DNA of 64,000 nucleotides from contig OX419761.1 in assembly GCA_948567375.1 (NCBI GenBank), forward strand, positions 9,214,243 to 9,278,242, read 5' to 3'. Numbering within the stretch: position 1 is the first letter of the stretch; each line of letters begins with the position of its first letter. The position numbers and the translations under genes are program-made. A model generated the notes under the pieces. That model had not been told where the DNA came from. It ran no database searches and saw only the letters and a program-made list of their open reading frames with translations. This document shows, piece by piece, positions 1-64,000 of the stretch. The DNA comes from Lunularia cruciata. Taxonomy: Eukaryota; Streptophyta; Marchantiopsida; Lunulariales; Lunulariaceae.

Positions 1-1320
1 AACTCCTTACACTATTGTTAAATAGGACCAAGTTGGATCCTAAGGCCAAGATATGCATATTTCTTGGATATCAACATGGTATAAATGGATACAGGTTATG
101 GGACACAATTGATTGCAAATTAGTTGTCAAAAGGGATGTTTCCTTTAATGAGTCTAGAGCATCAAAGTAGGGATAGAAAGCTCAACCTCTTATTATTGAT
201 AAGGAAAAATCCCCAATCATGGATGATATTTAGAGACAGATTGATCATGATGTTCTTCATGTTGGGCCACAAAGAGAAGTTTTGATGGAAACAAAGCAAA
301 TTCTTGTGCCACAGACACACAATGGGCAAGGATCTCACACAATAAAAAGTTATGGATTACAATAAATTCTTCTTGCTGAAAGCTAGGTATTCACCTACTA
401 GGCTACTTTGTTCAGTTGTTGCATTATTTGATTGGGGTTTAGAAAAATGATGAAAGTCCAACCTTCTTGTAGGGAATAATGGAGGAAGAGATCACATAAA
501 ATAATTCGTTATTTTATGGGGAAATGCCAAATAGAATTGTTTTGCAAGTTGATGAGGTCTTTGTATGGACTAATGCAAAGTCCTTGGCAATGGAGCAAGC
601 AGTTTGATAACTTCATGCAAACACAAGGGTTTACATGGAATGTATTTGATCCTTGTGCAAACTTGAAGTAGTTGAGTAATATGGCTTTTTGCCTTGTTAT
701 TTTTTGTCATGTATGTGGATGGCATATTGATAGCCATTAAAGGATAGATCCAAGATTGTTAAAGTTAAGGCTCAATTGAGCTTAAACTTTAACATGAAGA
801 ATTTGGGTCCAACCAAGAGATCTCAAGCATTGGATATTGAAAGGAATCTAAAGGCAAGAAAAATATGGTTGACATAGAGGAAGTATGCAAAGAAGGTACT
901 TGTTAGATTGAACATGGAAAGTAAATGTGGTAATTACTTCCTTAGGAGAAAATTCAAGCTTTTGAGCAACTTTTTGTTCAATAGATGCTTCAAAGAAAGA
1001 GTTGGTGTCAAAGTTTACTTATGAGTCCATAGTGTGCAATATTATGTATTTGATAGTGTGTACCAAGCAAGACATAGCATATGTTGTTGGTAAGGTTACT
1101 AAGCATTTGTTCAATTTAAGAAAACTCCCTTGAGATGCAATTATAAGTATCAATGGTCCAAAGGTCTTCTTTACTCTCTTGTAAAAAGGTAAGGCTACCA
1201 TAACCAAATAATCAAGGATGTAGCTCAAACTCAATTGAGGAGTTTCAAAATGACCAAAACCATAAATTCATTTTTGGAGTATGGAGTTCCATCAAGAGTG
1301 GAAGTTGAGGTTATGTAAAG
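1..1320 (+). pseudogene. Ty1/copia pol remnant (integrase end, RT, RNase H start), cut by window start
   Basis: Conceptual translation in shifting frames gives a recognisable copia polyprotein. The integrase-RT linker is near 40-165 (FLGYQHGINGYRLWD, then KRDVSFNES). The RT finger is near 550-615 (SLYGLMQSPWQW, FDNFM). The catalytic box at about 703-738 reads YVDG instead of the family's YVDD, so the second metal-binding Asp is lost. Further on come KNLGPTKR (about 796-822) and CTKQDIAYVVGKVTK (about 1060-1105). Many stops and frameshifts interrupt it, so it is dead. It is oriented left to right and its 5' half lies outside the window. A 3' LTR would be expected after about 1,330, but its second copy is not in view and cannot be delimited. 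Confidence 0.85.
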
Positions 1321-2747
1321 TTCCCCCAAGGAGCAAAGGTGATAAGTAAAGGCTAATGCATACTTCTTAAGAAACTTTGACTTTTCTCCTTCTTCTCTTT
1401 TGTTTAAAAGATATTAGTTTTTTCTTTTCTTTCTCTTCTTGTACTTTCTTTGGATTTTGGATAGTTAAAGGCTATTTGAAATAATTAGCACAAGATTTTT
1501 GACTTTACTAACAATTGATAAAATCCACTATTTTCTCTATATTTTGATTTAGTTTCTAATTATCTTCTAGCTTTCAGGTCTAATTTCTTAAAAAACAACT
1601 CTTAAAAAGCTGAGCATGGGAACATAGTGATGAAGAGTTGTATGCCACTTTAACAGTAAGGTATAACCGGAGATGTTGCACTAATAGAGACTTAAAGCTC
1701 AACGCAAAACACCAACATCAATCCTACCTAACATGCCCTATATATGCATTATAAGATGGTGCATGAGGACAAAACAAATGAATGTGTCAACATAGGGACC
1801 ACTTCCTCACCAATTCCAACACAACATGACGGCTTGTGTGAAATTTCTTGATTAAGGTGCAATAAGAAGAAGATTTCCTATTCTATTTTTTTATCAAAAA
1901 TAATTTTCAAGAACTTACCTTAACTTGAATTAAGTTATTTTAAGCTTCATTTTGGAAAATGGCACCAAATTTTACTATTTAGTTGACACCATCCAGGTTC
2001 TATTTGGTGTCGATTCCTTTTATAAAACCTACTGATTGGTCTAACCAAGAAGTATATGGTAATATCAAGCCTATATGCTTTGAAAGTATAAATTTATTGT
2101 TACGCATTTAATACATATTTATTCTTTCCATTGAGACAACTGGTGGGACATATGATATTCTTGTGTAAAAGTTTTAAATATTTATTATGTAAAGAATTAC
2201 ATCATTGTAAAAGTAATAATAATAAAAATCTAATTCTAGGTCGGATCTTAATCCGGGATCATGTTGTGGAAATAAACTATGACCAACGGTATATGCTACG
2301 CAATAATGAAATTGTCGGATTGTACAACATCTTAGTAAAATTAACTGCAACTTGCACATTTCAAATGAAGATATGGAATTTACTTGGAAAAAGAGAACAA
2401 AAAACTTGTTGTATGAACAATATGTCGATATTCAAAGAGATAGATATCTTTCACACATTTTTAAACGCATTATTCTTATGTCTCCTATTTTTATACCTTG
2501 AGTAGAGCAGATCTAGATAACACGTTATCTTATGATCTTCTGTGCAAGAAAATAGAACCATAAAATGAAGGTCCCATGGTTTTATGCATAGATAAACATG
2601 GAAAATCTCTCTCGGTGCATAATACTATAAAGCACATAGCAATGGATGGAAAGAAACATAGAATATCATCATTTTGTGAAATATGTAAAAAAACATAATA
2701 GATGTTGAGGGGATTATTTCTGAATTCCTGGAAGATACCATTTGGGC
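1321..2747. other. AT-rich DNA without a recognisable gene
   Basis: No coding signal or homology is visible. The longest open frame (124 codons, 2131-2505, plus) has the low-complexity composition expected of chance ORFs in AT-rich DNA. The left part probably contains the 3' LTR of the copia remnant that ends near 1,320, but without a second LTR this cannot be shown. Confidence 0.5.
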
Positions 2748-3350
2748 TAGACTTTATATGCCGTGGTATGATCGCAGGTCAATAAATTCACAACGAGAGA
2801 ACGCAACACACATAGTATGCCCAAAGGTTATAAGTGAAAAATAAGACACCGCGACACATATGTGATAAAGGAAACTAGACTTTATATGCCGTGGTATGCC
2901 CAAGGAGTAATAAATTCACAAAGTGAACACGACAAAGATAGTATGCCCAAAGATTATAAGTGAAAAATAAGACACCGCGCGACACATATATGATAAAGGA
3001 AAATAGACTTTATATGCCGTGGTATGCCCAAGGAGTATAAATTCACAAAGTGAACGCAGCACACACATTATGCCCAAAGTTCATAAATAAAAGATAAGAC
3101 GCCGCCATACATATATGATCATAAAAAAGATAATAGGCTCAAAAATATACCCCGAAAAGATAATGTAAGAACACTGAAAAGTGAGAAAAGCAAAAATGGC
3201 AACGCCAGAGAAACCGGCAAGTAAGCTAGACTTCTTATAACGTGGTATACCCAAAGCGTACTAAATTCACAAAGAGAACGCAACTCACACAGTATGCCCA
3301 AAGGTCATAAATGAAAAACAGACACCGCTATACGTATTGGATCAAGAAAA
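2748..3350. repeat. Tandem repeat, 128-bp unit, four copies, one interrupted
   Basis: Units start with TAGACTTTATATGCCGTGG at 2748, 2876 and 3004 (spacing exactly 128 bp), with a diverged fourth copy at 3227. Each unit also carries AAATTCACAAAG, AGTATGCCCAAAG and AAGACACCGC in the same order. About 95 bp of unrelated sequence (roughly 3,120-3,225) separates copies three and four. Non-coding. Confidence 0.85.
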
Positions 3351-3785
3351 ACATGAGAAGATCCATAAACCAGACAAGAATAAAACCTAAAAGGTAGAAT
3401 GGGGCTAAGCTCAACCAAATTAGAAAACGTTTAGAAATGAAATTCGATACCCAGAGGATATGTTTAAGTACATGTCTAAACCACATGTACTTAGAGACCT
3501 ACATCATGTACATGTAAATCGTCAAGAATGAACTTTCTAATCTTGATACATAAGAACGGCCAAAGGCCCAATATAATACCCCGAAAGAAAACGACAAGGA
3601 GTACGAAAGCTCCGACAAATGCAAGAGGAGATGGAGAACGCGAGGCCCAAACGGTCCCAAAAGCTTAAAGAGAAAGCGAAGCAAGAAAATGTCCCAATAC
3701 CTCGCAAGTGGGACAAATTAAGATGTCGTGTTTCAATTTACTCGACTGAAGGCAAACCCCAAGTCATTTCACCTTTTAGTCTCAT

Positions 3786-3866
3786 TTCACCTTTATCCTT
3801 GTACGGCTGGATGGGGTCTTCCCATCCTTCTTGTTATCCTACGCGGTCGCCTTTCCTCTAGTACAA
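3786..3866 (-). repeat. Family R short interspersed repeat, partial copy
   Basis: Reverse-oriented copy of a short dispersed repeat whose core is GATGGGAAGACCCCATC followed by AGCCGTACAAGG, preceded by GGCGACCGCGTAGG. The same core recurs near 14,580, 30,690, 31,475 and 33,340. A looser relative of its flank (ATGGGGCTAAGCTC) is seen near 3,398, so the copy may extend further left in broken form. Confidence 0.75.
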
Positions 3867-4288
3867 AAAAATGATGATTACAGTATGTTCTTTCGACTTG
3901 AAATGACCACACGATCTCACGTGTCTGATGATGATATCGTGTTCCACGATGGATGATGGTTATCTTACTCATCTCTGTGTATATGCTAATCATGAGCATG
4001 AAGAAAACCGGTATGAGCGATACTTTTGTCTATCCACCTCTTCACTTCTGAAAAGTCATTAGTCATTGTTCTTTATGAAGTCTCGTTGTCTTTGTTTTCC
4101 TGTTTCCTCATTCATTCCAAAGTAGAGCTTGCAAGCGATATATACGCTATCGAATCCCGTGTTTCCGGTCTCACCCTCAAAACCATCGCGCATAAATGGA
4201 TAATCATGGAGTCAAATATGGGCATCATGGATACTTTAGAGGGTTTCAAATATAGAATTTATGGGTACCAGCAAGATTCCATAAAAGA

Positions 4289-4420
4289 TTTTATGGTTAT
4301 TCGGTTAACTTGTATTGATAGAAAAACCTGAGATCAAAAAGGGTACTTGCTTTTATGGGTATTCGGTATAACTTGTATTGATAGAAAAACCCGAGATCAA
4401 AAAGTGTTTTACAAGTAACC
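4289..4420. repeat. 62-bp direct repeat, two copies
   Basis: TTTTATGGTTATTCGG at 4289 and TTTTATGGGTATTCGG at 4351 each lead into ACTTGTATTGATAGAAAAAC and then GAGATCAAAAAG. A third partial, inverted echo (ATACCCATAAAAG) follows at about 4,428. Confidence 0.8.
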
Positions 4421-5112
4421 TGTAGTGATACCCATAAAAGTTATATGGGAGTGTGTGTTTCATGCAACTATCCACAAATAGTCATTTCATATTATTGATT
4501 GATTTTGAATTGATCCCCTGGCCTGATTTTGAATTTAATTCCCGCTTATGACATTCATTAAGAAGAGAGCTAAAGCTAATCCAACTTGCAAACCTAACAT
4601 CACCACCACACTTGCTCTGGTTTACAACATATCTCCTTTCTTATGTTCCGTGCAAACTCCTCTTGCTCTTCGCTCCTCTTCTCGATAGACCATGTGTTCC
4701 CTTGCAAGCTCCCCCCCTTCTAGTGTACCTTGTGAGTTCTCCTTTCTCTTTGCTCCTCTTCTCACTCTACCCTCAATCTACCTTCTGAGGCAATGTGAAT
4801 GCACATTTGACACTAGAATCCGAGCTCCTCTTTTCCCTTGCTCTTTGTGATACTGCAATGTGTGAGTGAAAGTGCAATTTAGACTATGGAATCCGAGCTC
4901 CCTTACTCCTTACTCTTAGCTCTGAAATACCTTGCAACTCATGGCTTGTATAAGTTGAATCAAAAAGCATTATAGTTGGATCCAAGCCATCAAGGATACC
5001 TTGCACAAGTGCTCGCATTATTATGCTCCAGCAGATTGCAAAATTAATCCCAATTGACGTTGAAGGCAAAAATGGAGAATGACTATCTCGAGGAGAGGCT
5101 TGAATGGAATGA
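4421..5112. other. No recognisable gene
   Basis: Pyrimidine-rich stretches and short imperfect repeats (for example two versions of a CTTGCTCTTCGCTCCTCTTCTC-like phrase near 4,670 and 4,750) but no protein homology or RNA gene that I can identify. Confidence 0.4.
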
Positions 5113-6235
5113 ATGGAGCTTGGAAAAATGAAGAAGAATTTATTGGGGTACTCACAAGGTGGAAATATACCTTGGAATTCCATTATATGCAAGATAGATT
5201 GTAGTGTGCACAAAGGAATGAGTTTGTATTCAAATATTGTTGAGGATTGGATGGATGCTCAGGCATTTAGACAACTTACTAGAATGGATTTATTATCATT
5301 CTAAGCTTCAGTAAATGTTGTACAAAACCATAGGGTATTTAGAAATGCATCTAGAAGAACACAAAGTCCTATGTAGATGCAGGTTGCCATTGCTCTTGAC
5401 AGGTTTGGACATCATGGCAATAGGGAAAGTGTGGCAAGAGGGTTAAATTTATGGGAAATTAGTGCAGGTTCTATTGTGTTGTTTACAAAGTTATAATGAC
5501 TTCAATTATTTCCATATGGACAAGGAGGTACAATGGCTGGATATGGAGGAAAAGTCAAGAATTTCTATAGTTTTTGCACAAAAAGGATTTTCTAGGTCCA
5601 TAGGTTTAGTGGATGGGACTTTATTCAGATTGTCATAATTACCCAAAGTGAATGGAGAAGTATATTTTTGTAGGAAGGGGTTTTAATCTATGAATGCTCA
5701 AGTAATATGCAACAACAAGAGACAAAATATTCATTTTGCAAGAGGTAAGAATTAGTGGTTTGTTCAATTTTTTTAATAACCATAAAATGGTCATATTTAT
5801 GTATTTAAGGTGCAAATAAGTAACAATACAACTTGTAACTTTTTGAATTGGCAATGCAAGTATGACAAGTTCTTGCCATGACATGGCATGTATTAAAAGA
5901 TCACCTATATGCACTGATTTGAATACAAGGGGAGAGTGCAGCTTGTTTGAGAACCACCAATTTTTGTTAAGGGATATAGGTTATATTCTTATGACACATT
6001 TACTTACTTCCTTCAAACAAGCTTGTACACCCAACAAGCCTAATTTTAATAAGTGTCTTTCATGTGCTAGAGTAGCAAATAAGCATTATATTGGAATTCT
6101 GAATGCTAGATGGCATTTGCTCAAGGAAATAAGAGTACAACTAAATGATCCAAGACAAAATGTAGATCTATTAAGATGGGTGATAGTGTGTATTATTCTT
6201 CATAACTTTCTGATTAACAAGACCAATAATTAGGT
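5113..6235 (+). pseudogene. PIF/Harbinger transposase (DDE nuclease), decayed
   Basis: Homology to the HARBI1-type DDE endonuclease is seen along the whole stretch. The N-terminal part reads FRQLTRMDLLSF and then a Q-x-A-[IV]-A-L-x-RFG-x-x-GN segment near 5,377-5,490. The first catalytic Asp lies in SIGLVDGTLFRL (about 5,600-5,635), followed by an RKG-F box. Next come a G-x-x-S-(x)-HD-like segment near 5,850 and the second Asp in LLRDIGYIL (about 5,965). Near 6,060-6,110 the element reads RVANKHYIGILNARW where the family has RVRVEHTIGILKGRW, so the catalytic Glu is replaced by Lys. The block ends with LLRWVIVCIILHNFL. In-frame stops and a roughly 100-bp interruption at 5,746-5,845 (intron or insertion) complete the loss. 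Terminal inverted repeats were not identified. Confidence 0.85.
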
Positions 6236-6792
6236 AGAGGAGGACTTTGATGATTTAGATTTAGATATAAGGACCGAAGGGCAAAGTGTGGACCAAGTAG
6301 CCTTTGAGTACCATGGAGAGAACCGAGGAGAAATGAGAAATTATGTAATGCAAAATTTTTTGGCCCATATGAGGTCCCACACAATGTAATCTTTGTATGA
6401 CTTCCGTATCCATGGAATATTGGTATGGACTTCAATTATGTTTTGATTCAACCAAACTCTTCTATTTATGTTTATATACTTTGAGTGATTTGATTCACTT
6501 GGAATAGTTTATTTATGTATTTTGAGTAGGTTTCCGCCTACTCTACATTTATTTACTTTGAGTGAGTTTGATCCACTTGGAATACTTGATCTTGAATACT
6601 CTATCTGTTGAATGAAACATTGAAATTAAATACTGCACTTGTGCTTGGTTAAATTGCATAATAATTGTATTAAATTGGCATAGTGAACCTAGTGTGTTAT
6701 GCATGGGTTTGCACAATATGTGTGGTTGCATGGGGTGCATGGGCATTTGCAAATGTAAACCAGTGTGATTGTGCATTGCAAAGGTGGTGCCC
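6236..6792. other. AT-rich flank of the Harbinger remnant
   Basis: Probably the 3' untranslated and terminal part of the dead DNA transposon plus neighbouring DNA. It contains loose repeats of TTGAGTGA/TTTGATTCACTTGGAAT near 6,480-6,580. No gene is visible. Confidence 0.4.
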
Positions 6793-7040
6793 AAGTATTT
6801 GGGAAGAGAGGTGAGTATTTTGGGTTGTGTGGTTGCTTGGGTGTGCATTTGAAGGTTATGCATGATTTGGGAAGAGAAGGTGAATATTTTGGGTGGTACA
6901 GTTGCCCAAGTGTGCATTTGAAGGTTGTGCATGAATATTTCAGGAGGAGAAGGTGAGTATTTTTGGTGGTGTATTTGTAAAGGTTGTGCATGAGTATTGT
7001 GGGAGGAGAAGGTGAGTATTTTGTGCAAAGTTGTATGTTT
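6793..7040. repeat. Degenerate minisatellite, about 59-72-bp units, four copies
   Basis: Units begin near 6793, 6865, 6933 and 6992. Each has (A)TTTGGGAAGAGAAGGTGA-like starts, TATTTTGGG, and an end of GTGCATTTGAAGGTTGTGCATG. The units shorten from 72 to 59 bp along the array. Chance ORFs on both strands here are a by-product of the repetition. Confidence 0.75.
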
Positions 7041-7544
7041 GTGTGGGCATTTATGAAGGTAAACTAGTGTGGTTGTGCGAGGTGTACAATGTGCATGTGC
7101 ATTTGTAAAAGTAAGCAAGGAGTGAGGAAAGTTGGGAATCTATGAATTCTAGCGCAACACAAATCAGATGTCTAGAGGAAGAGCTTAGATGAATGGTAGG
7201 ATTAAAGACAAATAGATGTCATTATTGGTTGAAGGGTCACAAAGAGTTTAGGGGAAATCTTGTACACCAATAGAAAAGAGGAATAGCTAGGTGAGATGAA
7301 GGACATAAAGCAATTTGCAGCACCCACTGGGAGAGAGTGCAAGAAATCAGGAGAGGAGAAATCAAGAAAGCTTTGTGACAAAAAGCATTCACCACAAGTG
7401 TGAATTGGGAAATAAAGGAGAGGAGAATTGAGAGAGTGTAGGTGTGAGAACTGGAGAGAGCATAGGTGCAAATAGGAAAGAGAGAAGAGTTTAGTCAAGA
7501 GTGCAAGTGAAAGAATTGAGAAAGAGAGGAGAAGAAAAAGTTTT

Positions 7545-7910
7545 AGGACACATTCAACACTTGTAGCAGGACACATTAAACTCAAGACACATTTGCAGCG
7601 GCAGAGAGGCATGTGAAAATCAAAAAAGAGAGGAGAATTGGGGAAAAGAGAGGACAAGAGAGAATTTTGGGATAGAGCATTCTCTTGTGGGACACATTAA
7701 ACTTGGGACACATTTGCAACTGGAGAGAGGCTTATGTGAATCAAGAAAGAGAGGAGAATTGAGGGAAGGGAGTACAAGAGAGAATTTTGGGATAGAGCAT
7801 TCTCCTATGGGACACATTAAACCCAAGACACATTTGCAGCTGGAGAGAGGAGAATTGGGGAGAAGAGAGGACATGAGAGAATTTTGGGATAGAGCATTCA
7901 TAGGAGAGAG
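7545..7910. repeat. Tandem repeat, 120-bp unit, about three copies
   Basis: AGAGAATTTTGGGATAGAGC recurs with its preceding A at about 7658, 7778 and 7874 (spacing 120 then 96 bp). Between copies lie GGGACACATTAAAC, AGACACATTTGCAG and GGAGAGAGG. An earlier partial unit starts near 7,545. The last unit lacks about 24 bp. Purine-rich and non-coding; the open frames across it arise because 120 is a multiple of three. Confidence 0.8.
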
Positions 7911-8782
7911 TGTAGGTGCAAATTTTGAAAGTGAAGAGGAGAGTGAGAGAGTGCATGTGCAAGAGAGTGAGAGAGATTAGAGGGAAAAAGAGGAGAGAAG
8001 ACTACCAATTTCAAGAGTTTTGAGGAGCAATTTTGAGTTTTACACAAAGCAAGAGCAAGAGAGACAAAGCAAGATGGACTGAAACTGAAACAAAGAGTAG
8101 ATAGGCAAGATGGCAATTGAGGAGTACTAGAGAGACATTGAGATAGAACAGATTGAGGAGACCTCTAAAGGACCCTAGTTGATCAGGTTTCATATGATTG
8201 TTGATTATATGCCATACATGCAGTGGTGTTGGTTGGATAAAATCAAATCCGTGAAGCTACATAGTCCTTTTGAGAAATAGATTGGATGCATTGGGATTGA
8301 AAATTACCCTCTCCATCAAATGTCCCAAGCCTCATGTAAGTTGATAATATATTTATGTTTGTTGCAAACATATTTGTCAAATTCCAAGTCTAATTGAAAT
8401 TATCAAAATCTCAAGAAGGTTGTGTAGTTGCAAACCCTAACCACGGTGGCTGTTTTAGTTTGTGTGGCCATTGTGCCTAGTCACAACAGTCAGGCTTTTC
8501 TTACATGCCTTTATGGGTTTTGTGTGATTATTTGATAGCATGTGTGCAGGTAGAATTGTGCATAGAGTTTGTGCGCACTTGGGAGAAGGATAGAGTTTAG
8601 GAGATATGGTATATGAGAGAGTTTCAATTACTACGGAACTATTGGAGAAGACCAGGAGAGAAGTACATGAGGTGAGTGCTTAGCTAGATACTCTTAGGGT
8701 AGCATATGAGGATGCTTGCCAAGAGGCTAAAGAGTGGTCAGAGGGAGATATGTTACATTATCTTTGGGGATTTCTCCCAAAA

Positions 8783-9050
8783 GGAGGTAAAGATTAAGAG
8801 AGATTATGGTGTTGACCCCTATGGTGTGGTAGGGGCTCAAAGAGATGCTAGTTAGTTGATATGGGGATTCAAACCCAGAGCAAGGCTTTGTTTACACATA
8901 TGGGGATGCTCAAAATTAAGATTAAGAGAAAAGGAGGTAAAGATTAAGAGAGATTATGGTGTTGACCCCTATGGTGTGGTAGGGGCTCAAAGAGATGCTA
9001 GTTTAGTTGATATGGGGATTCAAACCCAGAGAAAGGCTTTTTTTACACAT
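8783..9050. repeat. Near-identical direct repeat, about 117 bp, offset 150 bp
   Basis: GGAGGTAAAGATTAAGAGAG begins at 8783 and again at 8933. The two copies stay almost identical for about 117 bp, through GTTGACCCCTATGGTGTGG and GATTCAAACCCAGAG, differing by a few bases. The closeness suggests a recent local duplication compared with the other repeats in the window. Confidence 0.85.
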
Positions 9051-10250
9051 ATTCAAACCCATAGCTCATTTAGAGATCCTACCATACATCCTGACACTAC
9101 CACCACACACACCACTCCTACACCACCACATATTACAGGTTCGTCATCCAGAGTGCATCATACTAGAGAGATTACTACTCCATCACATGGTAGAGCATCT
9201 TTTTGCAAGCTATTTGATCCAGCCAAACTTGGTTGACTCTTGTAGGTGGCCTAAGAGAGAAGCCTTATTTGCATTTGGGAGAGGATATTGTATCATGTAG
9301 ACCGCACACCGGGGATGATATTGTATTCCCTCCAAGTTTTTGGGGTACTTACCACAAGTGCTTGTGGCTTCAAGAGAAAAATGCATCTTTGAGTGATGAG
9401 GTATAGAGACTCACTTGTTTGAGAAAGAAGAGTTTATCTAGATCATTCATTTCTTTTATCATTTTACATTAAAATTTGAGGAGGAAGATTCTAGTGTTAG
9501 ATTTAAGTTGTAAAGAAATTGTGAGAAATCCTAGAAGACCTCATTTTTTGGAGTGGTGTTTTGAGACCATGAGGAGAGGATGGTGCTAATTTACCACAAG
9601 TAGTACTTTATGGTATATTCCACAACCTAGCATTAGAAATTTATGGAGTATTATATCTCTCACTTTGAGGTAATCATATGGACTAGTGGTCCAAAGCGCA
9701 ATTTGGAGACCCTATTGCATTCTATGTGGGAGCTTCGTCACCTACCAGAAAGAGGTCACACCAGTTCACATTTGATGGCATGCCTCACCAAGATGGATAG
9801 ATACTTTGATGACTTTAGAGGTTTTATGGTTAGACCATATAGTACTTTCACCTCATCAGGTTTATCCAAGATATATTATTTGTGGACAGAGTGGCTCTTT
9901 CTTATTGCAGGAACCATCCTCATGGAGCTATACATCATCCATCTATTTCATCAATAGATACCCTTAGTACTTCATACACTTCATTATTTTAACTCCTTGT
10001 CTTGCTTTTAGATAGATTTAGGGCTTCCATGGCTCCAACCATTAGATTCCTAGAGGAGGAGTGTACAAGTGGTAGATTGAGGGATTACAGTTCTGACGCT
10101 TATGAGCTTTTAGGGAGAGCATTTAGTGAGCTTCAATGCATGCTTGGGAGAAGAGATAGATGTGGTGCTATAGTAATTTTTTTATTAGACCTATTTTATA
10201 TTGAAGGTTACATGATGCACTCAAAAGATATGCACACTAGATTTTAGGCA
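9051..10250 (+). other. Unidentified region with protein-like open frames
   Basis: Three plus-strand open frames (9007-9300, 9643-9957 and 10002-10247) have composition more protein-like than the surrounding AT-rich DNA; an example is FRASMAPTIRFLEEE near 10,018-10,062. I cannot assign them to a family. They could be parts of a broken gene or of a retroelement gag. No start context, splice signals or domain motif make a gene model secure. Confidence 0.25.
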
Positions 10251-10951
10251 TTGCCTTTATTGCCTTGATATTTTGTACACCATATCCACTTGCACATATT
10301 TTATATATTGGGCACACATACTTGCAATATTGATGGACATTATTTATGTTAACTTGTTCAAAGCTTTGTATTGTTCTAATCAACTTGACAACGGAGAGTG
10401 TAAATGATATTCACATGTAGATATTTGGTTCAACCCATGCAAACTACCACAAAGCTTGTATGGTTTGCACAGGTTGAACCAAAAAAAGTGTTCAGCTCCA
10501 TGCAAACCAAGGTTTTGGATATAGATAGTGGTGCTCCCACAATGACAAGATTTAAACATTTGTCAAACTTGAGTGTGAGAGTGTTGTGTGCTTTGGTAGC
10601 TTTGAAGTTCTTATATTTAGTCTCTTCTTATTAGTTCTACTATCATAATGTCTTATGGGTGAATTTTAGAGAGAATTCTACAACTATCATAATCTGTTAT
10701 GGGCAAATTATATAGCTAGATGATTCATGGAAACATTGAACTATTCATTGCCAAACAAGGAATAAACATGCATTATATTGGATACCCACAACAACTTGGT
10801 AAAACTTATATATAACATAAGTTTACTATGGGAATACTGGAGCTCTAAACTCTCACATTCTTGCCTCTTTAGTCACTCTCATTCCAACGACCACACAGAA
10901 CTGCATCCGGATTATATTTGGGTACAAGGAACTTGGGGTCCATATTGTAAT

Positions 10952-10964
10952 TGGTACTAGAGCC
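10952..10964 (+). promoter_or_regulatory. Copia-type primer-binding-site-like sequence
   Basis: TGGTACTAGAGCC closely resembles the plant initiator-Met tRNA primer-binding site TGGTATCAGAGCC (two adjacent positions differ) and is preceded by TGTAAT. This suggests that a plus-oriented LTR ends just before it and that 10,965 onward was once internal retroelement DNA. The matching LTR boundaries were not found. Confidence 0.4.
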
Positions 10965-11099
10965 ACCATAATTATTTGAATCTATATTGGATAACATGGT
11001 AATAATGCATTTAATCTCCTCTGGAGATTTCTTGCATGAGCTAGTTCAAATTTCATGGCATAAAAGTGTTTTGATTTGGCCTCACTCTTCTTGATTTGG

Positions 11100-12417
11100 A
11101 CTTATTTGCTTTAGACCTAATTTTCTAAGCCTTTAAGATCTTCTCTTACTCTCCTTCTCTCTTGTGTTTCTCAAGATCTGCTACTTGTAAAGCTTCAATC
11201 TGTGCTATTTTACATCTCTCCCTAGATTCTATGGATTCAATTCTTAGTCCGGTGAGAGATGCTAGATCTTGCAACAATGAAGCCAGACCAGGTGTGAGTG
11301 CAAGGGCCATCTTGGAAGCTTTGAAGTTCCTTCTCGTCTTTCAAGAATCAACTTCCCTCTCATTGGATGTTTCTTAAGCATTATCCCGCTCCTCTTTCTC
11401 CTTGGAAGCATCTCTAGTTGGCTCCTCCCTATGAAATTCTTGACTCTCTCCCTCTCTTTGATTCTACTCTTCTCTTGGTGCTCCACTCCCTCTTGAGTGA
11501 TTCCCAATTTCTCATGAAGTATGGGAGTGTTGCTCATCTTTCTCTCTATTCAAACAAGAATTGTCATCCTGATCTAAAACCCTATCATCCATAACTCCCA
11601 ATGACACACATTCACAATTTCCATATGTACACATGCAATCCAAGGACCTTTAGGTGCTCTAGATGCTAATAGGAATTGATTCTTCAAGATGATTTTCTCC
11701 CATTTTGTCATCTAACTCCTCTAGTGGTGTGACAATAGGGCATGTTCCATCCATGAACTGCACTTCTTCCTCCAAACCACCAATACTAACCAATGCACAA
11801 GGAGATATATTGGCTTTGCTCCCCAAAATTAAATCCATTATTTCAAAAAATGGACTAAGATGATTGAGTTTATCCTCAATTGTCATCCTTTATCCTTGCT
11901 TCAAGTCCTTGTTTGTGAGACACTCCTTAGTGCAATAGATTTTCCATTCCCAAGTATCTTTGTATGATTTCACATATCTTGCCCATGTTTTGTAAAGCCT
12001 ATCACTGTTCATGGAGGATGGAAATCCTCACCTGGACCAAACTAAGTAAGTGGCCATGTAGCTAAGTGTTGTGCTTCTTTGGACAAGTTTTTTACTATTT
12101 CCTCCATAGATCTGACTAAAGTGCTCAATATCCTCTAAATAATCAAGTGTTTGCAAGTAGTGATGATACGCCATCCTAAATCGGACATCTTCACCCTTCA
12201 TTGTTTTGCCCAAATTGCTACTCAATGGATGGACAGTAACCCATGACCCTCCCTTTCCATGTGCTTGTCCAAACAAACCCTTTGATCCTTTGCTTGTTGC
12301 ATTGGGAAGTAGGACAAAAGCAACCATCTTCTCAAGTAATTCTTGGAATGGAGCAAGCACAGGAGGGATGGGAGCAAATTCAGATTGCAAAGTAGAGTGA
12401 CTAGGAGATTCATCCAT
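11100..12417 (-). pseudogene. Decayed unidentified ORF of about 430 codons in one frame
   Basis: From an ATG at 12417 (MDESPSHSTLQ) the minus strand reads in one frame to about 11,220. It is interrupted only by stop codons (for example a TGA at about 12,030, a TAA near 11,892 and further stops near 11,660-11,540 and 11,380), with no frameshift that I can see. The N-terminal third contains a hydrophilic block, YHHYLQTLDYLEDIEHF, then GNSKKLVQRS and LSYMATYLVW. The middle has WARYVKSYKDTWEWKIY. The C-terminal third is highly charged and probably coiled coil, ending with MALALTPGLASLLQDLA. I do not recognise the family. It lies antisense inside DNA that follows a plus-strand primer-binding-site-like sequence at 10,952, so it may be an antisense ORF carried by a retroelement. 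Confidence 0.5.
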
Positions 12418-12479
12418 GTTTCCAAAGAATAAGAAGTAAATCAAGATTTTGATTTCAATTTGCCTGCATGCACTCTATT

Positions 12480-12590
12480 ACTATATTATGTTGGGATGGT
12501 CGGGCAACAAATTGCATGCTTACTCACCAATTCTAACACCTTTGGATGGTTGGGCAACAAGTGGCATGTTTACTCACCAATTCCAGCACC
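12480..12590. repeat. Short direct repeat, about 53 bp, two copies
   Basis: Two versions of GGATGGT(C/T)GGGCAACAA followed by GCATG(C/T)TTACTCACCAATTC lie one after the other near 12,492 and 12,544. Confidence 0.7.
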
Positions 12591-12639
12591 TTCAAATAAA
12601 ATAATAAAATATTTTAATGGTGTACCATTAGGAAGTATT

Positions 12640-13270
12640 CTAACATGTTTGACATGTCAATCCACTGGAGGGGCATGATGAGATGCGAGCCCAAGGAGAG
12701 GAGACTATCCTTTCAAAATGGTGGAAGGATGCGGGAGGATTTTCAAGCAGGATCTAACATGTGGTTTTCTGTCACATTCTCTCATAATCCCTCTCTCACT
12801 TACATTTGGCTTAATTTGGGTGGTTAGAACTAACTCCAAAGTGCATCTGAAATTAAGTTCTGCATCTTCATAATAAATTAGCTGTAAAATGTAAAACTGA
12901 AACCCCTTGTGTTGACCTACTTTTTGGTACCCATACAAATCTATATGAGACCATTCATCATTGGTACCACCAACTTTTACGAACATTTGTATAATATTTT
13001 ATGGAGTTCAGTGCTCTACCCATATAATTTTGAAATTTTGGAATTTGAAACCTTTTTTTGTTACTGATTGCCACTTCCTGTAATTGACTGCTTGAGTATA
13101 CTCCAATACTAGTCTATTTGTCTGGCACAACCCTCCAGTTCAGTAGGTTTCTTTCTCTTTGTTCAGGTGTTTGTTATTAGCATGTTTTTCCTTTTGGTAC
13201 CTTTGGGTCTTGCTTCTTTAGGTTTTTCTGCTACTTGGGATTGTCGTGCCTTGCATTTTTTTTTCCTTAC
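12640..13270. other. No recognisable gene
   Basis: Mixed-composition DNA with short chance ORFs on both strands and no homology or regulatory signal that I can name. Confidence 0.4.
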
Positions 13271-13276
13271 GCACTT

Positions 13277-13420
13277 GTTTGTGTTTTGTACTCCGTTCCC
13301 CTTTCCTTCCCTTGCTTGCTTCTTTAGGTCTTTCTTGGTCAATGTTGTGTCTCGTGTTCTTATTTCTTTTCGTATTTGTTTGTGTTTTGTACTCCATTCC
13401 CCTTTCCTTCCACTTCCCTT
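13277..13420. repeat. Direct repeat offset 101 bp in pyrimidine-rich DNA
   Basis: GTTTGTGTTTTGTACTCC begins at 13277 and again at 13378, each followed by (A/G)TTCCCCTTTCCTTCC. The surrounding 13,160-13,450 is T/C-rich on plus, which produces overlapping chance ORFs rich in Phe, Leu and Ser. Confidence 0.75.
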
Positions 13421-13499
13421 TTCTTCGGGGTTCTTTTTCTTTGTTTATTATTATCATTTCAGTGCTACTAGTTGGGTGCAAGTAGTGATGATGGCATTA

Positions 13500-14559
13500 T
13501 TCTGATATTAGTTGCATGTACATGATATAATGATGCATATGCTAACATCGAATTCAGAATTTAGAGAACATGAGAAAAGAAATTATCTAGTCGATAGTAT
13601 TGTCTAACATATTATTCCATTGTTGCTTATATAACCTCTCATTAAATAATTAATCGATGAATTCATAGATGATTACTTATGTTCACTCTACTTCCGTGCT
13701 TCCATCTAGACCCCGTTTTCAGTTAATAGTAAAAATGAACCTACGGATTCAAAACAGGAGACAAGGATATAACCTTATCCAAATTAACACTTGGGACTCT
13801 ACACTATCGAAAGGATTAAACTTATGATTTGGCCCTCGTCTGACAGACGTGGCGCTTAACTTTTAGAGCATCCGTGAAGTGGCTTGTATCGGCTTTCAGC
13901 CAACGCGGTAGTCCGGGCATGTTTCCTGGAGAGACTGTGAATTGAGTCGGAGGCTTTAGTCGGTTTACTGTGAATTTTATATTCTAAATGCTGACATAAA
14001 TGAGGATAGATTGAGTGAAGTTTCACGAGATTCTAATCGATTGATTCAAATTGAGTCTACATAGATCTAAAATTCTATCTCACCATGATAAAATTATCCA
14101 ACTGTAGTGTCAGAAGAACCAAAGCTGTACAAGAAACACAATCAATAACATTTCCACAAGAATAATTCCTAGGCATGGATGCGGGTTGGACAACCGGTGC
14201 CATCTAGGATCGAGGGGCCAGATCAAGCATATCTTCTCTTTTTTTTAGCGGGTAGCGGGAACTAGATATGGCTGACGTTTTGGACAATTTTTGGGTAGGC
14301 TTGAGTTCTCCCCGTTTGGACGGCTACCATGAGCTTCCAGGTCACTATCCTGATCATGTTGCTCTACGAATAAGGATAATCCTGGACAAACATTTCTTCT
14401 AGCATAAATTCATGATGTTGGTGATTTTACACCATTCATCTTTATTTCGTCACCGTGATGTTATGATCTAAAAAACTGATGCGATGCAATGAAAAAAGAT
14501 ATTGACCATCTAAGGCATAAGGGAAGAGCAAAATGTAAGTTTTTTCCCTAAGAGGTAAA
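13500..14559. other. Intergenic DNA, no recognisable gene
   Basis: Low-repeat sequence with short ORFs only. I saw no domain, tRNA fold or retroelement motif. Confidence 0.4.
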
Positions 14560-14880
14560 ATGCAACGGGCTTAGGAAAAATGAAGGATGGGAAGACCCCA
14601 TCAAGCCGTACAAGGGAGAGACAAAAAAGATAACATGGGGTAAGCCCCAATAGAATCTGTATGAGAAATTTGCCTTATCGCATCTAAGATATCCGAGCTA
14701 TGCAAGTCGTACAGTCTACACACAACTGGAGCATACCGCACCTAAGATATCCGAGCTATGCAAGTCGTACAGTCTACACATAACTGGAGCATACCGCACC
14801 TAAGATATCCGAGCTATGCAAGTCGTACAATCTACCCACAACTGGAGCATACAAAGAAACATCACCTAATGTCCCTAAGA
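14560..14880 (+). repeat. Family R repeat carrying a 58-bp unit in three tandem copies
   Basis: The core (GAAGGATGGGAAGACC, then AAGCCGTACAAGGGAGAG) is followed by ATAACATGGGGTAAGCCCC and GAGAAATTTGCC. Then a 58-bp unit, (C/T)CTAAGATATCCGAGCTATG ... ACTGGAGCATAC, starts at 14683, 14741 and 14799. The element ends near AAAGAAACATCA (about 14,855-14,866). The copy at 31,449-31,651 has the same order of parts but only one 58-bp unit, so the repeat has expanded here or contracted there. Confidence 0.85.
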
Positions 14881-17466
14881 TGATAATGTACTTCCATCTA
14901 AAAGGTTATATCTTAGATCGACAAAAAATGAGGAAAAATGATGATGAACACGTTTGAAAATTTTGAAACGTAAATTTGAAAATTTTAGATCTTTGCTTGC
15001 TGAGGCCCATTCTTCAATTGTGGGCGATCAATGACATGAATCATCGTGTTTGGTAAACTCAAATGACATGGATGCGAATGATCATCATTAGTATATTGTC
15101 GTATAAATAAGTCATGGGTATGATCAATTGTGTCCACCTTAAGAAAATCACTCTAATCAAATAAGTATGAATATCTGTCATTATATGTCTGATAGTGATC
15201 ATGGTGCTCTGGTATGATATAGCCAACAGGTATAAGTGGGAGGAAAACCTGTTCAGACACAACGTGAAACACATGGATGCTGATATTATTCCTCGCCTCA
15301 CCATTGAGCAAGTACCGAGAATTTCCAGTAGGAGCTTGGATTCGGGAATTCACAAACTTGCTACACGGCTCGCGGATCACGGATACGTTTGTCAGAATAT
15401 ACTGGTTTATGGAAATCTGCATGAATCTGTAAAGAGTTGGGTATAAATAACTACTGAAGCATGAAACATCGTACAGCAATAACAAAAGCTATAACTTTTC
15501 CCATCATATATTTCATCAAATTTTTAGGAGATCCCCTACAAAGATATATGGAATCACTAAGGAATTCCATTGACGTACTGTGTATTAATGATGTATTGAG
15601 GGAGTTCAACAGGATGTTGCGTGGCGATAAAGATATGATCTTTCATCACACGCATCTGCTTCGACCAATACCAGCCAAAATTTTGACTGATAGCAGAAAT
15701 GGATGATTGTTGCTTTCATGCTGCCAGCTACGACAGTTCCACTTGAGCATCGCTAGGATGAACACTGCATTGAGTGCATTGAGGTTCGTAAGAGTAGCAG
15801 TTGAGCTCCACGATTGACCACACGTACTCCACAGCCTTTTGATTATACCAACACGATTCAGATTTCTTGCCGTAGGAGATTACTTTTGAATGGACGTAAA
15901 ATCCGTAGCTTGCCTGTTGCGACAAGGAGCTTGATTCGACAGGAAACAACACACGAGCAAGAGTAATGTGGAGTTAGTTTTCAGCATCTGATGAGTCCGA
16001 ATTGAATAGGTCTCATGCATTTGACATGGAGATTCCATACAGCAGCTGTGCTCGGGTTAACCTTCTACAATTCTCGAGGTGTAAACCTCAGGAAATTGAA
16101 TTCATGACTTTTCTCCTTTTACAATATCAGTGCTGAATACAGATATAGAAGGTTCTAGTGCCAGAACTTCCCAGTTTGTATTTGGCGAGCGTAACTTCAA
16201 CGCAACTTTTTAAAGATCACTTGATCAACCAAGAACTCCGCCTGTACAGAATCGATTTGTCTGTCAATTCTACGTACTGTAGTCTTGCGAGACGTCGACC
16301 TTCAAGTGAGAAACTCAGAATGTGGTGTGTGTCGGGAAAGACCCGACAAGCTGGATGATATGACCAAATACATAGTTGAAGTAACGTACAGGTATGCAAG
16401 CCACGCAATGCCGCTCCCAAGAGTTTCAGGCTTATATAACGACAGCTGAGAAACCAGTTCTTCAATAGACAATCATAGGTTTCTCCTCTGCTCTTCGTTC
16501 GCTGTTCTTCAGATATGGAGATACTTTCAGAAATGTACACACGTAAGTGGGCTTGTGATGCAGACAACTTCATAGACTCTTACCTCGCTATAGACAGCGT
16601 ATATAAGTTAAGGAATTTTATACGTGCGAGGAGGTCAATAATAACTGAGAACTGCCTGGTATCTCAATTATTGGGAAATCTCAGTTGGTGGTACAGCTTC
16701 GCGTAGGTGCCGGCTCTAGCTCTTTGCCAGATTTCAGTGGGTGAAAGATGTAAAAGCTTAGCGGAGCTTCAATGTAGATGGTGGAGCTACGATTCCGTTC
16801 ATTCTATTCGAGTGCTATGTTCGTATGTTCTTCGAGTTGAGGAATTTAAGGTGGCAACCAGCTCATTCTTTCCAACCTGCAAGTCAAGCAACTGCGCATC
16901 TTCTGAGACTCGAACGGCTAGAGAGGAAAGATTGCTCTTGGAACAGGAGGCTTCTAGAACAGATCAGTGGAGGAGCGGCCTGTAACCCAGAGGATTAGTT
17001 CAAAGGGAATAGTGGGGGCGGTGCTGCCCGCCCCAGCCCACTGAGTTGAAGTTACGGCTAAATTTTGGGCCCAACCAAAGCAATTGACAAAACCACATGT
17101 GTCTAATTTTATTAACCGAATTTGAGGACTTCTCAAGTAAGAATGTGAAAAATAAGCACTGAAGTTACTTGCAGGGCACACTCAGATGACTTCATGCAGT
17201 CATCTAACCCTACTGCGCAGTGCTGCAAAGACGACAATCTGCTGTAGATCTATGCAAACGTTGCCACGAAAATACGTAATAGTACCGTTCGTTCCGTCGC
17301 AATAAGTTCTTTTTCTGCTTAAACTAGTCGGCTTGCTTGGACGATTGGGTCCAAACTTCCCGACTACGAGGGCGACCTGTTCAACATCATGGGGAGGGAA
17401 AACCTTCGAAAAATTGCGAATCAGAAAACCAATGAGATCTTGGGAGGTCCTATTGTAGTAAAAATG
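14881..17466. other. Low-repeat intergenic DNA
   Basis: No protein family is recognisable. One arrangement on plus looks promoter-like: TTATATAA at 16,432-16,439, an ATG at 16,515 about 80 bp further on, and a good splice-donor sequence GTAAGT at 16,543. No following coding exon can be supported. A 102-codon minus-strand frame (17200-17508) has fairly balanced composition but no recognisable motif. Confidence 0.35.
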
Positions 17467-17848
17467 TCCTTGAACCGATGTAGAGTTACCTCTAATGATC
17501 CATGACACTCCAAATTCGCTGAGCTTTCAGTCCCATGCACATTATGGATCTTCGTTTACCGGTTAGAGCGAGAAGAACACTACCACCAACTTGTAAACAA
17601 GTAGAGTTGGAGTATAAGGATGGTATAAGGATATACGGATAGGTATAAGGATGTAGATCCTTGAACTGATGTAGAGTTACCTCTAATGATCCATGACACT
17701 CCAAATTCGCTGAGTTTTCAGTCCCATGCACATTATGGATCTTCGTTTAGCGGTTAGAGCGGGAAGAACACTACCACCAACTTGTAAACAAGTAGAGTTG
17801 GAGTATAAGGATGGTATAAGGATATACGGATAGGTATAAGGATACGGT
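17467..17848. repeat. 191-bp tandem duplication, two near-identical copies
   Basis: TCCTTGAAC(C/T)GATGTAGAG starts at 17467 and 17658. Both copies run through TCTAATGATCCATGACACTC and CCACCAACTTGTAAACAAG with only a few differences. They end in a small GGTATAAGGAT/ATACGGAT microrepeat that is extended after the second copy (to about 17,860). Similar minus-strand ORFs of 78-79 codons reflect the duplication only. Confidence 0.9.
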
Positions 17849-17859
17849 ATAAGGATGTA

Positions 17860-19449
17860 GATCAATGTAGGTGACCAATCCGATCGTGTGCAAACCCAAC
17901 CACAGAACACGACAGTCACTGTATCGGCTCGATTAGTCTCATATGTAGCTTAAGCTTAATCGTTCATGATTGCGCTTGGGGAGGACATCTGATAAGCTCA
18001 AGTACTTCTCAAGTGGGTCTCACAAGTGCAAGAAGGTAACAAGCATCAAACTCATTCTATTTTTACTCAGTGCAGCTTTATCTTCGAGACTCCAAACAGT
18101 AGCGGTTATAGCCACGCACACGTTGTGAACATTACACGGTAGTAAAATGGGAAGTTACTGAACGCTATTTACTACGAATCGATATGATGATCATGTGGGT
18201 CAAACTATCTAGAAGAAAGTACTGTATGTCATCCATTTGTATCTCTTTTGGTGAATAGAAAGCTGAATCTGAATCCTTTGAATCTAAACGAAGCCGCCCC
18301 GTCGGTTGATCACCTCACTCATGGATAGCATATAGCCGTATGTTTCTATCGACAGTAACGAGGAACCTGACTGATTGACTTCGCACCGTTCCAGCCAAAG
18401 CTCTGATTTGTAATGGACGTCCCCACATGCAATGCTTGTCCTCCTGTCATTGTGTCCACTTTTATGTACTCACGCGCACAGCGAACTGTCACCAAGTTTT
18501 AATGGTGCCTCAAGTTGACAGAAAGACTTAACAGTACCCCTTGGTGCCAAGTTGTCCTACGTGTCAAGAGTTTGTCATAGATGGCCGGCTGTATTCTCAA
18601 GTGAAGCAGTTCTCACAAGCAACAGACGCGTATTGCCCATGTCCAATACTGACGTTCGGGCCCAAGCATAAATGAGTTACCGTTCTATTCGGCCCGGACT
18701 CCAGCCCAGCTTGCATCAAGCAGATGATTCCAATTTGAGATTTTACTGAGATCTCAAACGGGAATTCAAGCAGACAGATTCGTTTATACAAAAACGAGGG
18801 AAACTCGTCGTGCTACAAGGCCATCAAAGAAAAGAGATGAAAAGAGAAGGAAACTTTTGGACGATTATTTGAACTAATCTCCCACATCAACGACGAAGAT
18901 TTTGACTATTATGACGATGGTGCCACTGGCTGGACTCCACCTTGCAAAAAGTCCTGCACCAACCGAATTTTGGCCCTTAGATATTTAGCTCCTTATAATC
19001 AAACGTCGACGCAAAGTTGGACGCGAACTTCGCTTGTCTGCTTTTGTATCCAGTCGCCAGTCGTATCCACCAACAAGACATCTTTAAGGCTTTCTCTTCG
19101 TCTATTGTATGGAATATGAAGATCGAGATGCGGGTTCAACCGCCGTATAAAAGGTCTATTTACTCTAACATTTGTTCCCATATTAAATTTAAATGATCAA
19201 CGATCTAGAAATGTCAGGCTGAATTGCACTTCCTATTATGAATGTTGATGTTCAACGTGACACTAAATCGTCACTCTCCATTGAATAGTAAATTTCCACT
19301 TTCTAGCTGTTTGTGAATAATAGATACCAAGTAGTCTTCACATGACACGTCAAGCATGAATCAAGAATGATATACGGTCGTACAATTTGAAGAACACTAA
19401 CGACTGAACTGTAGAACTGTGCGAAGGATACTGTCTGTCGTTTTGGACA
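17860..19449. other. Intergenic DNA, no recognisable gene
   Basis: No coding homology. A TATA-box-like GTATAAAAGG lies on plus at about 19,145, but no supported reading frame follows. A phrase AGACTTAACAGTACCCCTTG near 18,523 has a close match near 29,292 (AGACTTAATAGTACCCCTTG), a hint of another dispersed repeat. Confidence 0.35.
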
Positions 19450-19685
19450 TCTGATGATGATTGGATCGATTGATGAACTTCACATGCATAAGCTATACAC
19501 GAACAACAGACAAGTGAAACATATTACGAAGTAAAAAATGAGAGTGGACGAGTGGAGATACCAAAAGTTCACCAAAGAATGGTCTGCGGGACACAAGTCC
19601 TGCTGCGATATATATAGGAAGAGAAAAGATAAACAAGACACGGTGACTAAAGATTAAACTTTCCTGCGTGCACTAGCAGCTAGGA

Positions 19686-20050
19686 ATATTAGCTTGTGAT
19701 ACACTATCAATACTCTCCCTCAAGCTAATGTCAATATCTTTTACATTATCTTTGAAATCTGAAATATTCAAATTTATCTCTTGATAAAGCTTTGTTGGTG
19801 AAAATATCAGCTACTTGTTCATCTGTAGGAATATATGTAGAAATATACTCCAGATCTATTTCTGGAACCAATATAAATATTAGCTTGTGATACTCTATCA
19901 ACCCTCTCCTTCAAACTAATGTCAATATTTTTGACGCCTAGATGAGATCTGAAGTACTCAAATATATATGTTGATAAAACTTTGGTGAAAATATCAGATA
20001 CTTGCTGATATGTAGTCATCTATAGCAATATACTCCAGATCTATTCGTCG
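19686..20050 (-). repeat. 191-bp duplication of the copia 3' end (RNase H tail, purine tract, LTR start)
   Basis: ATATTAGCTTGTGATAC lies at 19686 and again at 19877. Each copy contains, on minus, the RNase H tail (QVSDIFTKVLS in the inner copy; an equivalent QVADIF in the outer), a purine-rich tract (GAAGGAGAGGG or TTGAGGGAGAG) and the first bases of the LTR (TTGATAGAGTATCAC or TTGATAGTGTATCAC). The inner copy runs straight from LTR start back into RNase H sequence. Confidence 0.8.
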
Positions 20051-21600
20051 AGCCAATACCTTCGCTCCAATGAAATGATAATGAATCTCGACAAGTTTGG
20101 TCCTGGCATGAAATACTGAATTATTAGCAAGTTTAATACTATTGATATTATTTGATAGAAGATTATAGAATCATGAGGTGAATATTACACATCTTGTAAT
20201 AAGGAGTGAAGCTAAATTGATTCGCTAATAGCATTAATGACACCTCTATATTCTGCTTGTGTTGATGATAAAGCAACAATAGGTTGCTTCATCTATGACC
20301 AACTAATTGTTGACTTTCCGCAGTTGAAAACATACACTAATGTGGATATTTTATCTTGAGCACTTCCTGCCTAGTCCACATCAGTAAAACCTTGAACTAT
20401 GGGTAGCCCACCGGTTGAATAGTGAAGATCAAACTGGATGGTAAACTTCTCATAATGTAAAATTCTTCTAACCATGTCAAGACGTGGCTTCCTTGGTGCT
20501 TGTACAAATTGATTCACTAGTCCAACAGTGTAACTTAGATCTGGTCCAGTAATAATCAAATAAATCAGACTTCCAATAACTTGTCTGTATATATTTGGAT
20601 CAACCAACAACCACCATCTTAGGGACTTAACTGAGGTTGGGAGAGTAGCAGAAATAGGCTTACATCCAATCATACAAAATTTCTTCAACATGTTGAGAGA
20701 ATATTGTTGCTGAAGTAACCAAAAATCATTACCATCTTGAATAAACTCAATACTCAAGAAGTATTTGAATTCTCCAAAGTCTTTCTTGTCAAACTCTCCC
20801 TTCAATTGATCTTGTATTGCCAAATAAAATCTTGACAATTACCTGTGAAGATCAGGTCATCAACATAAATGAGTAATAAAATCATTTTGTCACCAACTTG
20901 TCCTATACTATGTACAATGAAGAGTCTGAACTGCACATTCAAAATCCAAAATGTTAAAGATAGGAATTTATCTTGGCGTTCCAGGCTTGTGGAGCTTGCT
21001 TAAATCTACATAGAGACTTTTTCAGTAAACCAACTTTGTTTGGATATCTTGGATCTTCATAACCATGTGGTTGGACCATGTACACCTCCTCCTCCAAATC
21101 TCCATTGTGGAGAGCGTTATTAAAGTACATCTGATAAAGCTTCCACTTATTTAAAGTGGCCAATGCTAAAAGAGTACAAATAGAAGGCATTTTGGCAACA
21201 AGGCTAAATGTCTCATCCATGTCAATTCCATATTTTTGTGAGTAGCACTTTGCCACAAGTCTTCTCTTGTACCTACTCACAGAACCATCCAACTGTCTAG
21301 TTATCTTAAAAATCCATTGGCATCAAATTGCCTTCTTACCATGAGGTAAGTCCACCAACTCCCATAGTTGTATGGTTATGTAAAGCTGCACTTCAAGCTC
21401 CATAGCTTGCACCCAATCTGCATGAGGCATTGCTTCCTCAAGAGAATTTGGTGTATAACTTTTAGCATATATGTATGATGTCAGGCTAAAAAAACCTCTA
21501 ACTTGAAAATGTCTAACTGGATATTTAACCCTTGTGCTTGTCCGTCGCTATTCAGACGGGGATGTACTACTTGTCGCCTCATCAAAATTAATTAGAACTT
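19880..21600 (-). pseudogene. Copia reverse transcriptase and RNase H, broken
   Basis: The RT N-part (21,292 to 20,954) contains RYKRRLVAK, then YGIDMDETFS and LCRFKQAPQAWN. The catalytic box YVDD is intact near 20,850-20,870 (LLLIYVDDLIF). The following block (20,838 to 20,371) has FGEFKYFLSIE, YSLNMLKKF and the RNase H start IVQGFTDVD. Frames change between blocks and stops interrupt, so no full protein is made. Confidence 0.85.
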
Positions 21601-21659
21601 CTGAGTTACATGGTTGACTGACCATCTATTTTAGGGAAGGATGAGAAATATTAGCAGAA

Positions 21660-22920
21660 AAAGTATGGAGCACATGTACTACTGGACATGTGCGACTTGA
21701 GAGACTTGGACTAAAGGCTTCTCCACAACCTGTACTGACCAGCTATTGAGAAATGGATGAGAACTAGAGTGCACACTAGAAACACCAGTAGCACTTGAGG
21801 CACTAGCTTGTGGAACAGAAATATTACTTTGACCAATCAAAGGGGTAGAGGATGCTGCAAGCGGTATATCAGATGTGCAGCTTGTAGGAGCCTGATACCA
21901 AGATTTTAACTCCTCAAATATGACATCTCTACTCATAATAAAAGTATTAAAATCAAGATTATAACATCTATATCCTTTTGAATTAGAAGCATATCCAAGA
22001 AAGACACAATATTTTTTGTATTTTAGGATCGATTTTTTGCTCTTTTCATCTGGAATATGAACAAAGCAAATACAAGAAAAAGCCTTCAGATATGATAAAT
22101 CAGGTTCCTTACACATAAGAGCTTGAAAGGGTGTCATTTTGTGCACCACTGCAATAGGAGATCTGGACATCAAGTAAATGGCACAATTAACTATTTTTGC
22201 CCAGTAGAACTTATCCATTACCTTCTTGCAACCTCTGCAATATGTTAGTTCTTCCACTCATCAACTTCATTTTGTTGAGGTGTGTAGCTCCAAGTGACTT
22301 CATGCTTGATACCTTACTCACTTAGAAAATCATCAAACTGATTTGAAATAAACTCTTCTCCTCCATCAGAACATAGATATAGGATAAGATAACCCTATTG
22401 CTTCTTCACAAGTGGCTTAAATATTTCAAAAACTGAAAGAACATTTGATTTTGCTTTCAGAAAATATACCCATGTATATCTTGAAACATTTTCAATAAAC
22501 GAGACAAAATATTTAGAGCTTATTAGATTCTTTTTTGAAGCAGTCCATATGTTGTGTGTATTAATTCTAACACCCCAGAATCCCTTGTACTATGATACTT
22601 AAAAACCTTTCTAGCTAGATTACCAAATTGACAAGCCTCACAAACCCTATAGGCAAAGGATCAGAAAATAATGGGAGCCCCATAACCAAATTTGAGGTAT
22701 GCAGCACCTTTAATCTTTGTAGATTCATGTGACCCACTCTTTTATACACTCTTTTACATATAAGATCTAAAAACTCAGTGGAGTCACGAATAAACATAAC
22801 ATTCTGATTTGCAGTAGTAGGGGTCTTGATGTCTTATTTAAACATCTTCCCTGTTTTTGATCCAAGTTTTTATCCTACAGAAATAGCATGTTTTTCATAC
22901 TTGTAAAAAAATACACCTTC
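21660..22920 (-). pseudogene. Copia integrase, broken
   Basis: The zinc-binding N-part is near 22,615-22,760 (GHMNLQRLKVLH, then GLPLFSD). The core retains CSDGGEEFISNQFDDFL near 22,310-22,375 (copia consensus has S-D-N/G-G-E-F) and TPQQNEVDEWKN near 22,260-22,290. The C-part (22,257 to 21,679) has YLMSRSPIAVVHKMTPFQA and CVFLGYASNSKGYRCY. Stops separate the blocks. Confidence 0.85.
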
Positions 22921-23129
22921 TTTGTTAAATATAATCTGAAACCCTTCTCAATACTTTATTGAATAGAAACTAAATTCTTGGTGATTGTAGAAAATAAAAC
23001 CCTGGACTTCTCCTAAACCATAAAAAGACCCTGTTAGAGAGGAGAATGGGATAGTACCCATATGAGAAATAATATGCTCATTATCATCACCAATATTCAT
23101 AAACCATAATTCAGATAATACTTCTTTGG

Positions 23130-24120
23130 AATTGAATATACTAGCCTAGATTAAATGGTCATGTGGTTTGAGCATCGAGAGTCGATGAACCACTATTCTT
23201 CACTCTTGGTCATCAATGCAGCAATATGAGTCAAAATGAGTAGATGATCTTTGGAGTAAAAAGCTTCCTCCATGTAATTCTGTTGTGTGAGTTTGCATGT
23301 TCTATATCAACTTGCTTTTTTAAACAATTCTTCTCATAATGGAATTTTGATTTACAATAATTGCAGGACCTGTCCATCTTAGACTTGCCTTATGTTAAGT
23401 AATTTCTATGAGGAATGACCTCTATGAACATTAACTACCACATCCTCTGCCTTTTGCTCTACCTCTCCCAGCAAACAGGACCTGATCTTGAGTGGCAAGA
23501 TGATTGCCACCACGTTGTTGCATCCGCATCTCTTCAGACACTAACATCGAGAGTAGCTCATGAAATAGAGAATAAGTATCTCTAAAGGCTATAGATGTCT
23601 CAAAAGGTTTATACTACTTGGGTAGACCTTGAATAATATAAAGAATCAAATTATCATCCTCAACCTTAACTCCTATGTTGTTCAGCTGTTCAACCAGACC
23701 ACAAATGTGAAAAATATAAACAGTCATACTTAATTTGTCTTTCTTAACCTTCATTAAATGCTATTTCAGTTGAAGCTTTCTTGCCCCCTTCTATGCCTGA
23801 AAATTTGCCAAAGTATCCCAAATTTCCTTGGGAGTATAGTGGTCATGTATGTAACCAAACAGTGATGGTGAAACACACATAGAAAGATAATGCAAGGCTT
23901 GTTTACCTCGTTTCTTCCAAGCACATCCAGCAGGATTTGAAGAGGTACAAGTTTCAACCCCAGTGACAAGATTACACCATTCTTACCCTTTACAAAAGGC
24001 AGACATTCTGTATTTCCATACTGGATAATCGTTCGTGGTCAATGCCTCACCATCGATCCCCACATTTTGTATTTCCATACTGGATAATTGTTCTTGGTCA
24101 ATGCCTCATCCTCGATTCCA
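23130..24120 (-). pseudogene. Copia gag and aspartic protease, broken
   Basis: The gag start shows a tandemly repeated ENYPVWKYKM-like segment (59-bp duplication, near 24,010 and 24,069). Then come YIHDHYTPKEIWDTLANF-like sequence (about 23,790-23,870) and a region matching the usual zinc-knuckle position near 23,330-23,480. The protease active site near 23,159-23,205 reads WFIDSRCSNHMT where the family has W-x-I-D-S-G-A-x-x-H-M, so D-S-G is changed to D-S-R. Confidence 0.75.
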
Positions 24121-24238
24121 CCAGAAGTCTTGAGTATCGAGTTTATTAGTCAAAGTATAACTCAATAAAAACCAGATTCCTAAATAATCAAGAAAATCTT
24201 ACAAAATTGGACTCAAAGGCTCTCTCGGTCTCTCTTTT

Positions 24239-24250
24239 GCTCTGATATCA
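24239..24250 (-). promoter_or_regulatory. Copia primer-binding site
   Basis: On minus the sequence reads TGATATCAGAGC, one base from the plant initiator-Met tRNA primer-binding site TGGTATCAGAGC. It marks the 5' LTR/internal boundary, so DNA from 24,252 upward should be the 5' LTR. That region shows no clear match to the presumed 3' LTR. Confidence 0.8.
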
Positions 24251-24514
24251 TATTCTCTCGGTCCTGAAGAGAAAGAGCTGGAATTGTTCCTCAACGACTA
24301 TAGTCATTCTAGCAGCGGCATATCACACAATCGACAATTATCTCCATCCTCTTTCATTCTCAGTAGTATTAGCAGATCGTAGTTACCATTTATCGTTATG
24401 GAAGGAGAGTATCAACCGGTAGCAAGCTCATATCAAGCAAACGCATTTTTTTACATTATGATTGGTACACATTTAATTACTAGGCCCCAATTGTCTACCG
24501 CATGGAGTGGATTA

Positions 24515-24720
24515 TTTTTAAGTGATTAATGACAAGGGGGAGCATCGTCTTCCTACTCATCATTCTGAAAGTTTTCCTTTATCGAAATCTCTTTTACTGC
24601 CAGCTATATCTATAATAAAGTAATTTAAGTGATTAATGATAAGAAGGATCAACGCCCTGCTACTCATCGTTCTGATAGTTTTCCTTTACCAAAGTTACAG
24701 CAATATCCACATTACTCAGT
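24515..24720. repeat. Direct repeat, offset about 109 bp
   Basis: AAGTGATTAATGA(C/T)AAG occurs near 24,519 and 24,628. Both copies continue through CTACTCATC(A/G)TTCTGA and AGTTTTCCTTTA(T/C)C. Non-coding, between the copia element and the P450 gene. Confidence 0.75.
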
Positions 24721-25155
24721 TTTCAGTTAATGATGCGAACACGTTCTTATCTGACAAGGCAGTCTACTTCGAGTTGATAATTCACATCTGCCATTACAAA
24801 GCATAGGGCAGAAATGGTGACGATCATTCCGTGTGAAGAAAGGAACAAATCGATCCATGTCTTGCTTCCAAACTAAGTATATTATTAGTATCATGTATTT
24901 TTCTTATCTGCTTGTGAGTATCCTAGACAAGGATTCAACTGTGTGATGTGGAGAGGAAAATGAACCCTATAGTTACCCAGACAGTGTACGCAACTTTTGC
25001 CAAGACAGTGTGCTGATATAACAGGATGGCGCAATCCATGCCCAATCACAAATTCCGATTGTAGACCTTTACATCCTTTGACATGTTGCACTGACAACAG
25101 AAGGCAGAAGTAAGGGACTGTATCGGTAATGGCCAATGCTGAACACTCTATCTAA

Positions 25156-27047
25156 TTAATATAAATTGCACATTGGGTGACGTGGTTTAGGAACAAGCTG
25201 CAAAGGAACTGCTTTGAAACAGGTCAGACCGAAGGTTTCGTTCATGTCAAACTCTTTCGGATTCTGCCAAGATGGTGCGCTAAAGTCTATGCCGTGAAGC
25301 AGCCGGGCTAAACTCATTTGCACCATCATGAGACCAAGACCCATTCCTGGACAGACTCTTCTCCCGGATCCAAAAGGTAAGAGCTGAAAGTTCTGTCCTC
25401 TGCAATCAATGTCAATGTCCGCTTCGAGGAAACGTTCGGGAACGAACTCCGATGCTTTGTCCCATACGTTTGGGTCACGGCCTATAGCATATGCGTTGAC
25501 AAACAAGCGAGTTCTAGCTGGGATGTTGTAACCCTGCAGCTCACAAGCCTCGATGGACTCATGAGGAATCAGTAAAGGAGCTGGAGGATGGAGTCGAAGT
25601 GTCTCCTTCACGACGGCATAGAGGTAAGGAAGCTCAGGCAGATCGGACTCTTCGACTTTGCGGTCACTACCGACAACAATGTCGACCTCTTCCTGCAGTC
25701 TTTTCATCTTCTCCGGCTCCCTGATAAGATATGTCAGGGCCCACTCGATGGTGCTTGATGAGGTATCAACTCCCGCGGTAAGGATGTCCTGATGATCGCG
25801 TAGACGGGTTAGATTCAGCCTTCACATACTCTTAAGATGCGTATTCTAATGGCAAGTAAATTATGACAATATTAAAGTAAATCTGTTCGGAGTATTCTTG
25901 AACAAAGTAGTCTGCGTCTTACTATGATAGCAAATACTGGAGAGTTCATAAAGAGATATTGCCTAGTCATTTTCATACTCCACTGCTGAAAATAATTAAC
26001 AGGGTTTCAATTACACAGGAACACCTCCCTGTTTTGCTCGGGCATTTCGATTGTCACGTCAGAAGAACTGTGGTTGCTACTTACCAGCATTACGGCTACC
26101 ACTTTCTCGTCACAGAGTTTCCCATTCTCTCCAGCAGGAAGAGAAAGAAGTACATCCAGCAAGTCTTTCGGTTGAGCATTTTCTCGCTTTTCGTTTGCCT
26201 TGCGATGTTCATCAACCATTTGATAAACAAGATCATCCAAGTTTTGAACAGCAACTCTCATGCGTTTCTCAAAACCCTGCAGATCGAGTCTTCGGATCAT
26301 GGGATAGTAATCACCGAGATTTTGAAAAGTTTCGCCAGAAAGAACAAAAATCTCCTGGATGATGTCCCTGAACTTTTTTGATTCTTCAGCTACTTTCGCC
26401 GAGCACCCCCAGCTAATAACACTCTTGCCCATAACCATTCGTGTCACGACATTCAACGTGACCTGAGTGAGCTTCAGGCTCATGACCACAGGATTTCCAG
26501 AAATGGACTCTTCCACCATGTTTTTGACCATAGACGACGTCTCTTCATCTCTCATGTACCGAAAGGTTTCGAGCCTCTTCGGGGTGAAGAGCTCAAGCAA
26601 ACAAATCTTCCGCATGTGCCTCCAGTGAGGTCCATATGGTGCACCCGCAATGTCCTTGAAGTTGTGGGAGAAAATTTCGTAGGCAGCTCCATTGGTAATA
26701 CGCGATGCAAATATCCTGTCATGCGTTTTCAAAACCTCTTTGGCCATCTCTACTGAGCTTGCTACGATACAGTCTGTCGAACCCAGGCGGAGATGGTAAA
26801 GAGGACCATACTTTTGTCCGAGCTTGGCCAAGACAATATGAGGCCGAGCCCCGAGAAGATGAAGATGCCCGATAATGGGCAGACCGGGAGGTGAAACAGG
26901 CCAACGCGCAACAAACCGGCGCTTAGGCGAGACCATATAGTACATTCGGTACATAATTGCAGCTGCTACGGATCCTGCTGCAAGCGTTGCAGCAATCACT
27001 AGCAAGTATCCTTGCTCGAGCACCCATGACGTTGAACTGGGATCCAT
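25156..27047 (-). CDS. Cytochrome P450, plant CYP71-clan type, two exons
   Basis: Encodes a 531-residue membrane-anchored P450 mono-oxygenase. Exon 1 is 27047-26085 (321 codons, ATG start) and exon 2 is 25788-25156 (210 codons plus stop). The intron of 296 bp has GT-AG borders and phase 0, just before the I-helix, a common intron site in A-type plant P450s. Features: N-terminal membrane helix (residues about 14-36), proline hinge PPGLPIIG (53-60), C-helix W142xxxR146, I-helix oxygen-activation motif AGVDTSS (326-332), ExxR as ETLR (383-386), PERF (438-441), and heme loop FGSGRRVCPG (460-469) with the Cys ligand at 467. Length and motifs are complete. The clan assignment comes from the motif style; the subfamily and substrate (phenolic, terpenoid or other) cannot be read from the sequence. 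No operon-like or clustered partner genes are in view. Confidence 0.95.
25789..26084 (-). other. Intron of the P450 gene
   Basis: The donor ATGCTG|GTAAGT (26,085/26,084) and acceptor CATCAG|GACATC (25,789/25,788) join residues L321 and D322 in frame, restoring the expected I-helix. Reading through instead would append 25 unrelated residues and a stop, so the intron is required. Confidence 0.93.
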
Positions 27048-27165
27048 TCCGACAATGCGACTTCTCCGGGCTTATGACTTGAATTCTGTAGAAAAGTGTC
27101 TTCGGTCTTGGTTCACTATCTGCACTTTCAGAAGGGACTCTGTGACTTCCAAGTCTATGCAAGTG

Positions 27166-27173
27166 CTATATAC
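27166..27173 (-). promoter_or_regulatory. Candidate TATA box of the P450 gene
   Basis: GTATATAG on minus lies about 120 bp upstream of the start codon, which would place transcription start near 27,140 and give a 5' leader of roughly 90 nt. No other TATA-like sequence is closer. Assignment is by position only. Confidence 0.4.
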
Positions 27174-27199
27174 TACAACTGCTTCGTAGACATGGTCTG

Positions 27200-29362
27200 C
27201 TGGAAGAGTCAGCCTTTGCCACTGCCCACTGGAACTACTTCCGAGTAATAGATCCGGAGAACTATCAATCCTCGGGAGTTATCTTGCGTCACGTAGCTCT
27301 ACCACAACCCCACGAGTGATCGCAACCAACGCGGCACGCTTTGTGGCAACTCAAAACGTCATTTCCTCAGATTCCCACCTGAATGCTAGGCGGGGAAATT
27401 CGGCAGCAGTACATTTGGGTCTTGGGGCTGGAAGGATAGAGGTCTCTCTACTGGGCGAGGAAAGTCATGAGAAGGTAAAGGAACCAGAAGATTCTGGGTT
27501 CCGGTAAGAAAAGAGTGACAAGAATCAGAAGAACGAGGCTATTCGTGGCAAAGCAATCGATGCGCGCGGCGAGCGTCGCTATTCGTAGCAATCGATGCGC
27601 GCCAAGAAGAGTAACCACCGTTCGGGTACACTGCGCATAAAACTTAAGGTGTGGGAGATTGACTTCGAGCAGGGATCTTTCAAAGATTTTGAGCTCGAAT
27701 CCGCTATCCGCCCGCTCCTCGTCAACGAACTTCTTCTCGTAGAGGCGGCTATGCTAAACTGTCTCTAACTAGAACAACTGCCCACAGCAGCACCGTGTGC
27801 AAATTCGGCACATCAGAGAGACGCGGACTCCTCAGAACTAGAGACTGAGTCTCGTCACCTTCGCCCTGAGTCTGTACAACTGTAGCTTCATCTGTTGTAG
27901 ACTCTGAGACGATGAGACATTTATAGGAAAGCAATTCTCAGCGAAGCCGGTCAAAATGCAAAGCAACTGTAATCCCTGCACATGCACACAGGCAGGACAC
28001 TGGATGGGCCAACCGAGATCTCTGGAGATATATTATTTACCATAAAAAAGATTTCGATCGTGCCCGGCTCATGAGTATACGACAACGTGATAGCAAGCAA
28101 TGTCCCAAACCGCTTACAAGAATCGTTACTCTACCGCAAACTATTTCAACATTTGCGTTGAAACCTTTTCAACCATACTGTATGGTGTAGCCGACAGCGT
28201 AGTATCGTAGGATGACTTGCGGGAAGCTTTCAACGATCTTTCAATTGTGGCGGGCCCGATCGAGTTCATGAAAGATTTTGCAGCTTGTTCATGGAGCTGA
28301 CATAACCTCCTACTTTTACTCTCGTTTGTCTAATCACACAATCCAAATGTGTTGAGCATACTTTGGTTAATCACGTGAGAATTCTTGGTAAAGATCAAGT
28401 AACTGCAACCACCCCCGCGATGGATATAACTCCTTCCATTAAAACAGGAGCTTGGCTCATGTTTCGTGGGCGTTGACAACAGGCTCATCTTACCGAAATT
28501 GATAACCGCAAATTCACGCTTAGACAATTTAAGACAATGGAGTCTGTCAGGTGAACGCAACACGGCATGGAGCTGGAAACCAGGCGCGAGCTTGTAACAG
28601 CTCAGACAACACGATGAGACCTCGTAGCCCAGCGGTGGACCTGCAGGGACTCTTGTTCTTTTCGGCCTTGTGTGTGTACGGGCCGGCCTTCCGACATGAA
28701 CTGGATAGAGCGGTTGCCTCTTCGTAGACATCTGATACCACCAAATCCTCCGATTTCTTGTCGTCCCGCACACTCGTACATTTAATAGTTACCCTTAAGA
28801 CGATACGTAATTCGATCTGCCGGCTACGTGACGGAGAAGACCTGAGGCTTCACACTTCAACGACGATGGTGTGCTACCGCGCTAAGCAGCAAAATCGTGA
28901 TTCTGCATATATCAGCGTCGCTACTTATTCCTTCAGGAGAAATATTCTCCAGCACAGAATACCTGGAGGCTCCAGACCTGAGATTGCAAATTGCAATTCC
29001 AAGAGGCCTACGTGACATAATGGGTTGTTGACATTTGCGAGCTAGACAGAATTGTCGGCGATATTGATATTTAATTCCTAACACAGTCTTAGCTAAGCCG
29101 AACTGTCATAAACGGACTCCATCATGGTAGAACGTAAGTAATAACTCCAGCAAACTGACCCTAGCTGGTATTCTTGCTCAAGATCTGTGTAGAGCCAGAT
29201 ATTTATCCGCAGCGGATTCAGAGGAAGACTTTACATTACCTCGTACTTGGTTACCTACGTTGACTTAACAGTTGACTCAAGTTAGCCAAAAGACTTAATA
29301 GTACCCCTTGCAGACTTGACGAGGCGCGTCAATCCTACATGGCAGCCATTCACTAACATATA
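27200..29362. other. Upstream/intergenic DNA with only weak ORFs
   Basis: More GC-rich than the retroelement regions. A 57-codon plus-strand ORF (27595-27768) has protein-like composition (LKVWEIDFEQGSFKDFELES) but no known family, and could be a chance frame or an exon. A 147-codon minus-strand frame (28330-28773) overlaps another frame and shows no motif. A short CpG-rich direct repeat (GCTATTCGT...GCAATCGATGCGCGC) is at 27,538 and 27,577. Confidence 0.35.
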
Positions 29363-29765
29363 GGATTGTTTCTCCGTGTGCGTTAGCAAAAGTGGTCTTG
29401 GTTGATTGTAGTTGATCTGATAAATTACATATTTTGAAAATTTCCATATTTTGTTAGTCATCGTACAAATTAAAATTTTTAGCTACAAAAATTTTATATC
29501 GAGAATAAAATATTTTTATTTTTATAATAATATTTTAATATAATGAGGAAAATTATTTAAAGTGTTATTTAAATCTCATCTCTATCTCACTAACCTAGAG
29601 GATTGTTTCTCGGTTTGCTAACGCAGAATGTGGTCTTGGTTGATTATAGTTGATTTGATAAAATACATATTTTGAGAAATTCCATATTTTGTTGGTCATC
29701 ATACAAAGTAAAATTTTGTAACAACAAGTTTATATTTAAAGTGTTATTTAAATCTCATCCGTATC
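29363..29765. repeat. 237-bp direct duplication, diverged
   Basis: GGATTGTTTCTC starts at 29363 and 29600. Both copies continue with GTGGTCTTGGTTGATT, TACATATTTTGA and TCCATATTTTGTT, and end with GTGTTATTTAAATCTCATC. Between the shared ends the first copy has an extra AT-rich stretch. Non-coding. Confidence 0.85.
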
Positions 29766-30120
29766 AAAACTGAGTTGTTTATCCTTGAGTCTCCATCCTC
29801 GGTCCAAAGTCCTCTGTTTCAATCATATCTTGATCTTAACCCAATTTGTCTAATTTGCACCAGCCACCTCTCTATAACAATGGGGTCCCCTCTAGGTTTG
29901 GTCCACCTGTATGCATCTTCGTTACTCTTTTGTGAGTGTGGTTTTACACTAGATGTAATGGTGGTCAATATGGCACTCTTTCTTTTTGGAGGATAGATGA
30001 TAGTTACCCATGATGTTATCAAGGATATAGTTTTTGCTATAGTACGATGGAGGGTATACGTTCGAGTCAAACAATGTATATTTGGTTCGAGATGATCAAG
30101 TGATAGTTACAGATCCTATG
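29766..30120. other. No recognisable gene
   Basis: Short ORFs on both strands (29775-29996 plus; 29819-30070 minus) without any recognisable motif. Confidence 0.4.
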
Positions 30121-30250
30121 TGTGATGTAGTTTTAGAGAGAATAATCTCGTGTGTTGCTGCTCCATTTGTCTTCTTGGATGGGCAGTGTGATGTAGTAGT
30201 TTTAGAGGGAGTAATCTAGTGTGTTGCTTCTCCATTTGTCTTCTCATATG
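30121..30250. repeat. 67-bp direct repeat, two copies
   Basis: TGTGATGTAGT(AGT)TTTAGAG starts at 30121 and 30188. Each copy is followed by AATAATCT or AGTAATCT, GTGTGTTGCT and CTCCATTTGTCTTCT. Confidence 0.8.
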
Positions 30251-30574
30251 TGCAACTAAGATGTGCAACTTAGATGTGCGTAGTAGTATCGCACAAGGTC
30301 TCCAAGTACAGGGGTATATAGGGAGGTTATCTCTTTTTTCCGTGGAGGTAAATGAAACTATAGATATTACATTCAACACATTTGTCAAGGAGTGTACTAG
30401 AACTTATCATATTAAATATAACAAGTATTATTCACACTCACCTCCTTTGTACAGCATGAGTCTATTTTTCTTCACAAAGCATTGGTTGATGCAATGTTAG
30501 GAGAATAATCGCAATAAGTGATGCTCCTCAGGCTACTTTAATAATTTGGAGATCTTACTATTGGCATCATTAGA

Positions 30575-30760
30575 AAATTTTAGGTGCAATTTTTCATTAT
30601 GAGACTATCGGAACCTAGCCCCATTTTATCTCTTTTGTCTTTCCCTTGTGTTAGCACAATCTTACTCATTCGACTCTCCTTTGTGCGGCTCGATGGGGTC
30701 TTCCCATCCTTCTTGTGGTTTCCGTGGTCGTCTTTTTCTTGTTCTATTTGTCTAATACCT
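30575..30760 (-). repeat. Family R repeat, reverse copy
   Basis: On minus: GACGACCACGGAAACC, then GAAGGATGGGAAGACCCCAT, CGAGCCGCACAAAGGAGAG, then ATAAAATGGGGCTAGG and AGTCTCATAATG. Same order of blocks as the copies at 14,560 and 31,449 but without the 58-bp unit. Confidence 0.75.
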
Positions 30761-31224
30761 TAACAAAAGAGAGAAAAGTTCTTAACAAAAGCATCGTTCC
30801 ACGAACTGATGACTGACAACTCTCAAAATGCATGACGCGGTGGAGCACGTTGCACCAAGGGTACTTGCCAAATATAGAGCACTGCTAACTCTTTCGCCGT
30901 CTTCAAATTTGCACGGTAATTAACCACACTGTAACGCCATCTGACAAGTTGCGTGTGACACGCTGCAATTAAGATGACTGACGCCCCAGCAAATCACAAG
31001 TGATGTCCGTTTCAAATGAAATTATTCCCAGGACAAATAAGTTTATCTACTTTCGTAGACGGGATCACAGCAAGTACAAAGTATGTACACAATGTACCGA
31101 CCATTGGTCTGATTATTGTCCTCCTTCTGGGATCGATGCTTCTACATGTTCCTAATCAGGTTCCTATACTAAGTAATCTGGCCCCCGTAGTCCTAGTTTC
31201 CATTTACCGCCTATTTTTGTCCGG

Positions 31225-31800
31225 TTTGACGGGTCTTCCCATCATTCTTGTTTTCTGTGTGAGTCGCCTTGTGGAGAAGTTTCCATTAGCCAACATGCAC
31301 ATGCAGCTTTGCTTTCCCTTATTTAAAGAAAATCAAAACTATGCATGACAATGTTTCCCATCATTCCTTATTCCTAGGCGAGTCGCCTTCTGGAAAATTT
31401 TCCATTAACCAACTTGCAGATGCAGCTTGTTTTTCCTTTCATTCTTTGTGGAATGAAAGGCGACCGCGTAGGGAAAACGAAGGATAGGAAGACCCCGTCA
31501 AGCCGGACAAGAGAGAGACAACTAAGGTAACATGGAACTAAGCCCCAATAGAGTCTATATGAGAAATTTGCATTATCGCATCTAAGATATCCAAGCTATG
31601 CAAGTCGTACGGTCCACACATAACTAGAGCATCCGAAAGAAACATCAAGTATAAAGAAGACAAATAGTGTGTGTGACAATTTTTCCATCATTCTTGTTTT
31701 CTAGGCGAGTCCCCCTGTGGAAAAGATTCCATAAACCAATTACAAGTGCATCTTTTGCTCTTGCTTCTTTGAAGAAGACCAATACTATGCATGACAATTT
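31225..31800. repeat. Array of three diverged units of about 120 bp, one interrupted by a family R copy
   Basis: Units start with CCATCATTC(T/C)T near 31,235, 31,359 and 31,686. They share GAGTCGCC..GTGGA, TTTCCAT(T/A)A(G/A)CCAA and a GATGCAGCTTTGCTT-like phrase. They end in ACTATGCATGACAAT or a variant. In unit two the normal tail is found only after a 200-bp family R insertion (31,449-31,651). Confidence 0.75.
31449..31651 (+). repeat. Family R repeat, near full length, nested in the array
   Basis: Comparison with the uninterrupted units on each side puts the insertion borders at about 31,449 and 31,651, giving a length near 200 bp. Blocks in order: GGCGACCGCGTAGGG, GAAGGATAGGAAGACC, AAGCCGGACAAGAGAGAG, GGTAACATGG, then one 58-bp unit (CTAAGATATCCAAGCTATG ... 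ACTAGAGCATCC) and AAGAAACATCA. No terminal inverted repeat, poly-A tail or tRNA-like promoter box could be recognised. Confidence 0.75.
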
Positions 31801-31924
31801 TCCAGTCCTATCTTCAGCTCTCAGCGGCACCAAATGCATGGTCATGTTTTTTGAAACAGAGAAATCTCCTTACAATTACATAACTATTGCTATAATTGCG
31901 TGCTTTCACTATTTCTCAAAATGA

Positions 31925-33310
31925 CAGTATCAGATGTTGAGGTTAAATTTCAATAGTTTCTTCTACTGTTAAAGCTATCACCTTCTTGTTGACACAGAAT
32001 TCAGAACACAGAAGTGAAATAAAATGTACGATAATGAACTAGAAAGATGTTCATGTCACGAGCATAAATGAATTATTATTATAGTCGATGTTATGTCGGC
32101 GTCAATGAACTAATTGCATTTAACATCGATATGAATAAAGTTGATGTCACCGTCGGACCTTATGCTAACCAGCCAGGCTTTAATTAATATTGACAGTTCG
32201 TCCTACGCACCTCATCCCAAAAGACACCGAACTGGATTTCTAAATTTAGTTTTGAAGATCGACGGAAACCTGACTTCCAAGCAATGATGCCTCTATTCTC
32301 TCGTGAGCCTCTACATATAAGAACGGCAATTATGAACAACCTAGGAGCCATCACACAGACCTCTATTCTGTCCCGGGGCTCTTCAAGAATGGCAAATGAT
32401 GAAGAACCTATCTCACTTAGCCATATCTGCGTAGCTGGGAATGCAAATGTCGTCAACGATGTGGAAAGGGTTCTTCACTGCAGGGAAAAGAATTTCATAT
32501 TCGTCTGCGAATGTGCTTATATATTTAATATAGGTTACACCAGAAAGGAAAAGAATACAAGACACTAAATAGTGCAAAAGGAGAAAAGAGAGCGCGAGAC
32601 TCAACGGTCTGAATCGGCCAAGAAAATAAAACATAACCAAGAGAACGGACCGAAAGCGTCCAAGGGAAAAGCACCCGACAGTATGTGACGATGAACTTAA
32701 AAAGAAGGTAATGTGAAGTACCCTGGGATTTTGGAGCCAAATACTATGCCTGCTCCAGATATCGAAAGAGGAAAGGTGACCAGATTTGTGCAGCTTTCAC
32801 AAATATGATATTGATATCTTTGAAGAGAAAATCTGCTTGCTCCGGTGGTCCAGGAATACACATACAGGTTTACGTCTAGTTCTATGAGGAAACTATCTTT
32901 TCAAGGTGGAGACACTTCTTTCTACTTCATGCTCTGAGCTTCTTCAAAGTCTATTTTTTGCATAAAGGGTGTGTTCAGCTATGCAAGGGAATTTGTACCG
33001 GGATCTGATATTGAAGTATAGACTACTCCTGGTGTAGGCTGTACAGGGAATTTGTACCGGGAATGTTGTCAGTTCCCTCCTTGCACGTGGTACAGACCAC
33101 ATTCCCGTCGCAAATTAAATCCATTAATTCCGCAAGATATGATTGCTGTGTAAGCTCGCTTAGGAAACCGGGAAAAATGGAATTATCATTTGCAGGAATT
33201 ATCAAAACAAGGAATTATCATTTGCAGGGAGGCAACTGTATGGAGGTGTATAAGCTCAGATGGACCCCTGAGCTAATATACAGATTAGCTGTTATCATCC
33301 GAACACAGAT
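31925..33310. other. No recognisable gene
   Basis: Overlapping ORFs on both strands (32184-32456 minus, 32284-32568 plus and 32413-32640 minus) have no recognisable domain. Two short local repeats occur: CAGGGAATTTGTACCGGGA (a variant near 32,986 and a full copy near 33,045) and GGAATTATCATTTGCAGG (near 33,179 and 33,212). Confidence 0.4.
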
Positions 33311-33321
33311 TTATCACAAAA

Positions 33322-33400
33322 AAGGCGATCGCGTAGGAAAAATGAAGGATGGGAAGACCCCATCAAGCCGTACAAGGGAGAGAAAAAAAAGGTAACATGC
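33322..33400 (+). repeat. Family R repeat, 5' part only
   Basis: GGCGATCGCGTAGG, GAAGGATGGGAAGACCCCAT, CAAGCCGTACAAGGGAGAG and GGTAACATG are followed by unrelated DNA, so the copy is truncated after the core. Confidence 0.8.
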
Positions 33401-34669
33401 TCCAAATTTATGCTCTAGTCATCTAAATGCTTACGAAACCACCCAGCCTTTACCTTCATATGCCAAATTGAAGGTCCAACATAGTCAAATTTTGAAATAG
33501 ATTGAGATATAACACCCATACTTGTTTTACTTTTGAGATCCAATGAAATTTTTTTTAATTGATAGAAAGAAGGGATGCTGTTTAAATTTACTCCAAAGGA
33601 GAAAATTTTACAGTGGATGGGAAGGAACAGAGTTGTGATAAGTTGAAAAGGAACCAAATACAAACGCAAATGCAATATTTCCTTTTAACCACATTGCTAT
33701 CAAACTATTGTACTATTCCCATCATTATCTTCAAGACCTTTGGATTCTTCTCATCCCACAGGTCACTTCTCTCCATTAGACCCTTGTCTTCTTCCTCGAA
33801 GTAGTAACAAAATACTGTAGTTAGTTTTGCTTGAAATACCCATCATAATGCAAAGTACTCTCTAAAGTGGATGGATGAGCGTTTTTACCTCCACTCTCAT
33901 CTTGCTTCACATATCTTGCTTCACATAATCTATGAAAATACAAGCACTTCTACTCATAGATTATTTGCTTTCTCATGAGCATTAGCTTAACCATCGTATT
34001 CCTTCTCTCACATGCGTATCTCCTTACACATCCATGAACTCCATATGGTGAGTCTTGGTGATATTGGACTTGTTAGCGTCCACAATTAATTTGCAAGACC
34101 ACCAACATATTATGACCTTGGACCTTTGTGCTCTCTACCTTGATCATGCTCTTCATATCCCTTGATATTAAGTCCTTGGGCCATAACCCATATATAATCT
34201 CTACTTTTGTTGATATTGACTACTCAAGCTAAACCTACATTCCGGTCCACTTTGGTATATGAACTATCAATTTTCTTGTCTAATCTTCAAGCTAAATTTG
34301 ACAATAATTGCTATTAGTAATGAGTTTTCACGATTCATGGGTTTATATAAAATGATTTTTTCATGATCCATGTTTTAGGTTCATTCACCACATGATATCT
34401 ATGAGTTAAAACTATTTTAGGGGGCCAATCCAACCTTCAAGATTCCACCCTCCATTTGATTTTGGTTGATTCAATAGTTATCACTCAATTGATGAACATT
34501 TTTTGTAAATGTTGACAAGGATCATGCAGATTTTATTAATTTGTCCTTGAACCTCCACTTATGAATGCCCCCATGCAAGTTGGAGAAGAAAACTTTAACG
34601 TCACTCATTGGTTAGTGTAGGTGCTTGTTCTTTGGAATCAATCTCAATGATAAGGAAAGATTACAAGTC

Positions 34670-34676
<7 letters not shown>
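33401..34676. other. AT-rich DNA, no recognisable gene
   Basis: An 86-codon minus-strand frame (33415-33675) ends near KAGWFRKHLDD but shows no known domain. The rest is low-complexity AT-rich sequence. Confidence 0.4.

Positions 34677-34724
<48 letters not shown>
34677..34724. repeat. (AT)24 microsatellite
   Basis: An uninterrupted run of AT dinucleotides of 48 bp, bordered by CTACATAC on the left and TTATACC on the right. It should be highly variable between individuals. Confidence 0.98.
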
Positions 34725-34729
<5 letters not shown>

Positions 34730-35023
34730 CCAATGAAGGAGCTTTTGCTCCATGTTGTTTGACCTTGGAATCTAGCCTGCAAATTTCTTAAGATTGATGC
34801 TAAAAGCATAGTTAATTACTTAGGCAGTTGCAAGCTTCAAAGATTTTGCAGCTGGCTAAGAACTACATATCAATCTCCTTTGAGTTGACTTTTGCTTTAT
34901 CCTAGTTTTGCTATTGAATGGAACCAAAGTCTTGATTCCAATCCTAAATAATGAGATGCATACCTTGATGGTCTAGTAGTATAAGATCATGGGTTTGTGA
35001 CCAAGGTCCAATTTGTCATGCGA

Positions 35024-35667
35024 TTATACATTGCTACACAACATACATTGCTGTCAATGTCATACACTATAGAAGCACAACTCACATATAAGTCATACAT
35101 AAACTCTAAAGTGCCACAATATTTAATCAGATTGTTTACAACTCAAATCAACTGAACTCAGATCAATACTTGATCTGATCCTCAACAACTTGCCAACAAC
35201 GTGAAACTGATTACAGTCAAGCCACACCCACTCTAGCTAAAAGAATCCAGGTGATGCTCGCCGGCTTTCTGTCCACTCTAGCCAGGAACTCAAAGGCTCA
35301 ACATCAGAGAAGTGAGCTCTTTGGAGCTACACTTCCAAGGTATACTCCTGATTTTGACATAGGTCTCATCCCAACTATCCTGCTGATGGCACACCTGATG
35401 GTGTGGACGGTGCAAGTGACGGTGGGCCCCACCATGAAGTCAATATTCTAAACAAAAAATCTGACCATCGGAAAGTAGTCTATGAGAAATTGCCAAAATA
35501 CCTCTAACTACATTGGAAATCCAGTGCCCAAGCAATCTAGATGTGAAACTACAAATGGCGTGACAAATTTCATGCGTATATACATTGCTACACAACATAC
35601 ATCACTGTCAACATCGTACACTATAGAAGCACAACTCATACATAAGTTATACATAAACTCTAAAGTG
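35024..35667. repeat. 95-bp direct repeats flanking a partial LTR
   Basis: CATGCG(A)TTATACATTGCTACAC or its variant starts at about 35,028 and 35,571. Both copies run about 95 bp through ACACTATAGAAGCACAACTC and CATAAACTCTAAAGTG. The 444-bp LTR fragment lies exactly between them. This is far longer than a retroelement target-site duplication. Confidence 0.8.
35122..35565 (-). mobile_element. Partial 3' LTR of gypsy element G1
   Basis: Matches, in the same orientation, the first 440 bp or so of the 5' LTR at 47,903-49,755, starting with TGTCACGCCATTTGTAG at 35,565. The remaining 1.4 kb of LTR is missing. No clear purine tract precedes it. Confidence 0.75.
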
Positions 35668-36249
35668 TCACAAGCGTCTTCCTAACTGGTGGTTAGGTCC
35701 CTCTAACTCCACATAGCCATCTACTTCAAGTATATGGTATACCCTATGATGGGCAAAGATCAGGAGGCCGAGTGCTATGGAGCCCCATCGTTAGTCGCCT
35801 GTTTGCAATCTATACCATATAAATGATGAACTAGCTATAGGTCAAATACATCTAAGACATAACCATTGTCCTTGAGGAACCACCGTGAGGGGAGGAGTCA
35901 TACATGCCATATGCCATCCTCTCAAACAACTATCACACACTAACATAGTAGCAGCTCCACCAGAAGAGCCACATAACATACACCTCAAGCCTACACGTAC
36001 AAGTGCCAAGCTTGGGTCTATAGTACCATCAATGTTTGGGCGGTGGCATGGCGCACAATTGCGTACATGATCCTTCTAAACAACACCATCACGTCCTTCC
36101 AACACAAGGACTCCAGATGGCAAAACCTCATGCACTCTCAAGATAATGTGGTCTATCAAAACATCAAGTATCATTGGTGATGTCTGCTATAGATATACAT
36201 AGTGTCCTAGATGAAATCAACGGATTGAATGTCTATAACCTCCTCCTTG

Positions 36250-37090
36250 AATGGTAGCATAGCGTAAAGTATCTCTATGCTGAGCAATTGCCAAGTTCTC
36301 AAAGGCCATCAACATCACTCTTTGAAAGATCTTTGCCCATTGAGAACATGCACTCATCCATACATCTAGGTCATCCAAGTCCAAAACTACAATAGCATCT
36401 TGACAAATGGCTATAGGTAAATTTGGATCTCATCCATAGAGTAGGAAGTAAGGAGAGAAGGATGCTAAGGAGGCTTGCCGGCTGAACCGATAGCCCATGG
36501 CCAACCAAGGTAATTGGAGATCCCAATCTCCCAAGTGGCCTCTTTGCAAACCATACTTTCATAATCCTCTTTTCACCATCTGAACCACTCTCTCCACTAA
36601 GCCATATGCCTCAAGGTGATCTCAAGATGTAGTACAATGATCAATCAAAGCCTTGTCACACAAGACCTGAAACTCCTCCAAGAACTCTGTACCCTGATCA
36701 GTCAAAACCTCAGTTGGTGCACCAAAATGACTCAAAACTTGATCCAAGAATGAGTATGCCGTCCTTTCACTGGATTTGTAAGGAAGTGCCACCAACTCAA
36801 TCCACTTGGAGAAGTGCTCCACCATCACCAAAACACACCGATGATGTCTCACAATCAACGGTAAAGGTCCAGCAAAGTCCAAACTCCAATGGTAACCCAA
36901 TCCCATGATAGGTAATGGGTGTAATTGTGGTGTAAGAGCATTGAATGATGCTCTAACTTGGTCACAAACCACACATCTGGCAACAAACTGCTATACCTTA
37001 GTCCACATACCGCGCCACCAAAAGTAAATTTGGAGTAAGCTATATGTATGCTTTACTCCAAAATGTCCTAGCTCCTCATGAGCATGATGA
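36250..37090 (-). pseudogene. G1 integrase
   Basis: The H2C2 zinc domain starts near 37,085 (HEELGHFGVKH ... FVARCVVCDQ). The DDE core has D in SLDFAGPLP, D in LTDQGTEFLEEF and E in YGLVERVVQMVKRGL. All three catalytic residues are present, with a stop between the second and third (near 36,628). The motif style HFSKWIELVALP is typical of gypsy integrases. No chromodomain is seen. Confidence 0.85.
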
Positions 37091-37309
37091 ACCAACTATA
37101 GTCTTTGAGATGGAAGTGGTACTACTCGCACTCTACCATCCTCCCATACACACAAAGGTATCTGCACTCCAATCTGAATTGTCAAGCTTGCTGAAGAACA
37201 TTATCTCTCTCCTTGGTCTCAACTATGCCCCCCACAACACCAATACAAAGATAGTCCATCACTAAGAAGTCACCATGAATGTCTCGCTGAATTGTACTAA
37301 TATCTTCAC

Positions 37310-37960
37310 TCTTTAGATCTGTGCAATAACTCCTCTTGTATGCGCTAAGAGAGATACCACCAAAGCCTCAAAAAATATACATAGAAAGGCCGATGCATGC
37401 CAACTTGGCACCATCTCCTCATCTTTCTCACCATGCCAACGTGCTCCGGTCTGATCTTGTTGGCTAGGACATGAGTTTCTACTCAACCCATCTGCATCAC
37501 AATTCACCACTCTAGGTTTGTAAACAACCATGAAATCATACTCCTATAAAATCAAAGCCCATTGTGCAAGCTTCCCTAAAAGCTTGTTGGACTCTATCAA
37601 CCACTTCAATGGCTGATGATCAGTGATGAGAGTGAAGGGGTTACCAAATAGGTAACATAAAAATGTGCTACTGCCCAAACTGCTACCAAGCACTCTCCCT
37701 CATATGAACTATACTTTTCCTCCTCTAAATTTTTGGAGTGACTAGCATAGGCAACCACAAACTCCTTCCCCTCATCATCATGCTAGGTGAGCATTGCTCC
37801 AAGCCCCAACATGCTCTAGGCCCCAACATACTCCAATTAGGATGAACCTGAAACGGTCATCCTTTGATCAGTCTCCTCAAAATAGGAGTAGATGTCAACC
37901 TCTCCTTGAGCTCTACAAAAGCTCTCTCATGCTCATCTCTCCAACATCATTCCTATGTAA
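37310..37960 (-). pseudogene. G1 RNase H
   Basis: Contains LGLGAMLT, then DDEGKEFVVAYAS, KYSSYEGECLVAVWAV and, at the end (37,531-37,313), VVYKPRVVNCDADGLSRN. This is the VVAYASR(S)NN-type RNase H of a gypsy lineage that I associate with streptophyte algae and seed-free plants. A frameshift near 37,670 and several stops disable it. Confidence 0.8.
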
Positions 37961-38955
37961 GCTTGGTCAACTTCATCAAGGCCTTGGCAACGACACTAAA
38001 TCCTCTAACATAACAACAATAGAAGTTTGCCAACCCAAGGAATGTTTGCACTCTGCTCACGTCTATAGGCCAAGGAATACGTGCAATAGCCTCTACCTTG
38101 GTTTGCTAAACACCAAGTCCTTTAGAGTAGAAAGTATGACCCAAATAATCAACCTACTCATAGAAGAACCTACACTTCCCAAGATATAATTTGAGTCCAT
38201 GAGATCTCAACCTTTCAAACACCTCCAACAATTGTCTCTCATGCTCCTCCACAATAGTGCTATAGACCAAAATATCATCAATATAACACCAAGCAAAATC
38301 CAATCCGGCAAGGATCCTATCCATTACCCTTTAAAACTTAGCAGGAGCATTCTTTAACCCAAATGATAAGAACCTCCACTAATATAACACATCCTTTCCG
38401 TGAGGATCAATAGCCCAGAATGCTATCTTGGACTTGTCTTCCTCTCTGATCTGCAATTGATGATATCATGCTCAAAGATCCAAAGTACTGAAGACCTTTG
38501 CATGCCCAATCGCATCAAAAATCTCCTTAGGTGTAGGCATGGCATACCAATCAGCCTTGGTCTATCAGTTGATAAGATGATCCACACATCCGCCTATCTA
38601 TGTAGTTGCCATGCATATCCTTCTTGGTTGGCATCATTGTCGCTGATGCATACTCTCCATGTGAAATTTCCACCAAACTAGCCTTAAAAAGGTCATTACT
38701 CCGGCTTTTGATCTATGTCCTCTCCATATCACTATATCAATAAGGATGTCGGAAAACTCATGTACTGCTATTAAGCTCAATTTGTATACTAGGTCCTTTT
38801 AGAGCACCCAAACCCTTCATACTGAATGCAAAACAACGTGTGTAGCTCCTCAAGAACCTCCAAACTCTCCGTCTTTCCTCTCCTGTAAGCTTAGGTCCAA
38901 GATTTGGCTCCCAAGTATCCTCTGTAACTATAGCAAGAGTGGAAAACATACTGAT
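37960..38955 (-). pseudogene. G1 reverse transcriptase, complete-length copy
   Basis: The N-region (38,949-38,758) has TWEPNLGPKLTGEERRRVW and FAFSMKGLGALKGP. The core includes ADWYAMPTPKEIFDAIGHAK, AFWAI-x-PHGKD, LSFGLKNAPAKF and the catalytic box WCYIDDILVYS near 38,265-38,300, intact. Stops and small frameshifts occur between motifs. Confidence 0.85.
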
Positions 38956-39299
38956 TGGCTGCTACATTGGGCCCTTGGGAGCAATAGTGTCATGCACTCA
39001 ACCACCAGAGGTCCCAACCTCTGTGTGAAAAACTCCCTCCACTCTGACTACAAGCTACATACGTCCTCTGGCTACATCCCAAGTAGACCAAGGGTGTAAT
39101 CCAAGTAGACCACGCTCACCTAGATGGATTCCAAGTAGACCACTCTCCCTAGTAGCCATTGGTTGCATCCTAAGAATACCGTGTCCACTTGGTCCATCGT
39201 CCCCAACATGTGCTTGAATCATCTTGATAGGCACAAGGCTCACAAGTGTCTGAGTGGTGATGCCTATCAAGTGCATCCTATGCTATTCTACCAAGCCAA

Positions 39300-40265
39300 G
39301 GCTCACAATCCAATCAAACAGTTCAGGTCCATAGCCTAACCTAACACCTGACGCTTGGATGCCTCTAACACTATTGGAACAACAATAATACTGGTGCAAA
39401 AACCCATTGCTCGCTCTCTCTCATTGGTATTGGGCTCCAACAACTGCTATAACTGTGAGTCCCAAACAAGTCCACGTCTTCCCTCTCAAAAAGCATGAGA
39501 GCCTTGGAAACTCACGAGTGTAGGAAATGCAGCTCTAGGCTATCCAACTAGGTTCACCACTGCCATAGGTGACCTATCAGCCACTAAAACCATCTGAGAC
39601 TAACGCCCAACATCCTTGGATATCATCAACAAGGATGTGGTCAAGTCGTTGAATCCCATCATAAGAATGTTATAAAACCTCTCTAGGTAAGAGGTTCATC
39701 TACCAAAGACAAAGACAATGAGCCCGTGATCCCACTCTGGCTGCATCTAACAATATAGTAGGTCCCATCCAAGAATGGACCTAATGTGTACTTGCCACCA
39801 CTTGGGTGCAAGAATCACCCATCAACAGAACGTTCTCCATAAGGTAAGCTAGAGAAATAGACTGATGAACCTAAAGATGTTGTAGTATCCATAACATCTC
39901 CCAAAACACACCAAAATGAGGATCTTGAAGACCCAAACCTTGGCTAGCACGTGTATGTCCCTGACATGCCCATCCAAAAATCACCAAGTGAATAGGCCCA
40001 TGTCTTTCTAGATCACGCGCCCCCAGTAAGGAAATGTTTGCTTGTAGGGCCTTCTAGTAATCTCTGATTATTGACATCGGTAATAACTCTAGATACCGAT
40101 AGGCCAAGTGTTCTACATGATGTAGAGAGACTCGCCTAATAGTCTCATCTCTCTCCACATACAAGTACCTTTGTACTTGTATACTTGCATGTAATATTGC
40201 AGCTAGTCCGGTGCTAATCTCACCAAACAACTCCAATAGACATATCCACTCTACTAAATACTGGT
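39300..40265 (-). pseudogene. C5-cytosine DNA methyltransferase domain, G1 copy 1
   Basis: The domain lies between protease and RT. Motif I (SAM-binding loop) is LLELFGEISTGLAAI at about 40,200-40,240, followed by RYLYVERDE. Motif IV is HLVIFGWACQGHTRA near 39,940-39,990: the catalytic Cys is kept and the usual preceding Pro is Ala. FWEML follows. Motif VI is ENV in YLMENVLLMGD near 39,830. Motif VIII is AARVGSRAHCLCLW (about 39,705-39,750). Motifs IX/X include ERERAMGFCT and LEASKRQVLG with a stop before AMDLN (about 39,320-39,430). The order I-IV-VI-VIII-IX-X is that of DNMT3/DNMT1, not the permuted DRM order. The spacing and short size suit DNMT3. A few stops (for example in place of W after LCLW) make it inactive. 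Confidence 0.8.
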
Positions 40266-40499
40266 AAGCAATGAATGTGGTATCTAGAGGTGTCAAAGTA
40301 ATTGACTCCGGAGGCTCATCCTCACACTCATCTCCTAATGGTACGAAGGCTCCACTCCAAGCCTATTGCACCAACTGATCTGCATGTTGCTGCAATGCCT
40401 CCTTCAAACTCCACAATGGAACATCCAAGGTGGAGGGAACAAACGGTCCCATTCGTACTCCAGATCCAAGTGATCTTCTCTAGTATTGCAGTATCTTCT

Positions 40500-41010
40500 G
40501 CATGGGCATTCCCCTCCAACAAGTCACCAGGCCAAGTAACTGCACCATTGAAAGTTGAAACTGATGCTGCCATGGTCTGAACTGTAGTGAGCCAAGACTA
40601 CCACTATTAAAGCGTATTGGTAGGTGACATACTCATCCCTCACTAGACTGCCAACCTGGTTATAGGAAGCTATCTCTTCCCAATAGTCAATACTGAAGGC
40701 CATGGGATATAACATTACTCTCCCAATCAGCACATAATATGACTCAACTATTGTCATAATAGCCTGAGGTATCACCACTGAACTATCAATTGGTTGACCA
40801 GGCTGAACCTGGACAACAAGCTCCCCACGTGTGAGGTATTGTGTCAAACCACCACCTAGAGATGTCTAGATTTGAAATAGACACCTCTCCACATTGGTTT
40901 TCCACAACTCCAGACCAACTAATGCAGCCTTCCCCAACATAAGAGGCTGCGCACCAAAGTCTAACAAGACTCTTTGTGGTGTATAGACCTTCCCTGAAGG
41001 TCCCACCAAG
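40500..41010 (-). pseudogene. G1 protease tail, duplicated copy
   Basis: Corresponds to the C-terminal part of the protease and the protease-methyltransferase linker seen in G2 at 55,365-55,930 (QYLTRGELVVQVQPGQ, SYYVLIGRVMLYPM, IDYWEEIASY). The active-site region appears as RLWCAAS in a shifted frame, where the other copies have LLDFGAQPLML. It begins abruptly at the duplication junction 41,010/41,011. Confidence 0.75.
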
Positions 41011-41011
41011 C

Positions 41012-41890
41012 AATACATGCAATAGCCTCCACCTTGGTCTGCTGAACACCAAGTCCTCTGGGGTAGATAGTATGACTCAAATACTCAACCTGCTCGTAGA
41101 AGAACCTACACTTCCCAGGATGTAATTTGAGTCCATGAGATTTCAACCTCTCAAACACTTCCAACAACTATCTCTCATGCTCCTCCATAGCAGTGCTATA
41201 GACTAAAATGTCATCAATATAGCACTAAGCAAAATCCAATCCAACTAGGATCCTATCCATGACCCTCTGGAACTCAGTAGGAGCATTCTTTAACCCAAAT
41301 AGTAAGAACCTCTACTAATATAGCACATCCTTATTGTGAGGATCAATAGCCCAAAATTCTATCTTGGACTTATCCTCCTTGATTGGCAACTGATGATATC
41401 TTGCCCAAAGATCCAAAGTACTAAAGACCTTTGCATGCCAAATTGCATAAAAAATCTCCTCTAGTGTAGGCATGGCATACCAATTAACCTTAGTCTGTCA
41501 TTTGATAGGATGGTAATCTCCACACATTTTCCTATCTGTGTAGTTGCCATGCATATCCTTCTTGGTTGGCATCATTGTCACCAATGCATACTATCCATGT
41601 GAAATCTCCACCAAACCAGCCTCAAAAAGGTCACTACTCTAGCTTTGAATCAATGTCCCTTCCATGTCATTATAGCAATGAGGATGTCGGAAAACTGGTA
41701 TATCGCTAGTCAACTCAATCCTTATACCAAGTTCCTTCAAAGCACCAAAATCCTTCATATTGAAGGCAAAAAAACTCGTGTAGCTCCTCAAGAACCTCCA
41801 AACTCTCCGTCTTTCCTCTCTTGTAAGCTTCGGTCCAAGATATGGCTCCCAAGTATCCTCTATAACTGTTGCAAGAGTAGAAGACATACT
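41012..41890 (-). pseudogene. G1 reverse transcriptase, truncated duplicate
   Basis: Second copy of the RT from its N-region (TWEPYLGPKLTREERRRVW, 41,887 downward) to just after VEYLSHTIYPRGLGVQQTK, where it stops at the junction 41,011. The catalytic YIDD is present near 41,200-41,225, but the Trp two residues before it (AWCYIDD in the other copy) is a TAG stop. Confidence 0.85.
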
Positions 41891-42249
41891 GACTAGCTAC
41901 TACACTGGGCCCTTGGGAGCAGTATTGTCATGCCCTTGACCTCTAGAAGTTCCAACCTTTGTGTGTGAAACTCCCTCCACTCTAGCTGCAAGCTCCACAC
42001 GTCCTCTAGCTGCATCCCAAGTCGGCCAAGACTATAATACAAGTAGCCCACGCTCACCTAGATGGACTCCAAGTAGACCACTCTCCCTAGTAGCTAATGG
42101 TTGGGCCCAAAGAATACCATGTCCACCCGGTCCATCACCCCCAGCATGTGCCTAAATTGTCTCGATAGGCACAAGGCTCACAAGTGTCTGAGTGGTGATG
42201 CTTATCAAGCACATACTAAGCTGCTCTGCCAAACTAAGGCTCACAATCC

Positions 42250-43200
42250 AGGTCAAATAGTTTACATCCATAGCCTGACCTAACACCTAATGCTTGGATG
42301 CCTCTAATACTGTTGGAATAGCGGTAATACCAATTCAAAATAGCCCATAGCTCACTCTCTCTCATTGGCATTGGGCTCCACCAACTATTGTAACTATGAG
42401 TCCCAAACAAGTCCATGTCCTCCCTCTTGAAAAGCATGAGAGCTTGGGAAACTCATAAGTGTGGGAAAAGCGGCTCTAGGCTATCCAACTAGGTTCACCA
42501 TTGCCAAAGGTGACCTATCAACCACTACCAATGTCTGAGATTGACTTCCTACATCCAAGATGTCATCAACAAGGATGTGGTCTAGTTGTTGAATCCCATC
42601 ATATGCACGTTGTAGAACCTCTCTGGGTAAGAGGTTTGTCTACCAAAGACAAAGACAATAAGCCTATGATCCCACTCTGGTTGCATCTAACCATACAATA
42701 GGTCCTATCCAAGAATGGACCTAATGTGTACTTGCCACCACTTTGGTGTAAGAATCACCCATCAAAGGAACGTTCTCCAAAAGGTAAGCTCAAGAAATAG
42801 ACTGATGAACCTGGAGATGTCATAGTATCCGTAACATCTCCCAAAACACACTTGAACAAGGATCTTGAAGACCCAAACCTTGGCTAGCATGCGTATGTCC
42901 CTAACATGCCCATCCAAAAATCACCAAGTGAATAGGCCCATGTCTCTCTAGATCATGCACCCTCAATAAGAAAATGTCTACAGGTAAGGCCTTTTAGTAA
43001 CCTCTGACTACTGACATCGATAAAACCTCCGAATACCAATAGGCCAAGTGTGCCACATGATGTAGAGAGACTCACCTAGCAGTCTCATCTCTCTCCATTT
43101 ACAAGTACCTTTATACTCATATACTTGCTTGTAATACCGCAACTAGTCTAGTGCTAATCTCACCGAACAACTCCAATAGACATATCCACTCTACTAGATA
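42250..43200 (-). pseudogene. C5-cytosine DNA methyltransferase domain, G1 copy 2
   Basis: Aligns throughout with copy 1 and with the G2 copy. Motif I reads LLELFGEISTRL (about 43,145-43,180), with the last Gly of the loop changed to Arg. Motif IV reads FGWAC followed by a TAG stop, then GHTHAS (about 42,890-42,920). Motif VI is LLENVPLMGDS (about 42,765-42,785). Motif VIII survives as ATRVGS plus a stop. The target-recognition/IX part has EVLQRAYDGIQQLDHILVDD, SPLAMVNLVG and PRAAFPTLMSF. From motif I to ERE near 42,350 the reading frame is unbroken apart from stop codons, mainly TAG where a sister copy has CAG; a frameshift follows. Confidence 0.8.
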
Positions 43201-43571
43201 TGGTAAGCAATGAGTGTGGTATCCAAAGGTGTCAAAGTAATTGACTCTAGAGGCTCATCTTCACACTCATCTCTTGATGGTACGAAAGCTCCACTCCAAG
43301 GTTGTTGCACCAACTGATATGCATGTTGTTGCAATGCCTCCTTCAAACTCCACAATGGAACATCCAAGGTGGATGGAACAATCCCACTCGTACTCCAAAT
43401 TTGAGTGATCTCCTCTGGTAGTGGAGTATCCTCTACATAGGCATTCTCCTCCAACAAGACCAAGCCAAGAAATTGCACCACTAAAAGCTGAAATTGATGC
43501 CATTATGGTCCTGGACTGTAATGAGCCAAGATTGCCACTATTGAACCATACTAGTAGATGACATACTCGTC

Positions 43572-45526
43572 TGTGGTACCCACATTTTTCATTTTGGACG
43601 AGTTTTGAAGAAGAAGTGCCTTGCTAAAACCAAATTGAAACCAAATGGAGAAGAAATGAGAGGAAATTTGTATTTTGATCAAGCCTGAAGAAGTTGACTT
43701 TGTGTCAAATGAAGACGGACTCAGCCAAGATTGAAAGAGGGCAGACCCGAAGGAGGAATGGAAGTTACAGGTCAAGATTCTTGTGGGGGCTATATCTTAA
43801 TGTTCACAAGTCCAAATCAAACATGCTATATTTCGTTGGAAGCATCACGTTTAAGGCTTTCTGTTGGTACCAAAATCGCAAAGTTTGGAGGTCTATAGAA
43901 GAAGTTACAAGTATTTAAAGTTTGGGAGTAATTGTACAAAGTACTTTAGTGTCTTCGGGTTGGATCTTCGGTCTTGGGGTTGGATCTTCGGTCTTCGGGT
44001 TGGATCTTTGGACTTTGGATTGGCATCTTTGGACTTTGAGGTGGATATTTGGACTTCAGACTTCAGACTTTGGTCTTCGGATGTTGGACTTTGGGTTTAC
44101 ACAACTTCAAGTTAGAAGCTTCTTTGACTTAAGACAAAGACGACTGTATCTAAGATAGTTGGACCTCGGAGTGCAATGAAGATGAATTCGGGAATCTTGC
44201 CAGAGGCATTAGAGAGATTTAGGATAGAGAAAGAATAGATAGCTAGGATACCCATGACATCAATTTCAGTTCCGATTGAAGATGGAACAAGAATTGAAGG
44301 AGAAGTAGCAGTAGTGAATAAACCCAAAGTGCAAGATCAGATTGTAAGTATCTTCGGGTCAATAACATGAGTGATTAGGGGAAAGTGTGTTACAAATAGA
44401 AGGCGTAGATAGTGTACCCATGCTTTCAATTACAATTTGTGATGAGGATATAGTAGAATTAGCAAAGGAATTGATTGTAATTAGACCCAATGTTGCAGAA
44501 GTAGGAGTACAGGTGTCATCGGACTTGATAATTGACGCTTTAGAGAAGAGTGGGTCAGAAGATAAAGCAGTAGATGGAGTAACTCGGAGCTCAATTGAAG
44601 ATTGTAGTGAAGAAGTTGTAGAATTAGTAAAGAAATTAGTAGAATCAGTCATACCCGAAGAAGGTGAAATAGTAGGAAGATCATCGGGTTTGGAAGCCGA
44701 TGATGAAGTCGACATCGGATAGGGATAGAAGTCAATTCTAAGATAGGAAAGGGCAGATATGAAGAGATAGATTGTCACTTAGGATCTGTAGGTAGGAATA
44801 GATGTTAGGAAGCGGTGCCTAGGAAGGCAAGTCTGCCGTTTGCTTTAGTATTTAAGGGGAGCATTTGCAGTACGATGTTATTCAGTATTCAAATTTCTGA
44901 AGATAGATAAAGCGAAGTGCTGGTTTTAGTACTCGTCGCTTAAGCTTAATTCCGATTGTCAATTTCGTGTTTGTGTTTGTGAGTGTGTGGAGAATTCCAA
45001 AGAGCAAGTCAATGTGCTTGTGGATGTTGGAATCTGCAGCCTTGATCTTCATTCTGTGTGTTTGATCCTGAGTGAAGTGCATCGGAGCAATGCCTTGACA
45101 GATCTGAGAGGAATTGTAGTGTTGGTAGTATTCCGCATTGGTAAGTGCAGCACAAAGTTGATGTGAAGCAATTTTGATTGAGGAAGTTGTGCCTTCAGTG
45201 GAGGGGTGGAACACAATTCTGAGGCGAAATTGGTCTTTGCAGTGAAGTGCCGTCTTCGGGAGAATCTAAATCATCACAATCAAGAGTTGTTTGGACAGAA
45301 TTTACTATGTTGTGATTATGCGTGCGTATTGTGACAAGTTGTCAAGATTGTGAGCTTGTTACTCTCTTCTGGGTGTAGTTTCTACCTGAGAGATTAAAGA
45401 AGCAATCAAAAAGAACTGCAATTGTGACTTTTGACTTCGTATTTGACCAATTCTGGATCGTATCTCTGCGGGAACAAACTTTACTTACCCAATTATTGCA
45501 AAAGTGATATTTACCGGGTTGTCACA
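43572..45526 (+). mobile_element. Element E1 (solo-LTR-like insertion, 1,955 bp)
   Basis: It interrupts G1 between protease and methyltransferase. It starts TGTGGTACCCACATTTTT and ends GGGTTGTCACA, and is flanked by TCGTC (43,567-43,571) and TTGTC (45,527-45,531), a 5-bp target duplication with one change. The sister copies at 40,630 and 55,710 show the uninterrupted site. No direct terminal repeats were seen within it, so it behaves like a solo LTR or an unusual non-autonomous element. It contains an acidic ORF (44,387-44,722; e.g. EEVVELVKKLVESVIPEEGE) preceded by a related stretch with IARIPMTSISVPIEDGTRIE. A TTTAAGGGGAGC promoter-like sequence is at about 44,850. Confidence 0.8.
43955..44100. 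repeat. Minisatellite inside E1
   Basis: Imperfect units of about 20 bp based on GGTTGGATCTTCGGTCTT recur, degrading into TTTGGACTTTGGATTGG and GGACTTCAGACTTCAGAC phrases to the right. Confidence 0.75.
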
Positions 45527-45531
45527 TTGTC

Positions 45532-46335
45532 CCTCACCAGACTGCCAACCTAGTCTATAAGAGGTTATCTCCTCCCAATAGTCAATATTGAAACCCATGG
45601 GATACAACACTGCTCTCCCAACTAGCACATTGTATGACTTAGCTATTGTTGCAATAGCTTGAGCTCTCACCACCAAGCTATCAGTCAAATGACCGGGCTG
45701 AACTTGGACAATAAGCTCCCCATGTGTGATGTACTATGTCAAACCACCACCTAGAGATGTCTAGATCTAAAATGAACACCTCTCCACATTGGTCTTCCGT
45801 AATTCCAGATTGACTATTGTAGCCTTCTCCAACATAAGGGGCTGTGCACCAAAGTCTAACAAGACTCTTTGTGGTGTATATACCTTCCCTAAAGGTCCCA
45901 CCAAGTAGAAAATCTCCCTTTGGTTATCCGATAGGACAACATCAGGTGTGAACCGCACTCTCTCAAAGGCTGGTCTAGCTGGCAACTCCTCAAGTCCAAC
46001 CGCTGCTGCTTGCCATAAGCCACTGGTCCTTGAACGGATCCCATGCTCCTCAACAAAGTTAGCTCTATTATCAACCACCTTTGCTCTAGTAGTAGGAACC
46101 ACATCATCCCTACTCTCACAAAGCAATGTAGCCAACCAGAACACTAGGGTTGGGTCAACTCCCAATGTAAATATGTCATTGGCTGAAAACAAAGGGCACC
46201 GCATAATCAGCTGAGCGGCCCCCAACATTGTGCTAGACTCAATCTGTGTAGTAGCAAGTGGCTGACTAGTAGGTAGTCCAAAATGAACCCCATCACCACC
46301 TACCACACTTGCACTGGGACGTTTAGGAGTCATGG
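45532..46335 (-). pseudogene. G1 aspartic protease
   Basis: The main frame (46,333-45,767) contains ANDIFTLGVDPTLVFWLATL, then TPQRVLLDFGAQPLMLEKA. In this last segment D-F-G-A is in the position of the retroviral-type D-S/T-G-A active site. It continues below 45,700 with DSLVVRAQAIATIAKSYNV and NIDYWEEITSY. It is separated from its methyltransferase by the E1 insertion. Confidence 0.8.
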
Positions 46336-47885
46336 ATGTCGTCTACAATGCCTCAAATAACATGAAAGACTAGGGAAGTCTGACCTATCTCCCAACCTCT
46401 TCTCTTTGTGGGTCCAACTCCACTGATGCTGCTCTAGGCTCTAGAGAAGTCCAAAGCATCTCTATCACCAACATATGAGGTGGAAGCCTCAGCACCCAAA
46501 TCTGATCTCCTCTGGGCAATGGCCATACTAGCCAATCTCTACTCCAACTACTCAATCCGAGTAGCCATAGCTGTATGAGAAGTAAGGGCAAGTACTGCAC
46601 CTCTACTAGGTGTAGATCCTCTACCACCACCTCTACCTCCTCATCCTCCATGAACTAGAGCTCCTCTACTACCTACCACAACAGCCTACCACTCCATAAC
46701 TTTGGATGTAGGTCAAAGCACCGGTCACTAGTGAGACCAAATCTATGGCAATGCTCACATTGCTTCTATGCTGACTGTGATGCACCAGAGGTATCAGGTA
46801 TGCTGCCTTGAGTACACTCTCTCCTATGGTGAGGTCCACCACAAGTCCAACAAGCAACACTACCACTCAATGGCTATTGCTGACCTGAAAAGGAAGGTGA
46901 AGTTCTAGCTCCACTAGGCCTTCCACTCGCTCCATAGGATCTGGGCTATCCACCCTATCCTCAAAAATTAACTGGGTGTGGTACACTCTGCTGCACTCTA
47001 GAAGAAGTCACAACTATGGATGAGGTCTCATTACCAAATCCAGATGTCACCACCCTCTCCTCCACCACGTTGAGCTCAATATGCTCAGCCAAACCAAAGA
47101 CCACTACCAAAGTAGGCAAAGTAGCCTATAACAAAGTAGCGTCATGAACTCTACATTGCAACTTTTTGTCCAATATCCCATACCAAAACTAGATTGCTTG
47201 GGCCTTAGTAACTCCTTGAATGAAATTGATCAGCCATCTCATGCAAGTGTATGCCTTGCATAGGCTCTCTCCAGCCTTTGGTTGGAACTCTTGCAAGCTC
47301 CTCAACTTGTCAGTCCGCAGTCCCTGGTAGCTTTACCTCAAACACTAGAAGAACTCCACCATGGAGTTACCACACCACCTCCTGCAGTGGTACCTCCACT
47401 CATGGTAACACAATCCCTAGCTAGTGCACCTCCACTAGCTTCACCAACACTACTTGAGCTAGAACTTGTGGGTATAGCCGATCTACTCTTGGCAACCAAG
47501 CCTGAAGTGAGAGAGACATAGTTTGGAGATCAATACTATCTCCATAACTCAATCTCCTCCAAATGAGCTCTCTTGAACTCATGGTAGTCATCCATTGGCA
47601 GACCTTCCAAGTGTTGAAACAACCCTTTCCATGCCATGAAGGGTGTAAACAAAGTCAGGTTTTGCATTTGCTATAAATCACACCAACTATCAAACTCTTG
47701 GATGAAGTTATCCAACTCAATGGTACCCATTGTACTAGAGTAACGTCTAGGGCCTTTGGAAGTCCCATAAATCTTGTCATGTCTCACAACAACAATGTGG
47801 ATATACCAAACGCACTCTCAACTGAATCAGCTCTTGTGTCAAACTCCAACTCAGAGTCAATCTCCATCCTCAATGGGACCTGAGA
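46335..47885 (-). pseudogene. G1 gag with zinc knuckle
   Basis: Starts near MEIDSELEFDTRADS just inside the primer-binding site. The matrix/capsid-like part has FNT/FQHL..PP and LREFQ-type segments recognisable by comparison with G2. A first cysteine motif CWTCGGPHH is near 46,850, followed by a knuckle CEHCHRFGLTSDRC (about 46,720-46,765) in which the zinc-binding His is Leu; G2 keeps His. Many stops are present. Confidence 0.8.
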
Positions 47886-47891
47886 TACAAG

Positions 47892-47900
47892 CTGATACCA
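47892..47900 (-). promoter_or_regulatory. G1 primer-binding site
   Basis: TGGTATCAG on minus begins two bases inside the LTR end and matches the first nine bases of the initiator-Met tRNA complement. After that the match is lost (CTTG instead of AGCC). Confidence 0.6.
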
Positions 47901-47902
47901 AG

Positions 47903-49755
47903 CACCACTTCGAGTAAACCCATTGTGTGCTACGTGGCTAATTCCTCTAGAATCCCAAAAGAACTCCGTCGTGACAAAGTAACCGCAACTGCAACCGCAA
48001 ACTAGAACCACCAAATGAAACTGCAACCGCAAGTACTCAAACAAGTGCCAATACCCATAGAACACCACTCCCTAATGTTACTCTAACTGAGATCACTACA
48101 CTAGGAGAAAAGGCGATTTGTAACCTACCATCACAACACACACTCTCACGGTCTGCAAGTCATCACTTCCTGCCTCACCAAAGAGAAACAAAGGTAATCT
48201 GGCTGGTTATCATTCCAGCCTCACTACCGAGAGCACACTAGAGCACCAACGCTCTAAATTCAGTGCACCTCACACAAACATGGTGCACAAACAAGAAGTA
48301 GAGAATGGAGGAGGTCCAATCATAAGAAATCATATGAAAACCCTCTATCTTATGAAGCAACACGGGACTGACTCTATCACCATTTGGCATTTGACATAAG
48401 AGAAGTTTGTATCTACGTCCTAAGCTACCAAGATCACCAAGAATGGGATCAAACTGCCTCGCCTAGCCAAAGCTATAGGTGTATAGATAACAATAGCACA
48501 ATCACTAGGATAACAAAGTGAGGGTGGACCAGTTGGCTAGGGTACCAGTCTAGGAACAAGAGATCAATTTTGTCAAACCCTATTGCGCACAATCTAGCAA
48601 GATGGGTAGATTTTGCCAAACAATGACCAAGATCTACTCTAAACTAGCTAGCATCACGTCAGCAAGCTGGCTTGCTGGCCCTTCTAGGCCTTTGTAGCCT
48701 CTCATAGCCCACAACCCTATGCCCTAAAGCCTCTAAAAGCCAAATGAGGCCTTTCTTCTTGCCACTTTGAACCCTCTCCAAATTTGGCAAAACTTCTCCA
48801 AACTTGTGAAACTCCTCTAAATCTGGCCAATTAGCGAAACTCCTCCAAATCTGGCCAAAATTTGACGTTAACTCCAGCAAAACTCTTCCATAAAATTTGA
48901 CATAAACCCTAAAGTTGGTTGACTGCCACATCATCCACTAACTCTTAACTTGAGCCAAATTGAAAAAATAGGTTTCTCCAAATCATAAATTCACGGGGGT
49001 AGGTTCCCAACTCCACCTTCAATTTCACTTTCTGAGCCCAACTCGTAACAAATTGGTCATGTCTTCACCTCTTGAGCTCAAAATCACAACCATTGCTCAA
49101 AATTTGGTTCTTCTCTCCACAAAAATTGGCCAACACTTCTACACACCGTCTGCCTTATTGCCAAATCTGCATCAAGGAACGGGCTTTTGCACACCAAGGA
49201 AAAACTGAAGTTCAATCGAGCTACCAACGATCCACTGAGCTTGGAGATACCACCAACACTCAAAGATCCTGCACCTGATTTCCTCATGACTTGACTTCTT
49301 TGATGTAATCAAATTGTTTATAATTCTCAACTCAACTCAACTTAGATCAGTACTTGATCTATCACTCTATAAATTGCCAACAATTGGGCACTGATTATAG
49401 TCAAGCCACACCCACTCTAGGTAAGAGAATCCAGGTGACGCTTACTGGCCTCTATCCACCATAGATAGGAACTTGAAGGCTCAACATCAAAGAAGTGAGC
49501 TCTCTAGAGTTGCACTTTGAAAGCATACCCCTGGACTCGAGCTAGGTCTGGAACCCTAATGGTCCCGTTGACGGCACACTTGATGGTGCAAACGGTGCAA
49601 AGTGATAGTGGGCCTCACCATGAAGTCAAGACCACAAACACAAAATCTGACCATCGGAAAGTAGTCTATAAGTAATTGCTGAAATACCTCTGACTATTAT
49701 CACTGCAACTCCAATGTCCGAGCAATCTAGATGCGACACTACAAATGGCTTGACA
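47903..49755 (-). mobile_element. G1 5' LTR (1,853 bp)
   Basis: It aligns end to end with the G2 LTR at 51,419-53,276 (1,858 bp, opposite orientation). It starts TGTCA(C/A)GCCATTTGTAG. At its end G2 has CA, while here the base pair is changed to TG just before the primer-binding site. A possible TATA motif (TTTATAGAGTG) is near 49,365. Most ORFs in it are shadows. The ORF-like sequence near 49,072-49,278 is LTR, not a gene. Confidence 0.85.
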
Positions 49756-51418
49756 AGTTTCTTTCTAAAGTTTGGCAGCCTTGCTTAAGACTTTGTTTAC
49801 CTTGTTGGCCATTTTAGAGTCCTTACACCTCTCCTCCAACTCTGACCTATACTTTTTAACATATGCTTCCAAGCTCAAACAATCAATGGTAAGTCTTGTC
49901 AACTTACCTTGAGCTTGTTTAAAGTTGGTATGAGTATTGACCAACTTTGGTTTTTGTGCTAGTTGCTCTTGCCCATACATGTTCTTCCATTCTTTAACTA
50001 TCAAATGCAACTCTACATACTCAATTGAGATGTAGTATTATGTTCTTCAACAATCTGATGCAATTCTACATACTGAAATTGAGATGTCTTCTTCTATTCT
50101 TCAACCATCCGATGGAACTTTTACATTTTCAAATTGAGTCTTTGTGTAATACCAAGAGCTAACCATATGATCTAGATGTGAAATTTGGTTTGGTAACATC
50201 TAGAATGATGTTAAACATGATGGTCAAAATATATCAGATAGAAGTATCACCAAAAGAGTACTTCTACTAATAGGGCAAAAACCAAAATAGACTTGAAAAC
50301 CTTAGAATCAATAGCTAGACATATGATTTAAAGGTGAGAATTGGTTTGGTAACATCGGGAGGGACGTTACATATGATAGACTAAACAGATCAGAAAGAGG
50401 TATCACCAAGAGGGGACTTCTACTAATAGAGTAGGAACCAAAATATGCCTGAAATCTTTGAAGGCAATTTCAGAGGCCTAAACAGATGAATTAGACCTAA
50501 AAAATATACAACCCCCCCAATAGATGACAAGTTGGCCTTCCCTCCCCCTTGGTTTGTCTCGTCAATAACTTTCCAATGGTACCTTACCCACATGATTCTA
50601 CAATTCCTACAAGAAGATTTCCTAAAAGATTCCCTCCGGTCAAAGCTTGTTTGACCAAACCAGATAGGACCTAGACCTACATGTCACCCATCCAAGTAAG
50701 TAATCCAAGGGTGGAGCTTGCTGACATGTCACCTATCTGTGTGCTTAATCCTATGGTGGAGCTTCCTTGGAGGAGATCCTTTTTGTCTATATAATAAAGA
50801 GAAGCTCTTCTTTGGGGCATTGAATGTTTGAGTGTGAAATCTATATTTTCTCTTTTCTCTAGTCCTCAAAGTATTACAAATGTATCAGAGTGAGTGTTTT
50901 AGTCCAAGAGAGTGGATCAACCCTCTTGGAAGAGCACAAACTATTGAAATTGAGTAATTTGAGGTGAACATAGAGTAATTGCTAGACTTAGGTAAAACTT
51001 TAGAGAGCGGATGGGATGGATGCACCATGAGGACAATTTCTTGCACCTAGCTTTCCATGCTCAAATCCATCCCACATCAAGCTTATGTATATTCAACATG
51101 AGAAAATGAGGGTATCGCTAGTTTATCACTTTGGTGTAGAATTCATGGACAAGGTGATGAATTTACCAAACCTAGTGATTCTACTTGTGGTGATATATAA
51201 CAGAGAGTGGGATTTGACAATCTACATTCTATTATGATGGTATACATGTGAATGCCCCAAATCCTCTCCCTTTCAACACTCAAGTAGAAATCTGTTATAT
51301 AGTAAGACCGAAAGTGATGTTTAGAGATTTTGAAGTGGTTAGGAATTTTGGTGAGGAGTATTATTAATGAGTGATAGCTTCTGAGGTCCCAATAGTAGTT
51401 CCAATAGTTTGTGCACCT
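49756..51418. other. Spacer between head-to-head LTRs, with solo-LTR-like promoter and 156-bp repeat
   Basis: It contains a diverged direct repeat: TTGGTTTGGTAACATC at 50,185 and 50,341, with TATCACCAA and ACTTCTACTAATAG following in both. On plus, a promoter-like TCTATATAATAAAGAGAAGC (about 50,786) is followed by TCTCTTTTCTC, which resembles the R-region start of a plant LTR. An 81-codon minus-strand frame (49,765-50,010) is Lys/Glu-rich and may be a coiled-coil fragment (LEAYVKKYRSELEERCKDS). Nothing else is recognisable. Confidence 0.45.
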
Positions 51419-53276
51419 TGTCACGCCATTTGTAGTGTCGCATTTAGATTGCTTAAACACTAGAGTTGCAATGATAGTAGTTAGAGTTATTTCAACTGTT
51501 TCTCAGAGCCTATTTTCTGACGGTCAGATTTTGTGTTTGGGGTACTGACTTCACGGTGGGGCCCACCGTCACTTTGCACCATTTGCACCGTCAAGTGTGC
51601 AATCAGCAGGACCATTAGGGTTCAGACCTAGCTCGAGTCCAGGGGTTATACTTTGAAAGTGCAGCTCCAGAGAGCTCACTTCTTTGATGTTGAGCCTTTG
51701 AGTTCTTGGCTATGGTGGACAAAGGCCGACGAGCGTCACTTGGATTCTCTATGCTTGAGTGGATGTGGCTTGACTGTAATCAGTGCCTAGTTGTTGGCAG
51801 TTTATAGAGTGACAATCAAGTACGGATTTGAGTTGAGTTGAGTTGAGAGTGGTAAACAATTTGATTACATCAGAGAAGTGAAGTCAGGGGGAAATCGGGT
51901 ACAAGAACTTTGAGTGTTGGTGGTATCTCCAAGCTCGGTGATTGTTGGTAGCTCAATTCAAGTTCAACTTTTCCCTAGTGTGCAAAAGCTCATTTGATTG
52001 ATTGATTGATTGATGCAGATTTGGCAGTAAGGAAAACGGTGTGCGGAAGCGTTGGCCAATTTTTGAGCAAAGAAGGAGCAAATTTTGATCAATGGTTGTG
52101 ATTTTGAGCTCAAGAGGTGAAGGCATGACCAATTTGTTGTGAGTTGGGCTCAAAAAGTCAAATTGAAGGTGGAGTTGGGAAGCTATTCTCATGACTTTGT
52201 GACTTGTAGAAACCCGTGTTGTCAATTTGGCTTGAGTGGAAAGTTAGCGGGGGATTTGGTGAACAACCAACTTTAGGGTTTACGTCAGATTTTGGCTGGA
52301 TTTTACGTTAGATTTTGGCTAGATTTGGAGGAGTTTTGCTGTTTGGCCAGATTTGGAGGACTTTTCTAGTTTTGAGACCTCTTGCCAATTTTAGAGGAGG
52401 TTCCAAGTGACAAGAAGAAAGGCCTCATTTGGCTGAATTTTGGTGTTTAGAGGCTTCAAGGCATAGGGCTGTGGGCTATGAGAGGCTACGAAGGCCTAGA
52501 AGGGCCAACATGTTGGCGTGAGGCTAGCTAGTTTAGAGTAGATCTTGGTCATTGGTTGGCAAAATCTACCTTTCATGCTAGATTGTGCACAATAAGGTTT
52601 GACCCCTAGATCTCTTGCTCCTAGATTGGTGCCCTAGCCAACTTGTCCACCCTCACTTGTTGTCCTAGTGACTGTGCTACTATTATCTATACACATGTAG
52701 CTTTGGCTAGGAGAGGAAGTTTGATCCCATTCTTGGTGATCCTGGTAGCTTAGGACTTAGATACAAACTTCTTTTATGTCAAATGCCAAATGGTGGCAAA
52801 GTCAATCTCGTGTTGTTTTATGAGATGTAGGGATTTCTTGTGATTGGACCCCTTCTATTCTTTGCTTCCTGTTTGTGCACCACATTTGTGTGAGGTGCCT
52901 TGAATTTTGAGCATTGGTGCTCTGGTGTGCTCTCGGTAGTGAGGTTGGAGTGATGACTAGTCAGACTACCTTTGTATCTCTCCGGTGAGGCAGGAAGTGA
53001 TGACCTGCAGACCGTGAGAGTGTGTGTTATGATGGCAAGTTACAGGTTGCACTTTCCCCTAGTGGAGTTATCTTGGTTAGAGTTACATTAGTGTGTGGTG
53101 CTTAGTTGGTATTGGCACGTGGTGGTGTTGGCACTTGGTGGGGTACTTGTGGTTACAACTTGCGGTTGCAGTTGGTGGTTCTGGTTGCAGTTGTGGTTAC
53201 TTTGTCACGACGAAGTTCTTTGGGGATTCTAGAGGAGATAGCCCTATAGTACATAGTGGGTTTACTCAGAGTGGCA
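51419..53276 (+). mobile_element. G2 5' LTR (1,858 bp)
   Basis: Begins TGTCACGCCATTTGTAGTG and ends GGCA two bases before a TTGGTACTAGC primer-binding-like sequence (about 53,278-53,288). Same length and order as the G1 LTR but opposite orientation. A TTTATAGAGTG TATA-like motif is near 51,811. A (GATT)n-like run (TTGATTGATTGATTGATTG) is at about 51,995. Confidence 0.85.
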
Positions 53277-53305
53277 CTTGGTACTAGCTTGTATCTTAGG
53301 TCTCA

Positions 53306-54856
53306 GTGAGGGAGGAGATTGATTCTAAGTTGGAGTTTGACACAGGAGCTGATTCAATTCAAAGTGCACTTGGTGTGTCCGCACCGTTGTTGTGGGACAT
53401 GGATGAGATTTATATGGCTTCCAAAGGCCCTAGACATTACTCTAGTATGGTGGGTACCATTGAGTTGGATGACTTCATCCAAGAGTTTGATAGTTGGTCT
53501 GATATGCAGTAGATGCGGAACCCGACTTTGTTCACACCTTTCATGGTATGGAAGGGGTTGTTTCAACATCTGGAGGGTCCACCAATGGACAAAAACCATG
53601 AGTTTAGGAGAGCTCATTTGGAGGAGATCTAGTTATGGGGACAATATTGGTCTCTGAGCTATATCTTTATCACTTCAGGTTTGGTGGCCAGGAGTAGATT
53701 GGTTGTACCTATGAGTTCTAGCTCAAGTAGTGTTAGTAGAGCTAGTGGAGGTGCACTAGCTGGAGATAGTGCTACTACAAGTGGAGGTACCACTGTAGGA
53801 AGTGGTGTGGTACTGGAGTTTAACCTAATGGTGGAGTTCTTCCTGTGTTTGAGGCAGAACTACTAGGGAGTGCGGAATGATAAGCTGAGTGGCTTGTAGG
53901 AGTTCCAGCAAAAGGCTAGAGAGAGCCTATGTGAGACATACACTCACATGAGGCGGTTGATCAGTTTCACTTAGGGAGTTAATGAGGCCCAAGCAGTCCA
54001 GTTTTGGTATAGGATACTGGACAAGGAGTTGCAACATAGAGTTTGTGATGCTACATTGTTGTAGGCTACTTTGTCCACTTTGGCAGTGGTCTTTGGTTTG
54101 GCTGAGCGTATTGAGCTCAACATGGTGGAAGAGAGAGTGGATACATCTGGATTTGGTAGGGAGATCTTGTCCACGATTGTGACTTCTTCTAGAGTGCAAT
54201 AGAGTGCACCATGCCCAGTTGGTTTTGAGGACAGGATGGATAGCCCAGATCCTATGGAGCAAGTGGAGGGCCTAGTGGAGTTAGACTCTTACCTTCATTT
54301 TTGGGTCAGTAGTAGTCAGTGAGTAGTCGTGTTGCTTGTTGGACTTGTGGTGGACCTCACCATTAGAGAGAGTTCTCAAAGCAGTGGACCTGATACCTCG
54401 GGTGCATCACAACCAACACAGAAACAATGTGAGCATTGCCACAGATTTGGTCACACTAGTGATCGGTGTTTTGACCTACACCCAAAGTGACGGAGTGGTA
54501 GGGTTGCTATGGCAGGTAGTAGAGGAGCTCTTGGAGGACGAGGTGATAGAGGTGGTGGTAGAGGATCTACACCTAGTAGGGGTGCAGTACCTGCTCTTAC
54601 TTCTGATACAGCTATGGCTACTCGGATTGAGTAGTTGGAGCAGAGATTGGCTAGTATGGCTATTGCTCAGAGGAGATCAGATTTGGGTGCTGAGGCTTCC
54701 ACCTCATATGCTAGTGATAGAGATGCTTTGGACTTCATGTGCAGAGCAACACAGGTGGATGCATCTGCAGCAGTGACTAGGAGTGCAATACATGCTCTAG
54801 GGCCTAGAGGAGCATCAGTGGAGTTGGATCCACAAAGAGGAGAGGTTGGGAGATAG
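53306..54856 (+). pseudogene. G2 gag with CCHC zinc knuckle
   Basis: One frame from MREEIDSKLEFDTGADS. It passes LDDFIQEFDSW, the gag signature region WKGLFQHLEGPPMD, a Ser/Gly-rich linker, VEFFLCLRQNY, LCETYTHMRRLIS and FGLAERIELNMVEE. Two Cys clusters follow: CWTCGGPHH and a canonical knuckle CEHCHRFGHTSDRC near 54,440-54,480 (C-x2-C-x4-H-x4-C intact). Next is an RGGRG-like basic/Gly tail and a helix LEQRLASMAIAQRR. Stops are TAG at 53,510 and 53,864 where CAG is expected (G1 has CAG at the second site), plus others. Confidence 0.85.
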
Positions 54857-54877
54857 GTCCGACTTCCCCAATCTTTC

Positions 54878-55700
54878 ATGCTATTTGAGGCATTGCAGAT
54901 GACATCCATGCTTCCTAGACGTCCCAGTGCAAGTGTGGTAGGTGGTGAGAGAGTGCATGATGGACTACTTGCTAGTCAGCCACCTACTACTACACAGACT
55001 AAGTCTAGCACGATGTTGGGGGCGGCTCAGCTGATTATGCAGCATCCTTTGTTTTTGGCCAGTGATATGTTTACATTGGGAGCTGACCCAACCCTAGTAT
55101 TTCAGTTGGCTGCCACGATGTATGAGAGTAGGGATGGTGCAGTTCCTACTACTAGAGCAGAGGTGGTTGGTAGTGGAGCTGACTTGGTTGAGGAGTATGG
55201 GATCCGTTCAGCAACCAGTGGTTTGTGGCAAGTAGTAGTGACTAGACTGGAGGAGTTGCCAACTAGACTGACCTTTGAGAGAGCACAATTTACACATGGT
55301 GTTGTCCTATTGGATAACCAAAGGGGGATTTTCTGTTTGGTGCAACCTTCAGAGAAGGTCTATACACCATAGAGAGCCTTGTTAGACTTTGGTACGCAGC
55401 CCCTTATGTTGGGGAAGGCTGCAGTTGTTGGTCTGGAGTTATGGAAGACCAATGTGGAGAGGTGTCCATTTCAGATCCAAACATCTCTAGATGGTGGTTC
55501 GACACAATACATCACACATGGGAAGCTTGTTGTCCAAGTTCAGCCTGGTCATCTGACTGATAGCTTGGTGGTGAGAGCTCAGGCTATTGCGACAATAGTT
55601 GAGTCACATGATGTGCTAGTTGGGGGAGTAGTGTTATATCCTACGGGTTTCAACATTAACTATTGGGAGGAGACAACCTCCTATGGACCTAGTTGGCAGT
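54878..55700 (+). pseudogene. G2 aspartic protease
   Basis: Preceded by a linker with LGAAQLIMQHPLFLASD and LGADPTLVFQLA. The protease core starts near 55,373: RALLDFGTQPLMLGKAAV, with D-F-G-T in the active-site position. It continues with SLVVRAQAIATIVESHDVLV, then VVLYPTGFNINYWEE. Same frame as gag, so gag-pro-methyltransferase was one polyprotein. One stop immediately precedes the core (CCA TAG AGA, where G1 has CCA CAA AGA). Confidence 0.8.
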
Positions 55701-55769
55701 CTGGTGAGGGACGGGTATGTCGCCTACCAAAATGCTTCAATAGTGGTAGTCTTGGCTCACTATGGTTCG

Positions 55770-56995
55770 AGACCATGGCAACATCAGTTTTAGCTTTTAG
55801 TGGTGCAATTACTTGGCCTAGTGACTTGTTGGAGGGGAACGCCCATGCAAAGGATACTCCAGTACCAGAAGAGATCACTCAAGTTTGGAGTACGAGTAGG
55901 ATTGTTCAATCCACCTTGGATGTTCCATTGTGGTAGCATGCAAATCAGTTGGTGCAACAGGCTTGGAGTGGAGCCTTCGTACCATTAGGAGATGAGTGTG
56001 AGGATGAGCCGCCAGAGTCACTTACTTTGACACCTCTAGATACCACACTCATTGCTTGGTAGTATTGAGTAGAGGGGATATGCCTATTGGAGTTGTCTGG
56101 TGGGATCAGCACCGGACTAGTTCCGGTATTACAGGCGAGTATACGAGTATAGAGGTACTTGTATGTACAAAGAGATGAGACTGCTAGGCGAGTCTCTCTA
56201 TATCATATGGCACACTTGGCCTATCTTTATCCAAAGTTATTACCAATGTCAGCAGTCAAAGGTTACCAAAAGACCCTACCCGTAGACATTTCCTTACAGG
56301 GGCGCATGATCTGGAGAGACATGGGCCTATTCACTTGGTGATTTCTCAATGGCCATGTCCGGGACATACACGTGTTGGTAGAGGTTTGGGTCTTCAGGTT
56401 CCTCATTCTGGTGTGTTTTGGGAGATGTTACGGATACTACAACATGTCCAGGTTCATCAGTCCGTTTCTGCAGCTTACCTTTTGGAGAACGTTCCTTTGA
56501 TGGGTGATTCTTGCACCAGAGTGGTGACAAGTACACATCAGATCCATTCTTGGATGGGACCTGCTGTATTGTTAGATGCAGCCTAAGTGGGATCACGGGC
56601 TCATCGCCTTTGTCTTTGGTGGATGAACCTCTTCCCAGAGAGGTTCTACAACGTGCTTATGATGGGATTCAATGACTTGACTACATCCTTGTTGATGATA
56701 TCTTGGATGTTGGGCGTCAGTGTAAGACAGTGGTAGTGGCTGATAGGCCATCTTTGGCAGTGGTGAACCTAGTTGGACAGCCTAGAGCCGCATTTCCCAC
56801 ACTCATGAGTTTCTCGGGCCCTCATGCTTTTTGAGAGGGAGGACCTAGACTTGTTTCGGACTCACAATTATAGCAGTTGGTGGAGCCCAATGCTTATGAG
56901 AGAGAGCGGGCAATGGGTTTTTGTACCGGTATTACCGCTGTTCTAGCAGTGTAAGAGGCATCTAGGTTTCAGGTGTTAGGTCAGGCTATGATCTT
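55770..56995 (+). pseudogene. C5-cytosine DNA methyltransferase domain of G2
   Basis: After an acidic linker (ITWPSDLLEGNAHAKDTPVP, then LTLTPLDTTLIAW) comes motif I, LLELSGGISTGLVP (about 56,080-56,122), and RYLYVQRDETARR. Motif IV is HLVISQWPCPGHTRVGRG (about 56,330-56,385) with the Pro-Cys catalytic pair intact, then SGVFWEMLRIL. Motif VI is YLLENVPLMGDS (about 56,475-56,510). Motif VIII is VLLDAA-stop-VGSRAHRLCLWWMNLF (about 56,570-56,632). The recognition/IX part has RPSLAVVNLVGQPRAAFPT. Motif X includes ERERAMGFCTGITA and EASRFQVLGQAM (about 56,905-56,990). This set and order match DNMT3-like enzymes that transfer methyl from S-adenosyl-methionine to cytosine C5. It is disabled by two 1-base deletions and several stops. 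Confidence 0.85.
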
Positions 56996-57712
56996 AAACT
57001 TGTTTGTGAAGAAGAGGGATGATGCAATACGTATTTGCATTGACTATCAGGGTCTCAATTAGCAAACAATGAAGAACAAATACCCCTTACCTTGCATGGA
57101 TGATCTATTTGATCAACTCCATGGAGCAAGATACTTCACCAAATTGGACTTGCAGAGCGGTTACAATCAAATCCAAATTACAGAGGAAGATATGTACAAA
57201 ATTGCCTTTTGAACCAAGTATGACCACTTTGAGTATCTTGTGATGCCTTTTGGCCTCACCAATGCACCTACCACTTTCATGAGTCTAATGAATGGCATAT
57301 TTTGTCCATGCTTGGATAAGTCTATTATTGTCTTCTTGGACAACATCTTAGTATATAGTAGTACAATGACGGAACATAAATAACATCTACAAGAGGTCCT
57401 CCAAATTCTAAGACAGAATCAATTGTATGCCAAAATCTCAACGTGCGAGTTTGGCAAGTTTGAAGTAGACTACTTGGGGCATAGAGTAACTTTAGAGGGC
57501 ATTCAAGTATTGACGGATAAAATAGAGGTCATCAAAAAATGGAGTGCCCCAAAAGATCAGACTGAAGTCAAGAGCTTCTTGGGGTTGATAGGATTCTATC
57601 TTAGATTTATCAAGACTTCTCTAAGGTTACACAACCTTTACCAACACTACTTGGCAAGGGGAAGAAGTGAACATGGAGAATCACACAAGAGTTGGCCTTT
57701 CAAGAATTGAAA
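56996..57712 (+). pseudogene. G2 reverse transcriptase of a second gypsy lineage
   Basis: Starts abruptly with LFVKKRDDAIRICIDYQGLN in the same frame as the methyltransferase end. The usual upstream segment (x-P-[WY]-x-x-P-[IV]) is missing. It continues [32 protein letters not shown] and [18 protein letters not shown]. The catalytic box is FLDNILVYS (FLDN instead of [FY]xDD, so the second Asp is lost). CEFGKFEVDYLGHRVT, VIKKWSAPKDQTEVKSFLGL and FYLRFIK follow. The motif style differs from the G1 RT (WCYIDD, FWAI) and resembles chromovirus-type elements. Confidence 0.85.
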
Positions 57713-58338
57713 GCCGCCTTGCTACATGCACCAATCTTGAAGTGGTATGACCCAAAATGTCCAATCAAGTTGGCTACAAATGCATCAGGCATAGCAATAG
57801 GAGCAGTCCTACAACAAGAGTAGCATGACGGATGACATCCAATTGCATATTTCTCTCAAAAGTTGTTACCGATAGAGCACAACTACCACACCATAGAATG
57901 AGAAGAGCTGGCCATCATTTTGGCAACCAAGCATTGGAAGCACTATCTGGGCAAGAAGCAGTTGTAGTAGAGACTGACCCCAAACCTCTAGTCTACCTCA
58001 ATATGCAAAAGGATCTATCTTGTCGCCAGATTTGGTGGGCAGAGTGGCAACAATGCTTTAACATGACAATCACCTACATGGAAGGTAAGAAGCAACTTGA
58101 AGATGCATTCACCTGCATGCCAATGGCAAACAACTTGGTGGTAGAAGTTAAGATTAACCCTAAATTTTGGCCAAAGATTTGGGCTGCTACAAAAATTGAC
58201 CCACAGATTGTAGAAGCGCAATCATTTAAAGGCGTCACCAACATCCAAGAACTCACCTTTGGTGATGGTAGATTATGGATCCCAAATGTCCCAGAATTAC
58301 ACACCACTATTCTAGCAGAATGTCATGATTTGGCCATT
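57713..58338 (+). pseudogene. G2 RNase H and integrase start
   Basis: RNase H reads LLHAPILKWYDP, then LATNASGIAIGAVLQQ (Asn replaces the first catalytic Asp), HPIAYFSQKL, ELAIILATKHWKHYL and, in a shifted frame, ITYMEGKKQLEDAFTCMP. The integrase zinc-finger start is ILAECHDLAICG, cut by E2 at 58,338/58,339. Confidence 0.8.
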
Positions 58339-58890
58339 TGTGGTACCCACATTTTTTGTTTTTTTTTTCAAAATGGAGAAGAAGAAGTGTATAGAGAAGG
58401 CGGATTGTGCTTGTATGGCCAAAGAAGGCAAAGAAAAACATCTTTGGGATGAAACTTGAGGTAACGTGGCTTCGGGTCATAAGGCAAAGTACTTGGACTT
58501 GCCTTGTCAGCATACAACCCAAAGTAAGAAGTCTTCGAATCGGGGGAGCTCAACCTGAGGCAAAGACAGTGTAACAACCTTTCTTCGGGGCAAGAAATTC
58601 AAGAAGGGAATGTTCAAAACCGGCGGTCATACACGTGAAGTACAATTGACAGTGACAGGCACATGCAAGAGGTGTGATTTCTTGGTAGAAACTCGAATTG
58701 AAGAGAGACAAAGAAAGTGCGACTCTATAAAAATTGGGCTTACGACGAAGCAATGTTGAGCAATTTTCCTTCGCCGTTGAGGAGTCGTCCTGCAAGAGAT
58801 TGTGGGAAGGGAAGTAGAGTTGAAGACGCGCTAGTGTGTAGAGGAGAATTCGATAGAGTTAAACCAAGAGATATTGAGGAAGCAGGAAAG

Positions 58891-59628
58891 ATGGGAGGAG
58901 GAAAGAAGAAATCCAAATTTGCAGTGAGAAATCATACGATTCGGAGGTTAGATGTGATCACAAGAATCAAAGTCTTGAGCCAACTTCGGATCACCTTCTT
59001 GGCGTGGAACTAGAATGTAAGTTTTCCAGGTTTCATGACCAAGATAATTGAGAGTAAGTGTCTCGATGGCCCTGAGGAAGAGAGGAAGAGAGGAAATCCG
59101 GCTTGCTGGACAGAGTCGGATTGGAGATTGGTGCTCGGAAGAGAGGCAGGCACAAAGCAGGGTGCCACATTCTTGGGGAAAGGAGAGGTAGCCAAAGAAA
59201 CCCAAGAAGTGAGGGATGCCTTCTCTTTGAAGAGAAAGAAGAATGGGTATAAGGTCAACAGTTACAAAGATCCAGTAAAGAGAGGGATTGTGAGTGCTCT
59301 CATGGCAATCCTAAAGCCGGAGAGGATGACTTATGTGATGAAACACCAAGCAATGTTCTTCCATAAGATGTTTGCAGGAGAACCTATCAACTGGGCGAGG
59401 TGCTTCCAAGGGAGGATGAGACAGATGGTGTGGAATTTGCGGGATAAGTTGCCTCCACACTACCTTGTGCCGTTTGCATCACATTTCTACCTCGGGTTGA
59501 ATTTGCTCAATTTGGCGGAGCGCAGCAGAATGGTGTCTCACTTTCATCCCGACTTGAGAAGAGGAGTCGACGTGGAGGAGCAACAATACATTCTTCAAAT
59601 CCAAAGCACTGATGAGTACCACACGTAG
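58891..59628 (+). pseudogene. E2 gag-like ORF, one in-frame stop
   Basis: ATG (MGGGKKKSKFAVRNHTIRR) opens a frame of 246 codons broken only by TAG at 59,011-59,013. The open frame itself extends upstream to 58,717. The middle is basic and amphipathic. The C-terminal half contains ILKPERMTYVMKHQAMFFHK, ARCFQGRMRQMVWNLRDKLP and HFYLGLNLLNLAERSRM, which looks like a compact helical domain. I cannot assign a family; position after a promoter and ahead of a charged tail fits a retroelement gag, but this is inference. Confidence 0.5.
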
Positions 59629-60624
59629 ACGGGCAAGAGTGCGGAGGTAAAAGTGAGTACTCCAAAGTTGAAGAAGCGGAGTCGAAAAGGAGAAGGCAAA
59701 GACGTAGAGAAGACAAGATCTTGGAAGACCAAGAGAGGAAACCCAAGGAAAGGCATATTGGTGATCACGTCATCAAAGGAAGACTCGGAAGGCAAAGCCA
59801 AGTGCAAGTCTGAAGACTCAAAACACAAGGAGGAACCAAAGCTCACACTACAAAGTGAGGATACAAGTAGCAATAGTGATGAAGGTAGGGAGATGACATC
59901 GATACCTATTGCCAAAGAAAAAGAAGTTCAGGTGGAGCTCAAGAAGAAAATAACATGAAGTTGGAGGACAAGGTACCCGAGCCGGAGGAGAAGATTACGA
60001 TTCAGAGGGGAGTTTGGTTGAGACACAAGGCAAAGTGTGAAGCGGGTCCGAGCAAGGCAAGGGAGGAGGAGAATGCTAGCTCGAGGAATGAAGCGTCTAT
60101 TCCGATACAACAACTACAAAGAAGAAGGCGAGTATTGGGTGAAGAAGAGGTAAAGAAGGAGATCATTCCACAGGTGGAAGTAGGTGCAAGTGATGGAGTG
60201 GAGTACCTGTGAGAAATTGTGTGCCCATTGTTAGTGAAGTTAGAGCACAAGAAGAAAGAGATGCAGTCGACATGTCCGAAGGTGAAGACTATGTTGCAGG
60301 TTTTGGCAAGACAGGAAGAAGAGAACTCGGAGTTGAAGAGGAGTGTAATCCAAGGCAAGATGGAAAGGGAAGTACTGCAAGGGGATGCAATAGGGCAGTG
60401 TCAAGTTATTGAGAACTTGTGAAGAAGCGAGGTATCAAGAGGAACTTGTGAAGAAGAATGACATAGCAAGAGAGAGACAAGTAGCAGAGTACAAAATCTT
60501 GAAGAAGCAGTTTGCTGATTCAAGACTAGAAATTATCCATGCTATGGCAAGGGTAGCAGAGAAGGAACAAGAGCTTGATAGAGTATATAGAGAAGGAACA
60601 AGAATCTTCATTTTGTGTGTTTGA
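59629..60624 (+). pseudogene. E2 charged coiled-coil continuation
   Basis: Same frame as the gag-like ORF to 59,958 (Lys/Glu/Ser-rich, e.g. KLKKRSRKGEGKDVEKT), then a +1/-1 shift near 59,945. It continues at 59,955-60,422 (EEENSELKRSVIQGKMERE) with one TGA, and after another shift at 60,409-60,624 (AEYKILKKQFADSRLEIIHA). Heptad-like spacing of hydrophobics predicts a long coiled coil. It could mediate particle assembly, but nothing in the sequence proves a role. Confidence 0.45.
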
Positions 60625-60660
60625 TCTTAAGTGAAGTGCAATCGGAGCTATGAGTCGGCC

Positions 60661-61340
60661 TGTCTCTCACTCAAGATGAACCTCTGATGGCTATTATGGT
60701 AGCACACCATGGACTAAGAAGGCAAGGAACCCAAACTCCATCATACTCCTCCAAGGCTAACACTCCAAGACTCAAGACATTGCTCACTAGAGAACTCAAT
60801 GAGGGAGAGATAGTTGCAAATGAAAGGATGATGAGTACCTCCTCACCCCTTGTTTATATACTTGTGAAATAGTCACGTACCAAAGTTACTAATTATTGTA
60901 GTAACTCAAGTTACTAGACTAAAAGTCAAGTAAAGTCAAAAAGTAGAAAGGAATATCCATTCACATGGGCATATTCCCCTAAGCATGTGGTCTTATCTTG
61001 ACCCAACCACTAAGTCAAGGATTCCTTCACATGGGCTATCCTTGGACTAAAGAAGAATCCAAAACAAAAAGGCTTGCAGGCCCAAGAGTTCTCAACTCTT
61101 TCCTCAAAGCCAAACACCTAGGAATAATACCAAGTCAACACACTAAAATCCAAAATAGTGGTGCTCATCTTTTCTACTTCCTCTAAAGTAAAGTCCCCTC
61201 TATCTTAGCTATGACTAACTTTAGCTAACCATGACTAATATAGAACCATCCTTTATCTCTATATAAATAATATCTCTTAAGTACTTGTAATACCAAGCTT
61301 AATATCACAATACCACACACATGCACAAATGGGTGTTACA
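60661..61340 (-). mobile_element. 3' LTR of gypsy element D (680 bp)
   Basis: On minus it begins TGTAACACCCATTTG directly after a purine tract (AGTTTGGGGGTAAA, 61,341-61,354) and ends GTGAGAGACA, giving matching TGT...ACA ends. A TATA box GTATATAAAC lies at about 60,853-60,861, placing U3 at about 470 bp. The left border coincides with the loss of similarity between E2 and E1 (CGGAGCTATG). Confidence 0.8.
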
Positions 61341-61352
61341 TTTACCCCCAAA

Positions 61353-62497
61353 CTAAGTTTTCACTTTGTCCTCAAAGTGAAGGCCTCTCTTCCTTCTATG
61401 GTGCATCTTCAACTTATCATGGTTAATCCTATCAAAGTGTCTTCCTCTCAACTCCTTGAGATCATAGGTGTTATTGCCCCACACCTTCTCTACTATGAAA
61501 GGTCCAAAGTACTTAGGCAAAAACTTCTTTTGCACTCTCTTGAATCGAATGGAATCAAACAACATTACCTAATCACCTTCTTTGAAAGGCTCCACCTTCT
61601 TCTTGCCTTGCCTCTTGTCATAGCTCTCCTTTTGTTTCCTTTGGGCTTGCTCCACTCAAACCATAGCAACTGCTCTTGCCTCTTCCAACTCCATGAGTTG
61701 ATCCTTCCTTGACTTCTCTGCATCACCTCCTTGTGCTTTCTTCAATCTCCTATGAATGCTTTGGAAGGTCAGAAGATCAAAGTGAATAGACTGAATACCA
61801 TACACCAATTGAAATGGAGTTTATCCGGTGGAAGTCTTTATGGTTGTCCTATACTCCCACAAAACTGCATGAATTCTCTTGTCCCAATGATGTTTAGCCC
61901 CCTCCATTTCTGCATCTTTGGCGAACATCATGCACAAGGTCTGATTGGTTCTCTCTGCCAAGCCATTGGAATTTGGCTTATAGGATGTAGTTACTCTATG
62001 TGTGATAGAGAAATGTCGTAGCATGGCTGTAGTAATGCTTCTTGTAAACTCTCCTCCTCTATCAAAAACCAACTCCAAAGGGCATCCAAACCTAGTGATA
62101 ATGCGTTCATAAAGAAATCTACCCACTTCATCTTCATTCTTGTCCCTCAATGGTCTAGCCTCAACCCACTTGGTAAGGTAATCAGTAACTACCACAATGT
62201 ACCAATTGTTCCTTGGGGTTCTATTGAGAGGACCTACAAAATCAATCCCCCACTTCTCAAAAGGTCCTAGCAATGGAATTGATCTAAGTGGTGGAGTGGA
62301 TGTAGACTTTCTAGCAAAAGCTTGACAAACATGACAAGTTTTGCAATAATCAAGACAATCCTTGAAAATCCCTCTCCAATGGTAACCTGCATCTAGAATC
62401 TTAAAAGCAGTCACCTTTCTTGCAAAGTGTCCTCCACATACTAAACCTTCATGAAACTCCTTTATGAGTAGGATAGACTCTTCCTTACCCACTTCTC
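61353..62497 (-). pseudogene. Element D integrase
   Basis: The H2C2 zinc domain is HEGLVCGGHFARK ... CKTCHVCQAF. The catalytic core has D in WGIDFVGPLNR, D in LVFDRGGEFT and E in NGLAERTNQTL, so all three are present. The C-terminal domain reads FKRVQKKFLPKYFGPFIVEK and ends just before the purine tract; no chromodomain is visible. The stop-codon remnants are consistent with single substitutions (for example TPFQLVYG follows a TAA). Confidence 0.85.
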
Positions 62498-62498
62498 T

Positions 62499-63293
62499 TC
62501 AAAGTAGACCATCTGCTCCTTGGTGAAAAAGAATATCCTCCACCATTGTGTAAGGTCTAGATCTTGCTGCAAGGGCCTTCCTCTCCCTAGCATGCATCCC
62601 TTCTAGATAGTTACCTCTTGTCACAAAATCCACAATCTCCTTGTACTCCATTGGAACCTCTTGAGTGATTGAGATTGTCATGAGCTCCTCATCCGGGAAG
62701 GAATCATCCACTGGCTCATCTTCATCATGATCATAGGCTCTAGATAACAAATCAGCATTTGCATGTTTCTTTCCTGGCCTATCCTCAATGGTGTAGTCAT
62801 ACTTAGACAAGAGTATCATCCACCTTGCTAGTCTCCCTTCAACATTATGCTTGTTAAACATGTACTTCGAAGCCTTGTGATCCATGACAATGGTGGCTTT
62901 CCCTCCAATCAAGTAGTGTCTAAACTTCTTGAGACCAAAGATCACTGCCAACCCTTCTCTCTTCGTGACAGAGTATTTCTTCTTTGCTGAAACCATCTGC
63001 CTACTAGCATAAGCTATTGGATGATCATGCCTATCTTGGTCTAATTGACTAAGAGTGCATCCTATAGCTACATTAGAAGCATCAGTGTAGAGGATGAAAG
63101 GCTTACTCCAATCAAGTTTAGCAAGAATTGGAGCTACAACAAGGGATTGCTTGAGCTCCTCAAAAGCTTTGAGAGCCTCCTTGTCCTCCAAAATCACCAT
63201 GTAATCTACACCCTTCTTCATGTAGATGGTCAATGCATAAGCCTTGTTGGAAAATGAGAAGATGAACCTCCTATAGTATCCAACCATCCCCAA
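62499..63293 (-). pseudogene. Element D RNase H and connection
   Basis: Begins GMVGYYRRFIFSFSNKA (RT thumb/connection). RNase H follows: PFILYTDASNVAIGCTLSQ, HPIAYASRQMVSAKKKYSVT, EGLAVIFGLKKFRHYL, MDHKASKYMF and, at the end, DYTIEDRPGKKHANADLLSR. The catalytic Asp of TDAS and Glu of REGLA are present. Uninterrupted across 264 codons. Confidence 0.88.
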
Positions 63294-63296
63294 GAA

Positions 63297-64000
63297 TTAG
63301 CGTAACTTTGTCAAGCTTGAAGGGAATGGAAGGTCTGAGATTTTCCTCACCTTCTCAGGATCAACTACTATTCCATCCTTGGAGATGATGTGCCCAAAAA
63401 GTAGACCTTCTTCACATCCAAAAATGCACTTCTCTGGGTTGAGTGATGCATTTGCCTCATCCAAGCATTGCAAGACTTTGATTAGGTGCTCAAAGTGCTC
63501 CTCCTTGCTTCCATAGACACAAAAGTCATCAATGAAGTATCTCACAAATTTCCCAATGAAAGATTCAAATACCTTGTTCATGAACCGTTGGAATGTGGCT
63601 GGAGCATTGCAAAGCCCAAAAGGCATGACCTTGAAAGCGTTAGTTCCCCAAGGTGTGGTGAATGTGGTGAGTTGTTGATGCTCTGGTGCAATCTTGATTT
63701 GGTTATATCCACTATAACCATCTCCAAAACTGTACCTCTCATGACCTGCAACCTCCTCCAAGATCTCATCAATGAATGGCAATGGGTAGTAGTCCTTCTT
63801 GGTAACAGCATTGAGCTTCTTGTAATCCACACATACCCGAATCTTGCCATTATTTTTCTTCACAATGACAATTGGAGACACCCATTCTGAATTCTCTACC
63901 TCAAAGATAAATCCAGCCTCCTTGAGCTTATCAATCTCCTCCTTCACAACCAAAGATATTGGTGGGCTAATGCGACATTGTTTTTGGCGGATTGGTCTTG
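63297..64000 (-). pseudogene. Element D reverse transcriptase, N-part cut by window end
   Basis: Reads EEIDKLKEAGFIFEV, VSPIVIVKKNNGKIRVCVDY, YYPLPFIDEILEEVAG, MPFGLCNAPATFQRFMNKVF, then the catalytic box YFIDDFCVYG (both Asp retained) and LLFGHIISKDGI. The frame stays open upstream of 63,953 to the window end (PIRQKQCRI), so the polyprotein continues outside. Confidence 0.88.

Follow-up and report, generated by a model that had tools for sequence, protein, structure and literature searches.

A DNMT3-carrying Ty3/gypsy retrotransposon family in the liverwort Lunularia cruciata, with its methyltransferase ahead of a predicted leaky UAG and a PHD finger after its integrase

The genome of Lunularia cruciata holds a family of Ty3/gypsy retrotransposons that carries a DNMT3-type cytosine methyltransferase (MTase); the family occupies at least 123 scored places, some of its copies are young, and we regard its existence as practically certain. 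Its layout is LTR-[Gag-protease-DNMT3-type MTase]-UAG-[RT-RNase H-integrase-PHD]-LTR. We met the family in a stretch of 64,000 nucleotides (contig OX419761.1, positions 9,214,243 to 9,278,242; hereafter the window), which contains three decayed MTase copies, one (A) in a chimeric element and two (B and C) in a single other element. The initial annotation had described copy A and proposed that a land-plant gypsy lineage bears such an enzyme; this is supported by 20 of 20 extended genomic copies and by the Marchantia protein P0005, which unites PF00145 with RT and RNase H.

We searched 565.8 Mb of genome sequence (74 contigs). The PF00145 profile scored at least 123 places out of 2161 candidates, and these include a few host genes. 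The MTase domain of an intact relative (P0001) also scored at least 123 places, among 12,864 candidates and at 73–75% identity, and its matches ran over residues 1–326 at 122 of the 123 scored places and over residues 1–325 at one. On the suggested check for intact copies, by hand count 71 of the 123 scored P0001-domain matches are free of stops, with frames of up to 1448 residues. Protease, MTase, RT, RNase H, integrase and PHD finger follow in this order in all 20 places (~10 kb each) hand-picked across the PF00145 list, a sample chosen through the MTase that leaves MTase-less copies outside it. Gag was found in 18 of the 20. LTR pairs were found in 16 (88.2–99.8% identical, nine at 97% or above). 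With direct LTRs and the order protease-RT-RNase H-integrase, the element is a Ty3/gypsy LTR retrotransposon. In a sample of 40 copies, 11 of 31 indel-free MTases are stop-free and 20 hold a stop. The L. cruciata genome has been estimated at 581 Mb, enlarged by gypsy bursts (PMC9985172).

Placing the MTase in one polyprotein with RT, as was first done, is right as to the order protease-MTase-RT but not as to the reading frame, since the MTase closes the Gag-protease frame and is followed by an in-frame UAG that is conserved. The Gag-protease-MTase frame extends to as many as 1428 codons, and RT starts past an in-frame stop (20 copies). Located with a 21-base probe in 40 copies (L017–L056), this stop is TAG in every one and is followed by CAR-YYA in 39 (L038 has CAGCAA). 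In all 31 copies with an indel-free MTase the TAG lies 114 codons past the domain, in frame with it, and it shares the RT frame in 30 of the 31 copies with an indel-free RT; an independent pattern scan recovered the signal in 19 of the first 20 copies. UAG-CAR-YYA is the leaky stop context of plant viruses. This cassette is present in 39 of the 40 copies, with frames in register to the extent just given, and the UAG is very probably a leaky stop, which predicts leaky-stop expression of the downstream frame. Because it ends the Gag-protease frame before the UAG, the MTase is expected in amounts like those of Gag, whereas few ribosomes would go on to RT, integrase and PHD. In the retroelement contig L007, Gag-protease-MTase and RT-RNase H-integrase-PHD are both open and joined by an in-frame TAG-CAA-TCA; Pfam on the second of these frames (ORF2) agrees with the gypsy domain order. 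Among 45 listed relatives with most of the domain, whose end positions are affected by contig ends and gene models, 28 end 65–124 residues after the MTase, 13 sooner, and four extend further (P0005, P0009, P0013 and P0030).

The classification of the enzyme as DNMT3 and not permuted DRM is backed by motif order, profile ranking and fold. Motifs I to X run unpermuted through a ten-sequence alignment, in which P and C of motif IV and E, N and V of motif VI are invariant. All 31 indel-free host-genome MTases have PC (PCQ in 30, a stop after PC in one) and all 31 have ENV. With its Pro-Cys and ENV the domain has the motifs of a putative C5-cytosine MTase, from which window copies B and C deviate (WAC). 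That it is nearest to DNMT3 among MTases is supported by these comparisons; we call it DNMT3-type and do not claim it as an orthologue of the animal DNMT3A/B gene. ADD and PWWP regulatory domains gave no Pfam match in the element proteins scanned.

Named relatives in the protein search come from Marchantia polymorpha, Calypogeia fissa, Sphagnum troendelagicum and Sphagnum fallax; the others (sources lgn, jgi and ena) we take to be environmental. Marchantia paleacea, Riccia sorocarpa and Sphagnum tenellum come in addition from the alignment search, among the 120 listed of 197. Trees had been proposed as a check at the outset. In one that takes in DNMT3A and a DNMT3-like exon of the host, the element MTases form a single clade (support 100/99) separate from both. 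In another, of 57 rows, the window copies group with Riccia sorocarpa P0143 (97/89), and a 27-row clade (100/99) encloses them and all named bryophyte rows except Calypogeia P0124. Across lineages, P0021 and P0004 are 49% identical in the MTase, 48% in the protease and 23% in gag, and both linkers that flank the MTase are without a match between these two; over RT-RNase H, L007 and P0005 are 60% identical.

Several entries lie at the margin of this set. L007 (CADCWO010000201.1), with Gag-protease-MTase and RT-RNase H-integrase-PHD, is filed in a Synechococcales MAG, and P0042, with a related MTase (51% identical to P0001), under Candidatus Obscuribacterales. Both are probably mis-binned eukaryotic DNA; for L007 the cyanobacterial filing is probably wrong because it is a retroelement. 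P0031, P0085 and P0088 form a separate clade (100/100) in the 57-row tree, and the start of P0085 resembles the end of an RNase H by eye. In P0032, which has half a domain, integrase (H2C2 and rve) comes after the MTase; it falls outside that clade, together with P0124, on a long branch. The MTase of another lineage may thus lie between RNase H and integrase and not behind the protease. Six viral-contig loci with short MTase matches and a Streptomyces locus (L008) from the genome-contig search were set aside. By eye, the host genome also has exons of DNMT3-like (two), permuted DRM and CMT type (L009, L012, L010 and L011, respectively).

Copy A, on the plus strand, is decayed, its MTase running through three forward frames. 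The seven motifs quoted for 55,770–56,995 are all there and in the order given (LLELSGGISTG, WPCPGH, FWEML, LLENVP, VGSRAHRL, ERERAMGF, QVLGQAM). The domain proper spans about 56,051–56,999, and the first part of the segment originally assigned to it (55,770–56,050) is the linker from protease to MTase. The P0001 domain matched 56,051–56,999 in three pieces (tblastn, E 1e–28 to 3e–43); with the same query the best E was 1.9 in the reversed window and 3.6 in 20 chunk-shuffles of 35,001–58,500. A single-frame piece of copy A reached only E 0.042 against PF00145, below its cut-off, and single-frame pieces found no DNMT in the PDB at a significant E-value. After frame correction, with X at stops, the three-frame segment found 32 proteins at E ≤ 1e–3 (best E 4.9e–112, 63% identity).

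Upstream of this domain lie a 5' LTR of ~450 bp at 51,418–51,870 (79.8% match to 35,121–35,566), a decayed gag region at 53,399–54,736 (tblastn with Marchantia P0003) and a retropepsin-like protease with LLDFGTQPLML at 55,334–55,712 (found by tblastn with P0001 and P0005 as queries; it is homologous to the corresponding stretches in copies B and C). In the window self-comparison, both the LTR and the gag region belong to an 82.5% alignment to 46,446–49,757. Downstream, at 57,006–57,964, is an RT/RNase H (RVT_1, E 5.5e–29) of a different gypsy lineage, outside the DNMT element: it is only 30–36% identical to the RTs that belong with the DNMT-element MTase, including those of copies B and C, and 38% identical to another gypsy in the window. 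By eye the joint falls within a short common stretch, AACT(T)GTTTG. The position of the MTase between protease and RT holds in the 20 of 20 genome copies read at full length, but the RT that adjoins copy A is foreign, and copy A, on these identities, is a truncated chimera of a DNMT element and the RT of a different gypsy lineage. We considered a template switch as its origin; a simple later join would fit better, since the 5' LTR of copy A is of the DNMT family's own type.

Copies B and C, which are absent from the initial annotation, sit in one minus-strand element that spans LTRs at 49,761–49,303 (5') and 35,571–35,121 (3') and has a partial tandem duplication of protease-MTase-RT. The LTRs are direct repeats, 79.4% identical, so the insertion is old. 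Gag lies at 46,688–47,778 (tblastn with P0003, 48–65% identity). The first duplicated unit has the copy B protease region at 45,488–46,207 (tblastn with P0001), the MTase at 42,245–43,200 (tblastn, E 8e–98 and 3e–6), TAG TAG at the conserved UAG site (41,897–41,902, counted by hand) and a partial RT at 41,006–41,851, where the duplicated segment ends (tblastn and self-comparison). The second unit starts with the copy C protease at 40,659–41,018 (same methods), followed by the MTase at 39,315–40,284 (tblastn, E 9e–80 and 3e–31) and, in the RT-linker frame, TAG-CAG-CCA at 38,956–38,964, a UAG-CAR-YYA context; by eye this TAG is the sole stop common to copies B and C in that stretch. Copy C continues through RT (37,998–38,835; tblastn with L007 and P0005 RT, 47–67% identity), RNase H (37,415–37,699; tblastn with P0005, 62% identity), integrase core (36,538–36,978; rve PF00665 at 2.6e–13 on 36,625–36,978, and a P0030 match) and a PHD finger (35,848–35,982; PF00628 at 6.7e–11, PDB PHD fingers from 8.1e–13). 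Copies B and C are 85% identical, and both have WAC instead of WPC in motif IV.

The duplication occupies 41,006–45,905 on the minus strand, with ~2 kb of other sequence (43,572–45,528) inside the first unit. A 104-base repeat (89%) flanks the 3' LTR at 35,016–35,119 and 35,570–35,673; the window self-comparison lists no match to it beside the 5' LTR. A primer-binding site adjoining the LTR was sought by eye and none was recognised. Elsewhere on the minus strand of the window are a cytochrome P450 in two open pieces (25,156–27,071; the N-terminal piece is 75% identical to MpCYP824A1 of Marchantia), a further gypsy with RT, RNase H and integrase (61,821–63,926; ~30% identical to the DNMT-family RT) and, by eye, open frames resembling a copia-type polyprotein (20,371–22,257).

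Comparisons among the three window copies gave no third-position excess in any of seven cases, and we therefore read these copies as fossils; one comparison (MTase, A–C) has a third-position deficit (p 0.04). Selection was tested on 31 genomic copies, with those copies' own context-biased singletons as the neutral spectrum. MTase changes common to at least two of the 31 indel-free copies have N/S 46/39 = 1.18 versus 2.50 expected (p 0.0007), and MTase singletons fit the neutral spectrum (81/38 = 2.13, p 0.42); the direct Fisher test of shared versus singleton changes gives p 0.057. For shared changes in the other domains, p was 0.081 (protease), 0.1 (RT) and 0.42 (integrase), and RT singletons also depart from the neutral spectrum (p 0.023). 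The same test found no constraint on the PHD finger (shared 8 N and 3 S, p 1.0). Mean pairwise dN/dS is 0.40 for MTase, 0.34 for protease, 0.33 for RT, 0.56 for integrase and 0.45 for PHD. The element MTase, then, shows signs of constraint in its substitution pattern.

The copies also bear a marked C-to-T scar. In the three window copies C-to-T changes affect 21/120 CG, 49/246 CHG and 67/1353 CHH sites, and in the 31 host-genome copies 122/2015, 193/3782 and 87/9641 base-sites, respectively. CpG observed/expected is 0.28–0.29 in the elements, against 0.41 for the window as a whole and 0.83 for the P450 stretch. Given this scar and the low CpG ratio, the elements have probably been methylated in CG and CHG, by the host or by the element; a DNMT3 specific for CG would not account for the CHG part.

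The finger after the integrase has the Cys4-His-Cys3 zinc pattern and matches its profile (PF00628, 6.7e–11 in the window and 4.3e–10 in L007); the nearest solved PHD relatives include PHF12, CHD4, KMT2D, DPF3, KDM5 and UHRF1. We suggest a scheme in which the MTase would be packaged with Gag into the particle and would add 5-methylcytosine to the new double-stranded cDNA, or to DNA at the insertion site; the PHD on the integrase could direct insertion by reading the histone H3 tail, and the element would arrive pre-marked and stay quiet in silent chromatin. Judged jointly, the explanation made up of the DNMT3 gypsy family, the leaky stop and cDNA marking seems to us reasonably likely. The cDNA-marking role on its own is a tentative proposal, to which we give somewhat less than an even chance. 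A little more doubtful is the full reading that a bryophyte retrotransposon lineage, shared with unnamed, probably soil, organisms, keeps a writer and a reader together (a Gag-level DNMT3 before a leaky UAG and an integrase PHD), and that it might methylate itself before or at insertion, pick its chromatin and arrive pre-silenced. Gypsy elements need not have a DNMT3: none was noticed in the one at 61,821–63,926.

Two other roles for the enzyme, both unlikely and about equally so, deserve weighing against cDNA marking. A nuclear MTase might methylate the element's own LTRs or other copies, limiting copy number and harm and aiding the persistence of element and host; a related idea appears in the Discussion of PMC5890265, and the strong CG and CHG scar would fit it. 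However, at least 123 places and LTR pairs up to 99.8% identical do not give the impression of self-limitation, and the CHG marks suggest a host chromomethylase, of which the genome has an exon (L011, named by eye as CMT). Alternatively, the MTase might shield cDNA from a host factor that senses or cuts DNA lacking methylation, or act in trans on host chromatin so that insertion sites open or close. The Gag-side position would mean many enzyme copies per particle, but we know of no sensor of unmethylated DNA in liverworts. Similar ideas are likewise found in the Discussion of PMC5890265.

A third option, less likely again, is that the domain keeps the fold but serves within Gag to bind nucleic acid or as a structural part, or methylates RNA, not DNA. 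The change of WPC to WAC common to copies B and C and the charophyte relative that did not methylate DNA in yeast (PMC5890265) speak for it; however, PC and ENV are kept in all 31 indel-free copies, the same residues are invariant in the ten-sequence alignment, and the domain matches DNMT3A best, ahead of the RNA-methylating DNMT2 (2.5e–5). Finally, chance motifs in decayed DNA, or a host DNMT gene struck by a transposon, might explain why single-frame pieces of copy A fall short alone in Pfam and PDB, but this is already refuted by the joined match (E 4.9e–112), the at least 123 scored places, the empty shuffled and reversed controls, and the separation of the element clade (100/99) from the host DNMT3-like exon and DNMT3A.

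What a retrotransposon gains from an enzyme that writes a silencing mark is a question that the Discussion of PMC5890265 leaves standing. A related family in land plants that include the model Marchantia polymorpha (annotated proteins only) makes it testable in a tractable plant, and the family offers catalytic residues that are conserved, a PHD as partner and a stop signal from which enzyme dosage can be predicted. If the reading with writer and reader is true, it lets the family multiply in bursts within a liverwort, up to a high copy number, and adds a source of DNMT3-type methylation beyond host control. Liverwort methylome work is affected as well: five methyltransferases of three host classes are described for M. 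polymorpha (PMC5784723), and in the available excerpts of that paper element-borne MTases go unmentioned beside this count.

The initial annotation mentioned such enzymes from retrotransposons of charophyte algae and dinoflagellates, and this is borne out by de Mendoza et al. 2018, who reported DNMTs carried by DIRS and LINE elements of dinoflagellates and by a gypsy element of Klebsormidium, Gypsy-Dnmt3 (PMC5890265). The nearest parallel is KnitGypsy-Dnmt3 of Klebsormidium nitens, also a Gypsy element with an unpermuted, intronless DNMT3-type domain, which is under purifying selection (Ka/Ks < 0.2) and gave no methylation in yeast, a result that its authors do not take as decisive because human DNMT3B failed there as well (PMC5890265). 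We compared the two by description, no K. nitens sequence being named among the 120 listed of 197. KnitGypsy-Dnmt3 is described as having its DNMT within the ORF for the Pol polyprotein and a DIRS-like repeat arrangement (PMC5890265), whereas the liverwort MTase ends the Gag-protease frame before the UAG, would join RT in a long product only through predicted read-through, and so lies outside a Pol ORF of that kind, and the liverwort LTRs are ordinary direct repeats. The liverwort family has, in addition, a PHD after the integrase; the terms PHD, readthrough and protease are absent from the main text of PMC5890265. SymbioDIRS-Dnmt3 and SymbioLINE-Dnmt are likewise DNMTs borne by retrotransposons, but the carriers are a DIRS element with tyrosine recombinase and a LINE, not gypsy, and two SymbioDIRS DNMT domains methylate CG in yeast (PMC5890265).

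Metazoan DNMT3A/3B are the closest solved catalytic domain in both sequence and fold; their ADD and PWWP are unmatched in the liverwort element, whose PHD is on the integrase, past the UAG. Plant DRM has a DNMT3-related catalytic domain as well, but it is circularly permuted (host exon L010, by eye) and the element MTase is not. Chromoviruses are gypsy elements with an integrase chromodomain, a chromatin-reading module at the integrase C-terminus. The liverwort family resembles them in having such a module at that place but differs in that it is a PHD, with no Pfam chromodomain on ORF2 of L007. In the available excerpts of the open-licence PMC literature we found no liverwort or moss for which a DNMT-carrying gypsy is reported, and no plant gypsy whose integrase is reported to bear a PHD finger. 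Overall, DNMT-carrying retrotransposons were already known, and what appears new against that literature is the host range, the Gag-side MTase with its predicted leaky UAG, and the PHD partner.
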